A DNA stretch of 64,000 nt from contig NZ_CP036525.1 in assembly GCF_007741535.1 (NCBI RefSeq), positions 3,162,001 to 3,226,000 of the forward strand, read 5' to 3'. This document shows, piece by piece, positions 1 to 64,000 of the stretch (position 1 is its first letter; each line of letters opens with the position of its first letter). The DNA is from Rubripirellula lacrimiformis (GTDB lineage Bacteria > Planctomycetota > Planctomycetia > Pirellulales > Pirellulaceae). The notes under the pieces were generated by a model. The model saw only the letters and a list, made by a program, of their open reading frames with translations, was not told where the DNA came from and searched no databases. Position numbers and translations under genes: made by a program.

Positions 1-986
1 CCGGCATAGTAATGAACCGGCGGAAGGCTGGGCACGATCGATTTGCTGATGACGGCTTTGCTGGTCGCCGGAGCACCAATTTTCAATCCGGATTTCTTCG
101 TGACCACAAAGTTGGTGGACGATTCGGCGTCATCGGTGGCAAAGCGATAGACGTGAAATCCTTTGTCGGGCTTGGCGGTGAACGTTAGCGTTGCCGTTTC
201 GCCAGCTGCCACTTGGGATGGTGAAACGGTCGCATGCCAGCGAACGACATATTCATTGTCACGAAACCAATCGGCATCCGCGATGGCCACTTCGGCAGCA
301 GATCCTGCGACAGCATTGGTGGTCGATCCGGCAGCCTTGTCAGCCGCACCCGCAGCGACGGTTGAATCCGTCGTCTTTCGCTGTGCGGCACTGACTGGTC
401 CGCCGTAGTCAACGATCAATTGTTCGCGGACAGGCAAACAACGTCCGTCGCTTGAATCGCAGACCAGCGCGTCGACTGCGATGGTGATCGATTGCTCGAA
501 CCCGAACGGGACCTTGATCGGTGCGGTCCAGACAACGATGTCCTCGTGTTCTTCGACGGTCAATCCGTTGTAGACCGACGACACACTCTTGGACGGTGGG
601 ACGTCGGGTTGGAAGTCGCCCACGATTTGAACGGCATCGGTGGCTTCGCCCGATTGTGGTTTGACGGTGAACTTGGTTCGGACCGGGCCACCTTTTTTCT
701 GAGTCGTCGAATAGATGTGCCAGTGCGTGGCCAGTTCGGCCTCGATCTCTAGCACGCCTTCGCCCGAAGGGTCAGCGAAATAGGTGGCGTTCCAGACGAC
801 CGGTTCGGCGCTGGGGTTGCTGGCACCGAATCCGCCTAGCGTAAAGTCGGGAAGCGCCCCGCCACCCACGCCGAAATCACTCTGGGCCGCTGCCTGGCCC
901 CCGCATGCAACGATGCCGGAGAACAGAAAGACGGCGAAGAAAGCGGCCAGCCAGTCCTTGATGGTCGATTTATTTCTATCAGTCAT
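1..986 (-). CDS. DsbD N-terminal-domain protein (partial, runs off the left edge)
   Basis: The reading frame is open from an ATG at 986 to the window edge, giving 328 residues without the C-terminus. A hydrophobic export segment near residues 13-29 ends in IVACGG, which resembles a lipobox. The mature part starts with a DsbD-alpha-like module containing THWHIYSTTQKKGG, followed by an Ala-rich linker and a second module with GFHVYRF and SIVPSLPPVHYY. In the family this periplasmic domain receives electrons from a membrane thiol transporter and passes them to oxidised substrates. The transmembrane and thioredoxin parts would lie outside the window, so whether this is a full DsbD or only a free N-terminal domain cannot be seen. 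It has no operon partner in the window. Confidence 0.7.
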   Translation of the reverse strand, partial: MTDRNKSTIKDWLAAFFAVFLFSGIVACGGQAAAQSDFGVGGGALPDFTLGGFGASNPSAEPVVWNATYFADPSGEGVLEIEAELATHWHIYSTTQKKGGPVRTKFTVKPQSGEATDAVQIVGDFQPDVPPSKSVSSVYNGLTVEEHEDIVVWTAPIKVPFGFEQSITIAVDALVCDSSDGRCLPVREQLIVDYGGPVSAAQRKTTDSTVAAGAADKAAGSTTNAVAGSAAEVAIADADWFRDNEYVVRWHATVSPSQVAAGETATLTFTAKPDKGFHVYRFATDDAESSTNFVVTKKSGLKIGAPATSKAVISKSIVPSLPPVHYYA

Positions 987-1202
987 GATTCTTGTGGGTG
1001 TGTGTCGAGCCAATGAATTCTACTTGTCGCGGGAGCGTGCAGTCAACGAAGCCGTTTTGCGTTCACCGCTGCGATTGCCTGCGGAGCGAAATTGTTGTGG
1101 TTTCACCCGTTCAGTGGATCGCCGTTTGCTTCCTGTGACCCTGGGCAGGGAATCCGAAAAAGGATCCCCGCCATCCGAATGACGTGTTTGGAGTTTCACT
1201 TC

Positions 1203-2384
1203 TTAAGTTTGGGGGAACATGCGATCTCGCACCGCAAGTGTCGTCCAATCGTCGATTCGGCCAGCGATCTGGTCCGGCCCTGCCAAGAACACGCGTTTTT
1301 GGGACACGCACCAGATGACCCAGTTTGCCAGGCTGATCCAGGTCGTCGCAAAATGCAGCGTCTGAGCCAATGGGAGTGCATCTTGAGGATTCAATCCCAT
1401 GCCAAGCCAGTTCGGCGAATGATCGGTAACTTGCGTCGCTGAGTCGCCCCAAACGATCCGTTGTTGTAATACGTCTTTGCGGCCCCAATCCGCCAGAGCG
1501 GCTTGCCAAAGTTCGCGTTCTTCGGTCCGGTTTCGCGATGCCAGGAAGCTGCCCACCCAGCGAGCCAGGTCGGCGATAGGCGTGTCCACGCGGACGGCAT
1601 CGAAATCGATCAACCCCGTGGGCACGGGAACCTGTGTCCCGGCGGCCAGTTGCGACGCCAAAACGAGACCGGGTGGCGATGGCGACAAGGCCGGGACTGG
1701 GTTGGCGTTGGCGTTGAGGTTGCTGAACAGAATGTGTTCGCGGTGCACGTCTCGCAAGACGAACTGCGTCGGCACCGGGGTACGGGCAAATGCAGTCAAT
1801 TGAGCATCCATCTCAGCCGCAACGGAATTCCAGTGCTGGGCCAGTTCCCTGCAGGCCCGCCCGATCGATTCGCCAACCGGTACGGGCATCGCCGTGATGG
1901 CGACGCCAGCGTCTCGCAATGCCGCGGGCAATTCGTGACGCAGTTGGTTCAGACGCTGAATTCGGTTCTGGATCGCCGGTGCAGGCTGTTCCATTGAACC
2001 CAGGACGGAAACGGCCTGATGGAACTGGCGGATCAGTTCGGCCCCGGCTTGGACGGTCGCCGGTGCTGCGTTGCCGGTGGCCGGATCCCCGGTCATCCAG
2101 GTCGACAGTTCCCAAATTCGGCCTGCGACCGTCATTGACGCTTCGATCTTGGGGACCGATTCGATGCCGCCATCGCGAGCCGCCTGTTGCACTTGATGGA
2201 CCTCGGCGACTCGCGATGGCGAGTTTTCGATGGGCCAATGTTTCAGAGCCCACTGGGTACCGTCGCTCGATTGACACCGGTAAACCGACGCGCCGCTGAA
2301 TCCGGGGGCGATGTGGGTCACCCGTTCGATCGCCCGCGTGGCCAGCCACTCGGTGCGTATCGGGGTGGGCAGTTGGCAGTCCAT
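1203..2384 (-). CDS. Aminoglycoside phosphotransferase-fold (APH) kinase
   Basis: The 393-residue protein has an APH/choline-kinase fold: a nucleotide-loop-like segment APGFSGASVYRC near residue 25, an ATP-binding lysine in WALKHWP, a catalytic loop LRDVHREHILF in the middle and a metal-binding LIDFDAVRVDTPIADLARW. The catalytic loop reads D-V-H-R-E-H, so its Asp is present but the usual Asn is replaced. I chose the ATG at 2384 because the longer frame begins with a TTG three codons earlier. Family members phosphorylate small molecules such as aminoglycosides, homoserine or fructosamines. Nothing in the sequence identifies the substrate, and no resistance context is present. The gene stands alone, divergent from the M28 peptidase. 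Confidence 0.75.
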   Translation of the reverse strand: MDCQLPTPIRTEWLATRAIERVTHIAPGFSGASVYRCQSSDGTQWALKHWPIENSPSRVAEVHQVQQAARDGGIESVPKIEASMTVAGRIWELSTWMTGDPATGNAAPATVQAGAELIRQFHQAVSVLGSMEQPAPAIQNRIQRLNQLRHELPAALRDAGVAITAMPVPVGESIGRACRELAQHWNSVAAEMDAQLTAFARTPVPTQFVLRDVHREHILFSNLNANANPVPALSPSPPGLVLASQLAAGTQVPVPTGLIDFDAVRVDTPIADLARWVGSFLASRNRTEERELWQAALADWGRKDVLQQRIVWGDSATQVTDHSPNWLGMGLNPQDALPLAQTLHFATTWISLANWVIWCVSQKRVFLAGPDQIAGRIDDWTTLAVRDRMFPQT

Positions 2385-2620
2385 GGCGATCAAAAAGTGG
2401 TGTAAGCTTGCCGCAGGTCGATCGGCGACAAATGAATCGGTTTAGCCTATCGGCAATCGAGCACCTGGGAAACGTTCGGAATCTACTTCGGCGTTTCCAT
2501 CTCTGCCGTGACCCAAGTCTTGCTCCCCCACCCCGGTGATTTGCTTCGCCGGTCGATGGGAAACGGACACTATCGACGAAGTCAAAATCGAACGTTCCCG
2601 TACGCGAAACAGAAAGTGAC

Positions 2621-4291
2621 ATGATGTTCCGATACGCTTGTGTGGCAACCCTGTTGTGGGGCGTCTGTGCCTCGGCTCAGGATTCGGCTCCGTCCATTGA
2701 CACGGCTGCCCAAAATATCAACGAAGCGGTGTTTCGCGGGCACGTGCGGTTTTTGGCCGACGATCTGTTGGAAGGCCGCGGGCCGGGGTCACGCGGTGAT
2801 GCGATCACTCAATTGTACCTTTCAGCGCAGTTTCAAGCTCTCGGCTTGCAGCCGGCCGCTGCCGATGGAACCTGGTTCCAACCGGTACCGTTGGTGGGCG
2901 TGAAAACCGAGGCACCTGCCGAAATCCAGTTCAAGTCGGGCGACCAAAGTGTGACGGTGCAATCGGGTACCGATTTCATGTCGACGATCGGCAGCCCCAA
3001 AACCAAGGCTTCGATCACCGACGCGGAACTCGTGTTCATCGGCTACGGTATCCAAGCACCCGAGTATGACTGGGACGATTTCAAGGACGTCGACCTGACG
3101 GGCAAAATCTTGGTCGTGATGAACAACGACCCATCGGACGACCCCGAATTGTTTGCCGGGCGACGCCGATTGTATTACGGACGTTGGGACTACAAGTACG
3201 AAAGCGCCGCTCGCCAAGGTGCGGCCGGTGCGATCATCATTCATACGACACCATCCGCCGGCTATCCATGGCAGGTGATCCAGACATCGTGGGCCGGCGA
3301 AGAATTCGAACTGCGCGATGCCGGTGGGCCGCGAATGGAGCTAAAGGCCTGGGCGACCGAAGACGCGGCGCGGAAAATCGTTGCCTGCGGTGGTCAAGAT
3401 CTGGATGCGTTGCGGGCGGCTGCCGAGACGCGAGATTTCCGGCCGGTGCCGTTGGGCGTCACGTTGTCGGTCGACTTGGCTGCGAAGGTTCGCACGCAAG
3501 ACAGTGCCAACATCTTGGCTCGCTTGCCTGGCAGTGATCCCGAACTGGCCGATGAACACGTGATCTTTATGGCACACCATGACCACCTTGGAATGTCGGC
3601 CGAACGTGACATCAACGGCGACAACATTTACAACGGTGCGGTCGACAACGCATCGGGGACCGCAGCCCTGCTTGCGATCGCCAAAGCGTGTGTCGAACTG
3701 AACCCGCGGCCAGCCCGATCGGTATTGTTCGCTGCGGTTGCCGCCGAAGAACAAGGGCTGCTGGGGTCCAAGTACTTTGCCGCCGATCCACCCATTCCCC
3801 CCGGCAAGTTGGCGGCGGTGATCAATATCGACAGCACCAATGTCTTGGGGCGTACCCATGATGTGAACGTCATCGGAAAGGGAAAGTCGTCGCTGGACGT
3901 TCACGTCGAAGCTGTCGCGACATCGCAAGGGCGAGTGGTCACGCCGGACCACTTCCCCGATCGCGGATACTATTACCGATCCGATCAATTCAGTTTGGCC
4001 AAAATCGGTGTCCCCGGCGTCTACCTGCACTCGGGCATCAACGTCGTCGGCAAGCCGGACGGTTGGGGCAAGGCTCAGTTGGATGATTGGGTAGAAAAGG
4101 TCTACCACCAACCCAGCGACGAGTATCGCGACGACTGGAACCTGTCGGGAACCATCGAAGACACTCGCCTGCTATTCGAAGTCGGTATTCGCGTCGCTAA
4201 CGATGCCGAAATGCCGTTCTGGAATCCTGGTGATGAATTCGAAGCCGCCCGAAAGGAAGCGATTCGCCAATCTGCTTCGAACCAGGACTAA
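2621..4291 (+). CDS. Secreted M28 family zinc aminopeptidase with PA domain
   Basis: The protein has 556 residues. A signal peptide (about residues 1-20, ending ASAQD) sends it to the periplasm. Residues about 100-270 form a PA-like insert (FIGYGIQAPEYDW, AAGAIIIHTT). The peptidase domain then carries the expected two-zinc ligand set: MAHHDHLG, NGAVDNASGTAALL, AAEEQGLLGSKYF, INIDSTN and VYLHSG near the C-terminus. The family removes N-terminal residues from peptides. The start is the first of two ATGs at 2621. It is followed at once by a stem-loop shared with the convergent P450 gene, so it is probably monocistronic. Confidence 0.9.
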   Translation: MMFRYACVATLLWGVCASAQDSAPSIDTAAQNINEAVFRGHVRFLADDLLEGRGPGSRGDAITQLYLSAQFQALGLQPAAADGTWFQPVPLVGVKTEAPAEIQFKSGDQSVTVQSGTDFMSTIGSPKTKASITDAELVFIGYGIQAPEYDWDDFKDVDLTGKILVVMNNDPSDDPELFAGRRRLYYGRWDYKYESAARQGAAGAIIIHTTPSAGYPWQVIQTSWAGEEFELRDAGGPRMELKAWATEDAARKIVACGGQDLDALRAAAETRDFRPVPLGVTLSVDLAAKVRTQDSANILARLPGSDPELADEHVIFMAHHDHLGMSAERDINGDNIYNGAVDNASGTAALLAIAKACVELNPRPARSVLFAAVAAEEQGLLGSKYFAADPPIPPGKLAAVINIDSTNVLGRTHDVNVIGKGKSSLDVHVEAVATSQGRVVTPDHFPDRGYYYRSDQFSLAKIGVPGVYLHSGINVVGKPDGWGKAQLDDWVEKVYHQPSDEYRDDWNLSGTIEDTRLLFEVGIRVANDAEMPFWNPGDEFEAARKEAIRQSASNQD

Positions 4292-4292
4292 G

Positions 4293-4341
4293 CCGAGCAT
4301 GCGTTTGGTCTAACGATCATCGGATACAAACGGCCGCTCGG
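4293..4341. terminator. Stem-loop between convergent genes
   Basis: Arms at 4293-4307 and 4327-4341 pair at 12 of 15 positions (ccgagc...cgtttg against caaacg...gctcgg) around a 19-nt loop. It starts one base after the M28 peptidase stop codon and lies about 65 bp beyond the stop of the convergent P450. Its position suggests a bidirectional terminator. There is no strong T run, so factor-independent activity is uncertain. Confidence 0.45.
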
Positions 4342-4405
4342 AATCGCAACGCCACGTCCTGCATCACGTGGCTATCGGTCCATGCGGTTTTCGGCAGGTT
4401 CCTAG

Positions 4406-5596
4406 TCAGGACTGCAGCGGGCGGAACCGCACGTTCAGCGATTCGTATCCCACCACTCGGGTGAACGTTTCCTGCTGTTCGACTTGCTCGACCGCGTCGA
4501 CAATCTCGATTCGATCCACTCGATCGCAAAGCACTTCCAGAAACGCCCGAACCAGCAATCGGGCGTGAGCCGCCCCTTGGCACAGGTGGTTGCGGAAACC
4601 GAATGAGACGTGAGGATTGGGACGGCGATCAAGACGAACGGATCCCGGATCGTCAAAGACCGTTTCGTCATGGTTGGCCGACGCCCAGCAGAGTCCGATG
4701 CGGTGATCGGGAGGGACTTCGACGCCATGGATTTCGGCCCCTTGGGGACACACGCGACCAAGCACAGTAAGCGGCATGAACACGCGAAAGAACTCTTCGC
4801 TAGCCAGCGTGATCCGACGCGGGTCCTGGCGAAGATACTCCAGTTCATCGCTGTGTTCGCCTAAATGTGCCAGGATCGATGTCAGGCTGTGAATGATTGT
4901 GTCACGCCCGCCGGCAAACGCTAAGTTGCCAAAGCCGAGACATTCGTCGCGAGTCAACTTGCGACCCTGGAAAGTTGCCTGAGTCAACGCACTGAAAAAA
5001 TCGTCGCTGGGGTTGGATTCGGCTCGATCGAATTGATCATTGAGGTAGTCTTCCAAGACATTTCCCGATTTGAATTCGCCACCGGTGACTTTGAAAACAT
5101 GGATTCCCCAATCAATCCAAATCTCCGATTCGGATTCGGGCATGTTCAGTAGGTAGGTCAGCCCACGGGACTGAATCGGCAGCGCCAGTTGCGAAACGGC
5201 CTCGAACGTTTCGCCCGTCATCACGGATTCGATTGCTGCGTCGATCATTTGTTTGGCTTGCTGAATCACCTCTGGCTTCTTCGCACGCAAAAAAAATGGA
5301 TCGGTGATGGCGCGATAGGCGGCATGGTCCGGCGGATCCGTCTCGATCGGCAGTTGGCGAATCGTCCGCACGGATTCTTCCGACGGGATCGGCACGCGGA
5401 AGGGCGCGTCCGACGAATAGGTCTCGATGTCCGCGGCGGCGGAACGCACATCGGCGTGCCGCAAAATCATTGCAATGTCTTCTCCATGGAACGGGCATTG
5501 CATCACGCCCTTTTCCTGTCGCGATCGCTTGAACGGGTCGCGAGCGTCAGGGATCTGCGGGGAATCTTGGGGCGCTTGGGAATCAGGTTGTGGCAC
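4406..5596 (-). CDS. Cytochrome P450
   Basis: The 396-residue protein is a soluble bacterial class P450 monooxygenase. The I-helix oxygen-binding motif is AGGRDTI, the K-helix E-x-x-R is EEFFR, and an NHDETVFDDP segment lies just before the haem loop. The haem loop reads FGFRNHLCQG: the Cys ligand is present, but Arg replaces the usual Gly and Gln follows the Cys. An N-terminal TDPPDHAAYR matches the C-helix region of the family. The start is a GTG at 5596. No ferredoxin or ferredoxin reductase gene lies nearby, so the redox partner and substrate are unknown. It is 35 bp downstream of the divergently placed hydrolase stop, on the same strand. Confidence 0.9.
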   Translation of the reverse strand: MPQPDSQAPQDSPQIPDARDPFKRSRQEKGVMQCPFHGEDIAMILRHADVRSAAADIETYSSDAPFRVPIPSEESVRTIRQLPIETDPPDHAAYRAITDPFFLRAKKPEVIQQAKQMIDAAIESVMTGETFEAVSQLALPIQSRGLTYLLNMPESESEIWIDWGIHVFKVTGGEFKSGNVLEDYLNDQFDRAESNPSDDFFSALTQATFQGRKLTRDECLGFGNLAFAGGRDTIIHSLTSILAHLGEHSDELEYLRQDPRRITLASEEFFRVFMPLTVLGRVCPQGAEIHGVEVPPDHRIGLCWASANHDETVFDDPGSVRLDRRPNPHVSFGFRNHLCQGAAHARLLVRAFLEVLCDRVDRIEIVDAVEQVEQQETFTRVVGYESLNVRFRPLQS

Positions 5597-5631
5597 GGTT
5601 TCGTAACTACCAGAGAGCGGGGTCTAGCCAA

Positions 5632-7290
5632 TCATTCCTGCGTGGCGGTTGCGTCCGCCGTGAAGACCAGCACGCGAGGTTGGCCCGATGATCCGCTGTT
5701 GGCTTGCGCGGTTGCTTTGTCCTCGAGCCGATCCTGACCCACGACCTTCCCTGTTCGAGGATCGTAGACCCGATAGGATCGAGGGACATCTTTGCAAAGG
5801 ATCGCCGAGTTTCCGCCGTTGGGCAGGTACAACACGAACAGCTTTCCTGGCACCAACAGTCCACGCCGCCCGTACGTACAGTCCCAGTTCGGTTCCATGT
5901 TGGCAAGCGGCAATCCGTCCAAGATTTTCGCGGCGATGCCGGGATACTTGGATCCTTCGAAGTCGAGTGCTTCACGCCAACCTGCTCCTGGGGCGGTGCA
6001 CCAACTGGCATGGCCAGCTTCGTTGGCGTCGAGCCGCCATTGCCAGAGACTGCCGGCTCCGTAGACCACTCCCATCGTGCCGCCTGCGGTCAGGTTGCAC
6101 CACGCTTCGTGCCCCTGCCACCACCCTGCTCCGTTGCCTTTGCGACCGATGTTTTCGTAGGTCGGTTCGCCATTGGCGACGGCTTTGGCGGGTAGGTTCC
6201 GCCACATATCGGCGACTCGTTCGGCAATGTGTTCGCCTCCGTGGCCTGTCTGGCACCACTGAAAGTCCAGCCACGCTTTGTCCTGATGCGTACGGTTCTT
6301 CGCATGCGGGGAATAGTGAATTCCGGTGGGCTGCTGGTAGGCGTCCCACTTTTCGATCTCGCGTCCCGCCAAATCGAGTTGGTGGACGATCGATTCTTTT
6401 TCCGCTGGACCGTCTCCTCCCACCAACCAGATCGCCGGCCGGGCACCGTAGCGAGCGACCAGATAGCGGCAATACCGGGCGTAGTCTTCGGCGCTGATCA
6501 CGTTGCCTGCCGTACCGCCTCCTTTCCATCCGTACCCGTGAAAGACAGGTTGGTAAACCGGCGTGATGCCGTGCGCGGTCAACACATCCACCAATTGGTC
6601 GAAGGTCTGAAAGTATTCCGGATTCAGTTGCTGCAACGATCCCTTCGGCAGATCTTCGAAACCGACATCGAAACCGCCCTCTTCGGTACGAGAACGTGGG
6701 CCTTCGGTGCCTATGTCCGGCTGTACCGTCATCAGCAAGGCCGCGTTGTATCCTTTGTCGCGTCGATCCTGCGAATACGTTTTTACCTGCTCGACGGTTG
6801 CCCGCCACGGCAACGCCCATGCGGTGTCGGCGCACAATAGACGCGATGTACCGTCGGCATGAATCAGGTTTCGTCCGCCTTTGGGAATGCTCCAAAAACC
6901 ATGCTGCGTGAACACGGTCGGTGTTGCCGTCTTCGATTCAACCGCGTGGAATGATCCGGTTTTCCCGTGGATGCCCGGATCGTTCTCACGATCGGCCGAT
7001 TGCCAATGCCAAGTTCCGGAAGCCAGGGGCGATGCAAATCGGACACGAAATGTTTTCCCGCCATCCCAAAACATCGGTCGACGGATGCTCGTCCCATCGT
7101 CGTGGGTGAAATCAACCCAGGCCTCCACATCGGTGTAAGGGTTGGCCGTTTCCTGATCAGCGGTGAATTCAAGTTCGACTTCACTCCACTGCTGACACTC
7201 CGTCACCGCTTCTGCGGCAGGCGTGCCGGTAGGGCCGACGCAAGCACACCCGAAAAGTAGAACGAATGAAAGAACCAGTTTGTTCGTCAT
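5632..7290 (-). CDS. Secreted apiosidase-like glycoside hydrolase (DUF5060 / DUF4038)
   Basis: The protein has 552 residues and a signal peptide with a lipobox-like LLFGCACVG at residues 11-19. Residues about 30-120 form a DUF5060 beta-domain ([30 protein letters not shown]). A TIM-barrel of the DUF4038/GH140 type follows, with [34 protein letters not shown] and a WLVGGDGP strand. Family members cut apiose- or rhamnogalacturonan-type linkages or related plant and algal polysaccharides, but the substrate cannot be read from sequence. The upstream region is full of palindromic repeats. Expected location is the periplasm or cell surface. Confidence 0.8.
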
Positions 7291-7389
7291 GTAATTTTCC
7301 TGAGGGGTTCGTTCAAGACATCAGCCGATTGCCTGTCCGATTCTTGAGTGGCTCCCTTGCAGTGTACAAGATTGCGAGTCCCGCCACGC

Positions 7390-7483
7390 GGTCTGCTGAT
7401 TTCGTTAGCCGCGACGCGTACGCGGCCGGGAATCCTCGATTGCCCGTGGCCTCACGGCCAGCGGCTCACCAAATCAGCAGGCC
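7390..7483. repeat. Imperfect 41-bp inverted repeat
   Basis: The left arm (7390-7430) and right arm (7443-7483) are the same length. They match strongly at their outer ends (ggtctgctgattt against its complement) and pair at about 29 of 41 positions overall, leaving a 12-nt loop. The structure resembles a REP-like or degraded MITE-like hairpin rather than a terminator. Confidence 0.6.
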
Positions 7484-7498
7484 GCTCGTGCCAAAACG

Positions 7499-7627
7499 GC
7501 TAAGCAACGCACGATCAATCAGTGTCGGGACTGCAGTAGTGGGATTCGCCAGAATTCCCCCCGCCAACCCGACGGTCAGGAACTCTGGCGAATCCCACTA
7601 CGAAAGATATTTCCCGTGCGTTGCTAA
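7499..7627. mobile_element. MITE-like element, copy 1 (right end degraded)
   Basis: The left end at 7499-7527 is a 29-nt sequence matching 25 of 29 bases of the left arm of the element at 46575. It includes the shared core GATCAATCAGTGTCG. A shorter right arm at 7615-7627 is complementary to 7501-7513 at 12 of 13 positions. Inside it lies a different hairpin (7536-7601), so this looks like a nested insertion or a replaced interior. No transposase is encoded. Confidence 0.55.
7536..7601. repeat. 23-bp hairpin repeat with GAATCCCACTAC end
   Basis: Arms 7536-7558 and 7579-7601 are complementary at 22 of 23 positions around a 20-nt loop, with the core gattcgccag. The near-perfect stem indicates a recent or conserved element. 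It sits entirely inside the MITE-like copy at 7499-7627. Confidence 0.75.
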
Positions 7628-7800
7628 TCATCCGAAAGACTTCTGGCTAACTGCCTCTTCGTGCGTGTAGATACGAATCTCGTTGGGAGAGTGGACATCG
7701 ACGTGAACCTCGGAGAGAACCGAACCGTTCGACTGAAACCAATCTCGCAGCAGTGTACCGCCCATGATTCGTGGCGTTGAATTCGTGTTCGCACGACGGT

Positions 7801-8709
7801 TTAAGGGTAGACTCGCGGCACGACCATTTGGTCGGGGACGGGTTTGCGTTCGTAGTCGTCGTTGTGTTTGCGTGGCGGCAATTCCACTTCGGGCTGCGGG
7901 ACCTCTTGATACGGGATCTGTTGCAGCAGGTGGTGGATGCAGTTCAGCCGAGCACTCTTCTTGTCCACCGCTTCGATGATCCACCAGGGCGCGTGTTCGA
8001 CGTGCGTCCGTTCCAGCATGATCTCTTTGGCGATCGTGTACTGTTCCCACCGACGACGAGATTCTAAGTCCATCGGACTCAGCTTCCACTGTTTCAGCGG
8101 ATCGTTGATCCGACATCGAAATCGAAACTGTTGTTCTTCGTCGGTGATAGAAAACCAGTATTTCAGCAAATAGATGCCGGATCCGATCAGCATGTTTTCG
8201 AACACTGGGACGGTATGCAAGAACTCTTCGTATTCTTTGTCGGTGCAGAATCCCATCACTCGTTCAACACCAGCGCGGTTGTACCAGCTTCGGTCGAACA
8301 GCACCATTTCGCCGGCGGCGGGTAGGTGAGCCACATAGCGTTGGAAGTACCACTGAGTCTTTTCACGTTCGGTGGGAGCCGGCAGTGCTGCGACCCGGCA
8401 CACTCGCGGGTTCAAGCGTTGAGTGATTCGCTTGATCGCACCGCCCTTGCCCGCCGCATCGCGACCTTCAAACAGGACCACGATCTTGGCACCGGTTTCC
8501 TCGACCCAGTTTTGAAGCTTGACCAATTCGCGTTGCAATTCCAGCAGCTCGCGAAAGTAAGCCTTTCGATCGATTCCCGATCCGCCGTCTGTCCGCTCGT
8601 CGTCTCGCGAAAAACGAATGTCGTCGAGTTCCAGTTCCAGTTCCTCGTCGATCGAGTCGAGGAGCTCGTCGCGGAGGCGGTGGATGTCGAATCCTTGTTC
8701 GTCGTTCAT
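7801..8709 (-). CDS. ppk2: Polyphosphate kinase 2 family protein
   Basis: This is a single-domain PPK2 of 302 residues from the ATG at 8709. The longer frame to 8769 adds 20 residues that look non-coding. The Walker A is FEGRDAAGKGGAIKR, the lid and Walker B region includes FDRSWYNRAGVERVMGF, and the C-terminus carries DLESRRRWEQYTIAKEIM and APWWIIEAVDKKSARLN, all classic for the family. The enzyme moves phosphate between polyphosphate and nucleotides in the cytoplasm, usually making NTP from NDP. The acidic N-terminal 45 residues are an extension. It is transcribed alone. Confidence 0.93.
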   Translation of the reverse strand: MNDEQGFDIHRLRDELLDSIDEELELELDDIRFSRDDERTDGGSGIDRKAYFRELLELQRELVKLQNWVEETGAKIVVLFEGRDAAGKGGAIKRITQRLNPRVCRVAALPAPTEREKTQWYFQRYVAHLPAAGEMVLFDRSWYNRAGVERVMGFCTDKEYEEFLHTVPVFENMLIGSGIYLLKYWFSITDEEQQFRFRCRINDPLKQWKLSPMDLESRRRWEQYTIAKEIMLERTHVEHAPWWIIEAVDKKSARLNCIHHLLQQIPYQEVPQPEVELPPRKHNDDYERKPVPDQMVVPRVYP

Positions 8710-8891
8710 AGGGCGAATGCCGCAATGTGAATGGATGCAAAATGAGGTCGATGTCTGAAAGGCGATCACCGCATCGGCGTCTTCGGTTGACCGCGCCTTC
8801 GGTCAACAGGTTACGGAGCGAATCGGGGATCCAACAGGGGAGAGTGTGCCCCCGGTCCGTGCCAGCCGTGCGCCCGCACACCAGCACAGCG

Positions 8892-8942
8892 GATCCGCGA
8901 CGTCACGGGATCCGTCACGTCACGCGATCCGTCACGTCACGC
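8892..8942. repeat. 17-bp tandem repeat, 3 units
   Basis: Three consecutive 17-bp units follow the consensus gatccgtcacgtcacgc. The second and third are identical, and a partial fourth (gatcac) follows. The unit contains a TCACGT/CGTCAC near-palindrome. Confidence 0.85.
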
Positions 8943-9120
8943 GATCACAGGCGCGTTGACGGGCTGGGCCTGCCTGCAAGATGATTTCATGCCCATGTGG
9001 TCGCGATGTGGTCGCGAAAGATTCTCGCGGACTTCTTGGAAAATTCATGACGCCATCGGATGCAGCCGCAGGCCCAGTGGATCGCGTCGCTGATCTGCAT
9101 TCGAAGATTCGGGCGAATGG

Positions 9121-9165
9121 TGTTCGCTAGATTGCTGTCCGCTAGATTGCTGTTCGCTAGATCGC
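9121..9165. repeat. 15-bp tandem repeat, 3 units
   Basis: Three units follow the consensus tgttcgctagattgc, each differing by no more than one base, with a partial fourth (tgttcg). The array lies just beyond the stop codon of the iron-sulfur fusion gene, on its downstream side. Confidence 0.85.
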
Positions 9166-9211
9166 TGTTCGGCGGAACCCACGAATCAACCGTCGGTCGG
9201 GGGGCGGTGAT

Positions 9212-11581
9212 TCAGAACGGACTGCTGTTATCCGCTGGGTCGAGTGTCGACGGATCGAATGTTGGCGGCGGTGTTTCTGGCTGCTGATTTTTTAGCTGAT
9301 GGGGTGTTGAGTCGGTTGTCGCCCCACCTGACTTGCTTGATCCGCTTTCGATGGTGTCGGGCTGGTTTCGATTTCGATGATGATCGCGGTAGGATCCGCT
9401 AGTCCAGCGATCTTCTTTGCCGTCGCCGGTTTCAACGATGATGGCCGATTCTGACAGCAGTCCTTTGTCTTTGACGTTGATCGCGACGCATCGGGTTTGG
9501 CAGAGCCCGCACCCCACACAGGCATCGCTTCGCACGACGGGCGCCAGCATCCCCGTGCCTTCGATCGGCAGGCCCTGTTCGTCGGCCTCGGTGCCTACCT
9601 GTGCATACTCGATTGCATGATAGCCCGCGGCATCACATTCCTGGACACACAGGTCACAGGCTTCGCGGCCGGCCCAGGGCAAGCAAGTCGATTCGTTGAC
9701 CACGGCCAATCCCATTCGCGCGTATCGCTTTTCCTCCAGCGGCAATGGCCGGATCGCGCCGGTCGGGCAAACCTGACCACAGGCATTGCAGCTTGATTCG
9801 CAGCCAGCCCAGTCCGCGTTGACCAGTGGCGTCCAAAGGCCTTCGAATCCTTGCTGAAACCCCTCCGGTTGCAACACGTTGTTCGGGCACGCTTTGAAAC
9901 ACTCACCACATCGGATGCACATCTCCAGAAAGTCTTGCTCGGGCACGCTTCCCGGTGGCCGGACCGGGCCAGCGGCATCCGGGGAACTCAGGTTTGCGCC
10001 CCAAGACTTGGTCGCCGCCGCGATCCCGACCCCGCCGGCTACGGCGGCGGTGGTGCCACCGGCCAACGACAGAAATCCACGCCGACCGATGGCGGTTTCA
10101 TGCGTCGACGGAACACCAGCAACTTTCAATTCGACGACGTTCCAGCGTTCGACAAACTTGATCGCATGAGTCGGGCAGACACCGCCACAGGACTGGCACA
10201 TCGTGCAGTCGGTGGTGCGGGTGGTGAAGTCCGGTTTGATCGCATCGAAGGGACAGATTTCGACACATTTGTTGCAATTGATGCAGGACGATTCGACCTT
10301 CCGCTCGGTCACTCGAAATAGATTGCCGAGCGAAAACAATGCTCCGCTGGGGCACACATATTTGCACCAAAACCGGGGACGCATGAATCCCAGGCACAAC
10401 ACGCCGGCGAACATCGCGATCGAAATCCACTGACCGGCATGGAACGATGGAACCAGGTGCCAGCCACGCAACGATCCCGATTGAATCGGTTCGGCAATGA
10501 ACAGACAGGCTCGCGTGATCACCGGAATTGCGGAAACGAACCCTGACACTAGCACGCCCAACACGGCGCTGACCAACGTGCCGGCCAAAAGGTAATATTT
10601 GATGTGGACCCACCATCCATCCCCGGGGACTTGGAATCGTTTGGTGCGACGAGTGACGGCCCAATCAAAAAAGTCGATCGTGGTGCCTAGCGGGCACAGG
10701 TATCCACAGAATCCGCGTGGTATCAAAAGGCAGACGATCAGAATCGCCGCAGCCGAAATCAGCGATGCGACCCAGCTTCGCGACGCGATCGCGGTCGACA
10801 AACTGACCAGCGGATCGATCGTCAAAAAAAGGTCCGCCGGGATCCATTGTTTCGACGCTAGCGAGTCGGCATAGTGCGATGGCCAACCATTGGGATCGTG
10901 GTGGCGTAGTTCCAGATCCGCGCGGCCACTGATGTACGCATCCAGCAGTTCGGCCGAGATTTCATCGCCGGGTTCTAGTCGTCGCCATCCGGGTGACACC
11001 TCGGTGATCACGAACTGGCCTAGGACTGCAACGCCTGGACCGGCTTGGTTGCGAGATGAATCGGGATGGGCTAACCAACGCAGTGGGGATTGCGGCGGCG
11101 GTTTGTCCGCTTCATCGATGGTGTTGGAATCATCACGGGTTAGCAAGACGTCGCCGGTCGCCTCGTCGATCGTTTCAATCGACCAGCCGATGGATCCCGC
11201 ATCACGGTCAACCGGCCGACTGTTGTAAGGCCACAACACGTACAGGAATTGTGTCAGGAAGATCAGCAAGCAGACGGTTTGGATCACGCGACGCACCGGA
11301 GACGCCAACCAGCTGATTCCTAGTCGTCGCAATCCGCGGCGAAGCACCCCTCGGCGTTTCGTTTGCCAATCCGAACGCAGTGACGGTGGGATGATCCGTT
11401 GGTAAACGCGGCCCAGCAGCGAATGGGAGCTTGGCTGTCCCGTTTTTCGTCGCCGCAAGGCGGGAACGAACCAGTCCAAACGCAGTCGAGCGGTCGTGCG
11501 GTTGCGATCCAGCAATGTCAACGCAGCGATCAACAGGATCGCCCCGGCGACGGCGGCCAAGGTTGCTGGGATGGTGTTCAT
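9212..11581 (-). CDS. NapH-NapG-type polyferredoxin membrane fusion protein
   Basis: The 789-residue protein has two halves. The first half is NosR/NapH-like: an N-terminal membrane segment, a soluble stretch, several further membrane segments, two CxxxCP motifs (CGYLCPLGT and CKYVCPSGA), then two 4Fe-4S motifs (CINCNKCVEICP, CTMCQSCGGVCP). The second half is NapG/MauM-like. It opens with an internal twin-arginine-type segment (RRGFLSLAGG plus a hydrophobic run) and then carries CIRCGECFKACP, CNACGQVCP, CDLCVQEC and CVGCGLCQTRC. In known systems these proteins move quinol electrons across the membrane to periplasmic partners. Its ATG overlaps the stop of the GH62-like gene by 4 bp, and an FMN-binding protein lies two genes upstream. 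No reductase gene is present, so the electron acceptor is unknown. Confidence 0.85.
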   Translation of the reverse strand: MNTIPATLAAVAGAILLIAALTLLDRNRTTARLRLDWFVPALRRRKTGQPSSHSLLGRVYQRIIPPSLRSDWQTKRRGVLRRGLRRLGISWLASPVRRVIQTVCLLIFLTQFLYVLWPYNSRPVDRDAGSIGWSIETIDEATGDVLLTRDDSNTIDEADKPPPQSPLRWLAHPDSSRNQAGPGVAVLGQFVITEVSPGWRRLEPGDEISAELLDAYISGRADLELRHHDPNGWPSHYADSLASKQWIPADLFLTIDPLVSLSTAIASRSWVASLISAAAILIVCLLIPRGFCGYLCPLGTTIDFFDWAVTRRTKRFQVPGDGWWVHIKYYLLAGTLVSAVLGVLVSGFVSAIPVITRACLFIAEPIQSGSLRGWHLVPSFHAGQWISIAMFAGVLCLGFMRPRFWCKYVCPSGALFSLGNLFRVTERKVESSCINCNKCVEICPFDAIKPDFTTRTTDCTMCQSCGGVCPTHAIKFVERWNVVELKVAGVPSTHETAIGRRGFLSLAGGTTAAVAGGVGIAAATKSWGANLSSPDAAGPVRPPGSVPEQDFLEMCIRCGECFKACPNNVLQPEGFQQGFEGLWTPLVNADWAGCESSCNACGQVCPTGAIRPLPLEEKRYARMGLAVVNESTCLPWAGREACDLCVQECDAAGYHAIEYAQVGTEADEQGLPIEGTGMLAPVVRSDACVGCGLCQTRCVAINVKDKGLLSESAIIVETGDGKEDRWTSGSYRDHHRNRNQPDTIESGSSKSGGATTDSTPHQLKNQQPETPPPTFDPSTLDPADNSSPF

Positions 11582-12630
11582 GGCGACTTCAGCGTCAGAA
11601 TTCCCAATTGCCAGGGCAGTTGGCCATAGGAATCGTCCGATGCGTCACGGCGGTCGATGCCTTGAAACAGAAAGCGAACGTTGTCGGGAGCGACTTCCAA
11701 GTTTTGGTCAAATCCCGCACGCAGCAGTTCGCCATGGCTGTAGTTGTCGGTCCACGATTCTTCGGAATCGATCATGTTGACCGGCGACGCGAATGGATGT
11801 TGTGGCGAATCGGCTAGCGGACGCCACTTTCCGTCCAGCCGGTCGGCGACGAAGGCTTTGAAGTAACGGCGTTTGGCATCCTTTGCTTCGATCAGTGAAA
11901 CGTACTTCGATTGGTTTTGGATTCGGTAGGTATGACTGGCTTCGAAGATGTCCGTTTGCAAGGCGACGACGGGAGCGGACCAGCCGTTGGCTGGGAACTG
12001 ATCCAAAGCGGTTTCCGATCGCCACATCCGCCCATCCAGCGATGTGAAGAACAGGTGCGCCCGTTGTTGATCGCAGATGACCCAGTAATCAAGGCCCGCT
12101 TTGGCACCGGGGGCGAACGTCATCATGGGTTGTGGTCGGGTCCATCCGGCGGCGTTGGTGATGTCCGGGTTGGTCGAGAAACAGGGGCCATAGCGGAGCC
12201 CCCGCGAGGCATCTTCGGCTTGATAGATCAGGTACCACGTCGATTCGGGTTCGAAATAGAAGATCTGTGGGGCGCCGTGATAGCCGGTGGTCAAATCCAA
12301 CAGTTGCCAGTCCGAATCGCCCGCGTTGGCCCAGTCGTCTGCGGCGATGTATCCGATCCGAATTCGCCCGTCGCCCGATCCTGTGTTTCGAAGCGTACAG
12401 AAGACGTGCCAGCGGTTGTTGTATCGGACGACGCTAGGATCCTTCACTGCGATCCACGGGTCTGGGTCGGCCGGTGGCAACCGATCGGCGTCTGCACGGA
12501 TCAGGGGCGCACTGACCTGCCAGCGGAAATTGCCGGTTGACCAGACGTCTTGGGATGATGCGGATCGCGGCGCCGCAAGCATCGCGAAAACGGATCCCAG
12601 CACGCATAGCCAAAGGGGGCGAGCCATCAT
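11578..12630 (-). CDS. Secreted GH62-like alpha-L-arabinofuranosidase
   Basis: The protein has 350 residues, with a signal peptide ending about residue 26 (SASSQD). The rest matches a five-bladed GH62 catalytic domain: AVKDPSVVRYNNRWHVF (Asp64), PQIFYFEPESTWYLIYQ, FSTNPDITNAAGW, LDYWVICD (Asp181), LFFTSLDGRMWRSET, DIFEASHTYRI (Glu230), and a C-terminal SHGELLR with VRFLFQG. Asp64, Asp181 and Glu230 are at the positions of the three catalytic carboxylates of the family. Such enzymes remove arabinofuranose from arabinoxylan. The gene overlaps both neighbours by 4 bp, so it is co-transcribed with redox genes, an unexpected context. Confidence 0.8.
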   Translation of the reverse strand: MMARPLWLCVLGSVFAMLAAPRSASSQDVWSTGNFRWQVSAPLIRADADRLPPADPDPWIAVKDPSVVRYNNRWHVFCTLRNTGSGDGRIRIGYIAADDWANAGDSDWQLLDLTTGYHGAPQIFYFEPESTWYLIYQAEDASRGLRYGPCFSTNPDITNAAGWTRPQPMMTFAPGAKAGLDYWVICDQQRAHLFFTSLDGRMWRSETALDQFPANGWSAPVVALQTDIFEASHTYRIQNQSKYVSLIEAKDAKRRYFKAFVADRLDGKWRPLADSPQHPFASPVNMIDSEESWTDNYSHGELLRAGFDQNLEVAPDNVRFLFQGIDRRDASDDSYGQLPWQLGILTLKSP

Positions 12631-13937
12631 CGGGACGCTCCGGCCAGCGCCTTGGCCGTGGCATGGACGATCGCTTCAGCCGTGATGGTGGCGCCGCTGG
12701 TACCATCGATGCCTTCGATGCTTTGCCGACGGATGATCTGACGCGGGACATCATCCAATGCCGCATAGAATTGTTTCTCGCGATGCTTGGTCACGTTCAC
12801 CGATTGGATCTGACCTGATGCGACTTTCACTTCGACTTCGACATTGCCGTTGTATCCGGTGCTGCGGTCGGTGAAGGTTCCGTCGGGGACTTTCGCGGGG
12901 TCGGCGGCATCACGCAAACGAATCGCATCGATGCTTTGACGGGCCCGAGCCTGCAGGCGGTCCTTGTATTCTTGATTGCGAAAGTTGTCGTTGCTAAGAA
13001 CGTTTTGGTAGTAGGCGATGGCGGCGTCCGTTTTCTGGTTGGTGCGCGCCGCGTCCCCTAAGGCCAGCAGCGTTTGGTTGTCCATGGCGGAACCAAGGTA
13101 GGGCTGGGCCGCACGGATCGCCTGGTCCAAATGGCCCATGTCACCGAGCAGTTTGACCGCGTCCATCGACATCAATCGCGAATCCAACAGGTCCAATGCC
13201 ATCTTGCTGTTGCCCATTCGCCAATAGCATTCGGCAAGGTGGATGCCGTCTGGCTTGGCAACGGTGGTGTTGGCTTGCTGATACCAATATGCCGCCCGTG
13301 GATAGTCCTGCAGCAACGTGAAGTACAGGTTGCCCAGCTTTTCTTTGTCGCGCTGCTGCAGTGCCGGATCGCTGTGAAGCGAAAGGCAGTGATGGATCAG
13401 TTTGATGCCCGAATGCCAACGGCGGCGGTTGGGGCTGATCGTATCCCACAGATGTTGGCCAACGTTTTTGCGACCGTTCCAGGGGCCTGTTGCCTTTAGC
13501 GGCCAGCTAAGATCCAACGTGTTGGGATAGTCCAGTTGCGTTGATTCGAACCAATCCGGCAATGTTTGCCCGGCTTGGTCGATCAGTTGTTGGACCTGTT
13601 TCTGCGAACGCACAGGCGGGCTGTCTGCGTCCGGTTCCGACTGGCTGCTGTTCGCGGTGCCGGTGGGGGACATCGGTGTTAGTTCAAAACGTTTGTCACC
13701 GATCGTGACGGCGTGGACTTTCGAATAGGGGTAAGTCCGAGTGAATTTTCGCCCGCCCAACATTGTTTCGATATCGAATTCTTTGGCGTCCTTTCGAATC
13801 TGAAGGATCTTTCCTTGCAGTTTGGCACCGCTTAGAAACTCGACGCGGTCCTGGGCCGTTCCGGACGAGGCCGATCCCCACATGGTTGTGATGACCAGCA
13901 GGAAGGCAAATCCGATACGCGAATCGAAGGCTGGCAT
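12627..13937 (-). CDS. Exported TPR protein with C-terminal covalent-FMN-binding domain
   Basis: From the ATG at 13937 the protein is about 436 residues and begins with a signal peptide (SRIGFAFLLVITTMWGSASS). Longer in-frame starts to 14099 would run into dnaX and lack an export signal. Residues about 30-90 hold a small beta-rich region (FLSGAKLQGKILQIRK). The middle is helical with TPR-like pairs (LGNLYFTLLQDYPRAAYWY, GDAARTNQKTDAAIAYYQN). The last 90 residues are an FMN_bind domain ending IEGIDGTSGATITAEAI; in this family the Thr of SGAT is esterified to FMN by ApbE. It overlaps the GH62-like gene by 4 bp and is followed by the polyferredoxin, so it probably acts as the flavin step of that electron chain. 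Confidence 0.8.
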   Translation of the reverse strand: MPAFDSRIGFAFLLVITTMWGSASSGTAQDRVEFLSGAKLQGKILQIRKDAKEFDIETMLGGRKFTRTYPYSKVHAVTIGDKRFELTPMSPTGTANSSQSEPDADSPPVRSQKQVQQLIDQAGQTLPDWFESTQLDYPNTLDLSWPLKATGPWNGRKNVGQHLWDTISPNRRRWHSGIKLIHHCLSLHSDPALQQRDKEKLGNLYFTLLQDYPRAAYWYQQANTTVAKPDGIHLAECYWRMGNSKMALDLLDSRLMSMDAVKLLGDMGHLDQAIRAAQPYLGSAMDNQTLLALGDAARTNQKTDAAIAYYQNVLSNDNFRNQEYKDRLQARARQSIDAIRLRDAADPAKVPDGTFTDRSTGYNGNVEVEVKVASGQIQSVNVTKHREKQFYAALDDVPRQIIRRQSIEGIDGTSGATITAEAIVHATAKALAGASR

Positions 13938-14073
13938 TGGCGGGGCCGCAGGTGGGGGCAACTTGTGAACGAACCGCGCGATCGGTCTGATTCCCGATCG
14001 CGTGGCGTCTAAGATAACCGATGCCAATGTCGCAAGTTGCCGGTGCGAGTCCCAAAATCCGAGTTGGGCTGGG

Positions 14074-15981
14074 CTATCGTGGGCGGTCGATCCGGACAAT
14101 CTCTGCGCCGAATGCTTCGACGCAGGATTTGATCAGCGGATTGAGTTCGATCTCGCGCATTCGCTGCATCCGCGTCTGCTTCGGCGCGGCCTCTTTGACG
14201 GCGACCGGCTTTGGCTTGGGGGGAGCCGAGTGATATTCCAGTGCCACTCGTTCGCCCATCACTTCGGACACCGCATCGACAATCGCAGACCGATTGTCGG
14301 GTGCATCGCACCGCCGCATCGTTAGCCCGGCTTCGGCGGGAAAGACCAGGCGAAGCTTGCCCGGGCCCAGGTACTCGGCGCGTTCGATCTGACGCGCCAA
14401 CGATTGGCGAACTTCTTCCAATCGGTTGATCGCAGCCGCCCAAACTTGGGACGCTGAGCTTTCCGTCAACGGGATCACATCTCCGGCGGCGACAGCGGCG
14501 GTTTCGCCCTGTGCAGTCGCAGCGGCATCGTCGGGGGCTGCCGCGGCCGCGCCGTTGGCCGAGGCTGCGCCGTTAGCCGTGTTGGCGCTTGCCCCGGCTG
14601 CGGAAACAGCGGGTGGCCCGGTCGCCGGTGCGTTGTTGGCGGCAGAGGTCTGCGGCGCAGCGGATGTGGGAACGGGATCTGGGGTAGGCGTCGGCGCGGC
14701 CGCCGGCGGATGGGGTGGCGTCGCCGCTTGTGGTTCGGTTCCCGGGGTCGGCCGGTGGGGGATCTCTGGGACCGGGCGAGATTGCGGGGGCCTAGGGGCT
14801 AGCTTTTTTTTTTCGCCCGAATCGGTGGCGGTGCGTGCCGCTGCGGCAAGGTTGACGATGTTTTGCAGGTCCGGCAGATTGCAAATCTGGATCAGTGTCG
14901 CTTCCATCAAAACGCGACTGTAAACACTTAATCGGATCCGCACCAACGTCTGGTCGATCAGCCCGACAACCGCCAGGACGGTTTGCAAGCCCCAGGTATC
15001 GCCCAGTGCTTTTAGTTCGCCATGCAGCGATGCCGATGTGTGTCGCATCAACGTTTCGTCGCAGCCCACGGTGACGGCCATCAGGTCGCGAAAGTAGCCC
15101 AGCAATTGTTCGGCCAGGCGACCCGCATCGACGCCGGCATCGACCGCTTCGTCGAGTTGCTTCATCGATTCGGCGGCGTCCCGATTGGCCATCGCGGTGG
15201 CCAGTGCGTGCAGGCGGACGTCGTCTGCGGTGCCCAGCATCGTGTGGACTTGATCGGCGGTCAGTTTGCCATCGCTGAACGACAACACCTGTTCCAGCAG
15301 CGACTGGCTGTCACGCATCGATCCGGCCGCACGGCGAGCGATCAGTTCCAGTGCGACATCATCCGCTGCGGCACCTTCGGCCGTGATGATTTCTCGAAGT
15401 CGACCGACGATCTTGGTGACTTCAACGGGCGCGAAATCGAATCGTTGGCACCGGCTAAGCACCGTGATCGGAAGCTTTTCTGGGTCCGTGGTACAGAAGA
15501 TGAACTTCACATGCTCGGGTGGCTCTTCGAGCGTTTTCAGCAGCGCGTTGAACGCTGCCCCGGTCAGCATGTGGACTTCGTCGATGATGTAAATTTTGTA
15601 TCGCGATCGGCTGGGGCGGACGCCAACGTTGGCCCGCAGCGATCGGATTTCGTCGATCCCTCGGTTGCTGGCACCGTCGATTTCGATCACGTCGACGTCT
15701 TCACCCGAATCGATCGCTTGGGCAACATCGGACGCGTTGTCGGGATTGGCGGTGGGGCCGGTCGGATCGTTCAGGGCTTTGGCAAAGATCCGCGCGGTGC
15801 TGGTCTTGCCGACTCCGCGAGCCCCGGTGAACAGATAGGCGTGGCCAACGCGATTGGTTTCGATCGCATTTTTTAGGGCGCGGCCGACATGGTCTTGGCC
15901 GACCAGTTCGTCAAATCCACGCGGACGGTATCGTCTTGCGACGACGACGTAATCACCAGCTTTGGACGTGCTGTCGGACAT
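14074..15981 (-). CDS. dnaX: DNA polymerase III subunit gamma/tau
   Basis: The full tau form is 635 residues. Domain I holds the Walker A FTGARGVGKTSTARIF and the DEVHMLT Walker B; VIEIDGASNRGIDEIR and FIFCTTDPEKLP are typical clamp-loader segments. The zinc module is altered: at the four positions where E. coli DnaX has Cys there are Asp, Asp, Ser and Ala. Domain III is followed near residue 390 by an A10 run with a slippery heptamer, then a Pro/Ala-rich linker (residues about 395-510) and a C-terminal tau domain. The protein loads the sliding clamp and ties polymerase cores and helicase together. It starts 69 bp after the SRP RNA gene, a pairing also seen in Bacillus. Confidence 0.95.
   Translation of the reverse strand: MSDSTSKAGDYVVVARRYRPRGFDELVGQDHVGRALKNAIETNRVGHAYLFTGARGVGKTSTARIFAKALNDPTGPTANPDNASDVAQAIDSGEDVDVIEIDGASNRGIDEIRSLRANVGVRPSRSRYKIYIIDEVHMLTGAAFNALLKTLEEPPEHVKFIFCTTDPEKLPITVLSRCQRFDFAPVEVTKIVGRLREIITAEGAAADDVALELIARRAAGSMRDSQSLLEQVLSFSDGKLTADQVHTMLGTADDVRLHALATAMANRDAAESMKQLDEAVDAGVDAGRLAEQLLGYFRDLMAVTVGCDETLMRHTSASLHGELKALGDTWGLQTVLAVVGLIDQTLVRIRLSVYSRVLMEATLIQICNLPDLQNIVNLAAAARTATDSGEKKKLAPRPPQSRPVPEIPHRPTPGTEPQAATPPHPPAAAPTPTPDPVPTSAAPQTSAANNAPATGPPAVSAAGASANTANGAASANGAAAAAPDDAAATAQGETAAVAAGDVIPLTESSASQVWAAAINRLEEVRQSLARQIERAEYLGPGKLRLVFPAEAGLTMRRCDAPDNRSAIVDAVSEVMGERVALEYHSAPPKPKPVAVKEAAPKQTRMQRMREIELNPLIKSCVEAFGAEIVRIDRPR
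14792..14813 (-). promoter_or_regulatory. Predicted dnaX slippery site making a short gamma form
   Basis: On the coding strand an A10 run (14813 to 14804) followed by G contains A AAA AAG in the dnaX frame, the same heptamer that E. coli dnaX uses. A -1 shift reads GCT AGC CCC then TAG at 14794-14792, giving a 396-residue protein. A shift in the other direction meets TAG one codon later. Transcript slippage on the A run, as in Thermus dnaX, would give the same outcome. A weak 5-bp stem (AUCUC with GAGAU) lies about 15 nt downstream. Confidence 0.65.
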
Positions 15982-16050
15982 GCGGGACCGTCGCAGGGGG
16001 AATGCGCGTCGCCGATGGGGTTAAGCAGCAACGCGAGAGAATGAAAAAAA

Positions 16051-16162
16051 CTTGCCCGTCAGAGGCGACCCTCACACAAAGCTACGCCGCTTATGGCTGC
16101 TCCAGTTAAGGCCTGACCAGGTTCACGACTCACAGTCGCAAGGGCCGCCACTGACGGGCAAG
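16051..16162 (-). ncRNA. ffs: Small bacterial signal recognition particle RNA (4.5S type)
   Basis: The minus strand begins and ends with a perfect 12-bp terminal stem (CTTGCCCGTCAG with its complement). Its apex region reads CTGGTCAGGCC, then TTAACT, then GGAGCAGCCATAAG, which is the conserved helix 8 of SRP RNA. The apical tetraloop is UAAC, a URRC type, in place of the GGAA seen in E. coli. The seven A residues at 16044-16050 give a T run just after the 3' end on this strand, consistent with termination. It scaffolds Ffh for membrane protein targeting and lies directly upstream of dnaX. Confidence 0.92.
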
Positions 16163-16426
16163 TGATTCATTGATGGGCATGCGTCGAAGCCGTGGTCGGG
16201 TTCGTCGCATCACCGTCGGACAGCATCATAGTGTGTCGAGGTATGAATCGGGAACCACCCCGACGACACATCGTTGATTGATGTCCAGGCGGGCCATGGT
16301 ATAGACGATTTCAGCGACACGCCAAGCCCCGATTGGCGATAACTCGGGATTGTGTCCGAGGTCGCCCTTCCCGGCCTCGGAATTTCCGCTCTAGAAATTC
16401 GTCGGCCTCGCTAACAAAGTCGATGA

Positions 16427-18424
16427 CTATCGCCGGCGACCGCGTCCACCGCGTCCACCGGATCCGCCACCACCTTTGTTCTTTTTGTGGTTGTCGATGT
16501 TGCCTTCGACAAACGAATCCACGGTTTCTAACCAGGTTGGAACGTCACCGCCACGTCGCGGTTCCCGGCGTGCGGCCGGTGCGTCGTCGGCGTTTCGGTC
16601 CTTGCCGCCGCGGTCGTCACGTGACCGGTCATCGCGATCGGTGCGTGCGGTTTCGGTGCGGTTTCCTTCGGTGCGGTTTCCTTCGGTGCGCGAACTGTTG
16701 TCGCGTCGGCCACGCCCACCGCGTCCACGGGGACGTCGGCTGCGAGGTGCGTCATCGCTGTCGTTGTCGTTGTCGGAATCCGAGCTGGTGTCTTCATCCG
16801 CATCGTCGCTGAAACTGATGTCGCTGACATCGTCGTCCAGGCCGAAGGCCGACTTGGATGCCAACGGGTCAGGACGCCGCGAAGTTTCCGAACGTCCAGC
16901 ACCGGAGGTTTCTTCCGAGCTGTCTTCGTTGTCGCCGTCTTTGCTGGATCGGCCTTCGCCGCTGCGGCCTCGGCCTCGCCCACGTCGTCCGCGACGGCGA
17001 GATCGTGGTTTGCGATCTTCGTCACCATCGGATTCGGCAGCCGGCTTGTCGTCGTCGGAATCATCGTCGGATTCGTCGACAAAAACCTTCGCGTCGAGTT
17101 CGTCATCGTCAAATCCACTGCGGACTTCGACTTCTTCGACTTCGTTGGATTCCGAACGGCTGCGGCCACGTCCGCCTCGGCCACCACGACCTCGTCGCCG
17201 AGGTCGGTCTTCCGATGCCTGGTCGTCGCTGTCATCGCGGGAAACTTCCTCGCGTTTGACCGACGGAGCGTTGGAGTCAAGATTTTCGTCGCCATCGGTC
17301 TGTGCGACTTGGTCTTCGCTGGTGCGTTGACGTGATCCACGTCGTCCGCGTCGTCGACGTGTTGGACGTCCCTCGTCGTCACCACCATCGCGGCTGGGTT
17401 CATCGCGGCCAGGTTCGTCACGGACGGATTCGTCTCGGCCTGCGCCACCGCGAGCGGTCGTGGTGCGTGTGTTTTCCTCGGGTGCGGCTTCGCGGCGAGG
17501 TGACTCGTCACGCGGTGATTCGCTGCGAGGACGATCTTCGCTTGAACGATCCTCGCGTCCGCGGTCACTGCGACCCCGTCCACCTCGGCCGGTCTTCGGA
17601 CGCGGGCTGCCCCAAGAATCGTCGTCGCCGTTATCGCTGTCGTCGACAAGTCCGGAACCGAATCCACCGGATGCCTTGCGTGGTTCAGCGCTGTCGCGTG
17701 GTTCATCTTTTCGTGAATCAGGCGACCGGCTGCTGCGGGAACCCGAATCATTGGAATCAGCATCGCGCCGCGGCTTGGGGCGGGATTCCGTTTTTCGTTG
17801 CAGCGCTGGATCGCTGGATTTGGAATCGTCGTTCCCATCGTCGCTGGTCGATTGATCACGGCGGCTTCGGATCGCGCTGTCCAGCGCCGATGGGTCGGCT
17901 TCGGGGCGCGGGGCCGGATCGTAGGACGAAGCGCCGCTGGATCGGGTGGGGGCACCGAATCCGGGCAACACCTGCGGCGGTTCGACGGCGGTCAGCGCGT
18001 CCAGGACTTTTTCAGGTGGAATGTCGCTGGCGTCATCGGAATCCGAAAACGCTGATGTTCGCGACGTCGCAGGTTTCTTTTCGGGTGCTTTGTCAAACGC
18101 TGGTTTGGACGCATCCGCCGATGGGGCCGGCGCAGGAGCCGACTTGGGCTGCGGTTCAGGTTTCGGCTTGGGAGCTGCCTTTTCCGGGCGATTGAAGTGG
18201 GCGAAAACGTCGTCCAGTTCTTCGATTGGGGGTTCTTCGGCAGCAATCGGAGCCGCCTTTTCAACAGGCGGAGCTTCGACAGGTTTGCTTGGGGATGGCT
18301 TGCTTTCGACCGGTGCGGGTTCTGATTTCGCAGCTTCGGCTTTCGCAGCAGCTTTCTTTGGTGGTTCGGCAGGTCCGGGGGTTCCCAGCAAATTGGCTAG
18401 GAAATTCCAGTGGTCGGATCTCAT
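16427..18424 (-). CDS. Disordered, Arg/Asp/Ser/Gly-rich (RG-repeat) protein
   Basis: The protein has 665 residues and is almost wholly low complexity. It starts MRSDHWNFLANLLGTP, then has a Pro/Ala/Lys/Glu segment (about 20-130) with the folded-looking IEELDDVFAHFNRPEK. Long blocks of acidic and Ser-rich sequence alternate with RGRRGSRQR, RGGRGGRGRSR and RRRGRRGRGRGR. A short ordered motif, VPTWLETVDSFVEGNIDNHKKN at the C-terminus (22 residues at about 630-651), precedes a GGRGGRGRRR tail. RG/RGG blocks of this sort bind RNA in other proteins. No enzyme domain is visible. It may be an RNA-associated or condensate-forming scaffold; that is inference. The divergent neighbour is wecB. Confidence 0.8.
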   Translation of the reverse strand: MRSDHWNFLANLLGTPGPAEPPKKAAAKAEAAKSEPAPVESKPSPSKPVEAPPVEKAAPIAAEEPPIEELDDVFAHFNRPEKAAPKPKPEPQPKSAPAPAPSADASKPAFDKAPEKKPATSRTSAFSDSDDASDIPPEKVLDALTAVEPPQVLPGFGAPTRSSGASSYDPAPRPEADPSALDSAIRSRRDQSTSDDGNDDSKSSDPALQRKTESRPKPRRDADSNDSGSRSSRSPDSRKDEPRDSAEPRKASGGFGSGLVDDSDNGDDDSWGSPRPKTGRGGRGRSDRGREDRSSEDRPRSESPRDESPRREAAPEENTRTTTARGGAGRDESVRDEPGRDEPSRDGGDDEGRPTRRRRGRRGSRQRTSEDQVAQTDGDENLDSNAPSVKREEVSRDDSDDQASEDRPRRRGRGGRGGRGRSRSESNEVEEVEVRSGFDDDELDAKVFVDESDDDSDDDKPAAESDGDEDRKPRSRRRGRRGRGRGRSGEGRSSKDGDNEDSSEETSGAGRSETSRRPDPLASKSAFGLDDDVSDISFSDDADEDTSSDSDNDNDSDDAPRSRRPRGRGGRGRRDNSSRTEGNRTEGNRTETARTDRDDRSRDDRGGKDRNADDAPAARREPRRGGDVPTWLETVDSFVEGNIDNHKKNKGGGGSGGRGGRGRRR

Positions 18425-18801
18425 AAGTGGTTCGCTTCAGCGAGTGGGGTGATGCTTGGGCTGCTGCGGCTAGACAAACGAGTACCAAAGGCGCTCAAAA
18501 ATTTGCCGAAGTTTCGCGCGGCCCGATAAGGTTGCGGAGCTTTATTCGGTGGGCGGGCGACTTCAACAGGCCGAGACCGATCGTCGGAATTTCGCATCGT
18601 TGCGATTTGTCTCGACGGCTGCTGGTTTCTGTGTTGATTTGCGCCGCTCGCGCATTGATGTCGGGCGGTTGGCCTGGGACCGGTTTCGGTTTAGGAAAAG
18701 TCACTCATCGGTCGCCTTCATCGACTATATGTATATCCGCCCGGCTATCTCTGCCCAAGGCCAAGCTACGGCCGATCCCTAAAACTGTCTCAAATTCAGA
18801 C
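18425..18801. other. Divergent intergenic region (377 bp)
   Basis: This stretch separates the RG-rich protein gene (minus) from wecB (plus) and should hold both promoters. The frame of wecB is open upstream to 18427, but the extra residues have no family similarity. I see no repeat or RNA structure I could name. Confidence 0.5.
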
Positions 18802-19962
18802 ATGACGCCCCTCACCGCACGCACTTTGCGTCCTTTGATCGTTTTTGGCACCCGTCCGGAGGCGATAAAGTTGTGTCCGGTCATCCTAGAGTGCCAAAAA
18901 CGTCCCGATCAGATCGCGCCGATCATCTGCAGCACGGGCCAACACCGCGAAATGCTCGCTCAGGTACTCGGTTACTTCGGCATCACGCCCGATATCGACC
19001 TGGGGCTGATGAAGCCGGGGCAAACGCTGACCGGATTGACGTCCGCATGCCTGGAAGCCGTCGACGGGGTGATCGTCAATCAAAAACCCGATTGTGTGGT
19101 GGTTCAGGGGGATACGACGACCGTGATGGCCGCCGCGATGGCTGCGTTCTATCACGGGGTGCCGATCGTCCATGTCGAAGCCGGGCTGCGAACCGGCGAT
19201 TTGACGGCGCCGTGGCCCGAGGAATTCAATCGCCGCGTGGCGGGCATCATCACGGAACTGCACTGTGCACCGACCCAGCGGAGCGCGGATGCCCTGCGCC
19301 GCGAACACGTCCCACAGCAGAATATCCGCGTTACCGGCAATACCGTCATCGACGCTCTTCTGCACACGGTCCAAAAGGAACGCGTCGACGACGCCAAGTG
19401 GCGCCAGCAATACCCGGCGGCAACGGCCGATTCGGTCGTCCTGATCACCGGGCACCGCCGCGAAAACTTTGGCGACGGCTTGGCTTCGATACTGGATGCG
19501 ATCGCCGATCTAGCCAGACTGCACCCCGAAACCCAGTTCATCTATCCGGTTCACTTGAATCCCAACGTGCAAGGTCCGGTGCACCAGCGTTTGGCCGGAC
19601 TGGAAAACGTGCACCTGGTCCCGCCGGCAGACTATCCTCAGTTTGTTTGGTTGATGGATCGAGCCAGTGTTGTGTTGACCGATTCGGGAGGCGTTCAGGA
19701 AGAAGCCCCGTCGCTGGGAAATGCGGTTCTGGTGACGCGAGAAAAAACCGAACGTCCCGAGGCGGTCGAAGCCGGTTTGGCCGAATTGGTCGGGACCGAT
19801 CGTGGACGGATCGTCCGCCGTGTCAGTGAGTCGCTGGCCGCGGCAGGCAAATCGGATCGCCAAAAACAATCCGGCGTGATCGACAATCCGTACGGCGATG
19901 GAAAATCGTCGGCAAGGATCGTCGACTGGATTCTGGAAAGATGGTCGGGTCAGCAAAAATAG
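18802..19962 (+). CDS. wecB: UDP-N-acetylglucosamine 2-epimerase (non-hydrolysing)
   Basis: From the ATG at 18802 the protein is 386 residues, the usual family length, and begins directly with the first strand (LIVFGTRPEAIKLCPVI). Diagnostic segments are STGQHREML, DCVVVQGDTTTVMAAAM, PIVHVEAGLRTGD, WPEEFNRRVAGI, VTGNTVIDALL, LITGHRRENFG, and LTDSGGVQEEAPSLG near the C-terminus. The enzyme interconverts UDP-GlcNAc and UDP-ManNAc in the cytoplasm for surface polysaccharides. It is followed by an AsmA-like gene and, 3.7 kb on, a polysaccharide-export lipoprotein, all on the same strand, but the gaps argue against one operon. Confidence 0.95.
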   Translation: MTPLTARTLRPLIVFGTRPEAIKLCPVILECQKRPDQIAPIICSTGQHREMLAQVLGYFGITPDIDLGLMKPGQTLTGLTSACLEAVDGVIVNQKPDCVVVQGDTTTVMAAAMAAFYHGVPIVHVEAGLRTGDLTAPWPEEFNRRVAGIITELHCAPTQRSADALRREHVPQQNIRVTGNTVIDALLHTVQKERVDDAKWRQQYPAATADSVVLITGHRRENFGDGLASILDAIADLARLHPETQFIYPVHLNPNVQGPVHQRLAGLENVHLVPPADYPQFVWLMDRASVVLTDSGGVQEEAPSLGNAVLVTREKTERPEAVEAGLAELVGTDRGRIVRRVSESLAAAGKSDRQKQSGVIDNPYGDGKSSARIVDWILERWSGQQK

Positions 19963-20092
19963 TCGGATCGATCGCGTTGCGTTGAATGGGCCGATCGAAC
20001 GAGATCGCCGGTGGATGCGATGCCAATGCTGCCGATCCTGAGGAATGTCCGATGGTGCCCCCGCCGGTGAACGCAGGTTGGGCGAACGCGGT

Positions 20093-20145
20093 ACTGGCAG
20101 ATGCCGGTACGGCAGACATAGGCACTGGCAGATGCCAGTACGGCA
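20093..20145. repeat. Pair of 22-nt palindromic repeats
   Basis: Two direct copies, 20093-20114 and 20124-20145, differ at one base. Each is itself nearly palindromic around actggcagatgcc. They lie between wecB and the AsmA-like gene. Confidence 0.8.
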
Positions 20146-20232
20146 AAACAAGGGCCCACGCACACCATCGGCACCGCACGTCATCAGATACGTCGGGCAG
20201 ATTCTGACTGAATAGGTGAAGGTCGATTTCGG

Positions 20233-23200
20233 ATGATCATCGGAAGCCATCGACGAACGATCGTTTGGATGTTTGCGGTGCTGCTTGCGCTGTCCAGTGC
20301 AGACCGCAGTTGGGGCCAAGGCGGTGACGTCACGGGCCCGCGATCGGCCGATGATGCTGCCGCGCCCGTCGGCAAAGACGACGCCAATCTTCCGCCACCG
20401 GTTGTCGACGACGGAATCCGTCGCTGGACAACGGATTGGTCATTCGAAGACATCGATGTTGCCAACCTATTGTCGCGTTTGGCATCCATCGGGATCCAGA
20501 TCCCGATCATCGCGGATGGGGATGTAACGGTCGGATTCGCCGTCGGTGTGCCGATCGCCCACGTGAATGATGGCCAGGTTTACCGGTTGCGAGGCCGGCT
20601 TTCGTCGCGGCGGTTACAGCTTGAAAATCTGTTGCTGGAAGACTTCTCGGCTGACATCGTTTACGACAATGGCGTGTTGCGTTTGGACCGGATTCGTGGG
20701 CGCTGGACCGATGCGGCGTCAGATGAAGAACCAGGCCGTTTTAGCGGGAACGGTTCTTTGGCGATTCTGCCACGCGGCAAAGCCGTGGTACGCATTCATG
20801 CGGATGATCTGACGATCGGTCCACTGTACGACTTAATCACTGCAGCCAACCGAGAGGATGCTGGTGTTCCCGTCACTGGAACCGTGACCGGGGATATCGA
20901 CTGGGCCGCGCCGATCGATTCCTTGGTTGATATCGCGACCTGGACTGCAACCAGCAATCTTCGCGTTCGCAAGCTGAAGTCCGGCGAATCGATGCCGTTG
21001 TCGATCAACACCGGGGATTTGACTGTGCGTGACGGGATTGTGGCGGTTCCCCAGTTGCGGGTGACGTCTGATGCGGACGCCAGCGTTGGGTTCGACGGGG
21101 CGGCCCAGGTTGAATTGGTCGGGCGTCGGCGGTTTGAATTCCAGGTGCGTGGCAACGACGTGCCGATGCAGGCATTGTCGATGATGGCCGCCCAGGCGGG
21201 AATGGTTTCCCAGCAAGCGGTTGCCGGCAAATTGGACCTGGATCTCCGCGGCAACGGCCAATGGGCGTCAAAGTCCTGGTCGGTTCGGGGCCGGGTGGGG
21301 ACGCCGCGATTGGAAGTGTTTCGCCAAAATGTCGGATTGATCGAGCACGAATTGATGTTCGATCAACAACGCTTTTCGCTCGATCCGATCCATACCGATA
21401 CGCCCAACGCGAAAATGTTGATTCGTCGTATCGCCGCCGACTACTCATTCACGGACCAAGGGATCGAGGTTTCAAAGTTGTCGGCCGAAGTGTTTGGCGG
21501 GCGGGCTAGTGGAAACGTGGCGGTGCCCTTCGGCGACGAAGGCGATTGGAACGCGGATTTGGTGTGGGAAGGGATCCAGCCCAAAATCAACTTGGCGGCT
21601 TTGCTGCCCTTCGGTGTGCCAAAGACGTGGACTTCGGCATCGGCGCTGACCTCGGGTGCAATCCAGTGGAACGTTCCGGCCGCTGCGATCATGCAACCGG
21701 CACGTCATCGTGGGACAGCCAAGCTATCGGCCGCCGACATTCGGCTGGGCAGCGGCAGCATCGGTCAAGTCGATTTGGCGATTCAGGCCGGCGATGGAAC
21801 GATCCGTTTGAATGGCGATGGCAAGCTTTTCGGTGGTGCGTTTTCGGTCGAAACAAAATCTGATGTTGATGCCAACGACGATTGGTCGTCATGGCTTCGG
21901 AAGGTGCCGGTTGGGCAGATTTCAATTCGTTCGGCCAAGGTCGATCAACTGATCCCGGTGCTGCGGCCTGATGACCCGCGTCGTTATCGCGGTACCGTAT
22001 CCGCGGTCGCAAACATCCATCCGTCCGCCCTCGCATTCGACGCAGCGCAAACGGTGGACGCCGCAGCAGCCGCCGGCAGGAACGACACCGACAACAACAT
22101 TGGCGACAACAACATTGGCGATGGGGACCGAGCGAATCTCACCCTCCAGATGTCGGCCAGCGATCTTGCCGTGGATGGCCGAACGGTATCGCGTGGCGGG
22201 AAAGCTGAATTGCAGATCGTCGACGGGGTGCTGGTGATCCGACGTGCCAGCGCGGCCTATGGTGGCGGGCGATTGATCGCCAGCGGACGCTGGCCGCTTG
22301 GGCAGGAAGCAGCAAAGTCTGGCCGACGGACGCTGCAGTTCACTTTTTCGGGGGTTGATGCACAGACCGGGCTGATGCTGGTCGCCCCGTCGATCGCCGA
22401 TCGAGTCGGCGGTGCGGTTTCGGGCAGTTTGACCGTTGCCGGTGATCAGGATTACCGAATTCGCGGCAGCATCACCGTTCGCGAAAGTTCGTTGTTTACG
22501 GTCAGTGCCGGTTCGGTCAACGCCGGCGTGAACGGTTCGCTGTCGAGCGATTTTGGCCGCTGGAACCTTCGGCTACGATCGATCTCGGGAAACTTGGCCG
22601 GCGGTGAGATTCGCGGCGAAGCGGATCTGTCGTCCTCGACGGCGCTTTCAGGGACATTCGATCTGGACAGTCGATGGTCGGTCCGCCGGGTGGATTTCGG
22701 GACGCTGATCGCCACGACTGGGACAACCACGTCGCTAGCACACGGCCGGATCACTGGGGCAATGTCCGTGGCGGGTCGGCGGATCCGAAGCGTTTCGGAT
22801 CTGAACGGCAATTTCACGGCTTCGCTCGCTCAAACCCAAGCCTCTGCTGTGCCTGGACTTTTGAAAGCGAACCAGTTCCTGGGAGCCCTCTCGTTGACCA
22901 ACACCCAGTTTGATACCGGGACGTTGAAGGGCACGATCGGGCGCGGAGCGGTCCAAGTCGAAGAGTTTTCGCTTCGAGCCGACCGGGTGCGAGTGTTCGC
23001 CCAAGGGCGTATCGGAATCGCCGATTGGCGGATGGATCTGGATGCGGTGATCGCCACTGGATTGCTGGACGGTGACAGCGCCAAGATCGCTGCGTTGGCG
23101 GCCCAGTTGGCCGTCGAGGCGTTCATTCCCGTCGGGTTGATCGTCGAAATCAATCGCATGTTCAGCAATCGAACTCTGTTCTTAGGTGTCACCGGGCCGG

Positions 23201-23316
23201 CGTCCGATCCCCAGGTTCGGTTGAAGCCGATTGAAACCATTCGCCAAGCCGCCGTGCGATTCCTGGTCCGCGAGGCGATGGTGCTGGTTTCCGCCGGTAC
23301 CCGCATTGCGAACTGA
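20233..23316 (+). CDS. Large AsmA/TamB-like envelope protein
   Basis: This 1027-residue protein has an N-terminal signal anchor (TIVWMFAVLLALSSADRSWG) and is otherwise a long run of beta-strand repeats with the AsmA/DUF3971 look: repeated blocks such as LQLENLLLEDFSADIVYDNG, VSGSLTVAG-like turns and a final VTGPASDPQVRLKP. The C-terminal 60 residues (FIPVGLIVEINRMFSNRTLFLGV) match AsmA-like C-terminal regions. Related proteins bridge the periplasm and move lipids to the outer membrane. A 12-residue near-duplication of acidic/Asn sequence around residue 610 (DNNIGDNNIGDGD) is a local expansion. The ATG at 20233 is the first available. Confidence 0.75.
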   Translation: MIIGSHRRTIVWMFAVLLALSSADRSWGQGGDVTGPRSADDAAAPVGKDDANLPPPVVDDGIRRWTTDWSFEDIDVANLLSRLASIGIQIPIIADGDVTVGFAVGVPIAHVNDGQVYRLRGRLSSRRLQLENLLLEDFSADIVYDNGVLRLDRIRGRWTDAASDEEPGRFSGNGSLAILPRGKAVVRIHADDLTIGPLYDLITAANREDAGVPVTGTVTGDIDWAAPIDSLVDIATWTATSNLRVRKLKSGESMPLSINTGDLTVRDGIVAVPQLRVTSDADASVGFDGAAQVELVGRRRFEFQVRGNDVPMQALSMMAAQAGMVSQQAVAGKLDLDLRGNGQWASKSWSVRGRVGTPRLEVFRQNVGLIEHELMFDQQRFSLDPIHTDTPNAKMLIRRIAADYSFTDQGIEVSKLSAEVFGGRASGNVAVPFGDEGDWNADLVWEGIQPKINLAALLPFGVPKTWTSASALTSGAIQWNVPAAAIMQPARHRGTAKLSAADIRLGSGSIGQVDLAIQAGDGTIRLNGDGKLFGGAFSVETKSDVDANDDWSSWLRKVPVGQISIRSAKVDQLIPVLRPDDPRRYRGTVSAVANIHPSALAFDAAQTVDAAAAAGRNDTDNNIGDNNIGDGDRANLTLQMSASDLAVDGRTVSRGGKAELQIVDGVLVIRRASAAYGGGRLIASGRWPLGQEAAKSGRRTLQFTFSGVDAQTGLMLVAPSIADRVGGAVSGSLTVAGDQDYRIRGSITVRESSLFTVSAGSVNAGVNGSLSSDFGRWNLRLRSISGNLAGGEIRGEADLSSSTALSGTFDLDSRWSVRRVDFGTLIATTGTTTSLAHGRITGAMSVAGRRIRSVSDLNGNFTASLAQTQASAVPGLLKANQFLGALSLTNTQFDTGTLKGTIGRGAVQVEEFSLRADRVRVFAQGRIGIADWRMDLDAVIATGLLDGDSAKIAALAAQLAVEAFIPVGLIVEINRMFSNRTLFLGVTGPASDPQVRLKPIETIRQAAVRFLVREAMVLVSAGTRIAN

Positions 23317-23681
23317 CGCGGCCCGATCCAGCGTGAATTGCCGACCCGATCCACGGGGCAGCGCGGGTTGGGGGGCAGCGCGGGCTGGGGGGCAGCGCGG
23401 GCTGGGGGGCAGCGCGGGCTGGGGGGCAGCCGACACCGCGGTGCCGATCCGGCGCCGGTGTCAAACTTTACCGGATCTGACGATTATTCGCTTCGTCCGG
23501 GTTCTTCGCGTCGTATCGATTCTCGCGATCGTCCGGATTCTTCGTGTCGTACCGGTCCTATCGCCGCGGACGTTCCTGTTGTGACGGCTGTGTCGATCGT
23601 GCCGAATTCTCTTGTACGGAGACCTCGGTTCGACTCTGTCCCGGCTCGATTCATACCCGGCTCGAATTACACAGCGAAGAC
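23317..23681. other. Gene-free 365-bp region with G-rich tandem array
   Basis: It lies between the AsmA-like gene and the export lipoprotein. Its left part holds the 17-bp G-rich array; its right part has repeated cgtcgta/attct segments but nothing I can assign. Confidence 0.55.
23359..23426. repeat. 17-bp G-rich tandem repeat, 4 units
   Basis: Four consecutive 17-bp units follow cagcgcgggctgggggg; the first differs by one base. Each unit carries a G3 and a G6 run on the plus strand, so the array could fold into G-quadruplexes. The unit length is not a multiple of three and no gene crosses it. Confidence 0.9.
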
Positions 23682-24782
23682 ATGACGATGCCTACTGCCC
23701 TTACGACCGCGCTGCGTTGTTCCACGTCGACTGGGCTAGCGATCGGTTTGATGATGATTTCCTGTGGTTGCAGTAGCTTGGGGCTGTCGCTGTTTCCCAC
23801 CGGGCACTTCCTGACCAAACAGGCGGACGAAGTCCTGGCTCAGTCGCCCCGCGGTGCCGATATCGCTCGTGAATTGTCGATGGATGTTGAACCGGTTCAT
23901 TATCTGCAGCCCGGCGATACGCTGCTGATCGAACCGATTGAATTGGACAGTGAGGTGCGGATTCCGGCCGACCAGAAAGTGCTGGCCGACGGCAGCGTCG
24001 ACTTGGGCAAATACGGCCGCGTCGTGGTCGCCGGACTGACGATCGAAGGGGCCGAGTCGCTGATCGAGTCGACGATTGTTCATTCTGGCGAAAAAGCGAC
24101 GGCCGTGAACGTTCGCATGCTCGACCCGATTCATCGCTACTACGTCTTGGGTGAAGTGAATTCGCCCGGCAGCTATCCGCTGGAAGGTCACGAATCCGTC
24201 CTGGATGGCATCCTGGCCGCTGGCGGTCTGACCAGTGCTGCATCGCCTTGCAAGATCCTGCTGGCCCGCCCAACCGATCCCGATTCTTGCCGAGTGACGT
24301 TGCCGGTCTGCTATCGGGAGATCACGCAATTGGGCGATACGTCGACCAATTATCAACTGAAACCCGGCGATCGAATATTCGTGGCCACTCGCTCGTGCTA
24401 CGAAGACATGATGTTTTGGCGAGCCAACGAAACCTGCGATCGATGCTGCAAATGCCAATCGGCATGCATGGACCCCCGCATGATCCCTGACGTGAACCCG
24501 ATGGGCCGCGTGATCCCGACGGCATCTCCCCAGCCCGGTCCAGCGTCCTTGGGGGCCGAATCGGGGATGACACCGATCAAGCCGGAATCGATCACGCCGA
24601 TGGATCCCAGCCCGATCAAGGCGGATCCGGCAGCCGTTCCCCTCCGGCTTCCCGCGGCCGAAGCGGCGGAACCCGCTGCAGCGGACGCTATCGTCCCGTC
24701 CGCCGATGGCGAGTTGGATTTTGACAATTCCCAGCCAATCGGACGATTCGCACCGATGTGGGTCACGCCGTCCAACCCGTAA
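23682..24782 (+). CDS. Polysaccharide export (Wza/SLBB-type) lipoprotein
   Basis: From the ATG at 23682 the protein is 366 residues and begins with a lipoprotein signal (GLAIGLMMISCGCSSLG). Residues about 60-150 form the Poly_export domain (HYLQPGDTLLIEPIELDS, LADGSVDLGKYGRVVVAGLT). An SLBB-type domain follows (YYVLGEVNSPGSYPLEGHESVLDGILAAGGL, LKPGDRIFVATRS). A short Cys-rich stretch (CDRCCKCQSAC) and a Pro/Ala-rich C-terminal 100 residues are additions. Family members form the outer-membrane channel or its periplasmic base for exopolysaccharide. No Wzc kinase or Wzy gene lies nearby. Confidence 0.85.
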   Translation: MTMPTALTTALRCSTSTGLAIGLMMISCGCSSLGLSLFPTGHFLTKQADEVLAQSPRGADIARELSMDVEPVHYLQPGDTLLIEPIELDSEVRIPADQKVLADGSVDLGKYGRVVVAGLTIEGAESLIESTIVHSGEKATAVNVRMLDPIHRYYVLGEVNSPGSYPLEGHESVLDGILAAGGLTSAASPCKILLARPTDPDSCRVTLPVCYREITQLGDTSTNYQLKPGDRIFVATRSCYEDMMFWRANETCDRCCKCQSACMDPRMIPDVNPMGRVIPTASPQPGPASLGAESGMTPIKPESITPMDPSPIKADPAAVPLRLPAAEAAEPAAADAIVPSADGELDFDNSQPIGRFAPMWVTPSNP

Positions 24783-25193
24783 CGGAATGCTGTCTTTGCA
24801 GGTCGCGTCCCAGCTGGCTGGAACTCGCCGAGCAGCCGGCCTGCAGCTCGGGGCGCGCGGGAAAACCGGGGCGAACGCGGAAAAATTTCTGCCTGCGGCG
24901 GCGAAATTGACCCGATGATGTCAAACTCGTCGCGGCCAAACGGCGAATCAGCCAGCGGGTTTGGGCGTTCAATGTGGAGCCCGTTTCGGCGGAAATCTCC
25001 CGAAATGCCGCGTCTTTGCGGCTTTGCTTGGTTGCCGTATTGTAAAATTATCAGCAAAAACCGACACTCGTCGCTTCGAAGGCACGGAAATTGTTTGGCA
25101 ACCTTGTCAAAAACGGTTTCAAACCCTATCCTCCGTGCCTTGCCAAGAAATCCAAGTCCATTTTCCAACTATCGTTACGACCGAGTTTTCCCC
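24783..25193. other. Gene-free 411-bp region upstream of the small basic protein
   Basis: A long minus-strand frame covers part of this stretch, but it runs on through the opposite strand of the export lipoprotein and shows no family features. The A/T-richer part around 25030-25130 probably holds the promoter and 5' leader of the small basic protein; I cannot define the boxes. Confidence 0.5.
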
Positions 25194-25415
25194 ATGACCA
25201 TGGATCGCAGCCTCAAGGTGCAAGCCGGGGCCATTAAAGCGCGAAATGTGCTTACGCGAGCTGAGCGTATTGCTCGGCTGAAATCGCTGGACAAGTTCGA
25301 CGAAGAAATGAGCATCGTCGGCATGCCCAAGGTTCGCGTCGTAAAGGTCTCGTTGAAGAAAAAGAAGAAGGTCAAGAAGGCTGAAGAAGAGCCTAAAGAC
25401 AAGAAGAAAAAATAG
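25194..25415 (+). CDS. Small basic protein (planctomycete/verrucomicrobial family)
   Basis: This 73-residue protein starts at the ATG 25194 (MTMDRSLKVQAG). It has the family hallmarks RNVLTRAERIARLKSLDKF and GMPKVRVVKVSLKKKKK, and a Lys/Glu tail. It matches the short family TIGR04137 named simply small basic protein, found in Planctomycetes, Verrucomicrobia and Chlamydiae. The function is unknown; the charge suggests RNA or ribosome association. It has its own strong terminator, so it is monocistronic and probably highly expressed. Confidence 0.85.
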   Translation: MTMDRSLKVQAGAIKARNVLTRAERIARLKSLDKFDEEMSIVGMPKVRVVKVSLKKKKKVKKAEEEPKDKKKK

Positions 25416-25437
25416 TCGCCGGACCATGTATCCAGCG

Positions 25438-25481
25438 AGCCGGCGAAGCGTTCTTTGCGAACGTCCGCCGGCTTTTTTTTT
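25438..25481 (+). terminator. Rho-independent terminator of the small basic protein gene
   Basis: A GC-rich stem (agccggcg with cgccggct) and an inner stem around ttctttgcgaa are followed by a run of nine T residues ending at 25481. Confidence 0.9.
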
Positions 25482-25794
25482 GGAATTTTCTTGCATGCGG
25501 GGCCATCGCGATCACCCGTTTCCGTCCATGAATCAGGCGGGTGCGTGCACCCTAGAATAGGTGCGGTCAGCAAACGTGGATGGCAAATACTGCCGGTTCC
25601 AGCGACCGATCGGCTCGCTATTGCCATGCCGATCAACGATCATGGAAATAGTTTCTCTATCGGCATTGGCGACATTCTGCCAAATTCGCTGTTGATGCCG
25701 GCGTGTGACCGAAGCGGCAAAACTAAAATACGTACGACCTGCTAGGTCGACCGGCAGCGCCGATCGCCAACTAGCAGAACGAAGGATCCGTGGG
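25482..25794. other. Gene-free 313-bp region
   Basis: This lies between the terminator and the desaturase. I see no gene, repeat or RNA; the desaturase promoter should be here. Confidence 0.4.
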
Positions 25795-26772
25795 ATGACA
25801 GACTCATTACTTGAACGTGAAGCCGAGCCTGCGGACACTGCGGCGATTGATTCGTTGCCAACCGAGGGCATCGATCCGCAGCGACTGCCGCTCCCCGAAG
25901 CCACCCAACCGCTGCAAATCATGTGGCGGTATGTTTTCGTGCTTGCTGCCGTCCACGTGGTGGCGCTGTTGGCATTGGTGCCCTGGCTATTCACGTGGTC
26001 CGGATTGGTGCTGGGCATCGCCGGGCATTTTGTGTTCGGAATGCTGGGCATCACCATCGGTTACCACCGCTTGCTGACGCACCGTGGGTTCACCTGTCCT
26101 AAGTGGCTCGAGCACACTTTGGCCATGCTTGGCATGTGCAATCTGCAGGATAGCCCCGCACGCTGGGTCGCAATCCATCGCATGCACCATCAACACAGTG
26201 ACCATCAACCCGATCCGCACTCGCCATTGGCTAGTTTTCTGTGGGGGCATGTCGGTTGGGTCGTGTGCCGCCACAAGGACTTGGACCGAACCAGCCATTA
26301 CGAGCGGTACGTGCGTGACCTGCTTCGCGACCGTTTCTATCTGAAACTGGAACGCAAAGACGGATGGTTCTTTGTGTTCGTCGGCCACGCGCTGCTGATC
26401 GTTTTGGCCGGCGCTGCCTTTGGCTACTTTACCCAAGGCGAACCGCTTCGCTATGCCGCTAGTTGGGCGGTATGGGCCGTTGCCGTTCGAACCGTTTTCG
26501 TGCTGCACGGAACCTGGTCGGTGAACTCGTTGTCGCACGTCTTTGGCTATCGCAACTACGAAACCCGCGACCACAGCACCAACAATTGGTTGGTCGCATT
26601 GATTAGCCATGGCGAAGGCTGGCACAACAACCACCACGCCCAACCACGGTCCGCTGCACACGGGCACCGTTGGTGGGAATTTGATATGTCGTGGTGGATC
26701 ATTCGCGGGCTAGAAATGGTAGGCCTGGCCAAAGACGTGGTTCGGCCCAAATCCGCCAAGGCAACCGATTGA
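25795..26772 (+). CDS. Membrane fatty acid (acyl-CoA-type) desaturase
   Basis: The protein is 325 residues from the ATG at 25795, which has GGA in its leader; upstream in-frame residues are not family-like. The three histidine boxes that bind the di-iron centre are HRLLTH, HRMHH and HNNHH (in GWHNNHHA), at the normal spacing. Two pairs of membrane spans flank the first and third boxes. The enzyme adds a double bond, probably delta-9, to acyl chains and so tunes membrane fluidity. An electron donor is not encoded nearby. Confidence 0.93.
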   Translation: MTDSLLEREAEPADTAAIDSLPTEGIDPQRLPLPEATQPLQIMWRYVFVLAAVHVVALLALVPWLFTWSGLVLGIAGHFVFGMLGITIGYHRLLTHRGFTCPKWLEHTLAMLGMCNLQDSPARWVAIHRMHHQHSDHQPDPHSPLASFLWGHVGWVVCRHKDLDRTSHYERYVRDLLRDRFYLKLERKDGWFFVFVGHALLIVLAGAAFGYFTQGEPLRYAASWAVWAVAVRTVFVLHGTWSVNSLSHVFGYRNYETRDHSTNNWLVALISHGEGWHNNHHAQPRSAAHGHRWWEFDMSWWIIRGLEMVGLAKDVVRPKSAKATD

Positions 26773-26915
26773 ATCGGCGGTTGCCGCGGTCGATGCGCTG
26801 GTAGGAAAGGCCTCGCCCCGTTCGGCCCGTTGCCCTGTCCGGATCGTTGCTCCGTTCGACCTGTTGAATCGTTCGGATCGCAATCGACTCGTTCACTGGT
26901 CCGACGCTCTCTGGA

Positions 26916-27842
26916 TCACTCCTGTTCGCCGGAATCGACCGCGATGGGGTTGGTGGCTTCCAGTTCTTTGGGCAATGCACCATCGGACCGTGACGCCATC
27001 TGTCGTAGCACTTCCAAATCCATTTGATTGCTGCGGAATTCGACTTCTCCGCCGCCCATCAACAGGTGCAGTCCGCCGGGGTGATCGCTGGCCAGTCCAC
27101 CGACATAGGCTGCCGATACTTCGTTGGATGCGGTTTGGACACCGCGGATCCGATCTCGTTCGGCGTTCAGACCCAGCCCTGTATTCCGCAGGCTTGAACG
27201 TGTGCCGCTAAGCCATCCTAGGTCTTCGCTAAGCCGCGATAGCTTTTCGCCCGAGAACAGGGTGTAGGACAGACCGTCGGTGATGTCGTCGAATGTTGTG
27301 GCCTGGTTCAGTCGGAAAACGCCATCGTTGGATTCGTCGATCGGGGTCTCCGTCGATGCGTGGATGCCCGCGTAACAAGTGGTGTTTTCGGCCAGATCGC
27401 TGGCCGATGGGCACAGAAAATCTGGGATCCGCATCGTGCGAACAGGCGTGTTCTTTTTGTCGTAGACGCTGACGTCGCGATCGATGGCGTCGTAGATGAT
27501 CGCCGAACCCATCATCGGCAACAGGCCTTCCAGCCAGTTGTGGTGATAGCCGACGGGAACGTTTTCGATCGGTCCCGTTGCGTTTAGCGTTCCGATTGGG
27601 AAATGTTCGTTGCGAGTTTCGTAGGCGGACAGCCCCAGCGACAGACGCACTAGGTTGTATTGGCAGTTGCTGCGGCGGGAAAGTTCACGCATGTTCTGCA
27701 TCGCCGGGACGGCCATCCCGATTAGCACCCCGATGATCGCAATGACCACCAGTAGTTCCACCAGGGTAAAGGCATTCGCCGCACGCCCTGTGCGGCCTGG
27801 GAATTGGCGGGCACGGCAAGGTATCGAATTGGCCACGGTCAT
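26916..27842 (-). CDS. DUF1559 pseudopilin
   Basis: The 308-residue protein has a prepilin motif after a basic leader (AFTLVELLVVIAIIGVLIGM, residues 24-43). It is followed by ALPAMQ-type helix and the DUF1559 body with SRRSNCQYNLVRLSLGLSAYE, a region ending in SDHPGGLHLLMGGGEVEF. A prepilin peptidase should cut before Phe25. DUF1559 proteins are greatly expanded in planctomycetes and most have no known role. It is the last gene of the seven-gene pseudopilin operon, two bases after the previous stop, which argues for a part in that machine. Confidence 0.92.
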   Translation of the reverse strand: MTVANSIPCRARQFPGRTGRAANAFTLVELLVVIAIIGVLIGMAVPAMQNMRELSRRSNCQYNLVRLSLGLSAYETRNEHFPIGTLNATGPIENVPVGYHHNWLEGLLPMMGSAIIYDAIDRDVSVYDKKNTPVRTMRIPDFLCPSASDLAENTTCYAGIHASTETPIDESNDGVFRLNQATTFDDITDGLSYTLFSGEKLSRLSEDLGWLSGTRSSLRNTGLGLNAERDRIRGVQTASNEVSAAYVGGLASDHPGGLHLLMGGGEVEFRSNQMDLEVLRQMASRSDGALPKELEATNPIAVDSGEQE

Positions 27843-28226
27843 CTATTTCTCCTTGTGATTTGAATTGCTGTGCGCTCGCGTCAGCTGGTCGATTGTTTGG
27901 TCGCCACGGAGCCAGGTAGCGCTGTAGCGGTCGTTTTCGTCGTTCATCGATACCACGATTCGTTGGTCGGAATCGGGGTCGACGGGCAGGGTCAGTTCGG
28001 TCGCCGCAATCCGGCTTGCGGCTGCGATCGCCGATTCCATCGTGCGGACTCTGCGTTGATCACGGGTCGCTTGGCGTGATGTCCATACGCCGCGGATCAT
28101 GACCGAAGTCGCACCCACGATGACCAGAAGCACGGTCAGCACTAGCATGAAGAACGCTGCGCCACGGCGGCGATTCGCTTTGCGGCGAAGGTCTCTCGGT
28201 AAGGGCGTTGTTTGCATTGATTTCAT
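27843..28226 (-). CDS. Small single-span pilus-associated protein (PilX/GspK-like)
   Basis: From the ATG at 28226 the protein is 127 residues. A longer GTG frame exists, but the 4-bp ATGA overlap with the preceding gene supports this start. A basic leader (LRRKANRRRGAAFF) precedes one membrane helix (MLVLTVLLVIVGATSVMIRG). A short soluble part follows. The arrangement resembles a minor pilin lacking the canonical Glu5. The role is inferred from operon position only. Confidence 0.7.
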   Translation of the reverse strand: MKSMQTTPLPRDLRRKANRRRGAAFFMLVLTVLLVIVGATSVMIRGVWTSRQATRDQRRVRTMESAIAAASRIAATELTLPVDPDSDQRIVVSMNDENDRYSATWLRGDQTIDQLTRAHSNSNHKEK

Positions 28227-28702
28227 GGTCGATTCACCTCCACAATCCACGACACGCCGACACCGCGTGCCAGGGATAAACGAATGCGGTCTGGATCGGA
28301 TTCCAATTGCGGATCGCACTTGATGGGCAGCCGAAAACGATCGGTCGCGATCCGGTCGGAATCACGCCAAATGGTTCGGTCGACGGCGCTTTCCGCTGGA
28401 TCGTACTGGTATCGAATTTCAAGGTCATCGTGGCTGATTTCGACTGGCCACTGATCGGCTTGGACCGTGTCGGCCGCACGAATGTCTTGGCGAAACGAAT
28501 CCGCCAAACGAGACGCTTCGGATCGTCGTCGGCCATCGTCGGCGGTCGCGATACCGATTTCGGATACCGTGGATAGCATGCGCACGGCTGCGACTGCCAG
28601 CACCAGCAGGACGGACATCGTGGCGACCATTTCCAACAGCGTCGTACCACGGCGGTGGGTGGGGCCAACCGGTTTGTCAGAGATTGGATTTCGGTGCATC
28701 AC
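28223..28702 (-). CDS. Type II secretion-like pseudopilin
   Basis: The 159-residue protein begins at GTG 28702; the ATG one codon on is an alternative. It has a prepilin-type leader ending RRGTTLLEMVATMSVLLVLA, with Glu at the +5-type position after the Gly. The C-terminal part is short, with beta-rich and charged sequence and no Cys pair of note. It overlaps both flanking genes by 4 bp and resembles GspJ-like minor pseudopilins. Confidence 0.8.
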   Translation of the reverse strand: MMHRNPISDKPVGPTHRRGTTLLEMVATMSVLLVLAVAAVRMLSTVSEIGIATADDGRRRSEASRLADSFRQDIRAADTVQADQWPVEISHDDLEIRYQYDPAESAVDRTIWRDSDRIATDRFRLPIKCDPQLESDPDRIRLSLARGVGVSWIVEVNRP

Positions 28703-29439
28703 GAGTCCTCCTGGGGGCTTTGGTTGTCGGGCTCGCCGGATTCGTTCTTGTCAGTTGAATTGCTGTCGGACGGATTCTTGTCGGCTGCGGTCTCGTCGGT
28801 GTCTGTCATCTCGTCTGCATCCGCGGCGTCTGCATCGCCATCGTCTGCGTCAGTGGCGTCGTCATCCGGTTTGTCTGCATCCGCCACATCGTCATCGGCC
28901 GCAGCGTCATCGGCCGCAACGTCATCGGCCGCAGCGTCTGGTTTCGGTTCCCTGACGATCCAGTCGTGCTGTCGAACCGTGACTGCGTCGCCGAGCGTGG
29001 CTTGGACCTGGATGTGGACACCTTCGTTCGGGCCGCTTTGGAAATCGTCTACCGCAACAGTCACGGTGCATTGAGTGTCGTTTCCGACAGCGCTAGCGAT
29101 CGCGTCCCCCTGCGTGGACCATTGGCCGGTTGGCAGAGCACGCATTCGTTCCAAGGTATTCTCGGCTGCCAGGGTGGCCGCCAGGTGTTGATCTGCAGTG
29201 CGCCCTAGCATCGAAGCGCCGCGCGAAAGTTTCGTCAGGGCGACGCCGGCCACGGCCAGCAGCGAAACGGCCAACACCACTTCGATGATGACGCTGCCAC
29301 AGCGGACGGCTGGCGAACCGACCGGGGTTGGTTTGCGGTGGCAACCGAAACCTAGCGTCGGTGCGGCGGCCGAGCGACGTTGTGGCGGTCTTGTTCGCTG
29401 TCGGGCTAGCGCAAGATGCGGACGTTTGGTGGTGGTCAC
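28699..29439 (-). CDS. Pseudopilin-like protein with Ala/Asp-rich acidic tail
   Basis: The start is a GTG at 29439 within a GTGA overlap with the upstream gspF-like stop. The 246-residue protein has an unusually long basic leader before the membrane helix (GSVIIEVVLAVSLLAVAGVAL), with Glu at position 5 of the helix as in pilins. Residues about 85-165 are the pseudopilin body. The last 75 residues are dominated by Asp, Ala and Glu (blocks such as AADDVAADDAAADDD), a highly acidic tail I do not know from standard pseudopilins. Confidence 0.8.
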   Translation of the reverse strand: MTTTKRPHLALARQRTRPPQRRSAAAPTLGFGCHRKPTPVGSPAVRCGSVIIEVVLAVSLLAVAGVALTKLSRGASMLGRTADQHLAATLAAENTLERMRALPTGQWSTQGDAIASAVGNDTQCTVTVAVDDFQSGPNEGVHIQVQATLGDAVTVRQHDWIVREPKPDAAADDVAADDAAADDDVADADKPDDDATDADDGDADAADADEMTDTDETAADKNPSDSNSTDKNESGEPDNQSPQEDS

Positions 29440-30674
29440 GATGCTGCTCCCGCCATCATGGAGATGAGCTGAAATAGGCTGGAAAAGAAACCGTATCCGT
29501 ACATCAGCACAGCCGCAGCCAGCATCAGTACCAATGCGGGAAACACGATGCTCATCAACCAGCGTAGGTTGGCGTGCGCGTCACGAACCGTCTGGCCCGC
29601 CATGTTCCGCAGCAACTGCGCGGTGCGAACCGGCGATGCGCCCTCTAGCCAGGCGGCTTCGGACGAACCGATCCATCCGGTTTGGTGGATGGAATCGGCG
29701 GGCGTGCGCCCCTGTTCGATCAGTTCCATCGCTCGCTGCAACGATCGACGTTCGTACCGCCGTACCGAAATCAGGTGTCCCACGGCCAGCGCCCGGCCCA
29801 TCGGCCAACCCGCATCGATCGCATCGGCCAGTCCATTGAGCACTTCGGATTTGTGTTGTGCTAGCCGTGGGGTGATCGGGAACCACATTGGCAATCGCCA
29901 ACCCAGGATCGTGCCGCGGCTCATGATCGGAACGATGATCAGTACGACGAAGCTTAAGAAAAACAGAATCCAGTACGCCGGTCGGGCTGACATCAGCCAG
30001 CGGTCTTTCATGTCCATACCGAATTCCTCGAACATCACTTCCAAGGTTGGAACGATGAACAAGGCCATGAAGCTTAACACCAAGCACGTGATCGAAGCGG
30101 TTACGACCAAGTACAGGAATTGGCCGTAGACCGGCATCCAGCCACTGTCGATCGAATTGGCCGACATGTTGTAGATGTCGTCGGATCGTTCGATGCGGTC
30201 GATGGACGCCACCAGAGCGCTCTCCGGTAGACCGATGGGCTTCCGATCCAGATCGCTTTCGCCCGATTCGATACCACCAAGCTTGGACGGGTTTGGCTTG
30301 GGCGGAATCGGAGACTGCATGGCGACGGCCGTCCCCAGTTGCAAGGGGACACGCGAACGTGCTGCCGCTTCGATCGGATCTTGCCCCATCATCAATCGAC
30401 GGGCGTATTCGTAACAGGGTCCCGCAAGCGGGCCTGATCTGGAAAACGCAACCGCCACTTTGGAGATCGCTCCGTCGTGATGGCAAACCGCGCGGACGGT
30501 CGAATTGAATGCTCGCGTTGCATTGAGGTGTCGTCGGGACGCAAAGTCCATCACACCGAACACCAACAATGTCACCAGTACCAACCCGAATAGCGACGGC
30601 AAGAGGTACACGAAGCAAAGTAGTGTCAGCAGGACCAGGAGTGTCCAGACAACAATTCGAAGTGTGCGATTCAT
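29436..30674 (-). CDS. GspF-like inner-membrane platform protein
   Basis: The protein has 412 residues. An N-terminal hydrophobic pair (residues about 5-45) is an addition. The T2SSF body follows, with YLVVTASITCLVLSFMALFIVPTLEVMFEEFGMDM (35 residues at about 190-225; Phe-Gly-Met is typical), a second span at about 240-262 and a final span near the C-terminus. The platform protein normally couples a cytoplasmic ATPase to pilin assembly. The next gene downstream overlaps by 4 bp. Confidence 0.85.
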   Translation of the reverse strand: MNRTLRIVVWTLLVLLTLLCFVYLLPSLFGLVLVTLLVFGVMDFASRRHLNATRAFNSTVRAVCHHDGAISKVAVAFSRSGPLAGPCYEYARRLMMGQDPIEAAARSRVPLQLGTAVAMQSPIPPKPNPSKLGGIESGESDLDRKPIGLPESALVASIDRIERSDDIYNMSANSIDSGWMPVYGQFLYLVVTASITCLVLSFMALFIVPTLEVMFEEFGMDMKDRWLMSARPAYWILFFLSFVVLIIVPIMSRGTILGWRLPMWFPITPRLAQHKSEVLNGLADAIDAGWPMGRALAVGHLISVRRYERRSLQRAMELIEQGRTPADSIHQTGWIGSSEAAWLEGASPVRTAQLLRNMAGQTVRDAHANLRWLMSIVFPALVLMLAAAVLMYGYGFFSSLFQLISMMAGAAS

Positions 30675-30719
30675 GCCAGCCTCGCTGAATGTGGTTCGAT
30701 CCGTGCAAACGACAACGAT

Positions 30720-31529
30720 CTAAAATCCATAATCATTGACCATCTTCCCTACCATTTTCCACATCCAACCCAGCGTGGCGGAGATGGATATCCAAATCAA
30801 AAGACCAGCCAAAAGCGTCGCAAAGGTTGGCACGCAGTGGGTCAGTAGCATCAGTCGTCGACGGGCGACGTCGACAAAGTGCTCTGCCGCCAATTGCCAT
30901 TGATGGTCGGGCTGTGTTTCGCCCGATTCCAACATCAATTCCAACATCGCAGCGTCGCCCCGGTGATAGACCCCTGGCAGCACGGGCGGCTTGCCACTTT
31001 CGACTCGTATCGCCGCGTTCAGTAGCCATCGCTGGCTGTCGCAGCGACGCATGCTTTGGGCTGCGGTGCGGAAGGCATCCGGATAGGTGCAGCCCAGGGC
31101 CAGTAGTCGAGATACCGCATGGCTGGCCAAGGACCAATCCAACGCAGAGGCGGCGGAGTTCATCCCGGGGAATCGTCCCGAAAGCCAACCGATGATTCCA
31201 CCGATCAAGAGCACGGCCGAGATCAAACCTAGGAACCACGGGGCGTAACGAATCGTCGCTGTCGAGACCGCATCGCTTGCAAATTGACCGTCGAAAATGC
31301 CACGCATGCTCTCTGTCATCATGAATGCGATGGCGGTGCTGATCAGGGACGCAGCGGTCAGCATCAGCCAACCTGAAAGCAGGCACCAGGTCGCGCGGCG
31401 ACGCATCGACGCTAATTCACGACGCTGTTCCAGCCACTGGATTACCGCAACCGAATCTCCGTTGGATCGCGACAGTGACTCTGCGACCGAGTCTGATTTT
31501 TGAGTGTTCAACGATTGGAAACCTACCAC
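30720..31529 (-). CDS. Divergent GspF-like membrane protein
   Basis: I chose the GTG at 31529, which overlaps the preceding stop by 7 bp and has GCAGGTGG upstream; longer frames to 31637 would overlap the neighbour by over 100 bp. The 269-residue product has two spans near residues 50-75 and 90-115, a helical cytoplasmic domain (LDWSLASHAVSRLLALGC, MLELMLESGE) and a final span (FATLLAGLLIWISISATLGWM). The layout is that of a single T2SSF domain. Confidence 0.75.
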   Translation of the reverse strand: MVGFQSLNTQKSDSVAESLSRSNGDSVAVIQWLEQRRELASMRRRATWCLLSGWLMLTAASLISTAIAFMMTESMRGIFDGQFASDAVSTATIRYAPWFLGLISAVLLIGGIIGWLSGRFPGMNSAASALDWSLASHAVSRLLALGCTYPDAFRTAAQSMRRCDSQRWLLNAAIRVESGKPPVLPGVYHRGDAAMLELMLESGETQPDHQWQLAAEHFVDVARRRLMLLTHCVPTFATLLAGLLIWISISATLGWMWKMVGKMVNDYGF

Positions 31530-32524
31530 TGTGCCACCTGCTTGTAGATTGGGGCGATGACCCACCAAGCGTACGACAAGACGAAGCCGCAGCCGATCAG
31601 AATCATCACTGCGCGTGGAACCAGACGCGACCAGCAATAGATCGCGCGCTGGGCTGCTTCGGCATGATGAGCGCCCAAGTAATACAGTCGGGCTACCAGA
31701 ATGGATGGTTCCCGTGTTGTCGGTGAACTTTCGCCATCCGGCTTGGGCGACGAAGCATGCTGGATGAATTCAACTTGTCGTTCGATGTCGGCCAATGTGT
31801 TCGACTGACCGATCAATCGAGCCACCGCGGGGGTGTCCAAAGTCGGCTGGTCGATCGATGCTAGTTGCCTTTCGCCAGCCAAGCGGGCCGCCAAGCTGAT
31901 CGCATCGCTTTCGGGAACATTGCCGCGGATTTGGTCTGCTAGCGAGAAAAAGAAGAGGCTGCGCCGTGAATGGTAGGGCAACGCACTCTGGCCTCGCAGG
32001 AACAAAAACCACAGCACCAATGCGATGGCCAGAACGATCAGCGGAGGAATCCAATAGTTCGTGCTGAGCCACTGCAGCGACGTTGTCAGCCAAGGTGCCC
32101 AGTGAAAATCTCGTCCCCGATTCTGTAAAACCAAGGGCGCGGCCACCCACACCATCGATGCATAGGCAATCGAGGCCAGCAACAGCGGATAGAAATACGC
32201 GATCCGGCTGGCCCCTAAGTACTGGTCACGGCGGCGGAGCTGGTCTGCCAATCGGGCGATCAGACGGCCGTCCCCGCGGGCCGACGCCGCAGCAATCGCA
32301 GCTTGCAACTGAATCGTCACGGGGGATGCGATTTCGGAAATCGCCTCCTCCAGCGATTCGCCGCGATCCAATCGCAATGCGATCGCGCCGGCGACGCGTC
32401 CGACCTTGCCCATTCGTCGATTCTGAAGACGGCGCAGTGTCTGGTCGATCGGGTCCCCCACCTGGATGGCACAAGCGATCTCGTCGATCAGTCCGGCCAG
32501 TTGGAGGTCAGTGAGTTTGGTCAT
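31523..32524 (-). CDS. GspF-like membrane protein, first gene of the pseudopilin operon
   Basis: The 333-residue protein opens with a cytoplasmic T2SSF-like helical bundle (LIDEIACAIQVGDPIDQTLRRL, IALRLDRGESLEEAI, AAASARGDGRLIARLADQL), followed by spans at about 108-130 and 160-182. A long C-terminal helical domain and a final span (VMILIGCGFVLSYAWWVIAPIY) complete it. It heads the operon of seven overlapping genes running to 26916. No GspE/PilB ATPase or secretin is encoded in the window. Confidence 0.82.
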   Translation of the reverse strand: MTKLTDLQLAGLIDEIACAIQVGDPIDQTLRRLQNRRMGKVGRVAGAIALRLDRGESLEEAISEIASPVTIQLQAAIAAASARGDGRLIARLADQLRRRDQYLGASRIAYFYPLLLASIAYASMVWVAAPLVLQNRGRDFHWAPWLTTSLQWLSTNYWIPPLIVLAIALVLWFLFLRGQSALPYHSRRSLFFFSLADQIRGNVPESDAISLAARLAGERQLASIDQPTLDTPAVARLIGQSNTLADIERQVEFIQHASSPKPDGESSPTTREPSILVARLYYLGAHHAEAAQRAIYCWSRLVPRAVMILIGCGFVLSYAWWVIAPIYKQVAQW

Positions 32525-33378
32525 CGCGTTGGCTATCGAAGGCGTGGACGAAACCTAAATAAGACATTCCATCTATATTAGTGGTGCTGCCACCCTCTGA
32601 CAAGTCCGCAACGGGGATTCATCGCACCTTTCTTTGTTCGGCCGAAAGCGGGTGAATCGAGGGCCGGAAAATAGAAACGACTTTTTGGAAAAACGTTTGT
32701 CGGGTTTTCGTCGTGTAATCCGCTTACCTAGATAACGCGGGGTGATTGGCGGCGAGCTTGACCGATTGAGTCTGGTCAGGGTCCGCTCACACGTGCGGGC
32801 GTAGTTGCCATGGGGCACCTTTACCAGTAGTTCGGCTTGTCCGATTTGCTCGTAGAGTCGTAGCAACTACGCCCGCTTCTTTTTGCCAGTGACTGATCTC
32901 GGTCGTGGCCCGGTCCCAGCGGTGATCCGGTGTAAGAGCATTCCAGCCGCTGCTGGGTTCCGCTCTGTGCTGTGTTCCTTTCTCCGTTGCGGCATCGCTT
33001 CAATGCCAATGCCTCGTCCGCCGCGTGTTTACGAGCTGGTTTCGAAACAGACAACAAGTCTTTTGGCGACGCATCCCGGCGCATCGTTTTGCTGCATGGT
33101 TTGTCTGCACCGCTCCAGTTCATTGCTTGGTTATTGCAAGGGACGGCCAGCGTGTTTCGTTGACCAGTGGATGGGGATGGGTCATTTGGTGAAAGTATGG
33201 TGGTTGTGTCGCCAGGTAGGCTAGGGCTGTACCACCCGACAGCGACACTTTTATGTCAACTGAATTCAGTGTGGTCATCGAATTCGGGTGATTGTGGCTT
33301 CAATGACATATGCGTGGCACTTAGAATGTTGCATTCGCCTATGTAGGTTTACTTGTCGTCCACCGGTTCATTTGCTTG
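32525..33378. other. Gene-free 850-bp region between divergent operons
   Basis: No frame here shows family features, start signals and length together. The stretch contains a perfect 14-bp inverted repeat (32795-32876) and should hold the promoters of the pseudopilin operon (left) and the ECF sigma operon (right). The A/T-rich 33240-33350 just before the sigma gene is the likeliest promoter zone. Confidence 0.55.
32795..32876. repeat. 14-bp perfect inverted repeat
   Basis: gcgggcgtagttgc at 32795-32808 is exactly complementary to 32863-32876, with a 54-nt interior. It looks like a small planctomycete-type intergenic repeat element, not a terminator. Confidence 0.75.
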
Positions 33379-33984
33379 ATGCCACCGATTCCAGAAACGA
33401 CCGATTCCGCGCCTTCGATGCTGACGCGTTCAGATCAATCGTTGGTTCGGATGGTTCGTGATGGTGACGAACATGCGGCCAGTCAGTTGTATGATCGTTA
33501 TGCCCGGCGGGTGCTCGGTTTGGTCGATGCAAAGTTGGGCTCGAAGTTACGGGTTAGCACGGAACCGGAAGACATCGTTCAATCAGTTTTTCGCAGTATG
33601 TTTCGCGGTGTACAGACCGGGAACTACGATGCCCCGCCCGGAAAGACGCTTTGGAACTTGTTGGCGATCATCGCGGTCAGCAAGTTGCGCGATCAGGCCA
33701 ATCGCCATTCGGCGCAGTGCCGCGACGCAAGTCGCAATGTTCGGCTGAGCGAGGATTCTCAGAATCTGGAGATCAACAATGATTCGCTGGAGTTTCTGAA
33801 GCTCTGTCTCCGCGAGACTTTGGAAACGCTTCGCCCGCTTGATCGCGAAGTCTTGACGTTACGGATTCAAGGGCACAGCATCGACGAGATCAGTCAATCG
33901 ATTTCACGCAGCCATCGGACGGTGGAGCGGATGCTGCAAAAGAGTCGGCAACGTTTGGCGGACATGCTTTTAAGCGACGATTAG
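33379..33984 (+). CDS. ECF-type RNA polymerase sigma factor
   Basis: The protein is 201 residues from the ATG at 33379 (a TTG precedes it). Region 2 includes ASQLYDRYARRVLGLVDAKL and EPEDIVQSVFRSMFRG. Region 4 is LRPLDREVLTLRIQGHSIDEI followed by a helix-turn-helix ending RSHRTVERMLQKSRQRL; each is the expected ECF signature. The type is the planctomycete class usually encoded beside a Ser/Thr kinase, which follows here after 316 bp. No anti-sigma factor is present, so control may come through the kinase. It probably drives its own downstream genes. Confidence 0.92.
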   Translation: MPPIPETTDSAPSMLTRSDQSLVRMVRDGDEHAASQLYDRYARRVLGLVDAKLGSKLRVSTEPEDIVQSVFRSMFRGVQTGNYDAPPGKTLWNLLAIIAVSKLRDQANRHSAQCRDASRNVRLSEDSQNLEINNDSLEFLKLCLRETLETLRPLDREVLTLRIQGHSIDEISQSISRSHRTVERMLQKSRQRLADMLLSDD

Positions 33985-34300
33985 CACCGCCATTGGCTGT
34001 GGTTTCGTCGCTGCGTTTCGGTTTTGGGGCGCATTTCAGTGAGGGGCACATCGAATCGACCGTCGAATTGCACCATGAAATAGGGGGGCATCTTCGATCG
34101 GGGCAACGGTTGGGTGATCACGGGTGTCGCCGTGCAGGTGTCTTGGGCACCGGTGCAGCGGCATCATTCTTGGGGCTTTAGAAAAACATTGGTTTGTGCT
34201 GCAATTTCGTGGCGGACCAGTCCCGCCTCCATCGCTTTCCTGTGCAAGCGAATGTGGATCTGCGCATCGCAGGCACATTGACGTCAACCTTAGACAAAGC
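33985..34300. other. Leader region between sigma factor and kinase (316 bp)
   Basis: The kinase frame is open back to 34124, but those residues are Cys-rich and unlike the family. I see no hairpin or repeat. An extra promoter for the kinase may be here. Confidence 0.4.
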
Positions 34301-37300
34301 ATGCTCCAGACTAGCCGTATCATGATCGACGTCGATTCGCTCGATGATGACGCTGAAACGACAATCGATCAGTTTGAATCGAACTGGACCGCTGATGGTG
34401 ACTTCGCGGTCCAGACGCTATTGGATAGGCATCGAGACGAGGATCGGTTAGCGGTGCTGACCGAGTTGATTCGAATCGATATCGACCTGCGGAATGAAAA
34501 CCGGGTTCCCTTTTCGCTAGACAGCTACACCGGTCTGTATCCGGAATTGCTGCATCATCCACATCGGATGTTGGCGATTGCGTTTGAAGACTTTCGGTCG
34601 CGCCGTCGCTGTGGCCTAGAGATTGACGTGTCACGCTGGGGGGAACTTCCGGGGATCGAACATGAACCGTGGTTTCGCGATTCGTTTGCGCGGCATGTCG
34701 ATTCGGTTGGTTCATCGAATGCCAATCTGCACGCGGTGAGGCTGGATCAAGAGGTCGAAGCCGGTCTGCTGGAGATCGGATTTCACATTGTCAAACAGAT
34801 TGGTGAAGGTGCGTTCAGTCAGGTTTTTCTAGCGACCCAGGGGCATTTAGCGGATCGCTACGTGGTGCTGAAGATCTACCAAAAATCGCTCAGCGAGCCA
34901 GAGAGCATGGCGCTGATGCAGCACACCAACATCGTGCCGATCTATTCCTGTCACCAAGTCGGTGCCATGTCAGTGATCTGCATGCCGTACGCGGGCCGAA
35001 CCACCCTGGAAGATGTGTTTCGATCGGCCTTCAGCAACAGTGTCGTTCGCAACGGCGAGAACCTGGTATCCGCCGTGCGTGATCGAGTCAGTCCTGCGAA
35101 GGGGCAGGCCACTGAATCGGACAGTTTGCTCGTCCAAGCCGTTAGCGAATCTGTAAGTCCTGCAAATCATTCCAGCGATCAACCCTTGGGGGGTGGTTCG
35201 GGTTCCGTGGCTTGGGGGCAGAGTCACCAGGGCCGCTACGACGATGGCGCATCGCTGGATTGGGCGGGATCGGGGAATGCATCGGCCAGGACGGCGCCGT
35301 CCAGCCCTGCGTCGGAAGAACAGTCGGTGATGAGCCCCCTGGATCAGCTTCGTTCATTCACGAGCAACGAACTGACCACGTACTTGTTCGAACGGCTGAC
35401 TTCGGCCCTGTCGCACGCTCATGCTCGCGGGATCCTGCACGGGGACATCAAGCCCGCCAACGTGTTGATTCGCAATGATGGCGAGCCGGCCTTGCTGGAC
35501 TTCAATCTGTCGCACCGCGTCAATGATGAACGCCCGCGGCACGCAGGTGGGACTTTGCCGTACATGGCTCCGGAGGATCTGCGGTCCATGTTGGGGCATT
35601 CGCCGATCGCCGAGGTGTCGTCTGACATCTATGCGATGGGAATGATGATGTATCAGTTCGCAACCAACCGCTTTGCCTTCCCACCCCCGCGGACCGCCGA
35701 ACCCAAGGATATCGAACAGGCGATCGCCGGGCGAAATGCCGAAGTCCAGTGGGCTGCCGGCGACCAAGTCGACGGCGGCCTGCGATTGATCATCGAGAAG
35801 GCATTGGCGTTTGATCCGATCGATCGGTATCAGTCTAGCGAGCAGATGCATCGCGATCTGCTGTCGCATTCCCATGGACTGCCCTTGGTGCACTGTCGCG
35901 AACCGATTCGAATCCGCGCCCGCAAATGGTTGGTTCGCTATCCCGCGTTGACCTCCGGTGCAGCCGTCGGTTTGATGTTCTTGGCCCTGTTGGTGCCTTT
36001 GGCCGGGACTGCGGTCGTGTACCGCCAACGAGCCGATCACGCGGCGATTACCAAACAAATTGCTCGATTCCAAGCTGAATCAAACGACAGTTTGGCGAAA
36101 ATGATGGCCGATCCGACCCAGCGAAACGATGAAACGGTCGTCAGCGGTCTGGACCCCTTGATCGAAGTCGGTGCGTTCAGTGGGAATGCGGTGACCGATC
36201 GGCGTTTAGGATCGTTAGCGGCCGACGCAAAGGCGACCTTCCTGGATGGGCTACTGCGTCATGCTGTGATGGTAGGGTTCTTCGAATCCGATCGATTGGC
36301 AGTGCAGTTGAATGACGGTCCCTTGGATAGCGAGGCGTTGATCCGTTTGGATCAATTGATCAGGATTGCCGAACAAGCCAGCACGCCTGGGAATTCACGG
36401 GCGACGCTGTACTTGAAGGCCCAAAGGTCTCGTTTGGCCGGCGACCAGAAAGCATCCGATCGGTTCCGCAGCCAGGCCCGGAAAATTTCGCCCAAGTCAG
36501 ACACCGAACGTTTCCTGGAAGCGGTGCGGTTGATGAAGAAAGAAAATTGGGAAGAAGCCAATGACATTTTTACGGCGCTGGCTGACCACGGGACAATTCC
36601 GCCGGAACTTCGCTGGACCAGTTTAGCGCGTGCTCAATTCAGCCAACGTGACTATTCCGCAGCTGCCATCTCTTTCACCCAGTCGCTGGAACGGGCTCCG
36701 GAATCATCGCGACTTTGGTTGCTGCGAGGCCTCTGTTATCTGCAGTTGTCGCAGGGGGAACGAGCCGTCGAAGACTTCACCGCAGCGATCAAGTTCAACC
36801 CTAGCAACTGGAAGGCGTTGACCAATCGCGGCTTGGTTTCGATGAACCGTGGCAACCCTGCCAGTGCGGTCGAAGATTTTACCGAGGCGGCCAAGCACGC
36901 ACCCGATCGCGGCCACATTCTGTTGCTGCGTAGCCGGGCCTATCGCAAGCTGGGCAACACGGCCGCAGCCGATGACGACTTGGCCGAGGTGATGAAGTCC
37001 GACAAACTGTCGGCACGTTCATTGTTGTCACGCGCCCAAGCACAAATGGAATCGGACCCCGAGGCCGCACTGCAGGATCTGTTGCAGGCGGCTCAGTTTG
37101 ATCCCAACTCGGCGACCGTGTTGGCGAGCACCGCGTCTCTGTTGGCCTTGGAACTTCATCGTGATGAAGAAGCGATTGAATATCTAGATCGCTTGATCTT
37201 GATGCAGCCCGAAAACGAACGCGCTCGGATCGATCGTGCCGTGTTGCTATCGCGAGTCGGTCGATACGACGAGGCGATCACGGATATGAATCTGGCGATC

Positions 37301-37558
37301 GAATCGCCCAACGCTGCACGCACTTTGTACCAAGCCGCCTGTGTCTGCGCTCTGCAGCCTCAGAAGACTTGGCACATCCGTGGGCTGACCTATTTGGCTC
37401 AAGCGATCCAGCAAGGATACCAAGCTGATCATCTTGCAACCGATTCGGACCTGGACTCGCTTCGTGCTCTTCCGGGACTGCAGTCGATTAGTCGTACGTA
37501 TTGGTTGGCCAACCGCCTGAACAATGTCAGCCCCAATTCACAGCCCCTCCTCCCTTAG
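34301..37558 (+). CDS. Membrane-anchored Ser/Thr protein kinase with TPR sensor domain (atypical active site)
   Basis: From ATG 34301 (alternative 34322) the protein is 1085 residues. A helical N-terminus (1-160) leads to the kinase: glycine loop IGEGAFSQVFLA (167), VVLKIY with Lys191, then a roughly 100-residue Ser/Gly-rich insert (about 247-346) between the lobes. The catalytic loop is HGDIKPANVLI (380), with Gly for the Arg of HRD. The metal loop is DFNLS (400), with Asn for the Gly of DFG, and MAPEDL closes the activation segment. One membrane span lies at 550-573, and the remaining 500 residues are TPR repeats on the outer side. Asp and Lys are kept, so activity is likely but without the usual RD control. 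The next start is 20 bp downstream, so it shares a transcript with the surface protein. Confidence 0.88.
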   Translation: MLQTSRIMIDVDSLDDDAETTIDQFESNWTADGDFAVQTLLDRHRDEDRLAVLTELIRIDIDLRNENRVPFSLDSYTGLYPELLHHPHRMLAIAFEDFRSRRRCGLEIDVSRWGELPGIEHEPWFRDSFARHVDSVGSSNANLHAVRLDQEVEAGLLEIGFHIVKQIGEGAFSQVFLATQGHLADRYVVLKIYQKSLSEPESMALMQHTNIVPIYSCHQVGAMSVICMPYAGRTTLEDVFRSAFSNSVVRNGENLVSAVRDRVSPAKGQATESDSLLVQAVSESVSPANHSSDQPLGGGSGSVAWGQSHQGRYDDGASLDWAGSGNASARTAPSSPASEEQSVMSPLDQLRSFTSNELTTYLFERLTSALSHAHARGILHGDIKPANVLIRNDGEPALLDFNLSHRVNDERPRHAGGTLPYMAPEDLRSMLGHSPIAEVSSDIYAMGMMMYQFATNRFAFPPPRTAEPKDIEQAIAGRNAEVQWAAGDQVDGGLRLIIEKALAFDPIDRYQSSEQMHRDLLSHSHGLPLVHCREPIRIRARKWLVRYPALTSGAAVGLMFLALLVPLAGTAVVYRQRADHAAITKQIARFQAESNDSLAKMMADPTQRNDETVVSGLDPLIEVGAFSGNAVTDRRLGSLAADAKATFLDGLLRHAVMVGFFESDRLAVQLNDGPLDSEALIRLDQLIRIAEQASTPGNSRATLYLKAQRSRLAGDQKASDRFRSQARKISPKSDTERFLEAVRLMKKENWEEANDIFTALADHGTIPPELRWTSLARAQFSQRDYSAAAISFTQSLERAPESSRLWLLRGLCYLQLSQGERAVEDFTAAIKFNPSNWKALTNRGLVSMNRGNPASAVEDFTEAAKHAPDRGHILLLRSRAYRKLGNTAAADDDLAEVMKSDKLSARSLLSRAQAQMESDPEAALQDLLQAAQFDPNSATVLASTASLLALELHRDEEAIEYLDRLILMQPENERARIDRAVLLSRVGRYDEAITDMNLAIESPNAARTLYQAACVCALQPQKTWHIRGLTYLAQAIQQGYQADHLATDSDLDSLRALPGLQSISRTYWLANRLNNVSPNSQPLLP

Positions 37559-37578
37559 AATTTTGCAGATCCGCCTTT

Positions 37579-39609
37579 ATGAAACGTTCGACGCGTCGCA
37601 CGAAAAACCAACGCACTTCGCTGGAGACACTGGAGGCCCGCGACTTGCTGGCAGCCTTCGGAACACCCTGGCCCGAGGCTCGCGATCTATCTATCAGTTT
37701 CCCTGCTGATGAAGTCGCGATCGGCGAATACGAAAATGACATCCGTCAGACCCTGGATGCCGCCGATCAGCAGCAATGGCAAGAATTGGCATTGCGCGCC
37801 TATCAGACCTGGGCGATCCATGCGGACATCAATGTCGGACTGCGAAACGATTTCGACGTTTCGTTTGGTGCTGCAGGCTTGATGAATCAAGATCCGCGAT
37901 TTGGCGAGTTTCGCATTGGTGCGTTTCCGCAAGACGGATTGATGGCCAATTCGCTGCCGTTCCAGGTGGCCGCAGGAACCTACTCGGGTGATTTGCTGCT
38001 GAATTCGAATCAGGACTATCGTCTGTACGATTGGCCCGATTCGGTTGCCCCTGACCTGTCGACCTGGGACGAAGGACAGCGAGACCTGTTCAGCGTCCTG
38101 CTGCACGAAGCCGGCAATACGCTTGGCGTGGACGACAACCAGATGGAATGGTCGGTGATGTTCGGCCAGTACACGACGCCCAAAGGCGTCTTGGCCCCGG
38201 AAGACATCGGCGAAATCCAACAACTGTACGGGATGCGCAGTGACCCCTACGAATCGGTCACCAACGATCAATTGGCGACCGCCACGATCATCCCCATCCC
38301 GATCGGTTTTGCGCCGGCATCAGAAACGATTCGCACGCGCGGTAGTATCGCGTCGGCCAACGATGTGGACCACTTCCGATTCTCCCCGGTCCCCGGTTCC
38401 AATTCGGTCACGATTCGATTGAATGCGGAAGGGATCAGTTTGCTAGAGTCGCAGATAGAGGTCACCTTGGCGGACGGCACGGTGGTTGCCCAAAGCATGG
38501 CCGCCAGCGTGTTTGAAAACGATCATCAGGTCGAATTGACGGGGCTTGGTGTCGGATCGGATCTGTTCGTGAAAGTGACTGCTGCGGATTCCGATAGTCT
38601 CTATTCAATCGGTGACTACGTTCTGGAACTGGACTATCGCGACGCTGCTGTGCAAAGTCAGGACATCGTTCCAGGCGACTACCAATCAGGCGCCGATTCG
38701 CTGTACTCGGGGTTTGATCTGCTAGATCTCGAAACGGATGTTTCGACGACCGCATCGGCGATCGAAATCGATGCACACGATTCAATCGATGAACGATTCG
38801 AAATCCAATCTTCGGTAGGGTCAGCTTCCGATGTGGATGTGTGGAAGGTCGTGGCGCCGTCCACATCGCAACAGCGTTTGATCGTTAGTTTGGCCGGTGT
38901 CGGAAGTGGATCGCCCGACTTGGACCTGTACGTCGTTGACGATCAGGGTCAGTCGGTAGGGACTACGGCGCGACTTCGTCCGGATGGAACATGGACAGTC
39001 GAAGTCAACCAACCGACCGCAGGACAGGAGTACTTTATCCGTGTCAGCGTCGATCCGGGCTCGGCGGTCGAAGTCGGCAACTATGTCGCGGTCGCTGAAT
39101 TTGTGTCACCGCCGGCGCAGATGAATGATTTGATTTCCGGTGATGTTGACGCAACGGTCGATGAATTTTTCCGCTGGACTGCTTCGAAGTCCAAGTTGTT
39201 CCGATTCGATTTCAGTGCATTTGGTGCTGCGGCCGGTGACGGCGCTCGACTGCGGATTTACGACGCCCATACGCACGAAATTCGTCTGGTCATCGGCGCT
39301 CAAAACGACATGACACGCACCGGAATGGCTTGGTTGCAGCAGGGCGACTACGTGCTTCGCTTCACCGCCTTTTCGGCTGATGATCAATCGGTCGCACCGA
39401 TTCAGTTCACGCTGACTTGTGACGGCATCTCGGACGATCAAGACGAAACGGGATACGACCCCGACAATGATCCCGATTACGATCCGTACACGTACGAATA
39501 CACTTACCACGACTACGGGTACTACTATTCGAACTACGAGTACTACTACGACTGGGACTATTACTACCAGTACGACGGCGATCCGAACTACGCGCACTAC
39601 TACGAGTAG
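37579..39609 (+). CDS. Exported matrixin-like pseudoprotease with PPC-type domains and Tyr/Asp tail
   Basis: From ATG 37579 the protein is 676 residues. The N-terminus is a planctomycete export motif (basic run, then LETLEARDLLAAFG). Residues about 35-205 resemble an M10/matrixin metallopeptidase: HEAGNTLGVDD at 176, an SVMFGQY Met-turn, and LAPEDIGEIQQLYG closing the fold. Two of the three zinc His are replaced, by Asn and Asp. Residues about 230-340 and 400-510 look like pre-peptidase C-terminal domains (DVDHFRFSPVPGSNSVTIRL, DVDVWKVVAPSTSQQRLIVSL), and a third domain follows. The last 54 residues (39445-39606) hold 21 Tyr among Asp, Glu and Pro. It is encoded 20 bp after the kinase and 94 bp before a sulfotransferase. 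Surface binding or structural role is inferred. Confidence 0.82.
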   Translation: MKRSTRRTKNQRTSLETLEARDLLAAFGTPWPEARDLSISFPADEVAIGEYENDIRQTLDAADQQQWQELALRAYQTWAIHADINVGLRNDFDVSFGAAGLMNQDPRFGEFRIGAFPQDGLMANSLPFQVAAGTYSGDLLLNSNQDYRLYDWPDSVAPDLSTWDEGQRDLFSVLLHEAGNTLGVDDNQMEWSVMFGQYTTPKGVLAPEDIGEIQQLYGMRSDPYESVTNDQLATATIIPIPIGFAPASETIRTRGSIASANDVDHFRFSPVPGSNSVTIRLNAEGISLLESQIEVTLADGTVVAQSMAASVFENDHQVELTGLGVGSDLFVKVTAADSDSLYSIGDYVLELDYRDAAVQSQDIVPGDYQSGADSLYSGFDLLDLETDVSTTASAIEIDAHDSIDERFEIQSSVGSASDVDVWKVVAPSTSQQRLIVSLAGVGSGSPDLDLYVVDDQGQSVGTTARLRPDGTWTVEVNQPTAGQEYFIRVSVDPGSAVEVGNYVAVAEFVSPPAQMNDLISGDVDATVDEFFRWTASKSKLFRFDFSAFGAAAGDGARLRIYDAHTHEIRLVIGAQNDMTRTGMAWLQQGDYVLRFTAFSADDQSVAPIQFTLTCDGISDDQDETGYDPDNDPDYDPYTYEYTYHDYGYYYSNYEYYYDWDYYYQYDGDPNYAHYYE

Positions 39610-39632
39610 GCCGTTATTTGTTGCCAAACTAT

Positions 39633-39667
39633 CCGGTCACGCCAAACGATTCTGTTTGCGTGACCGG
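39633..39667 (+). terminator. Strong stem-loop after the surface protein gene
   Basis: A 14-bp stem (ccggtcacgc plus caaac against gtttg plus cgtgaccgg, one bulged C) with a 6-nt loop lies 24 bp after the stop. There is no T run, so it may cut or protect the message between this gene and the sulfotransferase rather than end it. Confidence 0.6.
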
Positions 39668-39702
39668 AGCCTGTTCCGTTGTTCTCCTGTTTGATCGTAT
39701 CT

Positions 39703-41796
39703 ATGCCGACGTCCATTTCTTTTAGCCCCGCTACTTTGAATCTGCTATTGGACGAAGCCGTGGGGGCCGTGCCGGGGACCCTGCCCGACGCGCGGCAAAA
39801 GATGATCAACGATGGTTTGCGTCGATCACGAAGCCAGCGTCCAGACGAAAATTCCCTGGTGGCTGCTGCCATCATCGATTTGATCAGCGACGTGAAGGGC
39901 GTTGGGAACGTTTCGAAGGTGCGATTAGCGGACATCGAAAGTGATTCGGCTCTGACCTGTCATGTCGCAGGACTGTGCGCGATTGCTTCCCAGGATCTTG
40001 CCGACGCTCAGCGACTTCTGGACCGCGCTGTCCGAATTGATCCCAATCGAATCGCATGCTGGACGCTGTTGGGGCGATTGGCCAGCGAGTTTAACCAACC
40101 CGAATTAGCAGTGAAGTACCATCAGCGTGCCATTGTGATCAGCGATTGCGGTGGCGAGTCGGATCTTGAATTGGCTCGAATCCATGCGCAAAACGGCCGG
40201 CTAAAGGATGCCATTCACACGCTGCGAGTTGCCTTGATGAGCGATCGGAATCATCCGGCGATCAACCGCGCTCTGGCCCAATTGCTGAGGCGGCGGGCCA
40301 TGATGTTGGGACGCCAGAACAAGCGACTGGCACGTCACAAAATTTTGGAAGAACGGCTTCAGTGCCTGCAGGCGGCCAATCGCGCAGCCCCCCGAAGCGA
40401 TAGCTATCTTCGACAAGGGCGTTTGGAATCGCGGTTAGAACATTTCGAGCAGTCGCGAGTTTCGTTCCAACGTGCACTCGATTTGGATCCGAAGTCCGAG
40501 CAGGCAATCACTCACCTGGCCAGCGCCAATGTGGATGATGGAAAGATCCCCGAGGCGATTGATCAGTTCCAGCAAGCATTGAAACTGAATCCGAACCATG
40601 CCGTGACCCATTTTCGCTACACGCGGGCAAAGCGGTTTACGAACGACGAGGAAACGGGTCGCTACATCGATCAACTTCGCGAACGCCTAGAGGTCGCAGA
40701 CCTTCCCGCCCGAGATCGCATCTTTTTGCACTTCGCTGTGGCTAAGGTGTTTGACGACATCGGTAAGTATGACGACGCGTGGCTGCACTACGATATCGCC
40801 AACCGCTTGAAACCTGGACATCACGCGACCATCGCGACTCCCTCTACCCATCGGCGTCCGGCGGACGGTGCGACAGGGCAATCTTCGGCCGGGCGGTCTG
40901 CCCCGCCGCAAACTTCCGTCACCGAATCGGATCCGCAGTCAAAGACAAATTCCAAGCACAATCCGCTGCAGAAGATCGCCGATGACGCGATGCGGTTTTT
41001 CACGAGGGAATTCTTCGCCAACAATGGCAAGCTAGGAGTTGTCCGTCCTGACTTGACGCCGATCTTTGTCATCGGCATGCCGCGTTCAGGTACGACATTG
41101 ACCGAGCAGATATTGACCAGCCATCCGTCGATCGCGGGCGCTGGTGAATTGAAGGCGGTCAATCAGATGCGGCGCACGATCGAACATGAAGTTCGTCTGG
41201 CAAACCCGGAACTGCCGAAATCGGCGACCGGCTATCCGGATGCATTGATGCACCTTCCGAGCTTCGAACTGCAGCGGTTGGCCAATCAATACCTCGACAT
41301 TCTGTCACCGTTTTGCAATACCGAAACTTTTGTGACCGATAAGATGCCGACGAACTTCATGCATCTAGGACTGCTGTCACTGTTGTTTCCGAACGCCAAA
41401 TTCGTGCATTGCAAACGCGACCCGATGGATGTTTTGGTTTCCTGCTTTTGCCAAAACCTGAATCCGCCGTTCTGTGACTTGGAAACATTAGCTGGGTATT
41501 TTCGCCGATACCAAAAGATGATGGTTCACTTCGAAAGTGTGCTTCCCATTGCGATCCACAGTGTCCAGTACGAACAGACCGTGACGGAACCCGAGTCAAC
41601 CGCGCGGCAGTTGATCCAGTACTGTGGCCTGGACTGGGATCCGGCCTGTTTGTCGTTTCACGAAAACAGTCGCTCGGTTCGCACGCCTAGCAAATGGCAG
41701 GTGCGTCAACCGATGTACACGTCATCGATCGGCAAATGGAAGCGATTCGAAAAGCACCTGCAAACGGTAGCTGATTTAGTAGCGACAACCGATTGA
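39703..41796 (+). CDS. TPR-repeat sulfotransferase (Sulfotransfer_3 type)
   Basis: The ATG at 39703 gives 697 residues; an upstream TTG at 39679 is less likely. The N-terminal half has TPR pairs (LLDRAVRIDPNRIACWTLLGRL, AIDQFQQALKLNPNHAVTHF). The C-terminal half is a sulfotransferase: the 5'-phosphosulfate loop FVIGMPRSGTTLTEQILTSHP, a nearby GAGEL whose Glu aligns with the catalytic Glu of tyrosylprotein sulfotransferases, and the 3'-phosphate site FVHCKRDPMDVLVSCF. The PAPS donor is expected in the cytoplasm; no signal peptide is seen. This architecture is common in planctomycetes and the acceptor is usually unknown. Here it follows the Tyr/Asp-tailed protein in the same direction. Confidence 0.88.
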   Translation: MPTSISFSPATLNLLLDEAVGAVPGTLPDARQKMINDGLRRSRSQRPDENSLVAAAIIDLISDVKGVGNVSKVRLADIESDSALTCHVAGLCAIASQDLADAQRLLDRAVRIDPNRIACWTLLGRLASEFNQPELAVKYHQRAIVISDCGGESDLELARIHAQNGRLKDAIHTLRVALMSDRNHPAINRALAQLLRRRAMMLGRQNKRLARHKILEERLQCLQAANRAAPRSDSYLRQGRLESRLEHFEQSRVSFQRALDLDPKSEQAITHLASANVDDGKIPEAIDQFQQALKLNPNHAVTHFRYTRAKRFTNDEETGRYIDQLRERLEVADLPARDRIFLHFAVAKVFDDIGKYDDAWLHYDIANRLKPGHHATIATPSTHRRPADGATGQSSAGRSAPPQTSVTESDPQSKTNSKHNPLQKIADDAMRFFTREFFANNGKLGVVRPDLTPIFVIGMPRSGTTLTEQILTSHPSIAGAGELKAVNQMRRTIEHEVRLANPELPKSATGYPDALMHLPSFELQRLANQYLDILSPFCNTETFVTDKMPTNFMHLGLLSLLFPNAKFVHCKRDPMDVLVSCFCQNLNPPFCDLETLAGYFRRYQKMMVHFESVLPIAIHSVQYEQTVTEPESTARQLIQYCGLDWDPACLSFHENSRSVRTPSKWQVRQPMYTSSIGKWKRFEKHLQTVADLVATTD

Positions 41797-41811
41797 AAAG
41801 GCGATCGGTTG
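41786..41811. terminator. 8-bp stem-loop at the sulfotransferase stop
   Basis: caaccgat (41786-41793) pairs perfectly with atcggttg (41804-41811) across a 10-nt loop spanning the stop codon. Its place between convergent genes suggests a terminator, though no T run follows. Confidence 0.4.
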
Positions 41812-41952
41812 CCCGTGGGCCAACCATCCCCGGATCATGGATCCTTCGTGGCCATTTCGCGTGCGGCCGCCGTCATTCAGATTTCAATGACGGGGCCGAG
41901 GGCGGTGGCGGGGCAGTCACGATTCCACCCGACGGTTGGATTCAACCGACGA

Positions 41953-43059
41953 TCATTTTCGCGTGGAAAATTTGAAGATCGTAGTCGTGTCGTAGGTGTC
42001 GCCCGGTTCTAGAATGGCGGACGGAAAGTTGGGCTGATTCGGACTGTCGGGGTAGTGTTGAGTTTCCAGACAGAACCCGCCACGGTGTTCGTAGGTTTTG
42101 CCGGATTTGCCCTTCAATCGCCCGTCCAGAAAGTTTCCGCAATAGAACTGGATTCCAGGTTCGGTCGTGGTGATTTCCATCACGCGTCCGGTGGTCGGTT
42201 CGAACACGGTTGCCGCCAATCCCATTTCGCCTAGCGGTTTGTCGATGACGAAATTGTGGTCATAGCCGAGACCAAACTTCAGTTGTTGGTCGTCTTGTTC
42301 AACGTCACGGCCGATTGCTTTGGAATCAGTGAAATCAAACGGTGTTCCAGTCACGCTGGGGATGTCGCCAGTGGGGATCAGGCTTTCATCAACCGGTGTG
42401 TAGGTTTTGGCGTTCAGCATCAGTTCGTGATCCAGGATGGTCCCCTCCCCTTCGCCTTTCAGGTTGAAATAGGTGTGTTGGGTTAGGTTGATGGGAGTCG
42501 CCTTGTCCGTCGTGGCGTGATAGTGGACGGACAATTCGTTTGCGTCCGTCAACTTGTAGGTGACCTTGATCTGTAGGTTTCCTGGATAGCCTTCTTCCAT
42601 GTCTTTGGCCAAATACGAAAGCTCCAGTCCTCGGTAGCCTTTGCCATGGATGGGGTTCGCATCCCAAACGACTTTGTCGAATCCGATCACACCGCCGTGC
42701 AAATGGTTGGTGTTGTTGTTGGTGGCCAGCGAGTACTCGGTGCCGTCGATCGAAAACTTGCCTTTGGCGATGCGGTTGCCATAACGGCCAACGATGGCGC
42801 CAAAGTAGGGTTTGTCGACTGCGTTGATGTAGTCTTCGACGCGGTTGTAGCCAAGTGTCACATCGCCCAGTTTTCCGTCTCGATCCGGGACCGAGATCGA
42901 TGTCACGATCGCCCCGTAGTTCGTGATCGTCACCCTCATGTCGGACTTGTTGACCAGCGTGTACAGCTTGATCGAATCAAAATCGCTGACGATCATTTGG
43001 GCGCGGGCTGGACCGGCAAGTGCGAATGCCAAGCCAACTGCGAAAACGAAACTCTTCAT
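41953..43059 (-). CDS. galM: Periplasmic aldose 1-epimerase (mutarotase)
   Basis: The protein is 368 residues from ATG 43059, with a signal peptide (FVFAVGLAFALAGPARAQ). Mutarotase features are GRYGNRIAKGKF, NHLHGG, SVHYHATTDKATPINLTQHTYFNL (24 residues at about 170-193, including the catalytic His), LGYDHNFV, and FCLETQHYPDSPNQ with the catalytic Glu. It converts alpha and beta anomers of hexoses such as glucose or galactose. Secreted forms process sugars released by outer hydrolases, which suits this genome. It stands alone. Confidence 0.93.
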   Translation of the reverse strand: MKSFVFAVGLAFALAGPARAQMIVSDFDSIKLYTLVNKSDMRVTITNYGAIVTSISVPDRDGKLGDVTLGYNRVEDYINAVDKPYFGAIVGRYGNRIAKGKFSIDGTEYSLATNNNTNHLHGGVIGFDKVVWDANPIHGKGYRGLELSYLAKDMEEGYPGNLQIKVTYKLTDANELSVHYHATTDKATPINLTQHTYFNLKGEGEGTILDHELMLNAKTYTPVDESLIPTGDIPSVTGTPFDFTDSKAIGRDVEQDDQQLKFGLGYDHNFVIDKPLGEMGLAATVFEPTTGRVMEITTTEPGIQFYCGNFLDGRLKGKSGKTYEHRGGFCLETQHYPDSPNQPNFPSAILEPGDTYDTTTIFKFSTRK

Positions 43060-43272
43060 TAGATTTCCAAGGGGAGGTGGGAAAGTGGCGATCGTTGGCA
43101 GTGCCTGCCCACGATCCACTGACAGTGGGTCCGATGAATTTTAGTCAGCGGTTCGACCCAACAGTTTCGTCCCCCAGGCGTTCAGAAACAATGAGACGGG
43201 GCCTGTCAGCATTGAGTTTCTTTGCTGAATCGCAGCTTGGGTCCGGAACGGTTCACCCGCGAAACATCGCTC

Positions 43273-43800
43273 TTAGGCGTTCGCGTTGGCGGCTATGACG
43301 ACGGTGGGGGGAAGGCCCGCGAGCCAGCGAAGAAGCTGCTGGCGGAAGACCTGGGCTGTGGCGCCCTCGGTTCGCCAGTTTGCCGTCGAATCATCAGCGA
43401 TTCGCTGCGTTTTCGCGACCCATTGCGATAGTGATCGGAGAATGTCGGTGATGGTTTCGTCATCAAGATCCTGGTGGACCATCGAAACCCGCCCGCCGCG
43501 GTTCGGGCGGACGAGTTCCACCAGTCGACCGTGCTGGGCAGCGAATCGTCGATCCTGCCAAAACACGCGGCGTAGCTGGTGCTGTTGATTGAATTGAAAG
43601 ACAGGTGCCACACCGCAGTACAGGCTGACCTGGCCCATCTGGCGAAATCCGATGACGATCGGGGATCCATCGACCAGGACTTCCCCTCGGATCGGCATGT
43701 TTTTGCCTTCACGGATTAGGTCTTCGCGGTCGTGCTCGTGGATTGCCATCGCATCATCATGATGTTCGTTGGCTGGGATTGCAATTCGATGTGCCATCAT
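43273..43800 (-). CDS. Hypothetical protein of unknown function
   Basis: From ATG 43800 (a second ATG follows at once) the protein is 175 residues. It starts MMAHRIAIPANEHHDDAMAIHEHDRE, with many His in the first 25 residues. The middle has beta strands (GEVLVDGSPIVIGFRQMGQVSLYCG) and the end an amphipathic helix with RRVFWQ and RWLAGLPP. No signal peptide or membrane span is visible. I do not recognise the family. It follows the terminator of the Cys-rich protein, so it should have its own promoter. Confidence 0.6.
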   Translation of the reverse strand: MMAHRIAIPANEHHDDAMAIHEHDREDLIREGKNMPIRGEVLVDGSPIVIGFRQMGQVSLYCGVAPVFQFNQQHQLRRVFWQDRRFAAQHGRLVELVRPNRGGRVSMVHQDLDDETITDILRSLSQWVAKTQRIADDSTANWRTEGATAQVFRQQLLRWLAGLPPTVVIAANANA

Positions 43801-43819
43801 CAAGCAGCGATCAACCCAC

Positions 43820-43854
43820 AAAAAAAGAGCCACCAAGTGATCCAGGTGGCTCTT
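43820..43854 (-). terminator. Rho-independent terminator of the Cys-rich protein gene
   Basis: On the minus strand the hairpin aagagccacc / ggtggctctt (43854-43845 and 43834-43825) is followed by a T run given by the A residues at 43820-43826. Confidence 0.88.
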
Positions 43855-43885
43855 CGAAATTCGCTTCGTCTTGCAGTCCGAAAGA

Positions 43886-44512
43886 TCAGTTCTTGACCGG
43901 CTCTGGCAGTCGACGATTGTTCAAGTTGGGTGCTGGGGGAACTGTTTCGACGCTGATCGAATGCATTGGTGACACCTGTGATTGGGTGTAATCGGTCGAC
44001 AACACCGGGGATGCCATCGTAGGTCCGCCGGATGTTTCCGATGAACCATAGACGGTTCCGCTGTCGCATCCGCCTGCACAGCCAACCGAGCAACCACCCG
44101 CACAGTCAACTTTTTCGGCCGACCAAGTGTATTCGCATTCGGGGCACGTGTACTTTTTCTTCTTCAGTACTTTCACCTTGCGAATGGTAGCACCGTTGTT
44201 GACGCAGCTGCTGCAGCCGCGTCCATCACAGGAGCCGCAGGACTTGCAGGATTTGCGTTGCCAAGGGAATACGACGCGGGGGATGCAGATTGCTTTGGTT
44301 TCGACTTCGAAGCAAGACTTTTCGGCGTCGACTTCTTTTGCATCCAGTTTGCAGACGTGACTGCACTGGGGGCAGCAAGTGGCGCACTGGGCACAGCCCG
44401 AGCGGGTGCTTGAATGCAGGCCACATCCGGCCTGCGCCGGTGCCGACGTCAGAGTTGCGACGAACGCGATTGCAAAAGCGACGGCGGCACAGCAAGAGAA
44501 TTGGCGGATCAT
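43886..44512 (-). CDS. Secreted cysteine-rich protein
   Basis: The 208-residue protein has a signal peptide ending APAQAG and 20 Cys residues in the mature part, most before residue 150. They occur in clusters such as CAQCATCCPQC, CKSCGSCDGRGCSSC and CPEC-type pairs; the YTCPECEYTW piece resembles a rubredoxin or zinc-ribbon knuckle. The C-terminal 60 residues are Ser/Pro/Thr-rich. Similar proteins occur widely in planctomycetes without known function; a metal-binding or disulfide-crosslinked envelope role is possible. It is monocistronic, with a strong terminator. Confidence 0.8.
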   Translation of the reverse strand: MIRQFSCCAAVAFAIAFVATLTSAPAQAGCGLHSSTRSGCAQCATCCPQCSHVCKLDAKEVDAEKSCFEVETKAICIPRVVFPWQRKSCKSCGSCDGRGCSSCVNNGATIRKVKVLKKKKYTCPECEYTWSAEKVDCAGGCSVGCAGGCDSGTVYGSSETSGGPTMASPVLSTDYTQSQVSPMHSISVETVPPAPNLNNRRLPEPVKN

Positions 44513-44541
44513 GATTCTACCTAGGAATGATTTGGCACGTA

Positions 44542-44603
44542 AAAAGGTGTCCGGTTCCCTTTGGATGGTGTATCGAATTTAGAAAAGGTACCGGACCCCT
44601 TTT
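44542..44603. repeat. 21-bp inverted repeat (AAAAGG...CCGG type)
   Basis: aaaaggtgtccggttcccttt (44542-44562) and the complement of 44583-44603 match at 18 of 21 positions, separated by 20 nt. The core is GGTCCGGTACC-like. It lies between the porin stop and the upstream start of the Cys-rich gene, so may be a repeat element or a processed stem. Confidence 0.7.
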
Positions 44604-44616
44604 CGGTGATCGATCC

Positions 44617-46200
44617 CTAGAAATCGATCATGAATCGAGTGCCAAAGATGTTGTAGCGGCCTGATTCGGGACCACTGCCAGCGTCGCGGTCTTCGATTTC
44701 ACCGGCGATGTAGTTGAACTGCATGCGTGCGTTGGCGTTCCAGTGCCAATTCATGCCAAAGGTCCAAGAGTCACCAACTCCGCCAAGAATGTCTTCGTCA
44801 TTAAAGTCTGCATGAGAGTACCGCACAGCAACCTGCCAGGCTCCCCAGCCCGCATCCCGGCATCCGTCGCACTTGTCGACCAACCAGAAGTTTTGAAACG
44901 GTTTGACGCGTCCCAGAGTTCCGGATTCCCGATCCCAGGGCATGTGTTCGCCGGTCAGGAAATAGCTGGCGTAGACGTACCCGCCATCGAAGCGTGTGTC
45001 GTTGAATCCTTGGTCCCGACTTTGCCAAAGGCTTTGGTATTCGCCCACGACTTGGACGCGGCCCACATTGACGACACCTTCCAAGCCCATCAGGTCAAAG
45101 TAGTCAGCGCCATCGATTCGCCCGGTGTCGATCCAACGAGCGGATGATCGCGCCTCGGGGCGAGTTCGGAATCGGGCTTCGTTGGTTGCGTTGGTCGTCG
45201 AATCGGCGTGGCTACCAGAGATCGCCCAGTGGGCGTACCCGCGTCCGCCGCTGACTTCGTCGTACCAGATTGTGTTGGCAAGGCGGCCGGTGACTTCCAA
45301 TTGCAAATGGTCATCGATGTAGTTGCCCAGCGACTGAACATTGCGTTGGTTGTAAACGCCGTATCGCCAGTTCCACCGTTGGTTCTCCGAAACGCCATAG
45401 GATGCCAGTCCGAGACGTCTAGCGTCCTGGTTGATCGCTTCGATCACGAACGGGCGTTCCATGAACACGTTGTAACGTGAACTGTTCAGGTGGTCCAAAC
45501 CGTAGGGTCGTTTCTGGTTCCCCAGCAGCACGGTGCGTAGAACTGGCAAGTCGGTCCAGCCTAAATAGGCATCACGAAACTCGACGTTGCTACCGCCGGC
45601 GAACTCGGCCTCGATCTTGTACAGCATGTTGTCTTTGACCTTCCCCGACACGCCGAAACGCAATCGACGGAAGCCAAGACGGTTCTGAGGGTCGCCGCCG
45701 TCCATGAACGACGGGGCTGGGTCATCTTCGGTGTCGAAGCCCCATGCGTCAGCGTGGACTCGCCCGCTGATCTTCATGGTCGAATTGCTGCTGCCGCTAT
45801 GCACGATCGACTTGTCGCCGGCAACGTCGTCAACGGCTCCTTCGATCTTCTCTAGCTTCTTTTCCAGTTCAGCGAACTGCTTTGACAAAGCGGCGTACTT
45901 GTCGTCCTGGTCCGCGTCATCATCGTCGGCTGAATCGTCATCGGCGTTTGATTGGCCGACGTTTTCGTCCGGCGTGCCTTCTTCAGCGGCTTGGTCGGCC
46001 AGGTTGTTCGCCCACAGTGCAGATGAGTATCGCACGGGCACGACTTGTCCGGCGGTATCGAACTCTGGCAACATCATCGCTTGCGCCAACGAACTTTCGT
46101 CGGCCGTCGCGGTAGCGATCACCGTGAAAGGTGACGCTGCTCCCGAGATGCTTAGCAGTAGCATCAGCGCGCGGCGTACCGCACGTTTTGTATTCGCCAT
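44617..46200 (-). CDS. Phosphate-selective porin (OprO/OprP type)
   Basis: From ATG 46200 the protein is 527 residues with a signal peptide (ALMLLLSISGAASPF...ATA). After an acidic, Asp-rich linker a coiled coil (KYAALSKQFAELEKKLEKIEG) follows, as is common before planctomycete porin barrels. The barrel region starts at about residue 150 (MKISGRVHADAWGF, LGFRRLRFGVSGKV, NMLYKIEAEF) and ends with the C-terminal Phe (FMIDF) typical of outer-membrane proteins. It should allow phosphate or other anions across the outer membrane. PPK2 at 7.8 kb is the only other phosphate-linked gene here. Confidence 0.88.
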   Translation of the reverse strand: MANTKRAVRRALMLLLSISGAASPFTVIATATADESSLAQAMMLPEFDTAGQVVPVRYSSALWANNLADQAAEEGTPDENVGQSNADDDSADDDDADQDDKYAALSKQFAELEKKLEKIEGAVDDVAGDKSIVHSGSSNSTMKISGRVHADAWGFDTEDDPAPSFMDGGDPQNRLGFRRLRFGVSGKVKDNMLYKIEAEFAGGSNVEFRDAYLGWTDLPVLRTVLLGNQKRPYGLDHLNSSRYNVFMERPFVIEAINQDARRLGLASYGVSENQRWNWRYGVYNQRNVQSLGNYIDDHLQLEVTGRLANTIWYDEVSGGRGYAHWAISGSHADSTTNATNEARFRTRPEARSSARWIDTGRIDGADYFDLMGLEGVVNVGRVQVVGEYQSLWQSRDQGFNDTRFDGGYVYASYFLTGEHMPWDRESGTLGRVKPFQNFWLVDKCDGCRDAGWGAWQVAVRYSHADFNDEDILGGVGDSWTFGMNWHWNANARMQFNYIAGEIEDRDAGSGPESGRYNIFGTRFMIDF

Positions 46201-46845
46201 GATGGAAACCGTCCTTGATTTCGGTAGTTGCTGTGCGTCCTGCACGGTTCAATGTTCGGTAGCAGCGATGGCGACTTCTTGTCACCTCGCATAATCTCAT
46301 CTTCCGGTAGGGAAGTCGCAATCATTGCTACACAAACGCTATCGACAAACGGCTTTTCAATCGGCAACCCCGCAAGATCAGTCTTAACACGAATACAACG
46401 AAGTCAGCCGGAATATCGTCCCAACCGGAAAAATCGGATCCTCTTGCAGCCACCGGTCCCGGCGATCGGCCCGGCGCATGCGTCATCCCCAGCCCAAACG
46501 GATTGGTCGTCTGTCGCCGTTTGGACGTTACCAAGCACAACGAACGCATGGACCTAGTGCGGGGCTGCCTAGCTGCTTGGCAACGAGCGATCAATCAGTG
46601 TCGTTTCTTTCTTCCCCCTTTCTCTAACTCTCTGCCCCCCGCAAACCGCTGCGCGGCGGGGGCGAGATGACTTTCGTCGCGACACTGATTGATCGATCGT
46701 TGCTTGGCGGGCAATGGTTTGGATGAATGTTCAAGTTTGACGATTAGCCAGACCGTTCCGCTAATCGCCACTGACATGACGTCCCGTGGCAAGGAATGCC
46801 GATCATTCCGGTAATGACAATTTTTCCCGTTGGATGGTCGTTGCC
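46201..46845. other. Gene-free 645-bp region with an inverted-repeat element
   Basis: It lies between two divergent genes. The right half contains the MITE-like element at 46575-46708. The left half (46201-46570) shows nothing I can assign beyond the porin promoter that should be there. Confidence 0.55.
46575..46708. mobile_element. MITE-like element, copy 2 (complete ends)
   Basis: The 29-nt ends at 46575-46603 and 46680-46708 are inverted copies matching at 25 of 29 positions and share GATCAATCAGTGTCG with the copy at 7499. The 76-nt interior is pyrimidine-rich (tttctttcttccccc) plus a small GC hairpin (cccccgc...gcggggg). No transposase is encoded; I see no clear target-site duplication. 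Confidence 0.7.
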
Positions 46846-47436
46846 ATGATCCAGGTACCGCAGCTGCGTTTGACCACCGTGTGGGTGATCCTGTTCGCCG
46901 CAAGCTCCTCGGTAGCCAGTGCACAAACGCATGTCAGCGACGCAGAATGGACCGTCGAGCCCGGTGACCATCAGGGCGATGCTCATTGGCAGACGGCGGG
47001 ATCGGTTGACTGCGGTGGCTATAGCGGAGTGGCAGCAACAAGCCACGGTGTCTGTCGTGATCCGGGGCATCCCGCCAAGCCGAAATTTGATCGGCCGGGT
47101 GACCGTAGCCGGAAAGACAATCCGCCACTGCGATACACGATGGACAACTGTCGCCGATCCGGGGCTCCGTTCTGTGTTCATCGATTTGCCAAGCCCAGTG
47201 TTACCGACCGCTACAGCGCGTGGTTCGTAGGCGGTGGAGCGGCGTTCTTCCGGGGGCGGCCCCGCGAGAGCACCGAAGGCACTTGGGGCCTGGACTACAG
47301 CGGGCTGCTAGGAAAAGCGAATATCTGGTCCAGGTACACTCGCGGTCGCAGCCAAGGTGGCGAAGGCGCCTATCGAACCGATGGCGAACCCAAACTGGTA
47401 AGCCGAACAAGCGAACTGCTGGGCATCGGGCATTGA
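46846..47436 (+). CDS. Secreted hypothetical protein
   Basis: The ATG at 46846 gives 196 residues beginning with a signal peptide (LTTVWVILFAASSSVASAQ). The mature part is hydrophilic, with Gly, Arg and Asp, and has no motif I recognise. Its C-terminal half (GTWGLDYSGLLGKANIWSRY, then TRGRSQGGEGAYRTDGEPK) suggests a small beta-rich domain. In-frame starts up to 46786 exist but would put residues before the signal peptide. The coding call rests mostly on the signal peptide. Confidence 0.55.
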   Translation: MIQVPQLRLTTVWVILFAASSSVASAQTHVSDAEWTVEPGDHQGDAHWQTAGSVDCGGYSGVAATSHGVCRDPGHPAKPKFDRPGDRSRKDNPPLRYTMDNCRRSGAPFCVHRFAKPSVTDRYSAWFVGGGAAFFRGRPRESTEGTWGLDYSGLLGKANIWSRYTRGRSQGGEGAYRTDGEPKLVSRTSELLGIGH

Positions 47437-47571
47437 ATCCGCTGCGCTGATTCCCCGAACGCTTGTAGTGTGTTGCCAATTGGCGATTGGGACCAACCGG
47501 TTCCGCCACACGACACCGTTCGATGGCGAAGGCAAGCAAGTCACAGGTGCATGCCGGAACAGCGGCCCAAA

Positions 47572-47715
47572 AACTCGAACTCGAACTCGAACTCGAACTC
47601 GAACTCGAACTCGAACCCGAACCCGAACCCGTACCCGTACCCGTACCCGTACCCGTACCCGTACCCGTACCCGTACCCGTACCCGTACCCGTACCCGTAC
47701 CCGTACCCGTACCCG
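47572..47715. repeat. 24-unit hexanucleotide tract, G-quadruplex-forming on the minus strand
   Basis: On the plus strand: seven AACTCG units (47572-47613), three AACCCG (47614-47631) and fourteen TACCCG (47632-47715), in one unbroken 6-bp register. The minus strand therefore reads (GGGTAC)n followed by (GGGTTC) and (GAGTTC), giving 17 consecutive G3 runs with 3-nt loops. The tract starts 3 bp beyond the stop codon of the VWA protein gene, on its transcribed side. Confidence 0.97.
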
Positions 47716-47718
47716 ACG

Positions 47719-50700
47719 CTACTCCTTCGACTGGTCTTTTTTCGCTTTGCGTTTGGCTTCTAGCAATCGTTCGGTATAGCTTGGCCCATCGGGAATTTCT
47801 GGTTTAGCAGGCCCCGCGGACTTGGCGGCATTGGGTGCCGATGGGCTGCCAAGATCGATTTCCGGCGCTGCGTTACTGTCCTGGGAAGGTTCGAACCGAA
47901 CACTGGCTCGTCGCTTTTGAAGCGAAGCGTCGACGGAGTCTTTGTTTTTTCGCAGTGCATCCAGACGGGCGGTCACCGCGGCATCTTTCTGAGAATCCTT
48001 GCCACCTAGTGCCTTCAGTTTCTTTCCGATCCAATCGAATCGGATCGATACACGTCGAACGAACACATCGCCCAGGAACATGCAGCAGCCCGCCAGCACG
48101 AACCACGGCCAGGCGTCGCGGATGCTGCGAGCCAAGGGCAACCCGCCGCGAAACGGGTCGCTGTTGATCAGATCTTCCGAGGGCTGAGTTCCCAGCGGAA
48201 CGGTGACCTGCCCTGCTTGGCCACCACGGGGTGTGGTCGACGCCAACGATTCAATCAGTGCTTGGTTGGTTTCACGTACACGGAATTCGTCGCTGTAGGG
48301 AACCGTCACGCCGGTCGTCAGCGGTGCAGCGCCCGGGCCCGGGATCACGTTGACAAAATAACTGCCTGATCCGTCCGCCGGAAATTCGCCCACATACCGT
48401 CCCGGTGCCGACTGTCGCATGCGAAGCGGAATCGGTTTCAGATCGGGGCCCAGCGCGGTCGCGTTCATATCCAAGAAGTTTAGAAACGAATCGTCCTGCG
48501 ACAACGCGTTGACGACAACTTGCACTTGGCCATCACGAACCTGTGTGGCGATCGTGAACTTGCCGGTATCCCCGGTGGGGCGCATCAACCATCGGACCAA
48601 TTGGGAATAGAACTTGTCGTACCCGGCCCATCCGGTCCACTCCGAGGCCCACTTGGTCCCCGAGTCGGTGGTTAGGACCGCCGTGCGGCCAAGGCCATAG
48701 GTCCAGACGGCCAAGATGGTTGCGTTTTCCGGCGCGTCGGGTTTGGGCGATTGAATCAGGACTTGGGCCAATGGGCTATCCTTGGCCTGGGTCAGAACAA
48801 AGCCGCTAATGTTGGGCAACACACGGTCAACGCCATCCAGCATGGGGTGCGGGAAAATGACTTCGGGCAGCGCGCCGCCCGGTGGCTCGTAAACCAAGGG
48901 GCGGGACACCCGGCGTGCTTCGCGTTGAAAGATCCGTGGTAGAGCGCGGCCATTGGCGACGGCGTAGTACTTACCGCCGGTCGCTTGTGCGATCTGTTGC
49001 AATCGACGACTTTCGGTCAAACCATGGGACGCCACTGCGACCGTGCTGATCGTGATGTTGTTGTCTTTGAAGGACTTGATGGTCGCGGGGGATGGATCGG
49101 TCGGGTCACCATCGCTAATGATGATGCTGTGTTTGACCGATGCGGGGGTGCGTGCCAAACCGGCGACCGCCATTCGCATCGCAGGATCGAACTGTGGCAT
49201 ATCACCGGGCGACATTCGACCGAGTGCCGCCAACATGGCTTTGCGATTCGGACCCACTTCTAGCAGTCCATTGCGGCCGCCCCACATCCACGAATCGCCA
49301 CGCATGGTCCAGTGCAACACCCCGGCGTAATCCGATGGGCCCAGCTGTTCGATGGCCGCTTTGGCAATCACTTTCTGCCAATGGTTGCCTTCGGCCATTT
49401 CGCTAGCGTGCATGATCAATGCCAGCGCGCCGACCGCTTGGATCTTGGTGTTTTTGATCTTAAAGTCGACCGGCATCGCATCTTCGATCTTGGTCCCGGT
49501 CCAGCCGCCGGCACCAAATGATTCGGGGCCGCCGATCATCAACAGGCCTGCCCCCAACTGCTGAGTATTGCTGACCAGCATCTCGATCTGTGCATCGGTG
49601 AACGACGTGATCAGATCCGATGATTCGCCGGACACTCTTGGCACGCCTGCCAAGATGACCGCGTCATAAGCCTGCAATTCCGCCAGCGATCCAAACAGTT
49701 CGTCACTGGCCTGAGTGACGACTTCGATGTTGGCATCGCGAAGGGTTTGCACCAGCAGGTCAAAGTCGCCCATTCGGCTGCGTTCTTCGATCAGCAATAC
49801 CCGCCCCTTGCCGCGGACATAGGTGTAGGCGGTGGCGCTGTTGTTTTGTCTCAGACCATCGTCGTCTTCGGTGGCAGGGACAAATTCGGCATCATAGATA
49901 TAGGCGGCGGGCTGTTCGATTTGGTGCCGCAGCGGAAAGACGTTTTTGCCCGGATCCAACGTGATCGTTTCTTCCAACAGCAACGTGTCCTCGCCGCCGA
50001 CGCTTTGTTTGACGCGAAGCTTGCCGCGGACCGGGGCACTGGAACCGGATTCGGAATAGTTGTTCAGTACCACACGGGCTTCGAATGGCTGGCCTTTGCG
50101 GATGTTGTTTGGCAAGTCGATTTTTTCGACCAGGACTTCGCTGGATGATTCGAGAACCACCGGCACCACATCGATGCCGATCCCCGAGTCGGCGACTCGC
50201 GCGGCCAACGACTTGGCTTGCCCGATGTTTTCGTTGCCGTCGGTGACAATCACCAGTCGCCGAGTCGTGTCCTCGGGCATCGATGCCTTGGCCAGATTGA
50301 TCGCTGATTCTAGGTTGGTCGCATCGGTACGACCGCCCAAACTTTCTAGTCGTCGCAGTTGCGGGATGTAGTCGTCATACGGTGGAATCTCGATCGCCGC
50401 GTCGCGACCAAAGACGACGATGCCAGCCCGGTCTTTTCTCGCTTCGTCGCGATGTCGCCGCACATTTCGAATCACGTAATCCAGCATCACTTGGCGTTTT
50501 GCCACGGGGATGCTTTCGGATTGGTCCAACAGGTACATGACCGTCACTCGGTCGCTGACCCAAACCAATTGGACACCTGCGATGGCAAGCACAAGCGTTG
50601 TCCATACCACGGTCCGCAGCAACAACGCCATCCATCGACGAAGGCTTCCCAAGGACGCCAAGGATGCATACCCGATCCACCACAGCAGCGGTAACGCCAG

Positions 50701-50757
50701 CAGCAACCACAGATAGCCGGGATGATCAAATCCGAGTCGAAACGGAAGCATGGTCAT
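47719..50757 (-). CDS. VWA-domain membrane protein with glutamine-amidotransferase-like region
   Basis: The 1012-residue protein starts with two membrane spans (WLLLALPLLWWIGY and about 48-68). A VWA domain follows (VTVMYLLDQSESIPVAKRQ, with DQSES in place of the usual DxSxS, and LVIVTDGNENIG). Then comes a beta domain and a GATase1-like region (RVLLIEERSRMGDF, LLMIGGPESFGAGGW). A second VWA-like part (SIIISDGDPTDPSPATIKSF) and a C-terminal span (WPWFVLAGCCMFLGDVFV) end it. The DxSxS of the first VWA reads D-Q-S-E-S, so the metal site looks intact. Such BatA-like proteins in planctomycetes are of unknown function. It overlaps a CPBP protease gene by 4 bp. Confidence 0.82.
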   Translation of the reverse strand: MTMLPFRLGFDHPGYLWLLLALPLLWWIGYASLASLGSLRRWMALLLRTVVWTTLVLAIAGVQLVWVSDRVTVMYLLDQSESIPVAKRQVMLDYVIRNVRRHRDEARKDRAGIVVFGRDAAIEIPPYDDYIPQLRRLESLGGRTDATNLESAINLAKASMPEDTTRRLVIVTDGNENIGQAKSLAARVADSGIGIDVVPVVLESSSEVLVEKIDLPNNIRKGQPFEARVVLNNYSESGSSAPVRGKLRVKQSVGGEDTLLLEETITLDPGKNVFPLRHQIEQPAAYIYDAEFVPATEDDDGLRQNNSATAYTYVRGKGRVLLIEERSRMGDFDLLVQTLRDANIEVVTQASDELFGSLAELQAYDAVILAGVPRVSGESSDLITSFTDAQIEMLVSNTQQLGAGLLMIGGPESFGAGGWTGTKIEDAMPVDFKIKNTKIQAVGALALIMHASEMAEGNHWQKVIAKAAIEQLGPSDYAGVLHWTMRGDSWMWGGRNGLLEVGPNRKAMLAALGRMSPGDMPQFDPAMRMAVAGLARTPASVKHSIIISDGDPTDPSPATIKSFKDNNITISTVAVASHGLTESRRLQQIAQATGGKYYAVANGRALPRIFQREARRVSRPLVYEPPGGALPEVIFPHPMLDGVDRVLPNISGFVLTQAKDSPLAQVLIQSPKPDAPENATILAVWTYGLGRTAVLTTDSGTKWASEWTGWAGYDKFYSQLVRWLMRPTGDTGKFTIATQVRDGQVQVVVNALSQDDSFLNFLDMNATALGPDLKPIPLRMRQSAPGRYVGEFPADGSGSYFVNVIPGPGAAPLTTGVTVPYSDEFRVRETNQALIESLASTTPRGGQAGQVTVPLGTQPSEDLINSDPFRGGLPLARSIRDAWPWFVLAGCCMFLGDVFVRRVSIRFDWIGKKLKALGGKDSQKDAAVTARLDALRKNKDSVDASLQKRRASVRFEPSQDSNAAPEIDLGSPSAPNAAKSAGPAKPEIPDGPSYTERLLEAKRKAKKDQSKE

Positions 50758-51944
50758 TCACCGTAGGGAGGAGACGAGATAGAGGGGCGAGCGTCAGCGG
50801 AGTGCCGGTCAGCGGGTTGCCGATCAGCGGGGTGTTCATTATCAGGCACTAGCCTGGCCATGATCGGGCCAGTCGTGGTCGTATTGTCCGCCGCTGGTTT
50901 GAACCAAGCGATCGAAAATATCGTCCCCCCCATCCCGACCAAACCAATCAAGATGATCGACATCGAAATCATGATTGCCGGGGCCGCCAGCACGTCGGTT
51001 GCGTCTTCCGGCGCCATCACCACCAACACCACACTGATCACGTTGTTGACGAAATGCCCCAACATGGCAGGGAACAGCGAACCGCTTCGGTAACTGATCA
51101 CGCCTAAGAACATGCCCATCGGAAAGACGGCGATGACGTGCACCAAGTCCATATGAAACGCGGCAAACAAAAACGACGCGACGAAGATTCCGATCAGCGG
51201 ATGAAACGAACGGACCAGCCGGGTTTGAACGTAGCCGCGAAAGAGAAACTCTTCGCATATCGCGGGTGTCGCACCGATCATCATCGCCAACGGAAACAAG
51301 AATCCCGATTCGCCATGATTGCGAAAGATGCGAGACATCTCTTTCAGGTTCTCGCTCTCTTCCATGAACGATCCAACGACCAAGCTGCTGATCAAGCCGA
51401 CCAAAGGAGTCGCTGCGGCGGCGGCAAACCATGCCCACACCGGCCAATGGCCACGCACCAAACCGAGACGTTGACGAAATGGAACCGGCGACAGCTTTCC
51501 GGCGACGATCGATGGCATCACCAATGCCAATTGAGGCAGGACGACGACGATCAATAAGCCCCATCGCGATGCCGAAACCTTGGTCATCGTTTCCATCGAT
51601 CCCAGCAGTTGGGACGACAGTTCGCCGAAGACGACCCACACGCCCAAGATTGCCATCAACAAACTGGCGATCATGAACGACAGCCAAGAGGCCGCGCTGA
51701 CGGCCAAGGGTGTCCACCACCGTGGGTGTGCCTTGGGGGGCGAAACGAGACCGGTGTATGGCGGATCCATCGTCCTGGATTGAAAATCATCGGCCGGCAT
51801 GGAAACGTCATTCGCCGGCGGATCAGCCACGTCCTCCGAAGCAGCCGTTGGTGTGGAGGCGTCATCGGCAGCCGGCGGACCGGAGGCGCGCTGGTCCTCC
51901 GACGGGCGTTGCGGCTGAAATGCATCCATGAAAAAGTTTGCCAT
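50754..51944 (-). CDS. CPBP-family intramembrane metalloprotease
   Basis: The 396-residue protein has a Pro/Asp-rich cytoplasmic N-terminus (about 1-75), then about eight membrane spans. The CPBP motifs are CEEFLFRGYVQTR, with the catalytic Glu-Glu and Arg, a FAAFHMDLVH box in the next helix, and an N-V-I-S segment in NNVISVVLV. These Abi-type enzymes cleave or process within the membrane. Upstream of, and overlapping, the VWA gene, so co-translated with it; a role in processing or sorting that protein is inference. Confidence 0.9.
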   Translation of the reverse strand: MANFFMDAFQPQRPSEDQRASGPPAADDASTPTAASEDVADPPANDVSMPADDFQSRTMDPPYTGLVSPPKAHPRWWTPLAVSAASWLSFMIASLLMAILGVWVVFGELSSQLLGSMETMTKVSASRWGLLIVVVLPQLALVMPSIVAGKLSPVPFRQRLGLVRGHWPVWAWFAAAAATPLVGLISSLVVGSFMEESENLKEMSRIFRNHGESGFLFPLAMMIGATPAICEEFLFRGYVQTRLVRSFHPLIGIFVASFLFAAFHMDLVHVIAVFPMGMFLGVISYRSGSLFPAMLGHFVNNVISVVLVVMAPEDATDVLAAPAIMISMSIILIGLVGMGGTIFSIAWFKPAADNTTTTGPIMARLVPDNEHPADRQPADRHSADARPSISSPPYGE

Positions 51945-52175
51945 CGAATCGAGCTAGAATGACCTGTCCACAGTGTAAGCACTTTCGGTCGGCCCCGAAG
52001 GATCGCAAGCGGAATTTGCCGGGGGCCAAGCGGACATCGTCACCCGGACGCGATCCTGATGGGCGGGCTGGTGGGCGCGAGCGGTCTTTAGGCTGCTTTC
52101 AGCACGCTGGAAACGCGCCTGCATGCTGATCGTATTGCTTCGAACAGCGGACCACGCCACCGGTGATGGTCGAAA

Positions 52176-52943
52176 CTAACCGAGTTTCCATTCCTTGGCC
52201 AATCGGTCTAGCAACTGGGGAACCTCGACCGTCGCTTTCCCGCGAATCGTTTCGTCGAAAACCGACGATGCCGGAGTGTCGTCGAGGTTGATTTCGATTC
52301 GACGACATGCCGGGGATGTTTGCCGAACGATGCCCGCAGCTGGATAGACCAAGCCGGATGTGCCGATCGCCAAAAAGACATCGGCGGTCGATGCGGCGCG
52401 GGCAATCCGGTCCAATCCGATGGGCATCTCGCCAAACCAAACCACGTGCGGCCGCAGTCGCCCGCGTGCACGTGGGTTGGATGGATCTTGGGGATGCGGG
52501 GTGTCCAGTGAAAGGTCATCAGTCCAATCAAACACTTCGTCGGTATCGATGCAGCGAACTTTCAGCAGTTCACCGTGCATCGGTAGGACCCGTTGGCTGC
52601 CCGCACGAACATGAAGGTTGTCGATGTTCTGGGTAACCAGCAGAAATTGGTTTGCCGATTCATGGTCGTCGGCGGTGTGCGGGGACATCACCGCCTGTTC
52701 GAATTCAGCGAGTGCGAGGTGAGCCGCGTTGGGGGCAACATCGGCATGCTGCAATTGTTTCCGCCGCTGGTTATAGAACTGGTGGACCGACTGCGGGCGA
52801 CGGGCAAAGCCTTCGGGGGTCGCAACGTCTTCGATCGCGTGGCCTTCCCACAGCCCGTCGGCGCCTCGGAACGTCGGTACACCCGATTCGGCTGAAATGC
52901 CCGCACCGGTCAGTACTAGAACGTTGATCGGTGGGGAAGCCAT
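52176..52943 (-). CDS. cobB: Sirtuin-type NAD-dependent protein deacylase lacking the zinc cysteines
   Basis: The 255-residue protein has the Rossmann NAD motifs LTGAGISAESGVPTFRGADGLW, TQNIDNLH, the catalytic His in MHGEL, and GTSGLVYPAAG. It has Y-x-x-R (FYNQRRKQ, residues about 56-63), which in class III sirtuins selects succinyl or malonyl lysine. The four-Cys zinc knot is nearly gone: only the Cys in KVRCIDTDE remains, and the stretch between it and RPHVVWFGEMP has no other Cys. Folding without zinc would be needed. It is monocistronic, with about 230 bp of assignable-to-nothing sequence before the CPBP gene. Confidence 0.88.
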   Translation of the reverse strand: MASPPINVLVLTGAGISAESGVPTFRGADGLWEGHAIEDVATPEGFARRPQSVHQFYNQRRKQLQHADVAPNAAHLALAEFEQAVMSPHTADDHESANQFLLVTQNIDNLHVRAGSQRVLPMHGELLKVRCIDTDEVFDWTDDLSLDTPHPQDPSNPRARGRLRPHVVWFGEMPIGLDRIARAASTADVFLAIGTSGLVYPAAGIVRQTSPACRRIEINLDDTPASSVFDETIRGKATVEVPQLLDRLAKEWKLG

Positions 52944-53084
52944 GACAGTTTGATTCCTAGCGAATGGCTACAGGCGAGAAGATGTCGGGAAGCTTAGGTT
53001 ACCAAAGCCGTCGTCGACCGTTGTGCGTGTTCAGGGACGACTGTGTGGGGATGACCTTCTGCGTAGAGGTGGGGCGACGGAATC

Positions 53085-53144
53085 CTGGAGATCTGGAATC
53101 CTGGGGATCTGGTTTACTGGGGATCTGGTTTACTGGGGATCTGG
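53085..53144. repeat. 16-bp tandem repeat, 3.75 units
   Basis: Units ctggggatctggttta repeat at 53101 and 53117, with a diverged unit before and a partial one after. It lies upstream of the phosphodiesterase start at 53221. Confidence 0.85.
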
Positions 53145-53220
53145 CAGCGGCTACCCTAGGTTGTGCTGCTATCGGCAAAGATTCACGCCCTTGGTTCCCT
53201 TCCCGTCCTCAGGATTTTCG

Positions 53221-54222
53221 ATGTCTGGATCGCTCTATCGCTTCTGTACAAACTCGTACTTGTTGGTCGCATTGGCGTTGATGTTGCTGCCGCCTGTCAC
53301 CCTGGTTGGTGCAGAATCCGATTCCGCCAGCGAATCATCCGCGGTGTCCGAGGGCGTTCCGCAGAATCGTGTTCTGGTGATCGGGATCGATGGGACCCGA
53401 GCGGACGCATTGTTAGCAGCCGAGACGCCCAATCTAGATTCGTTGATTGCGGGCGGCCGATTGTGGCGGAATACACAAATCTTGGGCGATCGTCCGACTG
53501 AAAATGACACCAGCAGCGGACCTGGGTGGACCAGTTTTCTAACCGGCGTCTGGGCTGACAAGCACGGCATCAACGACAACAGTTTTGAAGGCAAGAACGT
53601 CGAAGAGTATCCCCATTTCTTCGCCCGAGTCCGTCAACAGTTCCCGCACGCCCGAATCGGTTCTTTTGTGGACTGGCAACCGATCGATGAACACTTGGTT
53701 CGAGACGCGGATGTCCGCGTGTGCGAAGAGTCTCATGGTGTGGACCAGTATCGAATCAGTGACAAGAAGCTGGCCGACGCGGCATCCCAATTTTTGGCCA
53801 CCGGACAGCCCCACGTTGCGATGGTCTATTTCGGTGCCGCCGACGAGGCCGGGCATTCGCATGGGTTCCACCCCAGCGTTCCCGAGTACAAAGCGGCAAT
53901 AGAAAAGATCGATCAGCACATTGGCCAAGTGCTCGATGCCGTTCGCAGTCGGCCAGGTTTCCAGCAAGAGTCGTGGCTTGTGGTCGTTTCCACCGATCAC
54001 GGCGGCCAAGGCACCGGGCACGGCGGTGGCAGACAGATTCCCGTGATCCGCCAAACCTGGTTCATCGCGAGCGGCAATGCTGATCTGGTCGGCGAGGACC
54101 AGCCGACCTACGTGGTCGACGTAGCGGCCACGGCACTGGATCACCTAGGCATCGCCGCCAACCCCGCCTGGAGACTCGATGGAAAATCCGTGCTCAGCAG
54201 CACCGGCAAGCCGAAACCCTAA
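53221..54222 (+). CDS. Secreted type I phosphodiesterase / alkaline phosphatase superfamily protein
   Basis: From ATG 53221 the protein is 333 residues and has a signal peptide (SYLLVALALMLLPPVTLVGA). The first strand is RVLVIGIDGTRADALLAAETPNLD; then GPGWTSFLTGVWADKHGINDN holds the likely catalytic Thr or Ser, VYFGAADEAGHSHG the metal Asp and His, and VVVSTDHGGQGTGHGG the second pair. The layout is that of the phosphodiesterase-nucleotide pyrophosphatase family, so it may cleave nucleotides or phospholipid headgroups. An upstream start at 53023 would precede the signal and is rejected. It is followed by the repeat array at 54255. Confidence 0.86.
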   Translation: MSGSLYRFCTNSYLLVALALMLLPPVTLVGAESDSASESSAVSEGVPQNRVLVIGIDGTRADALLAAETPNLDSLIAGGRLWRNTQILGDRPTENDTSSGPGWTSFLTGVWADKHGINDNSFEGKNVEEYPHFFARVRQQFPHARIGSFVDWQPIDEHLVRDADVRVCEESHGVDQYRISDKKLADAASQFLATGQPHVAMVYFGAADEAGHSHGFHPSVPEYKAAIEKIDQHIGQVLDAVRSRPGFQQESWLVVVSTDHGGQGTGHGGGRQIPVIRQTWFIASGNADLVGEDQPTYVVDVAATALDHLGIAANPAWRLDGKSVLSSTGKPKP

Positions 54223-54254
54223 ACCACCAGCAACGCCCGCACCAAAAAAATCCC

Positions 54255-54466
54255 GTAGCGCAAGTCGCCAAGACTTTCGGCAAACCCCCGTCCCTCCATC
54301 CCTCCGTCCCTCCGTAGCGCAAGTCGCCAAGACTTTCGGCAAACCTCCATCCCTCCATCCCTCCATCCCTCCATCCCTCCGTAGCGCAAGTCGCCAAGAC
54401 TTTCGGCCCCGCCAAGCGGGTCGGCGGGGGATGGGATTGGCCGAACGTCTTGGCGACCTTCGTTAC
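54255..54466. repeat. Array of three direct 27-nt repeats plus one inverted copy
   Basis: A 27-nt sequence beginning gtagcgcaagtcgcc occurs at 54255, 54314 and 54381. The spacers are made of an imperfect 8-bp cctccatc-type repeat. A 23/27 inverted copy lies at 54440-54466 and includes the argC stop codon. The array fills the space between the convergent phosphodiesterase and argC, and looks like a short inverted-repeat element that was amplified in place. Confidence 0.9.
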
Positions 54467-55476
54467 CTTAGGCCTGTGACCTCGGGCAACCCGAACATGA
54501 CGTTCATATTCTGGATCGCGGCCCCACTGGCTCCCTTGGCTAGGTTATCGATGGCGCAGACCAAAACCGCGCGGTCTCCGCAATCGCGAGCCGTCATCTG
54601 AACGAAATTCGTTCCCGCGACATGCTTGGTCGCCGGCAGATGATCGACCGGATTGACGAACGCGCTGGACGCGTACTGATCTCGCCAGCACTGCATCATT
54701 TCATCAGCACTGTGTTGTCCGCGGCGAACATAGATCGTGGACAGGATGCCGCGATCCATCGGGGTCAGGTGCGGGGTGAACAGAGTCTGGACGGGTTTGC
54801 CCGAAATTCGGCCGACCAAGTCGTTGATCTCTGGCCCGTGGCGATGGCTGCCGACGGCATAAGCCGAAATCGATTCGTTTGTTTCGCAGTACAGCGTAGC
54901 GACTTTGGCGCTTCGCCCTGCACCGCTGACTCCACTCTTACTGTCGATGATGATGTCGTCGGTATCGATCAAACCGGCTTGGACCAGAGGAGCCAGGGGA
55001 AGGATGGCGGATGTGGGGTAACAACCCGGATTGGCCACCACGTCGGCCGTCGCGATCTGTTTGGCGAAAAACTCTGGCATCCCGTAGACCGTTTTTCCTA
55101 CTCGTTCCGGCCAAGGGTGTTTGACGTCGTACCACTTTTCGTAAACGTCCAAGGATGACAGACGAAAGTCGGCGCTGAAGTCGATCACGCGAACATCATG
55201 TTGCACCAGCGCATGCACGGTTTCGGCCGATGCACCATGTGGCAAGCAGCACATCACGACGTCGCACTTCTTGGCGATCGATTCAGGATCCAGTACTTCG
55301 ATGGGCACGTCACAGCGGCCAGCAAGCGATGGATGAATTTCGGCCAGCGAACGACCGTCATCGGCGCGGCTGGTTGCCGCAACCAATTCGGCTTGCGGAT
55401 GGGCGGTCAGCAGTCGCGCGACTTCCAACGCGGTGTAACCAGTGGCTCCGACGATTCCGACTTTGATTTTTGACAT
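54463..55476 (-). CDS. argC: N-acetyl-gamma-glutamyl-phosphate reductase
   Basis: The 337-residue protein has the NADP fold at its start (KVGIVGATGYTALEVARLL), the active-site Cys in VVANPGCYPTSAI, and the conserved VVMCCLPHGAS and FSADFRL segments. A C-terminal GDRAVLVCAIDNLAKGASGAA and NVMFG end it. It reduces the acylphosphate intermediate in arginine synthesis. Other arginine genes are not in the window. Its stop codon lies inside the repeat array at its 3' end, which does not disturb the frame. Confidence 0.96.
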   Translation of the reverse strand: MSKIKVGIVGATGYTALEVARLLTAHPQAELVAATSRADDGRSLAEIHPSLAGRCDVPIEVLDPESIAKKCDVVMCCLPHGASAETVHALVQHDVRVIDFSADFRLSSLDVYEKWYDVKHPWPERVGKTVYGMPEFFAKQIATADVVANPGCYPTSAILPLAPLVQAGLIDTDDIIIDSKSGVSGAGRSAKVATLYCETNESISAYAVGSHRHGPEINDLVGRISGKPVQTLFTPHLTPMDRGILSTIYVRRGQHSADEMMQCWRDQYASSAFVNPVDHLPATKHVAGTNFVQMTARDCGDRAVLVCAIDNLAKGASGAAIQNMNVMFGLPEVTGLR

Positions 55477-55533
55477 GATGATTGATTCGCAGCGTCGCCG
55501 AGTGTTAGCAAGTAGAAAGAATGATTTTCGATA

Positions 55534-56802
55534 TCACAGAATATCAGGGTCCGCCGAACGTTCGTCGGCGGTCATGTCGTACATGTCGCGAATCAACTGC
55601 TTGTCGCATTCACGTTGCTCGACTTTTCGCCGCGCGAACATGCGTTTCTGGGTATTGATCATGACGTCGGCAGGCAACAGAGACGTTTGCCCGAACAGCC
55701 GTGCATAGTTGACGTAGCTGGGCACGTTGGAGGTGACAAAGCCGTACATCATGCTGCAGACCCCAATCACTTTGCCCGTAAAGATGCTGGTGTTGATTGC
55801 GGTCTTGGAATAATCGCCAATGAAGCACCCCAGGAACTGCATGCCGGTGGCGACTTTGCGGTCGCCGTAGGTGATGTTGATTTTGCCATACGTGTTCTTC
55901 AGGTCACTGTTGCAGGTGCCTGCCCCCAGGTTGATCCAGCTGCCCAGGTAGCTGTGTCCCAAAAAGCCGTGGTGTTGTTTGTTCGTGTACGGTTCGATCA
56001 CGGACGCTTCGACTTCGCCACCAATCTTGACGGTGTGTCCAAGCGATACGCCGTCTTTCAGCGCCGCATGCTCGATCACTCGCGTGCCTGCGCCGGCGTG
56101 AACCGGGCCCGACAACATGCAAAACGGTCCGACTTTGACGTTGTTTTCTAGGATGATCGGTCCAGCCGATGTGTCCACGACTGCGTACTGTCCGATCTGA
56201 ACGCCTTCGCCGGCGAACACTCCGTCCGCCGTTTCGGTGTAGTTTCCCCATTCCAGTCGGCGGTTCATCGACTCGGGCATCGATTTCATGTGACAGGCAA
56301 TGATGTCGTGCGGCCAGCGAAACACCGCCAGCTTTTCGTCCATCGGTGCCAGCCCCATGGCCAAGGACAGCATTCGGCCCAGCAAAGGTTCGCTCGAACC
56401 ATCGTTCAGCGATGCCACGTCGGCGGCCGCCAATCGGGCTGCCAACAACGAACCGTCTTCTGGATCGATCAAGACGCCTGGGCGATCGGATTTGGCCAAC
56501 CGCTGCAACGTGGCTTCGTTGTCCACCGTCGGCGCGACGCGAGCATTGACCAGCAGGACACCGTCCGCATCCGAGATCTCGCCACCGATCTTCGCTGGCA
56601 TCGCCTGCAGACCGTAGTCCAACGTCTGGACATCACGCAAATACGGACGGACGCGGCCGCTTAGCGTTCCAGGCAACCGTTTCAGCCAATCGACCAGTCG
56701 GAACGATGCGCACGTGATTGCATAGGCGGGACGGGCGACCGCAACCGGGCGAAGTTGGTCGACGCGATCGTCTTCGAAGCAAAGCGTGTGCATGGCAGCC
56801 AT
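55534..56802 (-). CDS. GlmU-like nucleotidyl-/acetyltransferase with beta-helix domain
   Basis: The 422-residue protein matches the alternative bacterial GlmU-like family (TIGR03991 type). The N-terminal half (FEDDRVDQLRPVAVARPAYAI, LLVNARVAPT) is a short, degenerate nucleotidyltransferase fold. The C-terminal half is a left-handed beta helix with repeating I-G hexapeptides (GVQIGQYAVVDTSAGPIILE, NNVKVGPFCMLSGPVHAG, VSLGHTVKIGG) and FLGHSYLGSWINLGAGTCNSDLKN (24 residues at about 290-313). In known members it acts on sugar phosphates for cell-wall or surface glycan. It is divergent from a TPR/HEAT-like gene and 57 bp from argC. Confidence 0.85.
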   Translation of the reverse strand: MAAMHTLCFEDDRVDQLRPVAVARPAYAITCASFRLVDWLKRLPGTLSGRVRPYLRDVQTLDYGLQAMPAKIGGEISDADGVLLVNARVAPTVDNEATLQRLAKSDRPGVLIDPEDGSLLAARLAAADVASLNDGSSEPLLGRMLSLAMGLAPMDEKLAVFRWPHDIIACHMKSMPESMNRRLEWGNYTETADGVFAGEGVQIGQYAVVDTSAGPIILENNVKVGPFCMLSGPVHAGAGTRVIEHAALKDGVSLGHTVKIGGEVEASVIEPYTNKQHHGFLGHSYLGSWINLGAGTCNSDLKNTYGKINITYGDRKVATGMQFLGCFIGDYSKTAINTSIFTGKVIGVCSMMYGFVTSNVPSYVNYARLFGQTSLLPADVMINTQKRMFARRKVEQRECDKQLIRDMYDMTADERSADPDIL

Positions 56803-57014
56803 CAGATGAAAACAAGAGAAGATAGGTCGACAATCGCTACGACCGGAACTTGGTCGTGGACGACTGTAGCGGTTGTAAAGTTTAACCGTTTCCGACCAGA
56901 AGTCTCTGCCCCGTCGAAGCGTTCTGGCAGACAGGTCTTCGCTGAGTGCGAATTAAAATTGCTAGATCCGCATGCTTGGAACGGATCCGCAAAACATTGA
57001 TTTCACGAGCGAAA

Positions 57015-58232
57015 ATGTCTGAGACCCGATCCGTCGTCGCCGTCATTCTGCAGCGGATCGTTGTCGGTGGCAGTTTGGTGGTTTGTGGCAATCTAGTGGG
57101 GCTGGTGCATTCGCTGCCGCGATGCGCTGCTGCCCCGCCATCCGGTGATGTTGCGGTGCCCGTGACGGCCGAAGTTTGGGTTCGTCGGTTGTCAGCGGAC
57201 TCGTTTCACACGCGGCAAACGGCATCGCAGCGGTTGTTGGACTTGGCCATGTCGGATGTGGACGACGCATCGTCCAGCGTCATCGTCGCACTGAGGTCCG
57301 GTTTGTCCGATCCCTGTGTCGAAATTCGCCTCGCTGCTGATGAACTGTTGCGGCAGATTGAACAGAGCAAATTGGATCGTCAGATCGATCAGCTGAAGAA
57401 TCCCCGAACCCCTGCGGCGAAGATTGATCTGCCGGGATGGGATCGGTTTTCGCGATTGATGGGCGACGATGACGTCGCACGCCAACTGTTCGCGACGATC
57501 GCGGCCGAGCATCCCAGGCTGCTCGGCGACCGGGCGGCGGTAACCGAAATGGTCAGCCAGTGGACCAGTCCGCGTTGGGATCCCTATCGGATGTCGCCCC
57601 AGGACCATGTGCGTTGGTCGCTATTGTTGTGGTTGGACATCGAAGACGCGGGCCGCGGGCAAAACCGGCTTTCGTCACGCATCGGCATGTCGCTGAGTCA
57701 TGCCCCGATGGGCCCGGACCCCTGCACGATCGAAGGATCGGCGATTCAGCGATTGATCAGTCGTTGGATCCAATCTGAAGGACACACGCCGACGGCACGC
57801 AACAACCTGGTGATCGCGATGCGTTACCGCTGTCATGATCAAGCCCATTGGTTAAGCGAGCAGATGTTGGAATCGCCGGCATTGTCCGCTTCGGCGACGG
57901 TCACCGCGATGTTGACGACGTCGGTCTTGGGGCACCCGCAGTTGCACCAGCATTTGGTCAACCGCGTGGGCGACCAGCGGACGGCTCACGTCTGGCAAAC
58001 CGTCCATGCGGGAAAGAACAAAATCCGGACTCAGGTGCGGGACGTTGCGATTGCATTGATGCTGTATCACCAAGGGTTGGACCCGCGAGATTTCGGGTTT
58101 CGCGAATTGGAGGCGGATCCGCTGCTGATCTTTCGTGATCAAAGTCTGGGATTCGCCAGCGAAAGCGATCGCTCGGATTGCCATCGAGCCGCACTGGCAA
58201 AGCTGGGGCTGGATCAGCCACCGGGCCAGTAG
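57015..58232 (+). CDS. Planctomycete hypothetical with HEAT-like helices
   Basis: From ATG 57015 the 405-residue protein has an N-terminal hydrophobic segment (VAVILQRIVVGGSLVVCGNLVGLVH, about 8-32) that may be a signal or anchor. The rest is alpha-helical, with DSFHTRQTASQRLLDLA and SDPCVEIRLAADELLRQIE near the start, which resemble HEAT repeats. A second region has ARNNLVIAMRYRCHDQAHWL and SVLGHPQLHQHLV. I do not recognise a catalytic motif. Relatives without known function occur in planctomycetes. It is followed by two tRNA genes on the opposite strand. Confidence 0.7.
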   Translation: MSETRSVVAVILQRIVVGGSLVVCGNLVGLVHSLPRCAAAPPSGDVAVPVTAEVWVRRLSADSFHTRQTASQRLLDLAMSDVDDASSSVIVALRSGLSDPCVEIRLAADELLRQIEQSKLDRQIDQLKNPRTPAAKIDLPGWDRFSRLMGDDDVARQLFATIAAEHPRLLGDRAAVTEMVSQWTSPRWDPYRMSPQDHVRWSLLLWLDIEDAGRGQNRLSSRIGMSLSHAPMGPDPCTIEGSAIQRLISRWIQSEGHTPTARNNLVIAMRYRCHDQAHWLSEQMLESPALSASATVTAMLTTSVLGHPQLHQHLVNRVGDQRTAHVWQTVHAGKNKIRTQVRDVAIALMLYHQGLDPRDFGFRELEADPLLIFRDQSLGFASESDRSDCHRAALAKLGLDQPPGQ

Positions 58233-58240
58233 AAAAAAAG

Positions 58241-58314
58241 TGAGGGCGCTGGGACTCGAACCCAGGACCATTCGATTAAAAGTCGAATGCTCTAACCAAC
58301 TGAGCTACGCCCTC
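58241..58314 (-). tRNA. tRNA-Lys(TTT)
   Basis: The minus strand folds as a standard cloverleaf: GAGGGCG acceptor stem closed by CGCCCTC plus discriminator A; D arm GCTCAGTTGGTTAGAGC; anticodon loop CTTTTAA with anticodon TTT; T arm with GGTTCGAGTCC. No CCA is encoded. Confidence 0.97.
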
Positions 58315-58435
58315 AATGTGCACCCCAATGGGGCACACTATGAGTACCGAAAAAACAACCCGGAAGTAACTTCTGCAATTTAGCCGTCGACCGACTTTTG
58401 CAGATTACATCCGGGTACGTTTCCAGACTGTCAAA

Positions 58436-58524
58436 CGGAGCGGACAGGATTCGAACCTGCGGAACCAGTTGCCCGGTTCACCGAATTAGCAATCCGGCGC
58501 TTTCGACCACTCAGCCACCACTCC
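58436..58524 (-). tRNA. tRNA-Ser(GCT)
   Basis: The minus strand starts GGAGTGG and ends CCGCTCC plus discriminator G. The loop TTGCTAA gives anticodon GCT. A long variable arm (GAACCGGGCAACTGGTTC region) marks a class II tRNA, as expected for Ser, and the T arm holds GGTTCGAATCC. Length is 89 nt; CCA is not encoded. Confidence 0.96.
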
Positions 58525-58720
58525 CATTTGTGTTTCAGCACCGAAATCGAACGACACCGGGCGGGAAGCCCGATTCACACGATCCAGTCGGCCGTTGGCC
58601 TGCTGAACACGTTGACTCTCATTCGCCAGATTGTGCGTGATCGACCGATTTCACGCAACCCTCGCTTGTCACACAAATCTAAGAAGCCTTGGCGGGTGAA
58701 AGGTTCGCCCATCAGACGAT

Positions 58721-59926
58721 ATGCTGAATCAAAAATCGTCCGTTTTTTCCGGCAACCGACGCATGTCTTCTGTCCCACCTGATCGTTCTGAACCCGACGC
58801 CAAAGGTCCTGATGGGCCAGAATCGGGTTGGAAGAATCCAAAAAAATTTACGGCGGAATCGTCGCAATCGAGTTCATCGACATGGTCCGAACCCGGGGAC
58901 ATCGATTCGGATTCGCTCAGGCGTACCACCCCGCCGCGTGAATCGCTGATCACCCACGTCACGCACCGTGCGATGGCGACGGATTTTGTGGTGATGTTGC
59001 CCGAGCATGCTGCGGACTCCGTCGAGGTGGCGCTCGAAGCGCTGGAAATGTTGGACCAGATCGAGGCCGCGCTGACGATCTATCGGCCCCAGAGTGAGAT
59101 TTCGCGTGTGAATGCGGCCGCCGGTGGTGATCCCGTCCGCCTTTCACGAACTACTTTCGATCTGATGGATCGATCGGTGCTGTGGAGCCGACGGACCGAA
59201 GGAGCGTTTGACGTGACGGCCGGCCCCTTGGTCGATGCGTGGGGATTCACCCGCCGCAGCGGCCGCAAGCCGACCAGTGACCAGATCCACGCAGCACGTC
59301 AGAACGTTGGGTTCGAAAAAATCCAATTCGCACCCGATGATCGGACCGTTCGTTTAGAAAAACAGGGCATGTCGATCAATTTGGGGGCCATCGGAAAGGG
59401 GCATGCGTTGGACCGGATGGCTGCGCGTTTGAAAGGCGCTGGGGTTCACGATTTCTTGATTCACGGGGGCAACAGCAGCCTGATCGCCTCGGGCGATCAA
59501 GATTTGGGGGACGGGCGTGGGTGGGCGGTCGGCATCGCACATCCCACCAAGCCACCGCGACGTTTGGCGGGGCTGTGGCTGCGGAACATGGCGTTAGCGA
59601 CAAGCGGATCTGGAAAACAGTTTTTTCATCATCAAGGACGCCGATACGGGCACGTCATCGATCCACGCACGGGATACCCGGCCGGCGATCTGTTGGCTTT
59701 GACCGTGTTGATGCCCTCGGCGACCGATGCCGATGCGGCCGCCACGGGAATGTTTGTGGCAGGGTCACCGTGGATTCGCCAACAGCTAGGCGGCGACGAT
59801 CTGCCAGACTGGATCGAATGTCCGATGTTGCTGGCGGCGGCCGGGGCTAGGCAGGACGAAGTGGTGGCGGAGTCACTGGGAAGCTTCGACTGGATCAATC
59901 CGCCCGAACCGCCCCGCACTCCCTAG
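58721..59926 (+). CDS. apbE: FAD:protein FMN transferase
   Basis: The reading frame from 58721 gives 401 residues (58763 is an alternative ATG). The first 75 residues are polar and low complexity, and no signal peptide or lipobox is visible, unlike classical ApbE. The ApbE domain has IYRPQSEISRVN, EGAFDVTAGPLVDAWGF, INLGAIGKGHALDRMA, IHGGNSSLIASG, and the C-terminal ATSGSGKQFFHH with GHVIDPRTGYPAG and LMPSATDADAAATGMF (metal-binding Asp/Thr region). It moves FMN from FAD to Thr or Ser in an SGA(T/S) motif. The only such acceptor seen here is the protein at 12627-13937. Confidence 0.93.
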   Translation: MLNQKSSVFSGNRRMSSVPPDRSEPDAKGPDGPESGWKNPKKFTAESSQSSSSTWSEPGDIDSDSLRRTTPPRESLITHVTHRAMATDFVVMLPEHAADSVEVALEALEMLDQIEAALTIYRPQSEISRVNAAAGGDPVRLSRTTFDLMDRSVLWSRRTEGAFDVTAGPLVDAWGFTRRSGRKPTSDQIHAARQNVGFEKIQFAPDDRTVRLEKQGMSINLGAIGKGHALDRMAARLKGAGVHDFLIHGGNSSLIASGDQDLGDGRGWAVGIAHPTKPPRRLAGLWLRNMALATSGSGKQFFHHQGRRYGHVIDPRTGYPAGDLLALTVLMPSATDADAAATGMFVAGSPWIRQQLGGDDLPDWIECPMLLAAAGARQDEVVAESLGSFDWINPPEPPRTP

Positions 59927-60186
59927 GGTGTCTTTGCCATCTGGTTCGGGGGGGATCTTCTCTCTTTGCCCCATCCCAAGAGGTCTGAACCTGGCCGCGT
60001 CGCAATCGGTCGTGTGCTGCTGTTCTGGATCGCTGGTCCGACGAAAATGCGCGATCGTCGCAACCAGAGTCACTTTGATCAAAATCGGTATGGACTGGAT
60101 CGCTTGGCGAAAGTTACAAGCCAAAGCAGAGGACGTTGCCTGCTGGTGACCAACCCCATCCACCTACCTAAAAATCACCGTTGACT

Positions 60187-60423
60187 ATGAACGTTAACTT
60201 TTTTGAATGGCTTCGTGACGGAGTCCGCCAATCGGTGCTGCTGGGCGTCAGCGATGCCATCGAAGAAATCGGTACACCTGCCGATTCCGACAAATTGCAT
60301 CCCAATGTCGCGGCATTGCTGCAGAAAGAGCCTGCGAAGCCAAAGCGTGGGGGAACCACCGCCGGACGCAAGCGATTGGGAAAAACATTGAAAGATATGG
60401 ATCCGATGCCAGCGAAGTCCTAA
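60187..60423 (+). CDS. Small planctomycete hypothetical (78 residues)
   Basis: The ATG at 60187 (after a TTG at 60181) gives MNVNFFEWLRDGVRQSVLLG, then VSDAIEEIGTPADSD and a basic Lys/Arg-rich tail. The first 35 residues look folded and helical; similar short proteins are seen next to unrelated genes in planctomycetes. There is no signal or span. Function unknown. Confidence 0.7.
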   Translation: MNVNFFEWLRDGVRQSVLLGVSDAIEEIGTPADSDKLHPNVAALLQKEPAKPKRGGTTAGRKRLGKTLKDMDPMPAKS

Positions 60424-60501
60424 TCACGACTTCCGCGCAGCGTCGGGGCTGATTCCCGTCGTGCCAGGCAGCTGTATCGAACCCGACCTACCGGTTTCAT
60501 A

Positions 60502-61179
60502 TTAGCCGGTTGAGGTTGCTGGGATCTCGATCCCCACACGGGTCGGGCCGCCGGGCTGTGTTTCTAGACGGAACGTGCCACCGATCAGTTCAGCCCGCCC
60601 ACGCATCGACCGGATCCCGAAATGACCATCGGGGATGGACTTGGCATCAAACCCGACGCCATCGTCCGTCACAGAAATTCGGTGGCTGCCGTCGGTGGTG
60701 TCGGCTTGCACCCGAATGGTCGTTGCTTTGCCGTGCCGGACCGCATTGCGAATCGCTTCGACAGCGATCCGGTACAGGCACACCGAAATCTCGGGCGACA
60801 CATCGTTCACGCTATCCGCCAGGCGCCAATCAAACTGGACCGGGGATTCGCTGAACCACTGGTCGATGATCCGTTTCAGGGCAGCGGTCCAGGGCGTACC
60901 TGCCAGTTCGGGAGGATACGCTTGGGTCAGGATCTGTCGGCTGACGCCCATTGCTTGCTGAACCAAATCGCGGACCTGGGCACTGCGGTCCAGCAGCGAC
61001 TTTTGATCAGATGGTTCCGCAAATGCAGCTTTGGCAAGGTCGTCGCGAAGACGTCCCGCAGCAGCGGAGGCGGCAAACAGGTACGGCACCAACCCATCAT
61101 GGATCTCATGCGATAAACTCGCTCGATCTGCCTCGATGATTTCCAGAGCTTCTTGGACGTTTCGCTGCGATTCAGGCAC
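60502..61179 (-). CDS. Soluble sensor histidine kinase core (HisKA_3 / NarX type)
   Basis: The 225-residue protein starts at GTG 61179. The phospho-acceptor helix is SLSHEIHDGLVPYLFAAS with His, in the HisKA_3 pattern. The ATPase domain has EAIRNAVRHGKATTIRV (N box), VTDDGVGFDAKSI (G1) and GHFGIRSMRGRAELIGG (G2). No sensor, span or receiver domain is present, so it is a minimal cytoplasmic kinase. It lies 6 bp after a STAS-domain gene on the same strand, suggesting the two act together. No response regulator is in the window. Confidence 0.9.
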   Translation of the reverse strand: MPESQRNVQEALEIIEADRASLSHEIHDGLVPYLFAASAAAGRLRDDLAKAAFAEPSDQKSLLDRSAQVRDLVQQAMGVSRQILTQAYPPELAGTPWTAALKRIIDQWFSESPVQFDWRLADSVNDVSPEISVCLYRIAVEAIRNAVRHGKATTIRVQADTTDGSHRISVTDDGVGFDAKSIPDGHFGIRSMRGRAELIGGTFRLETQPGGPTRVGIEIPATSTG

Positions 61180-61185
61180 GGGGGA

Positions 61186-61551
61186 TTAGCTGAACCAGCC
61201 TTTTTTGTCGAAGCTGGCCAGGGCTTTTTCTTCGCCTTCTTGGATGTCAAAAAGCTTGTTCAGTTTGGTGATCTTGAAGACTTCCATCACGTTCGGCGAA
61301 ACCTCGCAAAACTTCAGGTTCACGCCCTGGGCTTTGCAGCCTTTGTTCAGCATCACCAACTTGGTGATCATGGCCGAAGACATGAACGAAACGCCACGAA
61401 AGTTCAGCAACAGCTTTTTGTGGATGGCTTGGGAAACGACTTCTTGGAGTTCGCGTCCGACTTGCTCGATCCGTTGATTGTCCAGGATTTTGCTATCGGT
61501 GAACCCAACAACCAGGGTTTCGCCGGCGTTCTGAGTGGTAATGGCCGCCAT
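61186..61551 (-). CDS. STAS-domain (anti-sigma factor antagonist-like) protein
   Basis: From ATG 61551 the protein is 121 residues; the longer frame to 61803 adds non-family sequence. The STAS fold is clear: TLVVGFTDSKILDNQRIEQVG, KLLLNFRGVSFMSSAMITKLVML (Ser at the usual phosphorylated position) and NLKFCEVSPNVMEVFKITKLN. The C-terminus FDIQEGEEKALASFDKK matches small planctomycete STAS proteins. It probably binds or is phosphorylated by a kinase, possibly the next gene, though that one has a HisKA_3 rather than SpoIIAB fold. Confidence 0.88.
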   Translation of the reverse strand: MAAITTQNAGETLVVGFTDSKILDNQRIEQVGRELQEVVSQAIHKKLLLNFRGVSFMSSAMITKLVMLNKGCKAQGVNLKFCEVSPNVMEVFKITKLNKLFDIQEGEEKALASFDKKGWFS

Positions 61552-62000
61552 GTGCGTTTCTTTCGATGGATGCTGAAAGGACCGCAGCGGCTCTTCCGCT
61601 GCGATCTCGTACGCACAGATTATCAGCGATCCGAGGCCAAAGCAATTCGCCAGAGGCCTGAGTGGCCACCGAGTTTCCAGATGCCTTCCCGGTTGCCCGA
61701 AGAATCGCCAGGGTTCCGGCGGTAGCCCCCCCGCTATTCCGCCCCGGTCGGCAGCAATCAGCGAACCCCGCCAGATCGGATCGTTGGCGACGGGGAAGGT
61801 CAAACGGGGCCAGGCTAGGTGGATCGCGAGTTTTTTTTGGGGGGGGACGTTTGGCGAAGCGCGAGATTCTTAGCAAGAACAGGAGTGCGAGTTTCCAGCT
61901 CGCATTCCTGTCTGCAACTTAAACTTAAACTCGAACTCGAACTCGAACTCTTTCTCCCCCCCCGCTTTCTCTCCCGCTCTCCTCTCCCTAATTCCCAACT
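61552..62000. other. Gene-free 449-bp region with hairpin and hexamer tract
   Basis: I find no gene. A 10/11-bp hairpin lies at 61881-61909 (aggagtgcgag / ctcgcattcct), and a short hexamer tract follows at 61916-61950, then a pyrimidine-rich run. The promoter of the STAS gene should be in 61552-61700. Confidence 0.55.
61916..61950. repeat. Short AACTTA/AACTCG hexamer tract
   Basis: Two AACTTA units and nearly four AACTCG units run in one 6-bp register. The AACTCG unit is identical to the one that begins the tract at 47572. It starts 7 bp after the hairpin at 61881-61909. Confidence 0.85.
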
Positions 62001-62642
62001 TCAATGATCCGACTGATCCAATTGATCTAGCAGTTCATCCAGATCGATTCGCCCGCTTTTCGCTGCTGTCGATTGGGCCGGCGGGGCGGCCGACTGCTTT
62101 TGCGAATCGCCTTCGGGTTCCGCCTTGTTCGGCGCAGCTGTTTTCGTTGCTGCTGCGGTCGGCGCCGTGACTGGCTTTGCCGCGACTGGCTTTGATGGGG
62201 CGGTGATTGGCTTGGCTAGTGACCCGATTGCGAATGTCTTGACCCCTCGCGACTGCAGCGTTCGCTGCAGCGACAGCAGGATCGGATCGGCTTCGGCAAA
62301 CGAGCTGAGGTCGAAAGCGAAGATGCGGCGATCGCCATTCGCTGTCGCCGTGGCCTGCAGGTCATGTTCGTGGGGGCTTCGGTGTCCGGCAAAATTCACG
62401 GCCGCCAAATCGGCCATCGTCTGTTCGATTGGACGCCAAGCCATCACGACGACGTCGCCGGATATCGAATCCAATGTCAATCGATCGGTTGATTCCGCTG
62501 GCAGGCTTTCGATCGGACCGATCAGTACTAGGTCCATCCCCGGGCGACCAATCAATTCGCCTACCAGAACCTCTGATACTCGTTGGGCAGCCGCGGTGGG
62601 CGGTGCAGAGTGGACCATGACAATGGACAATCGAGCGGCCAC
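62001..62642 (-). CDS. Unknown protein with Ala/Pro/Lys-rich linker
   Basis: I chose GTG 62642 because GAAAGGAA lies 6-13 bases upstream; the longer TTG frame to 62726 has no such site. The 213 residues begin with a compact alpha/beta part (RLSIVMVHSAPPTAAAQRV, MDLVLIGPIESL, VVVMAWRPIEQTMADLAAV) and then a linker of about 45 residues rich in Ala, Pro, Lys and Thr. It ends in an acidic RIDLDELLDQLDQSDH. I do not recognise the family. It is 139 bp after the ATPase gene, same strand. Confidence 0.65.
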   Translation of the reverse strand: MAARLSIVMVHSAPPTAAAQRVSEVLVGELIGRPGMDLVLIGPIESLPAESTDRLTLDSISGDVVVMAWRPIEQTMADLAAVNFAGHRSPHEHDLQATATANGDRRIFAFDLSSFAEADPILLSLQRTLQSRGVKTFAIGSLAKPITAPSKPVAAKPVTAPTAAATKTAAPNKAEPEGDSQKQSAAPPAQSTAAKSGRIDLDELLDQLDQSDH

Positions 62643-62781
62643 GCAGGGGTTCCTTTCGCATCGATTCGGCGCTGGACGCGGCTGGATCGAAGCCGTTGGT
62701 GGGGCAAATGGAAGAGCGGCGGACAAGGGTGTGCAAGTTTATCTTGATGCACCAAGCCGGTGGCCACCCGGGGTTCGGATC

Positions 62782-63480
62782 TTAGCGATCGGAGCCCGAC
62801 AGATGACTCGACTGAACAATGTCGTACAGATCAAACCACAGGTCACGCACGTTTGTCACCCCCGCTAATTGTCGGGCCCGAAGTTCGCCGTCGATCTGGT
62901 TTCTTGTCGCAGGGGCGATCGGCATGGTGGCGCCCGCGATCAGGTCGTCGGTCAGCGATCGAATCAGTTCTGCGGAGTTGCCGGTCCGATGCAGCTCGAT
63001 GGCGCCCGGCAGCGGTTGGTGGCTGGTGGCCAATAGCGTTTGGCCTCGGTGGCAGATGCGGCGACACAGTCGAGACCAAGATTGCCGGGAAAGCTGTTCC
63101 GCTCCGTCGACGATCAGCCATCCGCCGCTGGCCAGGGATGTTTGGGCTTCCCGAGCGGTTCGGGCAGCCGACCTGCGGTGACGGTGCCGGCGAAGCCAGC
63201 CGGTGCATTCAGGATTGCAAAGTTGCACCGAGGCGATCGCAGGGAATTGTGGTCGCAGCATGTCGACCAGGCCGGTCAGAAGCGTGCTCTTGCCGGTCCC
63301 GTGCGGGCCCACCACAGCGGTGACTGAGTGCTGCAGCAGCCGATGGGCGATCGACTGCATTTGCGGCGACTCTGCGGTCGCGGGTTGGCCGTCGGCGAAC
63401 CGATACGGCACTGCGCCCGGTCGGACGAATCGAGTGCAGAAGGGGTTCGAGAACTCGAGTGACGGCGAGCCGATGTTCAC
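62782..63480 (-). CDS. P-loop ATPase of unknown role (ExeA/AAA-like)
   Basis: The 232-residue protein starts at a GTG inside a 4-bp GTGA overlap with the upstream gene. Its Walker A is VVGPHGTGKSTLLTGL and the Walker B GGWLIVDGAEQLSRQSW. A basic RRHRHRR stretch lies between them. No other domain is visible. The overlap with the upstream gene and the small size suggest it powers or loads a partner encoded next to it. Confidence 0.75.
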   Translation of the reverse strand: MNIGSPSLEFSNPFCTRFVRPGAVPYRFADGQPATAESPQMQSIAHRLLQHSVTAVVGPHGTGKSTLLTGLVDMLRPQFPAIASVQLCNPECTGWLRRHRHRRSAARTAREAQTSLASGGWLIVDGAEQLSRQSWSRLCRRICHRGQTLLATSHQPLPGAIELHRTGNSAELIRSLTDDLIAGATMPIAPATRNQIDGELRARQLAGVTNVRDLWFDLYDIVQSSHLSGSDR

Positions 63481-64000
63481 TGACCCAAGCTGGCAATCGT
63501 CATGCCGTCCGACACGCCCGATCCGTCATCCGGATCGACCGCTCCGGTGCGATTGCGAGCAGCCGAGGTGGCGATCGGGTAGGCACCCGGTGCCACCAAG
63601 TGGAATGGTTGCTCGGCCATGATCTTTCGGCCGTCCTGCATGAACAGCCGCATCCGGATGCACCAACGGACGGTGATCAGGTGACCTTGGTAGCTGAGCG
63701 GCGATGCGGGCAGGACGCAGCGAATCGCTTGTTCGTCGGCAAAGCCGATCTGACGAATCTGGCTTTCCACGATCCGATGAAAGTGGTGCACATGCAGATC
63801 TTCGTCGCCCTTGCCTTCGGTGTGCCACAGCACCGACACTTCGATGCTCTGCAGGTCGTCCATCGAAATTCGGCGGACTCGCCACTTCGCCATCAGTTCG
63901 CCACCGGCTTGATAGACACCGTCTTCGCGGCATAGCGTGACGTTCAACGCGGGCTGCGTTTCGGAGGCAGCCCCGGTGGATGAACGACGACGGGAAAATT
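63477..64000 (-). CDS. Unknown protein, probably arrestin-like or beta-sandwich (partial at N-terminus)
   Basis: The frame is open to the right window edge; a TTG at 63947 is the first possible start inside the window, but the sequence before it (ETQPALNVTLCRED) looks coding, so the gene is treated as partial. Visible features are VYQAGGELMAKWRVRR, SIEVSVLWHTEGKGDEDLHVHHF and FMQDGRKIMAEQPFHLVAPG, a beta-strand-rich pattern similar in outline to arrestin-type or Spo0M-like folds. That reading is weak. It overlaps the ATPase by 4 bp. Confidence 0.6.
   Translation of the reverse strand, partial: FSRRRSSTGAASETQPALNVTLCREDGVYQAGGELMAKWRVRRISMDDLQSIEVSVLWHTEGKGDEDLHVHHFHRIVESQIRQIGFADEQAIRCVLPASPLSYQGHLITVRWCIRMRLFMQDGRKIMAEQPFHLVAPGAYPIATSAARNRTGAVDPDDGSGVSDGMTIASLGQ

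Follow-up and report, generated by a model that had tools for sequence, protein, structure and literature searches.

A TPR-sulfotransferase encoded beside a protein with an acidic tyrosine-rich tail in Rubripirellula lacrimiformis: a candidate tyrosine-sulfation pair

The window analyzed here is a 64,000-nt stretch of DNA from Rubripirellula lacrimiformis, with coordinates counted from its first letter. Four genes on its plus strand run in one direction and encode an ECF sigma factor, a kinase, a matrixin-like tailed protein, and a TPR-sulfotransferase (ST). The genes and the features within them are as follows.

33379..33984, +, ECF sigma factor (Pfam Sigma70_ECF, E 4.1e-17)
34124..37558, +, Hanks-type kinase with a membrane-like segment and C-terminal TPRs (Pfam Pkinase, 2.5e-31, and TPRs)
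37579..39609, +, tailed protein, 676 aa, probably exported (ATG start; 20 bp after the kinase; Peptidase_M10, 6.4e-7)
37621..37656, +, Planc_extracel-like N-terminal motif of the tailed protein, residues 15-26 (Pfam PF07595, E 0.067, 13.4 bits against a curated cut-off of 25.5 bits)
37987..38232, +, matrixin-like domain with the altered zinc site HEAGNTLGVDD (Pfam M10, E 6.4e-7; Foldseek)
39445..39606, +, acidic Tyr-rich tail, 54 residues, predicted disordered (21 Tyr, 14 Asp/Glu, 0 Lys/Arg)
39703..41796, +, ST, 697 aa (ATG start; 93 bp after the tailed gene; Sulfotransfer_3, 5.2e-47, and TPRs)
39949..40806, +, TPR superhelix of ST (helices 83-368 in the model; OGT TPR-like structural matches)
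40249..40398, +, basic TPR segment, residues 183-232, candidate tail-docking patch (charge comparison)
41035..41793, +, sulfotransferase domain, residues 445-697, with R461, E482, K547, and S663

The shared direction of the four genes agrees with an earlier sequence-only reading of this DNA, as does the 20-bp gap before the tailed gene; the second gap, given there as 94 bp, is 93 bp. The kinase start is uncertain (ATGs at 34304 and 34322 are also possible), and an alternative TTG start of ST is open at 39679. Seven flanking ORFs (29436-32524 and 41953-46245) were searched against Pfam. Three matched T2SSF, aldose epimerase, and porin families, one gave a sub-threshold match to Yip1, and the remaining three had no family. 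All seven lie on the opposite strand, and on these results the four-gene set stands alone.

The tailed protein combines a weak extracellular motif, a pseudo-matrixin domain, a beta-rich body, and the Tyr/Asp tail, as judged from Pfam and an AF2 model. The sequence-only reading had called it an exported protein. The planctomycete-type N-terminal motif supports this, although it scores below the Pfam cut-off, whereas no classical signal peptide is visible: no hydrophobic stretch was found near the N terminus (best 19-residue Kyte-Doolittle mean, 0.45). The protein is probably exported, and the lack of a classical signal peptide slightly lowers our confidence in the tyrosine-sulfation reading developed below. 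Karilysin and MMP-13 were among its best Foldseek rows. The M10 zinc site HExxHxxGxxH/D is not preserved, as Asn replaces the second ligand His; N180 and D186 of this domain are nearly invariant in 48 aligned proteins.

The tail described in the sequence-only reading, 54 C-terminal residues with 21 Tyr among Asp and Glu, was reproduced on counting. The body of the protein is 2.9% Tyr, compared with 21/54 in the tail, and AF2 pLDDT block means of 27-38 from residue 631 predict disorder. The background set consisted of 7578 ORFs of at least 80 aa from the window and 139 fetched loci, some of them overlapping (2.26 Mb). A rule of at least 12 Tyr plus at least 10 Asp/Glu per 50 residues selected 12 of these ORFs, and each of the 12 is this protein or an ortholog of it; the tail is not a chance product. 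A few other background ORFs are Tyr-rich, but with fewer acids. A DNA microsatellite origin of the tail was rejected, as Tandem Repeats Finder detected only a weak 2.7-copy array at the tail start.

The linkage of tail and enzyme was assessed in a census of 241 family genomes, with thresholds of E <1e-200 for ST orthologs and E <1e-140 with the homolog P0087 for the tailed-protein branch. ST orthologs were found in 17 genomes. The tailed-protein branch was found in 16 of these, and in the other (G383) a frame-broken copy of the gene adjoins ST; no genome had one gene without the other at these thresholds. Adjacency was read directly for these 17 STs of the tail-linked clade. Each adjoins the tailed gene, and each tailed protein ends in an acidic Tyr tail, with 12-25 Tyr per tail at the loci read. 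The sequence-only reading had named co-occurrence in other planctomycetes as a check, and at the thresholds used this linkage is exact in 17/17 genomes. Together with the Tyr tail and a predicted fold nearest to that of tyrosylprotein sulfotransferases (TPSTs), it supports the reading that ST sulfates its neighbor.

The kinase and a homolog of the tailed protein, usually with the sigma factor, also occur across the order without ST. Twenty-four ST-less loci were collected, and loci L042, L048, and L049 were excluded from this set for want of a clear kinase partner. The 21 loci with at least 1.3 kb downstream were judged, leaving out L041, L047, and L261, where the contig or stretch ends too soon; the 21 include loci at contig edges or without a seen sigma gene (L043, L142, L262), loci that share a genome (L034 and L046 among them), and one that is frame-broken (L138). 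Twenty of the 21 lack a Tyr tail. The exception is L035, where the tail is aromatic (12 Tyr and 7 acids per 50 residues) and no ST is nearby; its genome (G039) contains no Sulfotransfer_3 frame of TPR-ST size. In three family genomes (G344, G457, and G459), a sister form was found whose tail is rich in proline and poor in Tyr, and no tail-linked ST was found. G344 has six Sulfotransfer_3 matches, none of them in a frame of >521 aa.

The sequence-only reading had placed the sulfation pair under the sigma factor and the kinase. Both are co-located with it, the kinase at 17/17 ST-bearing loci and the sigma factor in the fetched stretch at 15/17 (the stretch of L260 ends too soon, and none was seen in L032). 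However, the sigma factor is also present at most ST-less loci, and both genes accompany tail-less, ST-less homologs, indicating that they form an ancestral core and are not part of the pair. The kinase has a membrane-like segment from residue 614 in the 34124 frame (Kyte-Doolittle, 2.35 at 614). Its gene ends 20 bp upstream of the tailed gene, as would suit a neighboring kinase that phosphorylates the tail Tyr residues. At many ST-less loci, however, the homologous kinase adjoins tail-less homologs, so the kinase does not track the tail. A kinase-driven tail was rejected on this ground, and we consider tail phosphorylation by this enzyme extremely improbable.

Database homologs of the tailed protein showed the same division (best 120 of 174, P0001-P0120). 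With the exception of the fragment P0084, P0001-P0087 all have C-terminal tails containing 8 or more Tyr, whereas the tails of P0089-P0120 have 0-14% Tyr, except P0097 with 14 Tyr in 61 residues. The sister group also includes P0105 (11 Tyr in 79). P0088 and P0091 (60% and 54% identity over part of the protein) lack a tail and look frame-broken. Mean tail Tyr is 31% in 81 of the 87 near homologs, which have 18 Lys/Arg in 4196 tail residues, compared with 7% in 31 of the 32 sister proteins (Mann-Whitney p 5e-16, a statistic that ignores relatedness). The lowest Tyr fraction, 0.12, stems from an anchor placed too far upstream. The anchor was not matched in the remaining six of the 87; five are Tyr-tailed by eye, and the sixth is P0084. 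In metagenomes, 24 of the 87 tailed proteins lie on contigs equal in size to a contig of one of the 55 best STs, a sign of linkage that is weak but points the same way.

When 47 bodies were placed in a tree, the rows with strong Tyr tails grouped as a single clade (24 rows, support 100/99); P0086 and P0087, which have Tyr tails, fall inside it, and L035 and P0097 fall outside. Tail and ST therefore appear to share a single origin, after which they would have been retained or lost as a pair. As the coupling comes from one branch, it represents one evolutionary event kept in many species and not independent repeats. A single origin would also be expected if the tail were a plain adhesive, cation-binding, or export-signal tail and ST a hitch-hiker through operon inheritance. 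The C termini of several sister proteins are aromatic and acidic, and L035, P0097, and P0105 have Tyr-rich tails without a known ST partner; some Tyr richness thus arises with no such partner known, which agrees with hitch-hiking and counts against tail sulfation. Hitch-hiking does not readily account for the persistence of ST and tail together across four genera (g1, g12, g45, and g53; names include Rubripirellula, Stieleria, and Crateriforma), given their patchiness in the window's genus, where both are present in 3 of 22 genomes and neither is present in 19 (some assemblies are incomplete). Nor does it fit a tail in which the sequence changes but Tyr persists and Lys/Arg are nearly excluded. 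We regard it as very unlikely.

ST matched Sulfotransfer_3 (PF13469) with 161.3 bits against a cut-off of 27, and several TPR models also scored above cut-off. Its AF2 model has a pLDDT of 90.4. No signal or membrane segment is evident in ST (best 19-residue Kyte-Doolittle mean, 1.44; the model helices are soluble), in accordance with the cytoplasmic location proposed by the sequence-only reading, and the enzyme should therefore act in the cytoplasm. TPSTs, in contrast, are Golgi-resident and have a membrane anchor, which was not found in ST by these measures. Among the structures compared, TPST is nevertheless the nearest solved structure to the catalytic domain, with human TPST1/TPST2 (PDB 5wri, 5wrj, and 3ap1) at 20-24% identity to ST. 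R461, E482, K547, and S663 align with R79, E100, K159, and S286 of TPST1; S286 was placed through the tick TPST alignment 8w5z and what we take to be the human numbering. The PAPS loops and a Glu matching the TPST catalytic Glu, both claimed from sequence, are thus present. The use of this Glu as an argument for tyrosine did not hold, since all four residues are invariant in 62 aligned TPR-STs and the Glu is common to every one compared.

The acceptor site was compared with TPST in part, covering R102, R106, and R285 (R123, in a poorly aligned stretch, was left out). The predicted fold is nearest to that of TPST, but these acidic-peptide arginines are not kept in the 34 STs of the tail-linked clade. 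The R102 position is K484, with Lys in 17/34; the R106 position is Q488 in the window ST, with Arg in 11/34; and the R285 position is P662, with Pro in 34/34. Filing ST as a TPST was rejected for this reason. The tails themselves also depart from the textbook TPST preference for an acid at -1 of Tyr. Within the Tyr-bearing core of the 81 tails, Asp/Glu directly follows Tyr 372 times, compared with 285 ± 11 in 500 shuffles, whereas Asp/Glu before Tyr is not enriched (276 versus 285). The shared catalytic residues, the unconserved arginines, and the acid after Tyr all count against tail sulfation. They are compatible with an enzyme that sulfates a glycan or small molecule working with the tailed protein, whose unsulfated tail would bind metal ions or the product. 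Carbohydrate sulfotransferases in marine bacteria are treated in a planctomycete genome paper (PMC4807772). However, a tail of net negative charge is unlikely to bind a sulfated glycan, the Pfam matches of the four genes include no glycosyltransferase, and the best structural matches of ST are TPSTs. We therefore judge a glycan or small-molecule acceptor to be unlikely.

The TPR superhelix also bears on the acceptor, since its basic segment suits an acidic polypeptide. Residues 183-232, a segment initially chosen by eye, have a mean net charge of +9.5 in the 34 tail-linked-clade STs and -1.0 in 28 others. The best 50-residue TPR window averages +12.7 in 57 tail-linked STs and +5.0 in 171 others, after 29 of 200 others were dropped because they had no recognized motif or too little TPR length; a few STs outside the clade reach +13 to +17. 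The other hallmarks of the tail-linked clade are the loop 584-592 (QNLNPPFCD in the window ST), R490, and K664. The genome has two APS kinase family matches, so that PAPS can be made if these are active.

Linkage, co-occurrence, tail make-up, predicted fold, catalytic residues, the basic segment, and the APS kinase family members form the basis of our proposal. We propose, with a probability of about 0.68, that this TPR-ST is a dedicated protein-tyrosine sulfotransferase for the neighboring tailed protein, which would be sulfated before export and would display an anionic tail. From these observations we infer Tyr as the acceptor, electrostatic docking, export and its order after sulfation, and a surface role. 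In the cytoplasm, the basic segment of the superhelix would capture the acidic disordered tail, and the TPST-like C-terminal domain would use PAPS to sulfate several of the 12-25 tail Tyr one after another. The tailed protein would then be exported, and its strongly anionic, heparin-like tail may act as a binding element at the surface or in the matrix, with Ca2+, polysaccharides, or neighboring cells as possible partners.

Protein tyrosine sulfation is already known from eukaryotes, to which it was earlier hypothesized to be restricted (PMC4216712), and from RaxX/RaxST in Xanthomonas. As described in two of the papers on that system, RaxST is encoded with its substrate, which is secreted after modification; this substrate, RaxX, is made as a 60-residue precursor, sulfated at one Tyr, and handled by the RaxAB type I system (PMC6637879, PMC4216712). 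Set against RaxST by description, the present enzyme is likewise encoded beside its candidate substrate. It differs in having a TPR region, a 676-aa partner with 21 tail Tyr, and a host from another phylum, and no type I secretion families (raxA/raxB-like) were found among the Pfam matches of the four genes and seven flanking ORFs. Compared with TPST1/TPST2, ST is bacterial, has ~440 extra N-terminal residues with the TPR superhelix, and apparently serves one dedicated neighbor substrate. Fibromodulin and osteoadherin are vertebrate matrix proteins, and we know of no dedicated linked enzyme in accounts of them. Like the tailed protein, which is probably extracellular, these small leucine-rich repeat proteins bear acidic Tyr-rich terminal extensions, in their case sulfotyrosine-rich N- and C-terminal ones that are a proposed heparin mimic (PMC7310474).

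In the open-licence literature, with subscription papers outside the scope, we found no report of Tyr-sulfated planctomycete proteins or sulfotyrosine, consistent with the statement in the sequence-only reading that no such planctomycete pair was known. As judged from the genes, a bacterial sulfotransferase that is linked to its candidate substrate, has a TPR docking design, and would act on many sites of one tail is probably new, and it suggests a bacterial route to many sulfates on one surface protein. If tail sulfation is correct, 12-25 candidate Tyr per tail would constitute a second and much heavier bacterial form than the single Tyr of RaxST/RaxX, and soluble tyrosine sulfotransferases that act at many sites would become available.

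TPR-containing Sulfotransfer_3 proteins with the same domain order as ST are widespread in bacteria. At least 80 distant TPR-ST loci (26-37% identity) lie in named bacterial genomes; none was recognizable as the tail-linked clade among the matches listed, and no ORF in 80 of these loci had 12 Tyr plus 10 acids per 50 residues. Neighbors were read at 23 order-level loci (L066-L078 and L145-L154), 21 of which have a TPR-ST outside the tail-linked clade. A neighbor with an LExRxLL-type N terminus lies within ~0.5 kb at 8 of the 21 (L066, L073, L074, L145, L147, L148, L149, and L150); none was found within the fetched stretch at the other 13. These neighborhoods suggest that planctomycete TPR-STs may commonly modify a partner. 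At two loci of G129 and in G133, ST is followed by proteins that reach at least 2894-3003 residues before the fetched stretch ends; they contain Asn-Asp-Tyr repeats and 6.8-7.5% Tyr. G312 has a divergent ST/repeat-protein pair with 4.0% Tyr. The neighbors at L073 and L150 have 1.2% and 0% Tyr, which speaks against a Tyr theme. Tentatively, and at somewhat less than even odds, TPR-STs may serve bacteria in general as a machinery for protein sulfation, each enzyme modifying an exported neighbor. The tail-linked clade would hyper-sulfate poly-Tyr tails via a basic TPR groove, and related clades would sulfate Tyr of giant Asn-Asp-Tyr-repeat proteins (G129, G133, G312, and the second TPR-ST of this genome). 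If so, planctomycetes would be covered by sulfotyrosine protein coats, in analogy to the matrix proteins that animals sulfate. The second TPR-ST gene of this genome (7534605-7536674) is followed after 36 bp by the gene of an LExRxLL-type protein in which YD-type repeats were noted by reading; an APS kinase match lies 5 kb upstream of this ST gene.

A second locus in the genome of Rubripirellula lacrimiformis also contains a TPR-sulfotransferase:

L066:3244-18999 (contig positions 7529243-7544998), second TPR-sulfotransferase locus.

This locus encodes an APS kinase match and the second TPR-sulfotransferase, which is followed at a distance of 36 bp by the gene for a giant LEDRRLLA-type protein that has YD-like repeats and runs past the end of the stretch. 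The sulfotransferase and giant protein are a possible second sulfation pair. Related TPR-sulfotransferases of ~830 to 900 residues were found in four further loci (L145, L147, L148, and L149), each adjoined by giant LExRxLLA-type proteins with Asn-Asp-Tyr repeats and 4.0 to 7.5% Tyr.

An aromatic tail is encoded at L035:7975-10053 (12 Tyr and 7 acidic residues within a run of 50, along with Phe and Trp), and no sulfotransferase was found within the fetched stretch. The Sulfotransfer_3 frames of the same genome (G039) are 305 to 419 residues long. An open frame at window 47470-47760, comprising Asn-Ser and then Pro-Tyr dipeptide repeats, is likely simple-sequence DNA.

The 676-residue protein carrying the 54-residue acidic Tyr tail contains the following domain:

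Window 37987-38232, forward strand, matrixin-like domain with an altered zinc site (HEAGNTLGVDD).

Judging from this motif, the domain of the Tyr-tailed branch looks like a pseudo-peptidase. Since several distant homologs (L017, L030, and L042) retain HExGHxLGxxH, loss of the zinc site seems to predate the Tyr tail. At L136 (genome G383), three frames share the tailed gene, and the Tyr tail and sulfotransferase frames remain open; this split is either an assembly error or a genuine break. A database protein of 885 residues (P0088) has TPR families and the matrixin domain and lacks the Tyr tail. It is perhaps the kinase C terminus joined to the tailed protein through a frame change.

The upstream Hanks-type kinase (window 34124-37558) has a single strongly hydrophobic segment, from residue 614, separating its kinase and TPR parts, a position suggesting that the TPR part may face the opposite side of a membrane.
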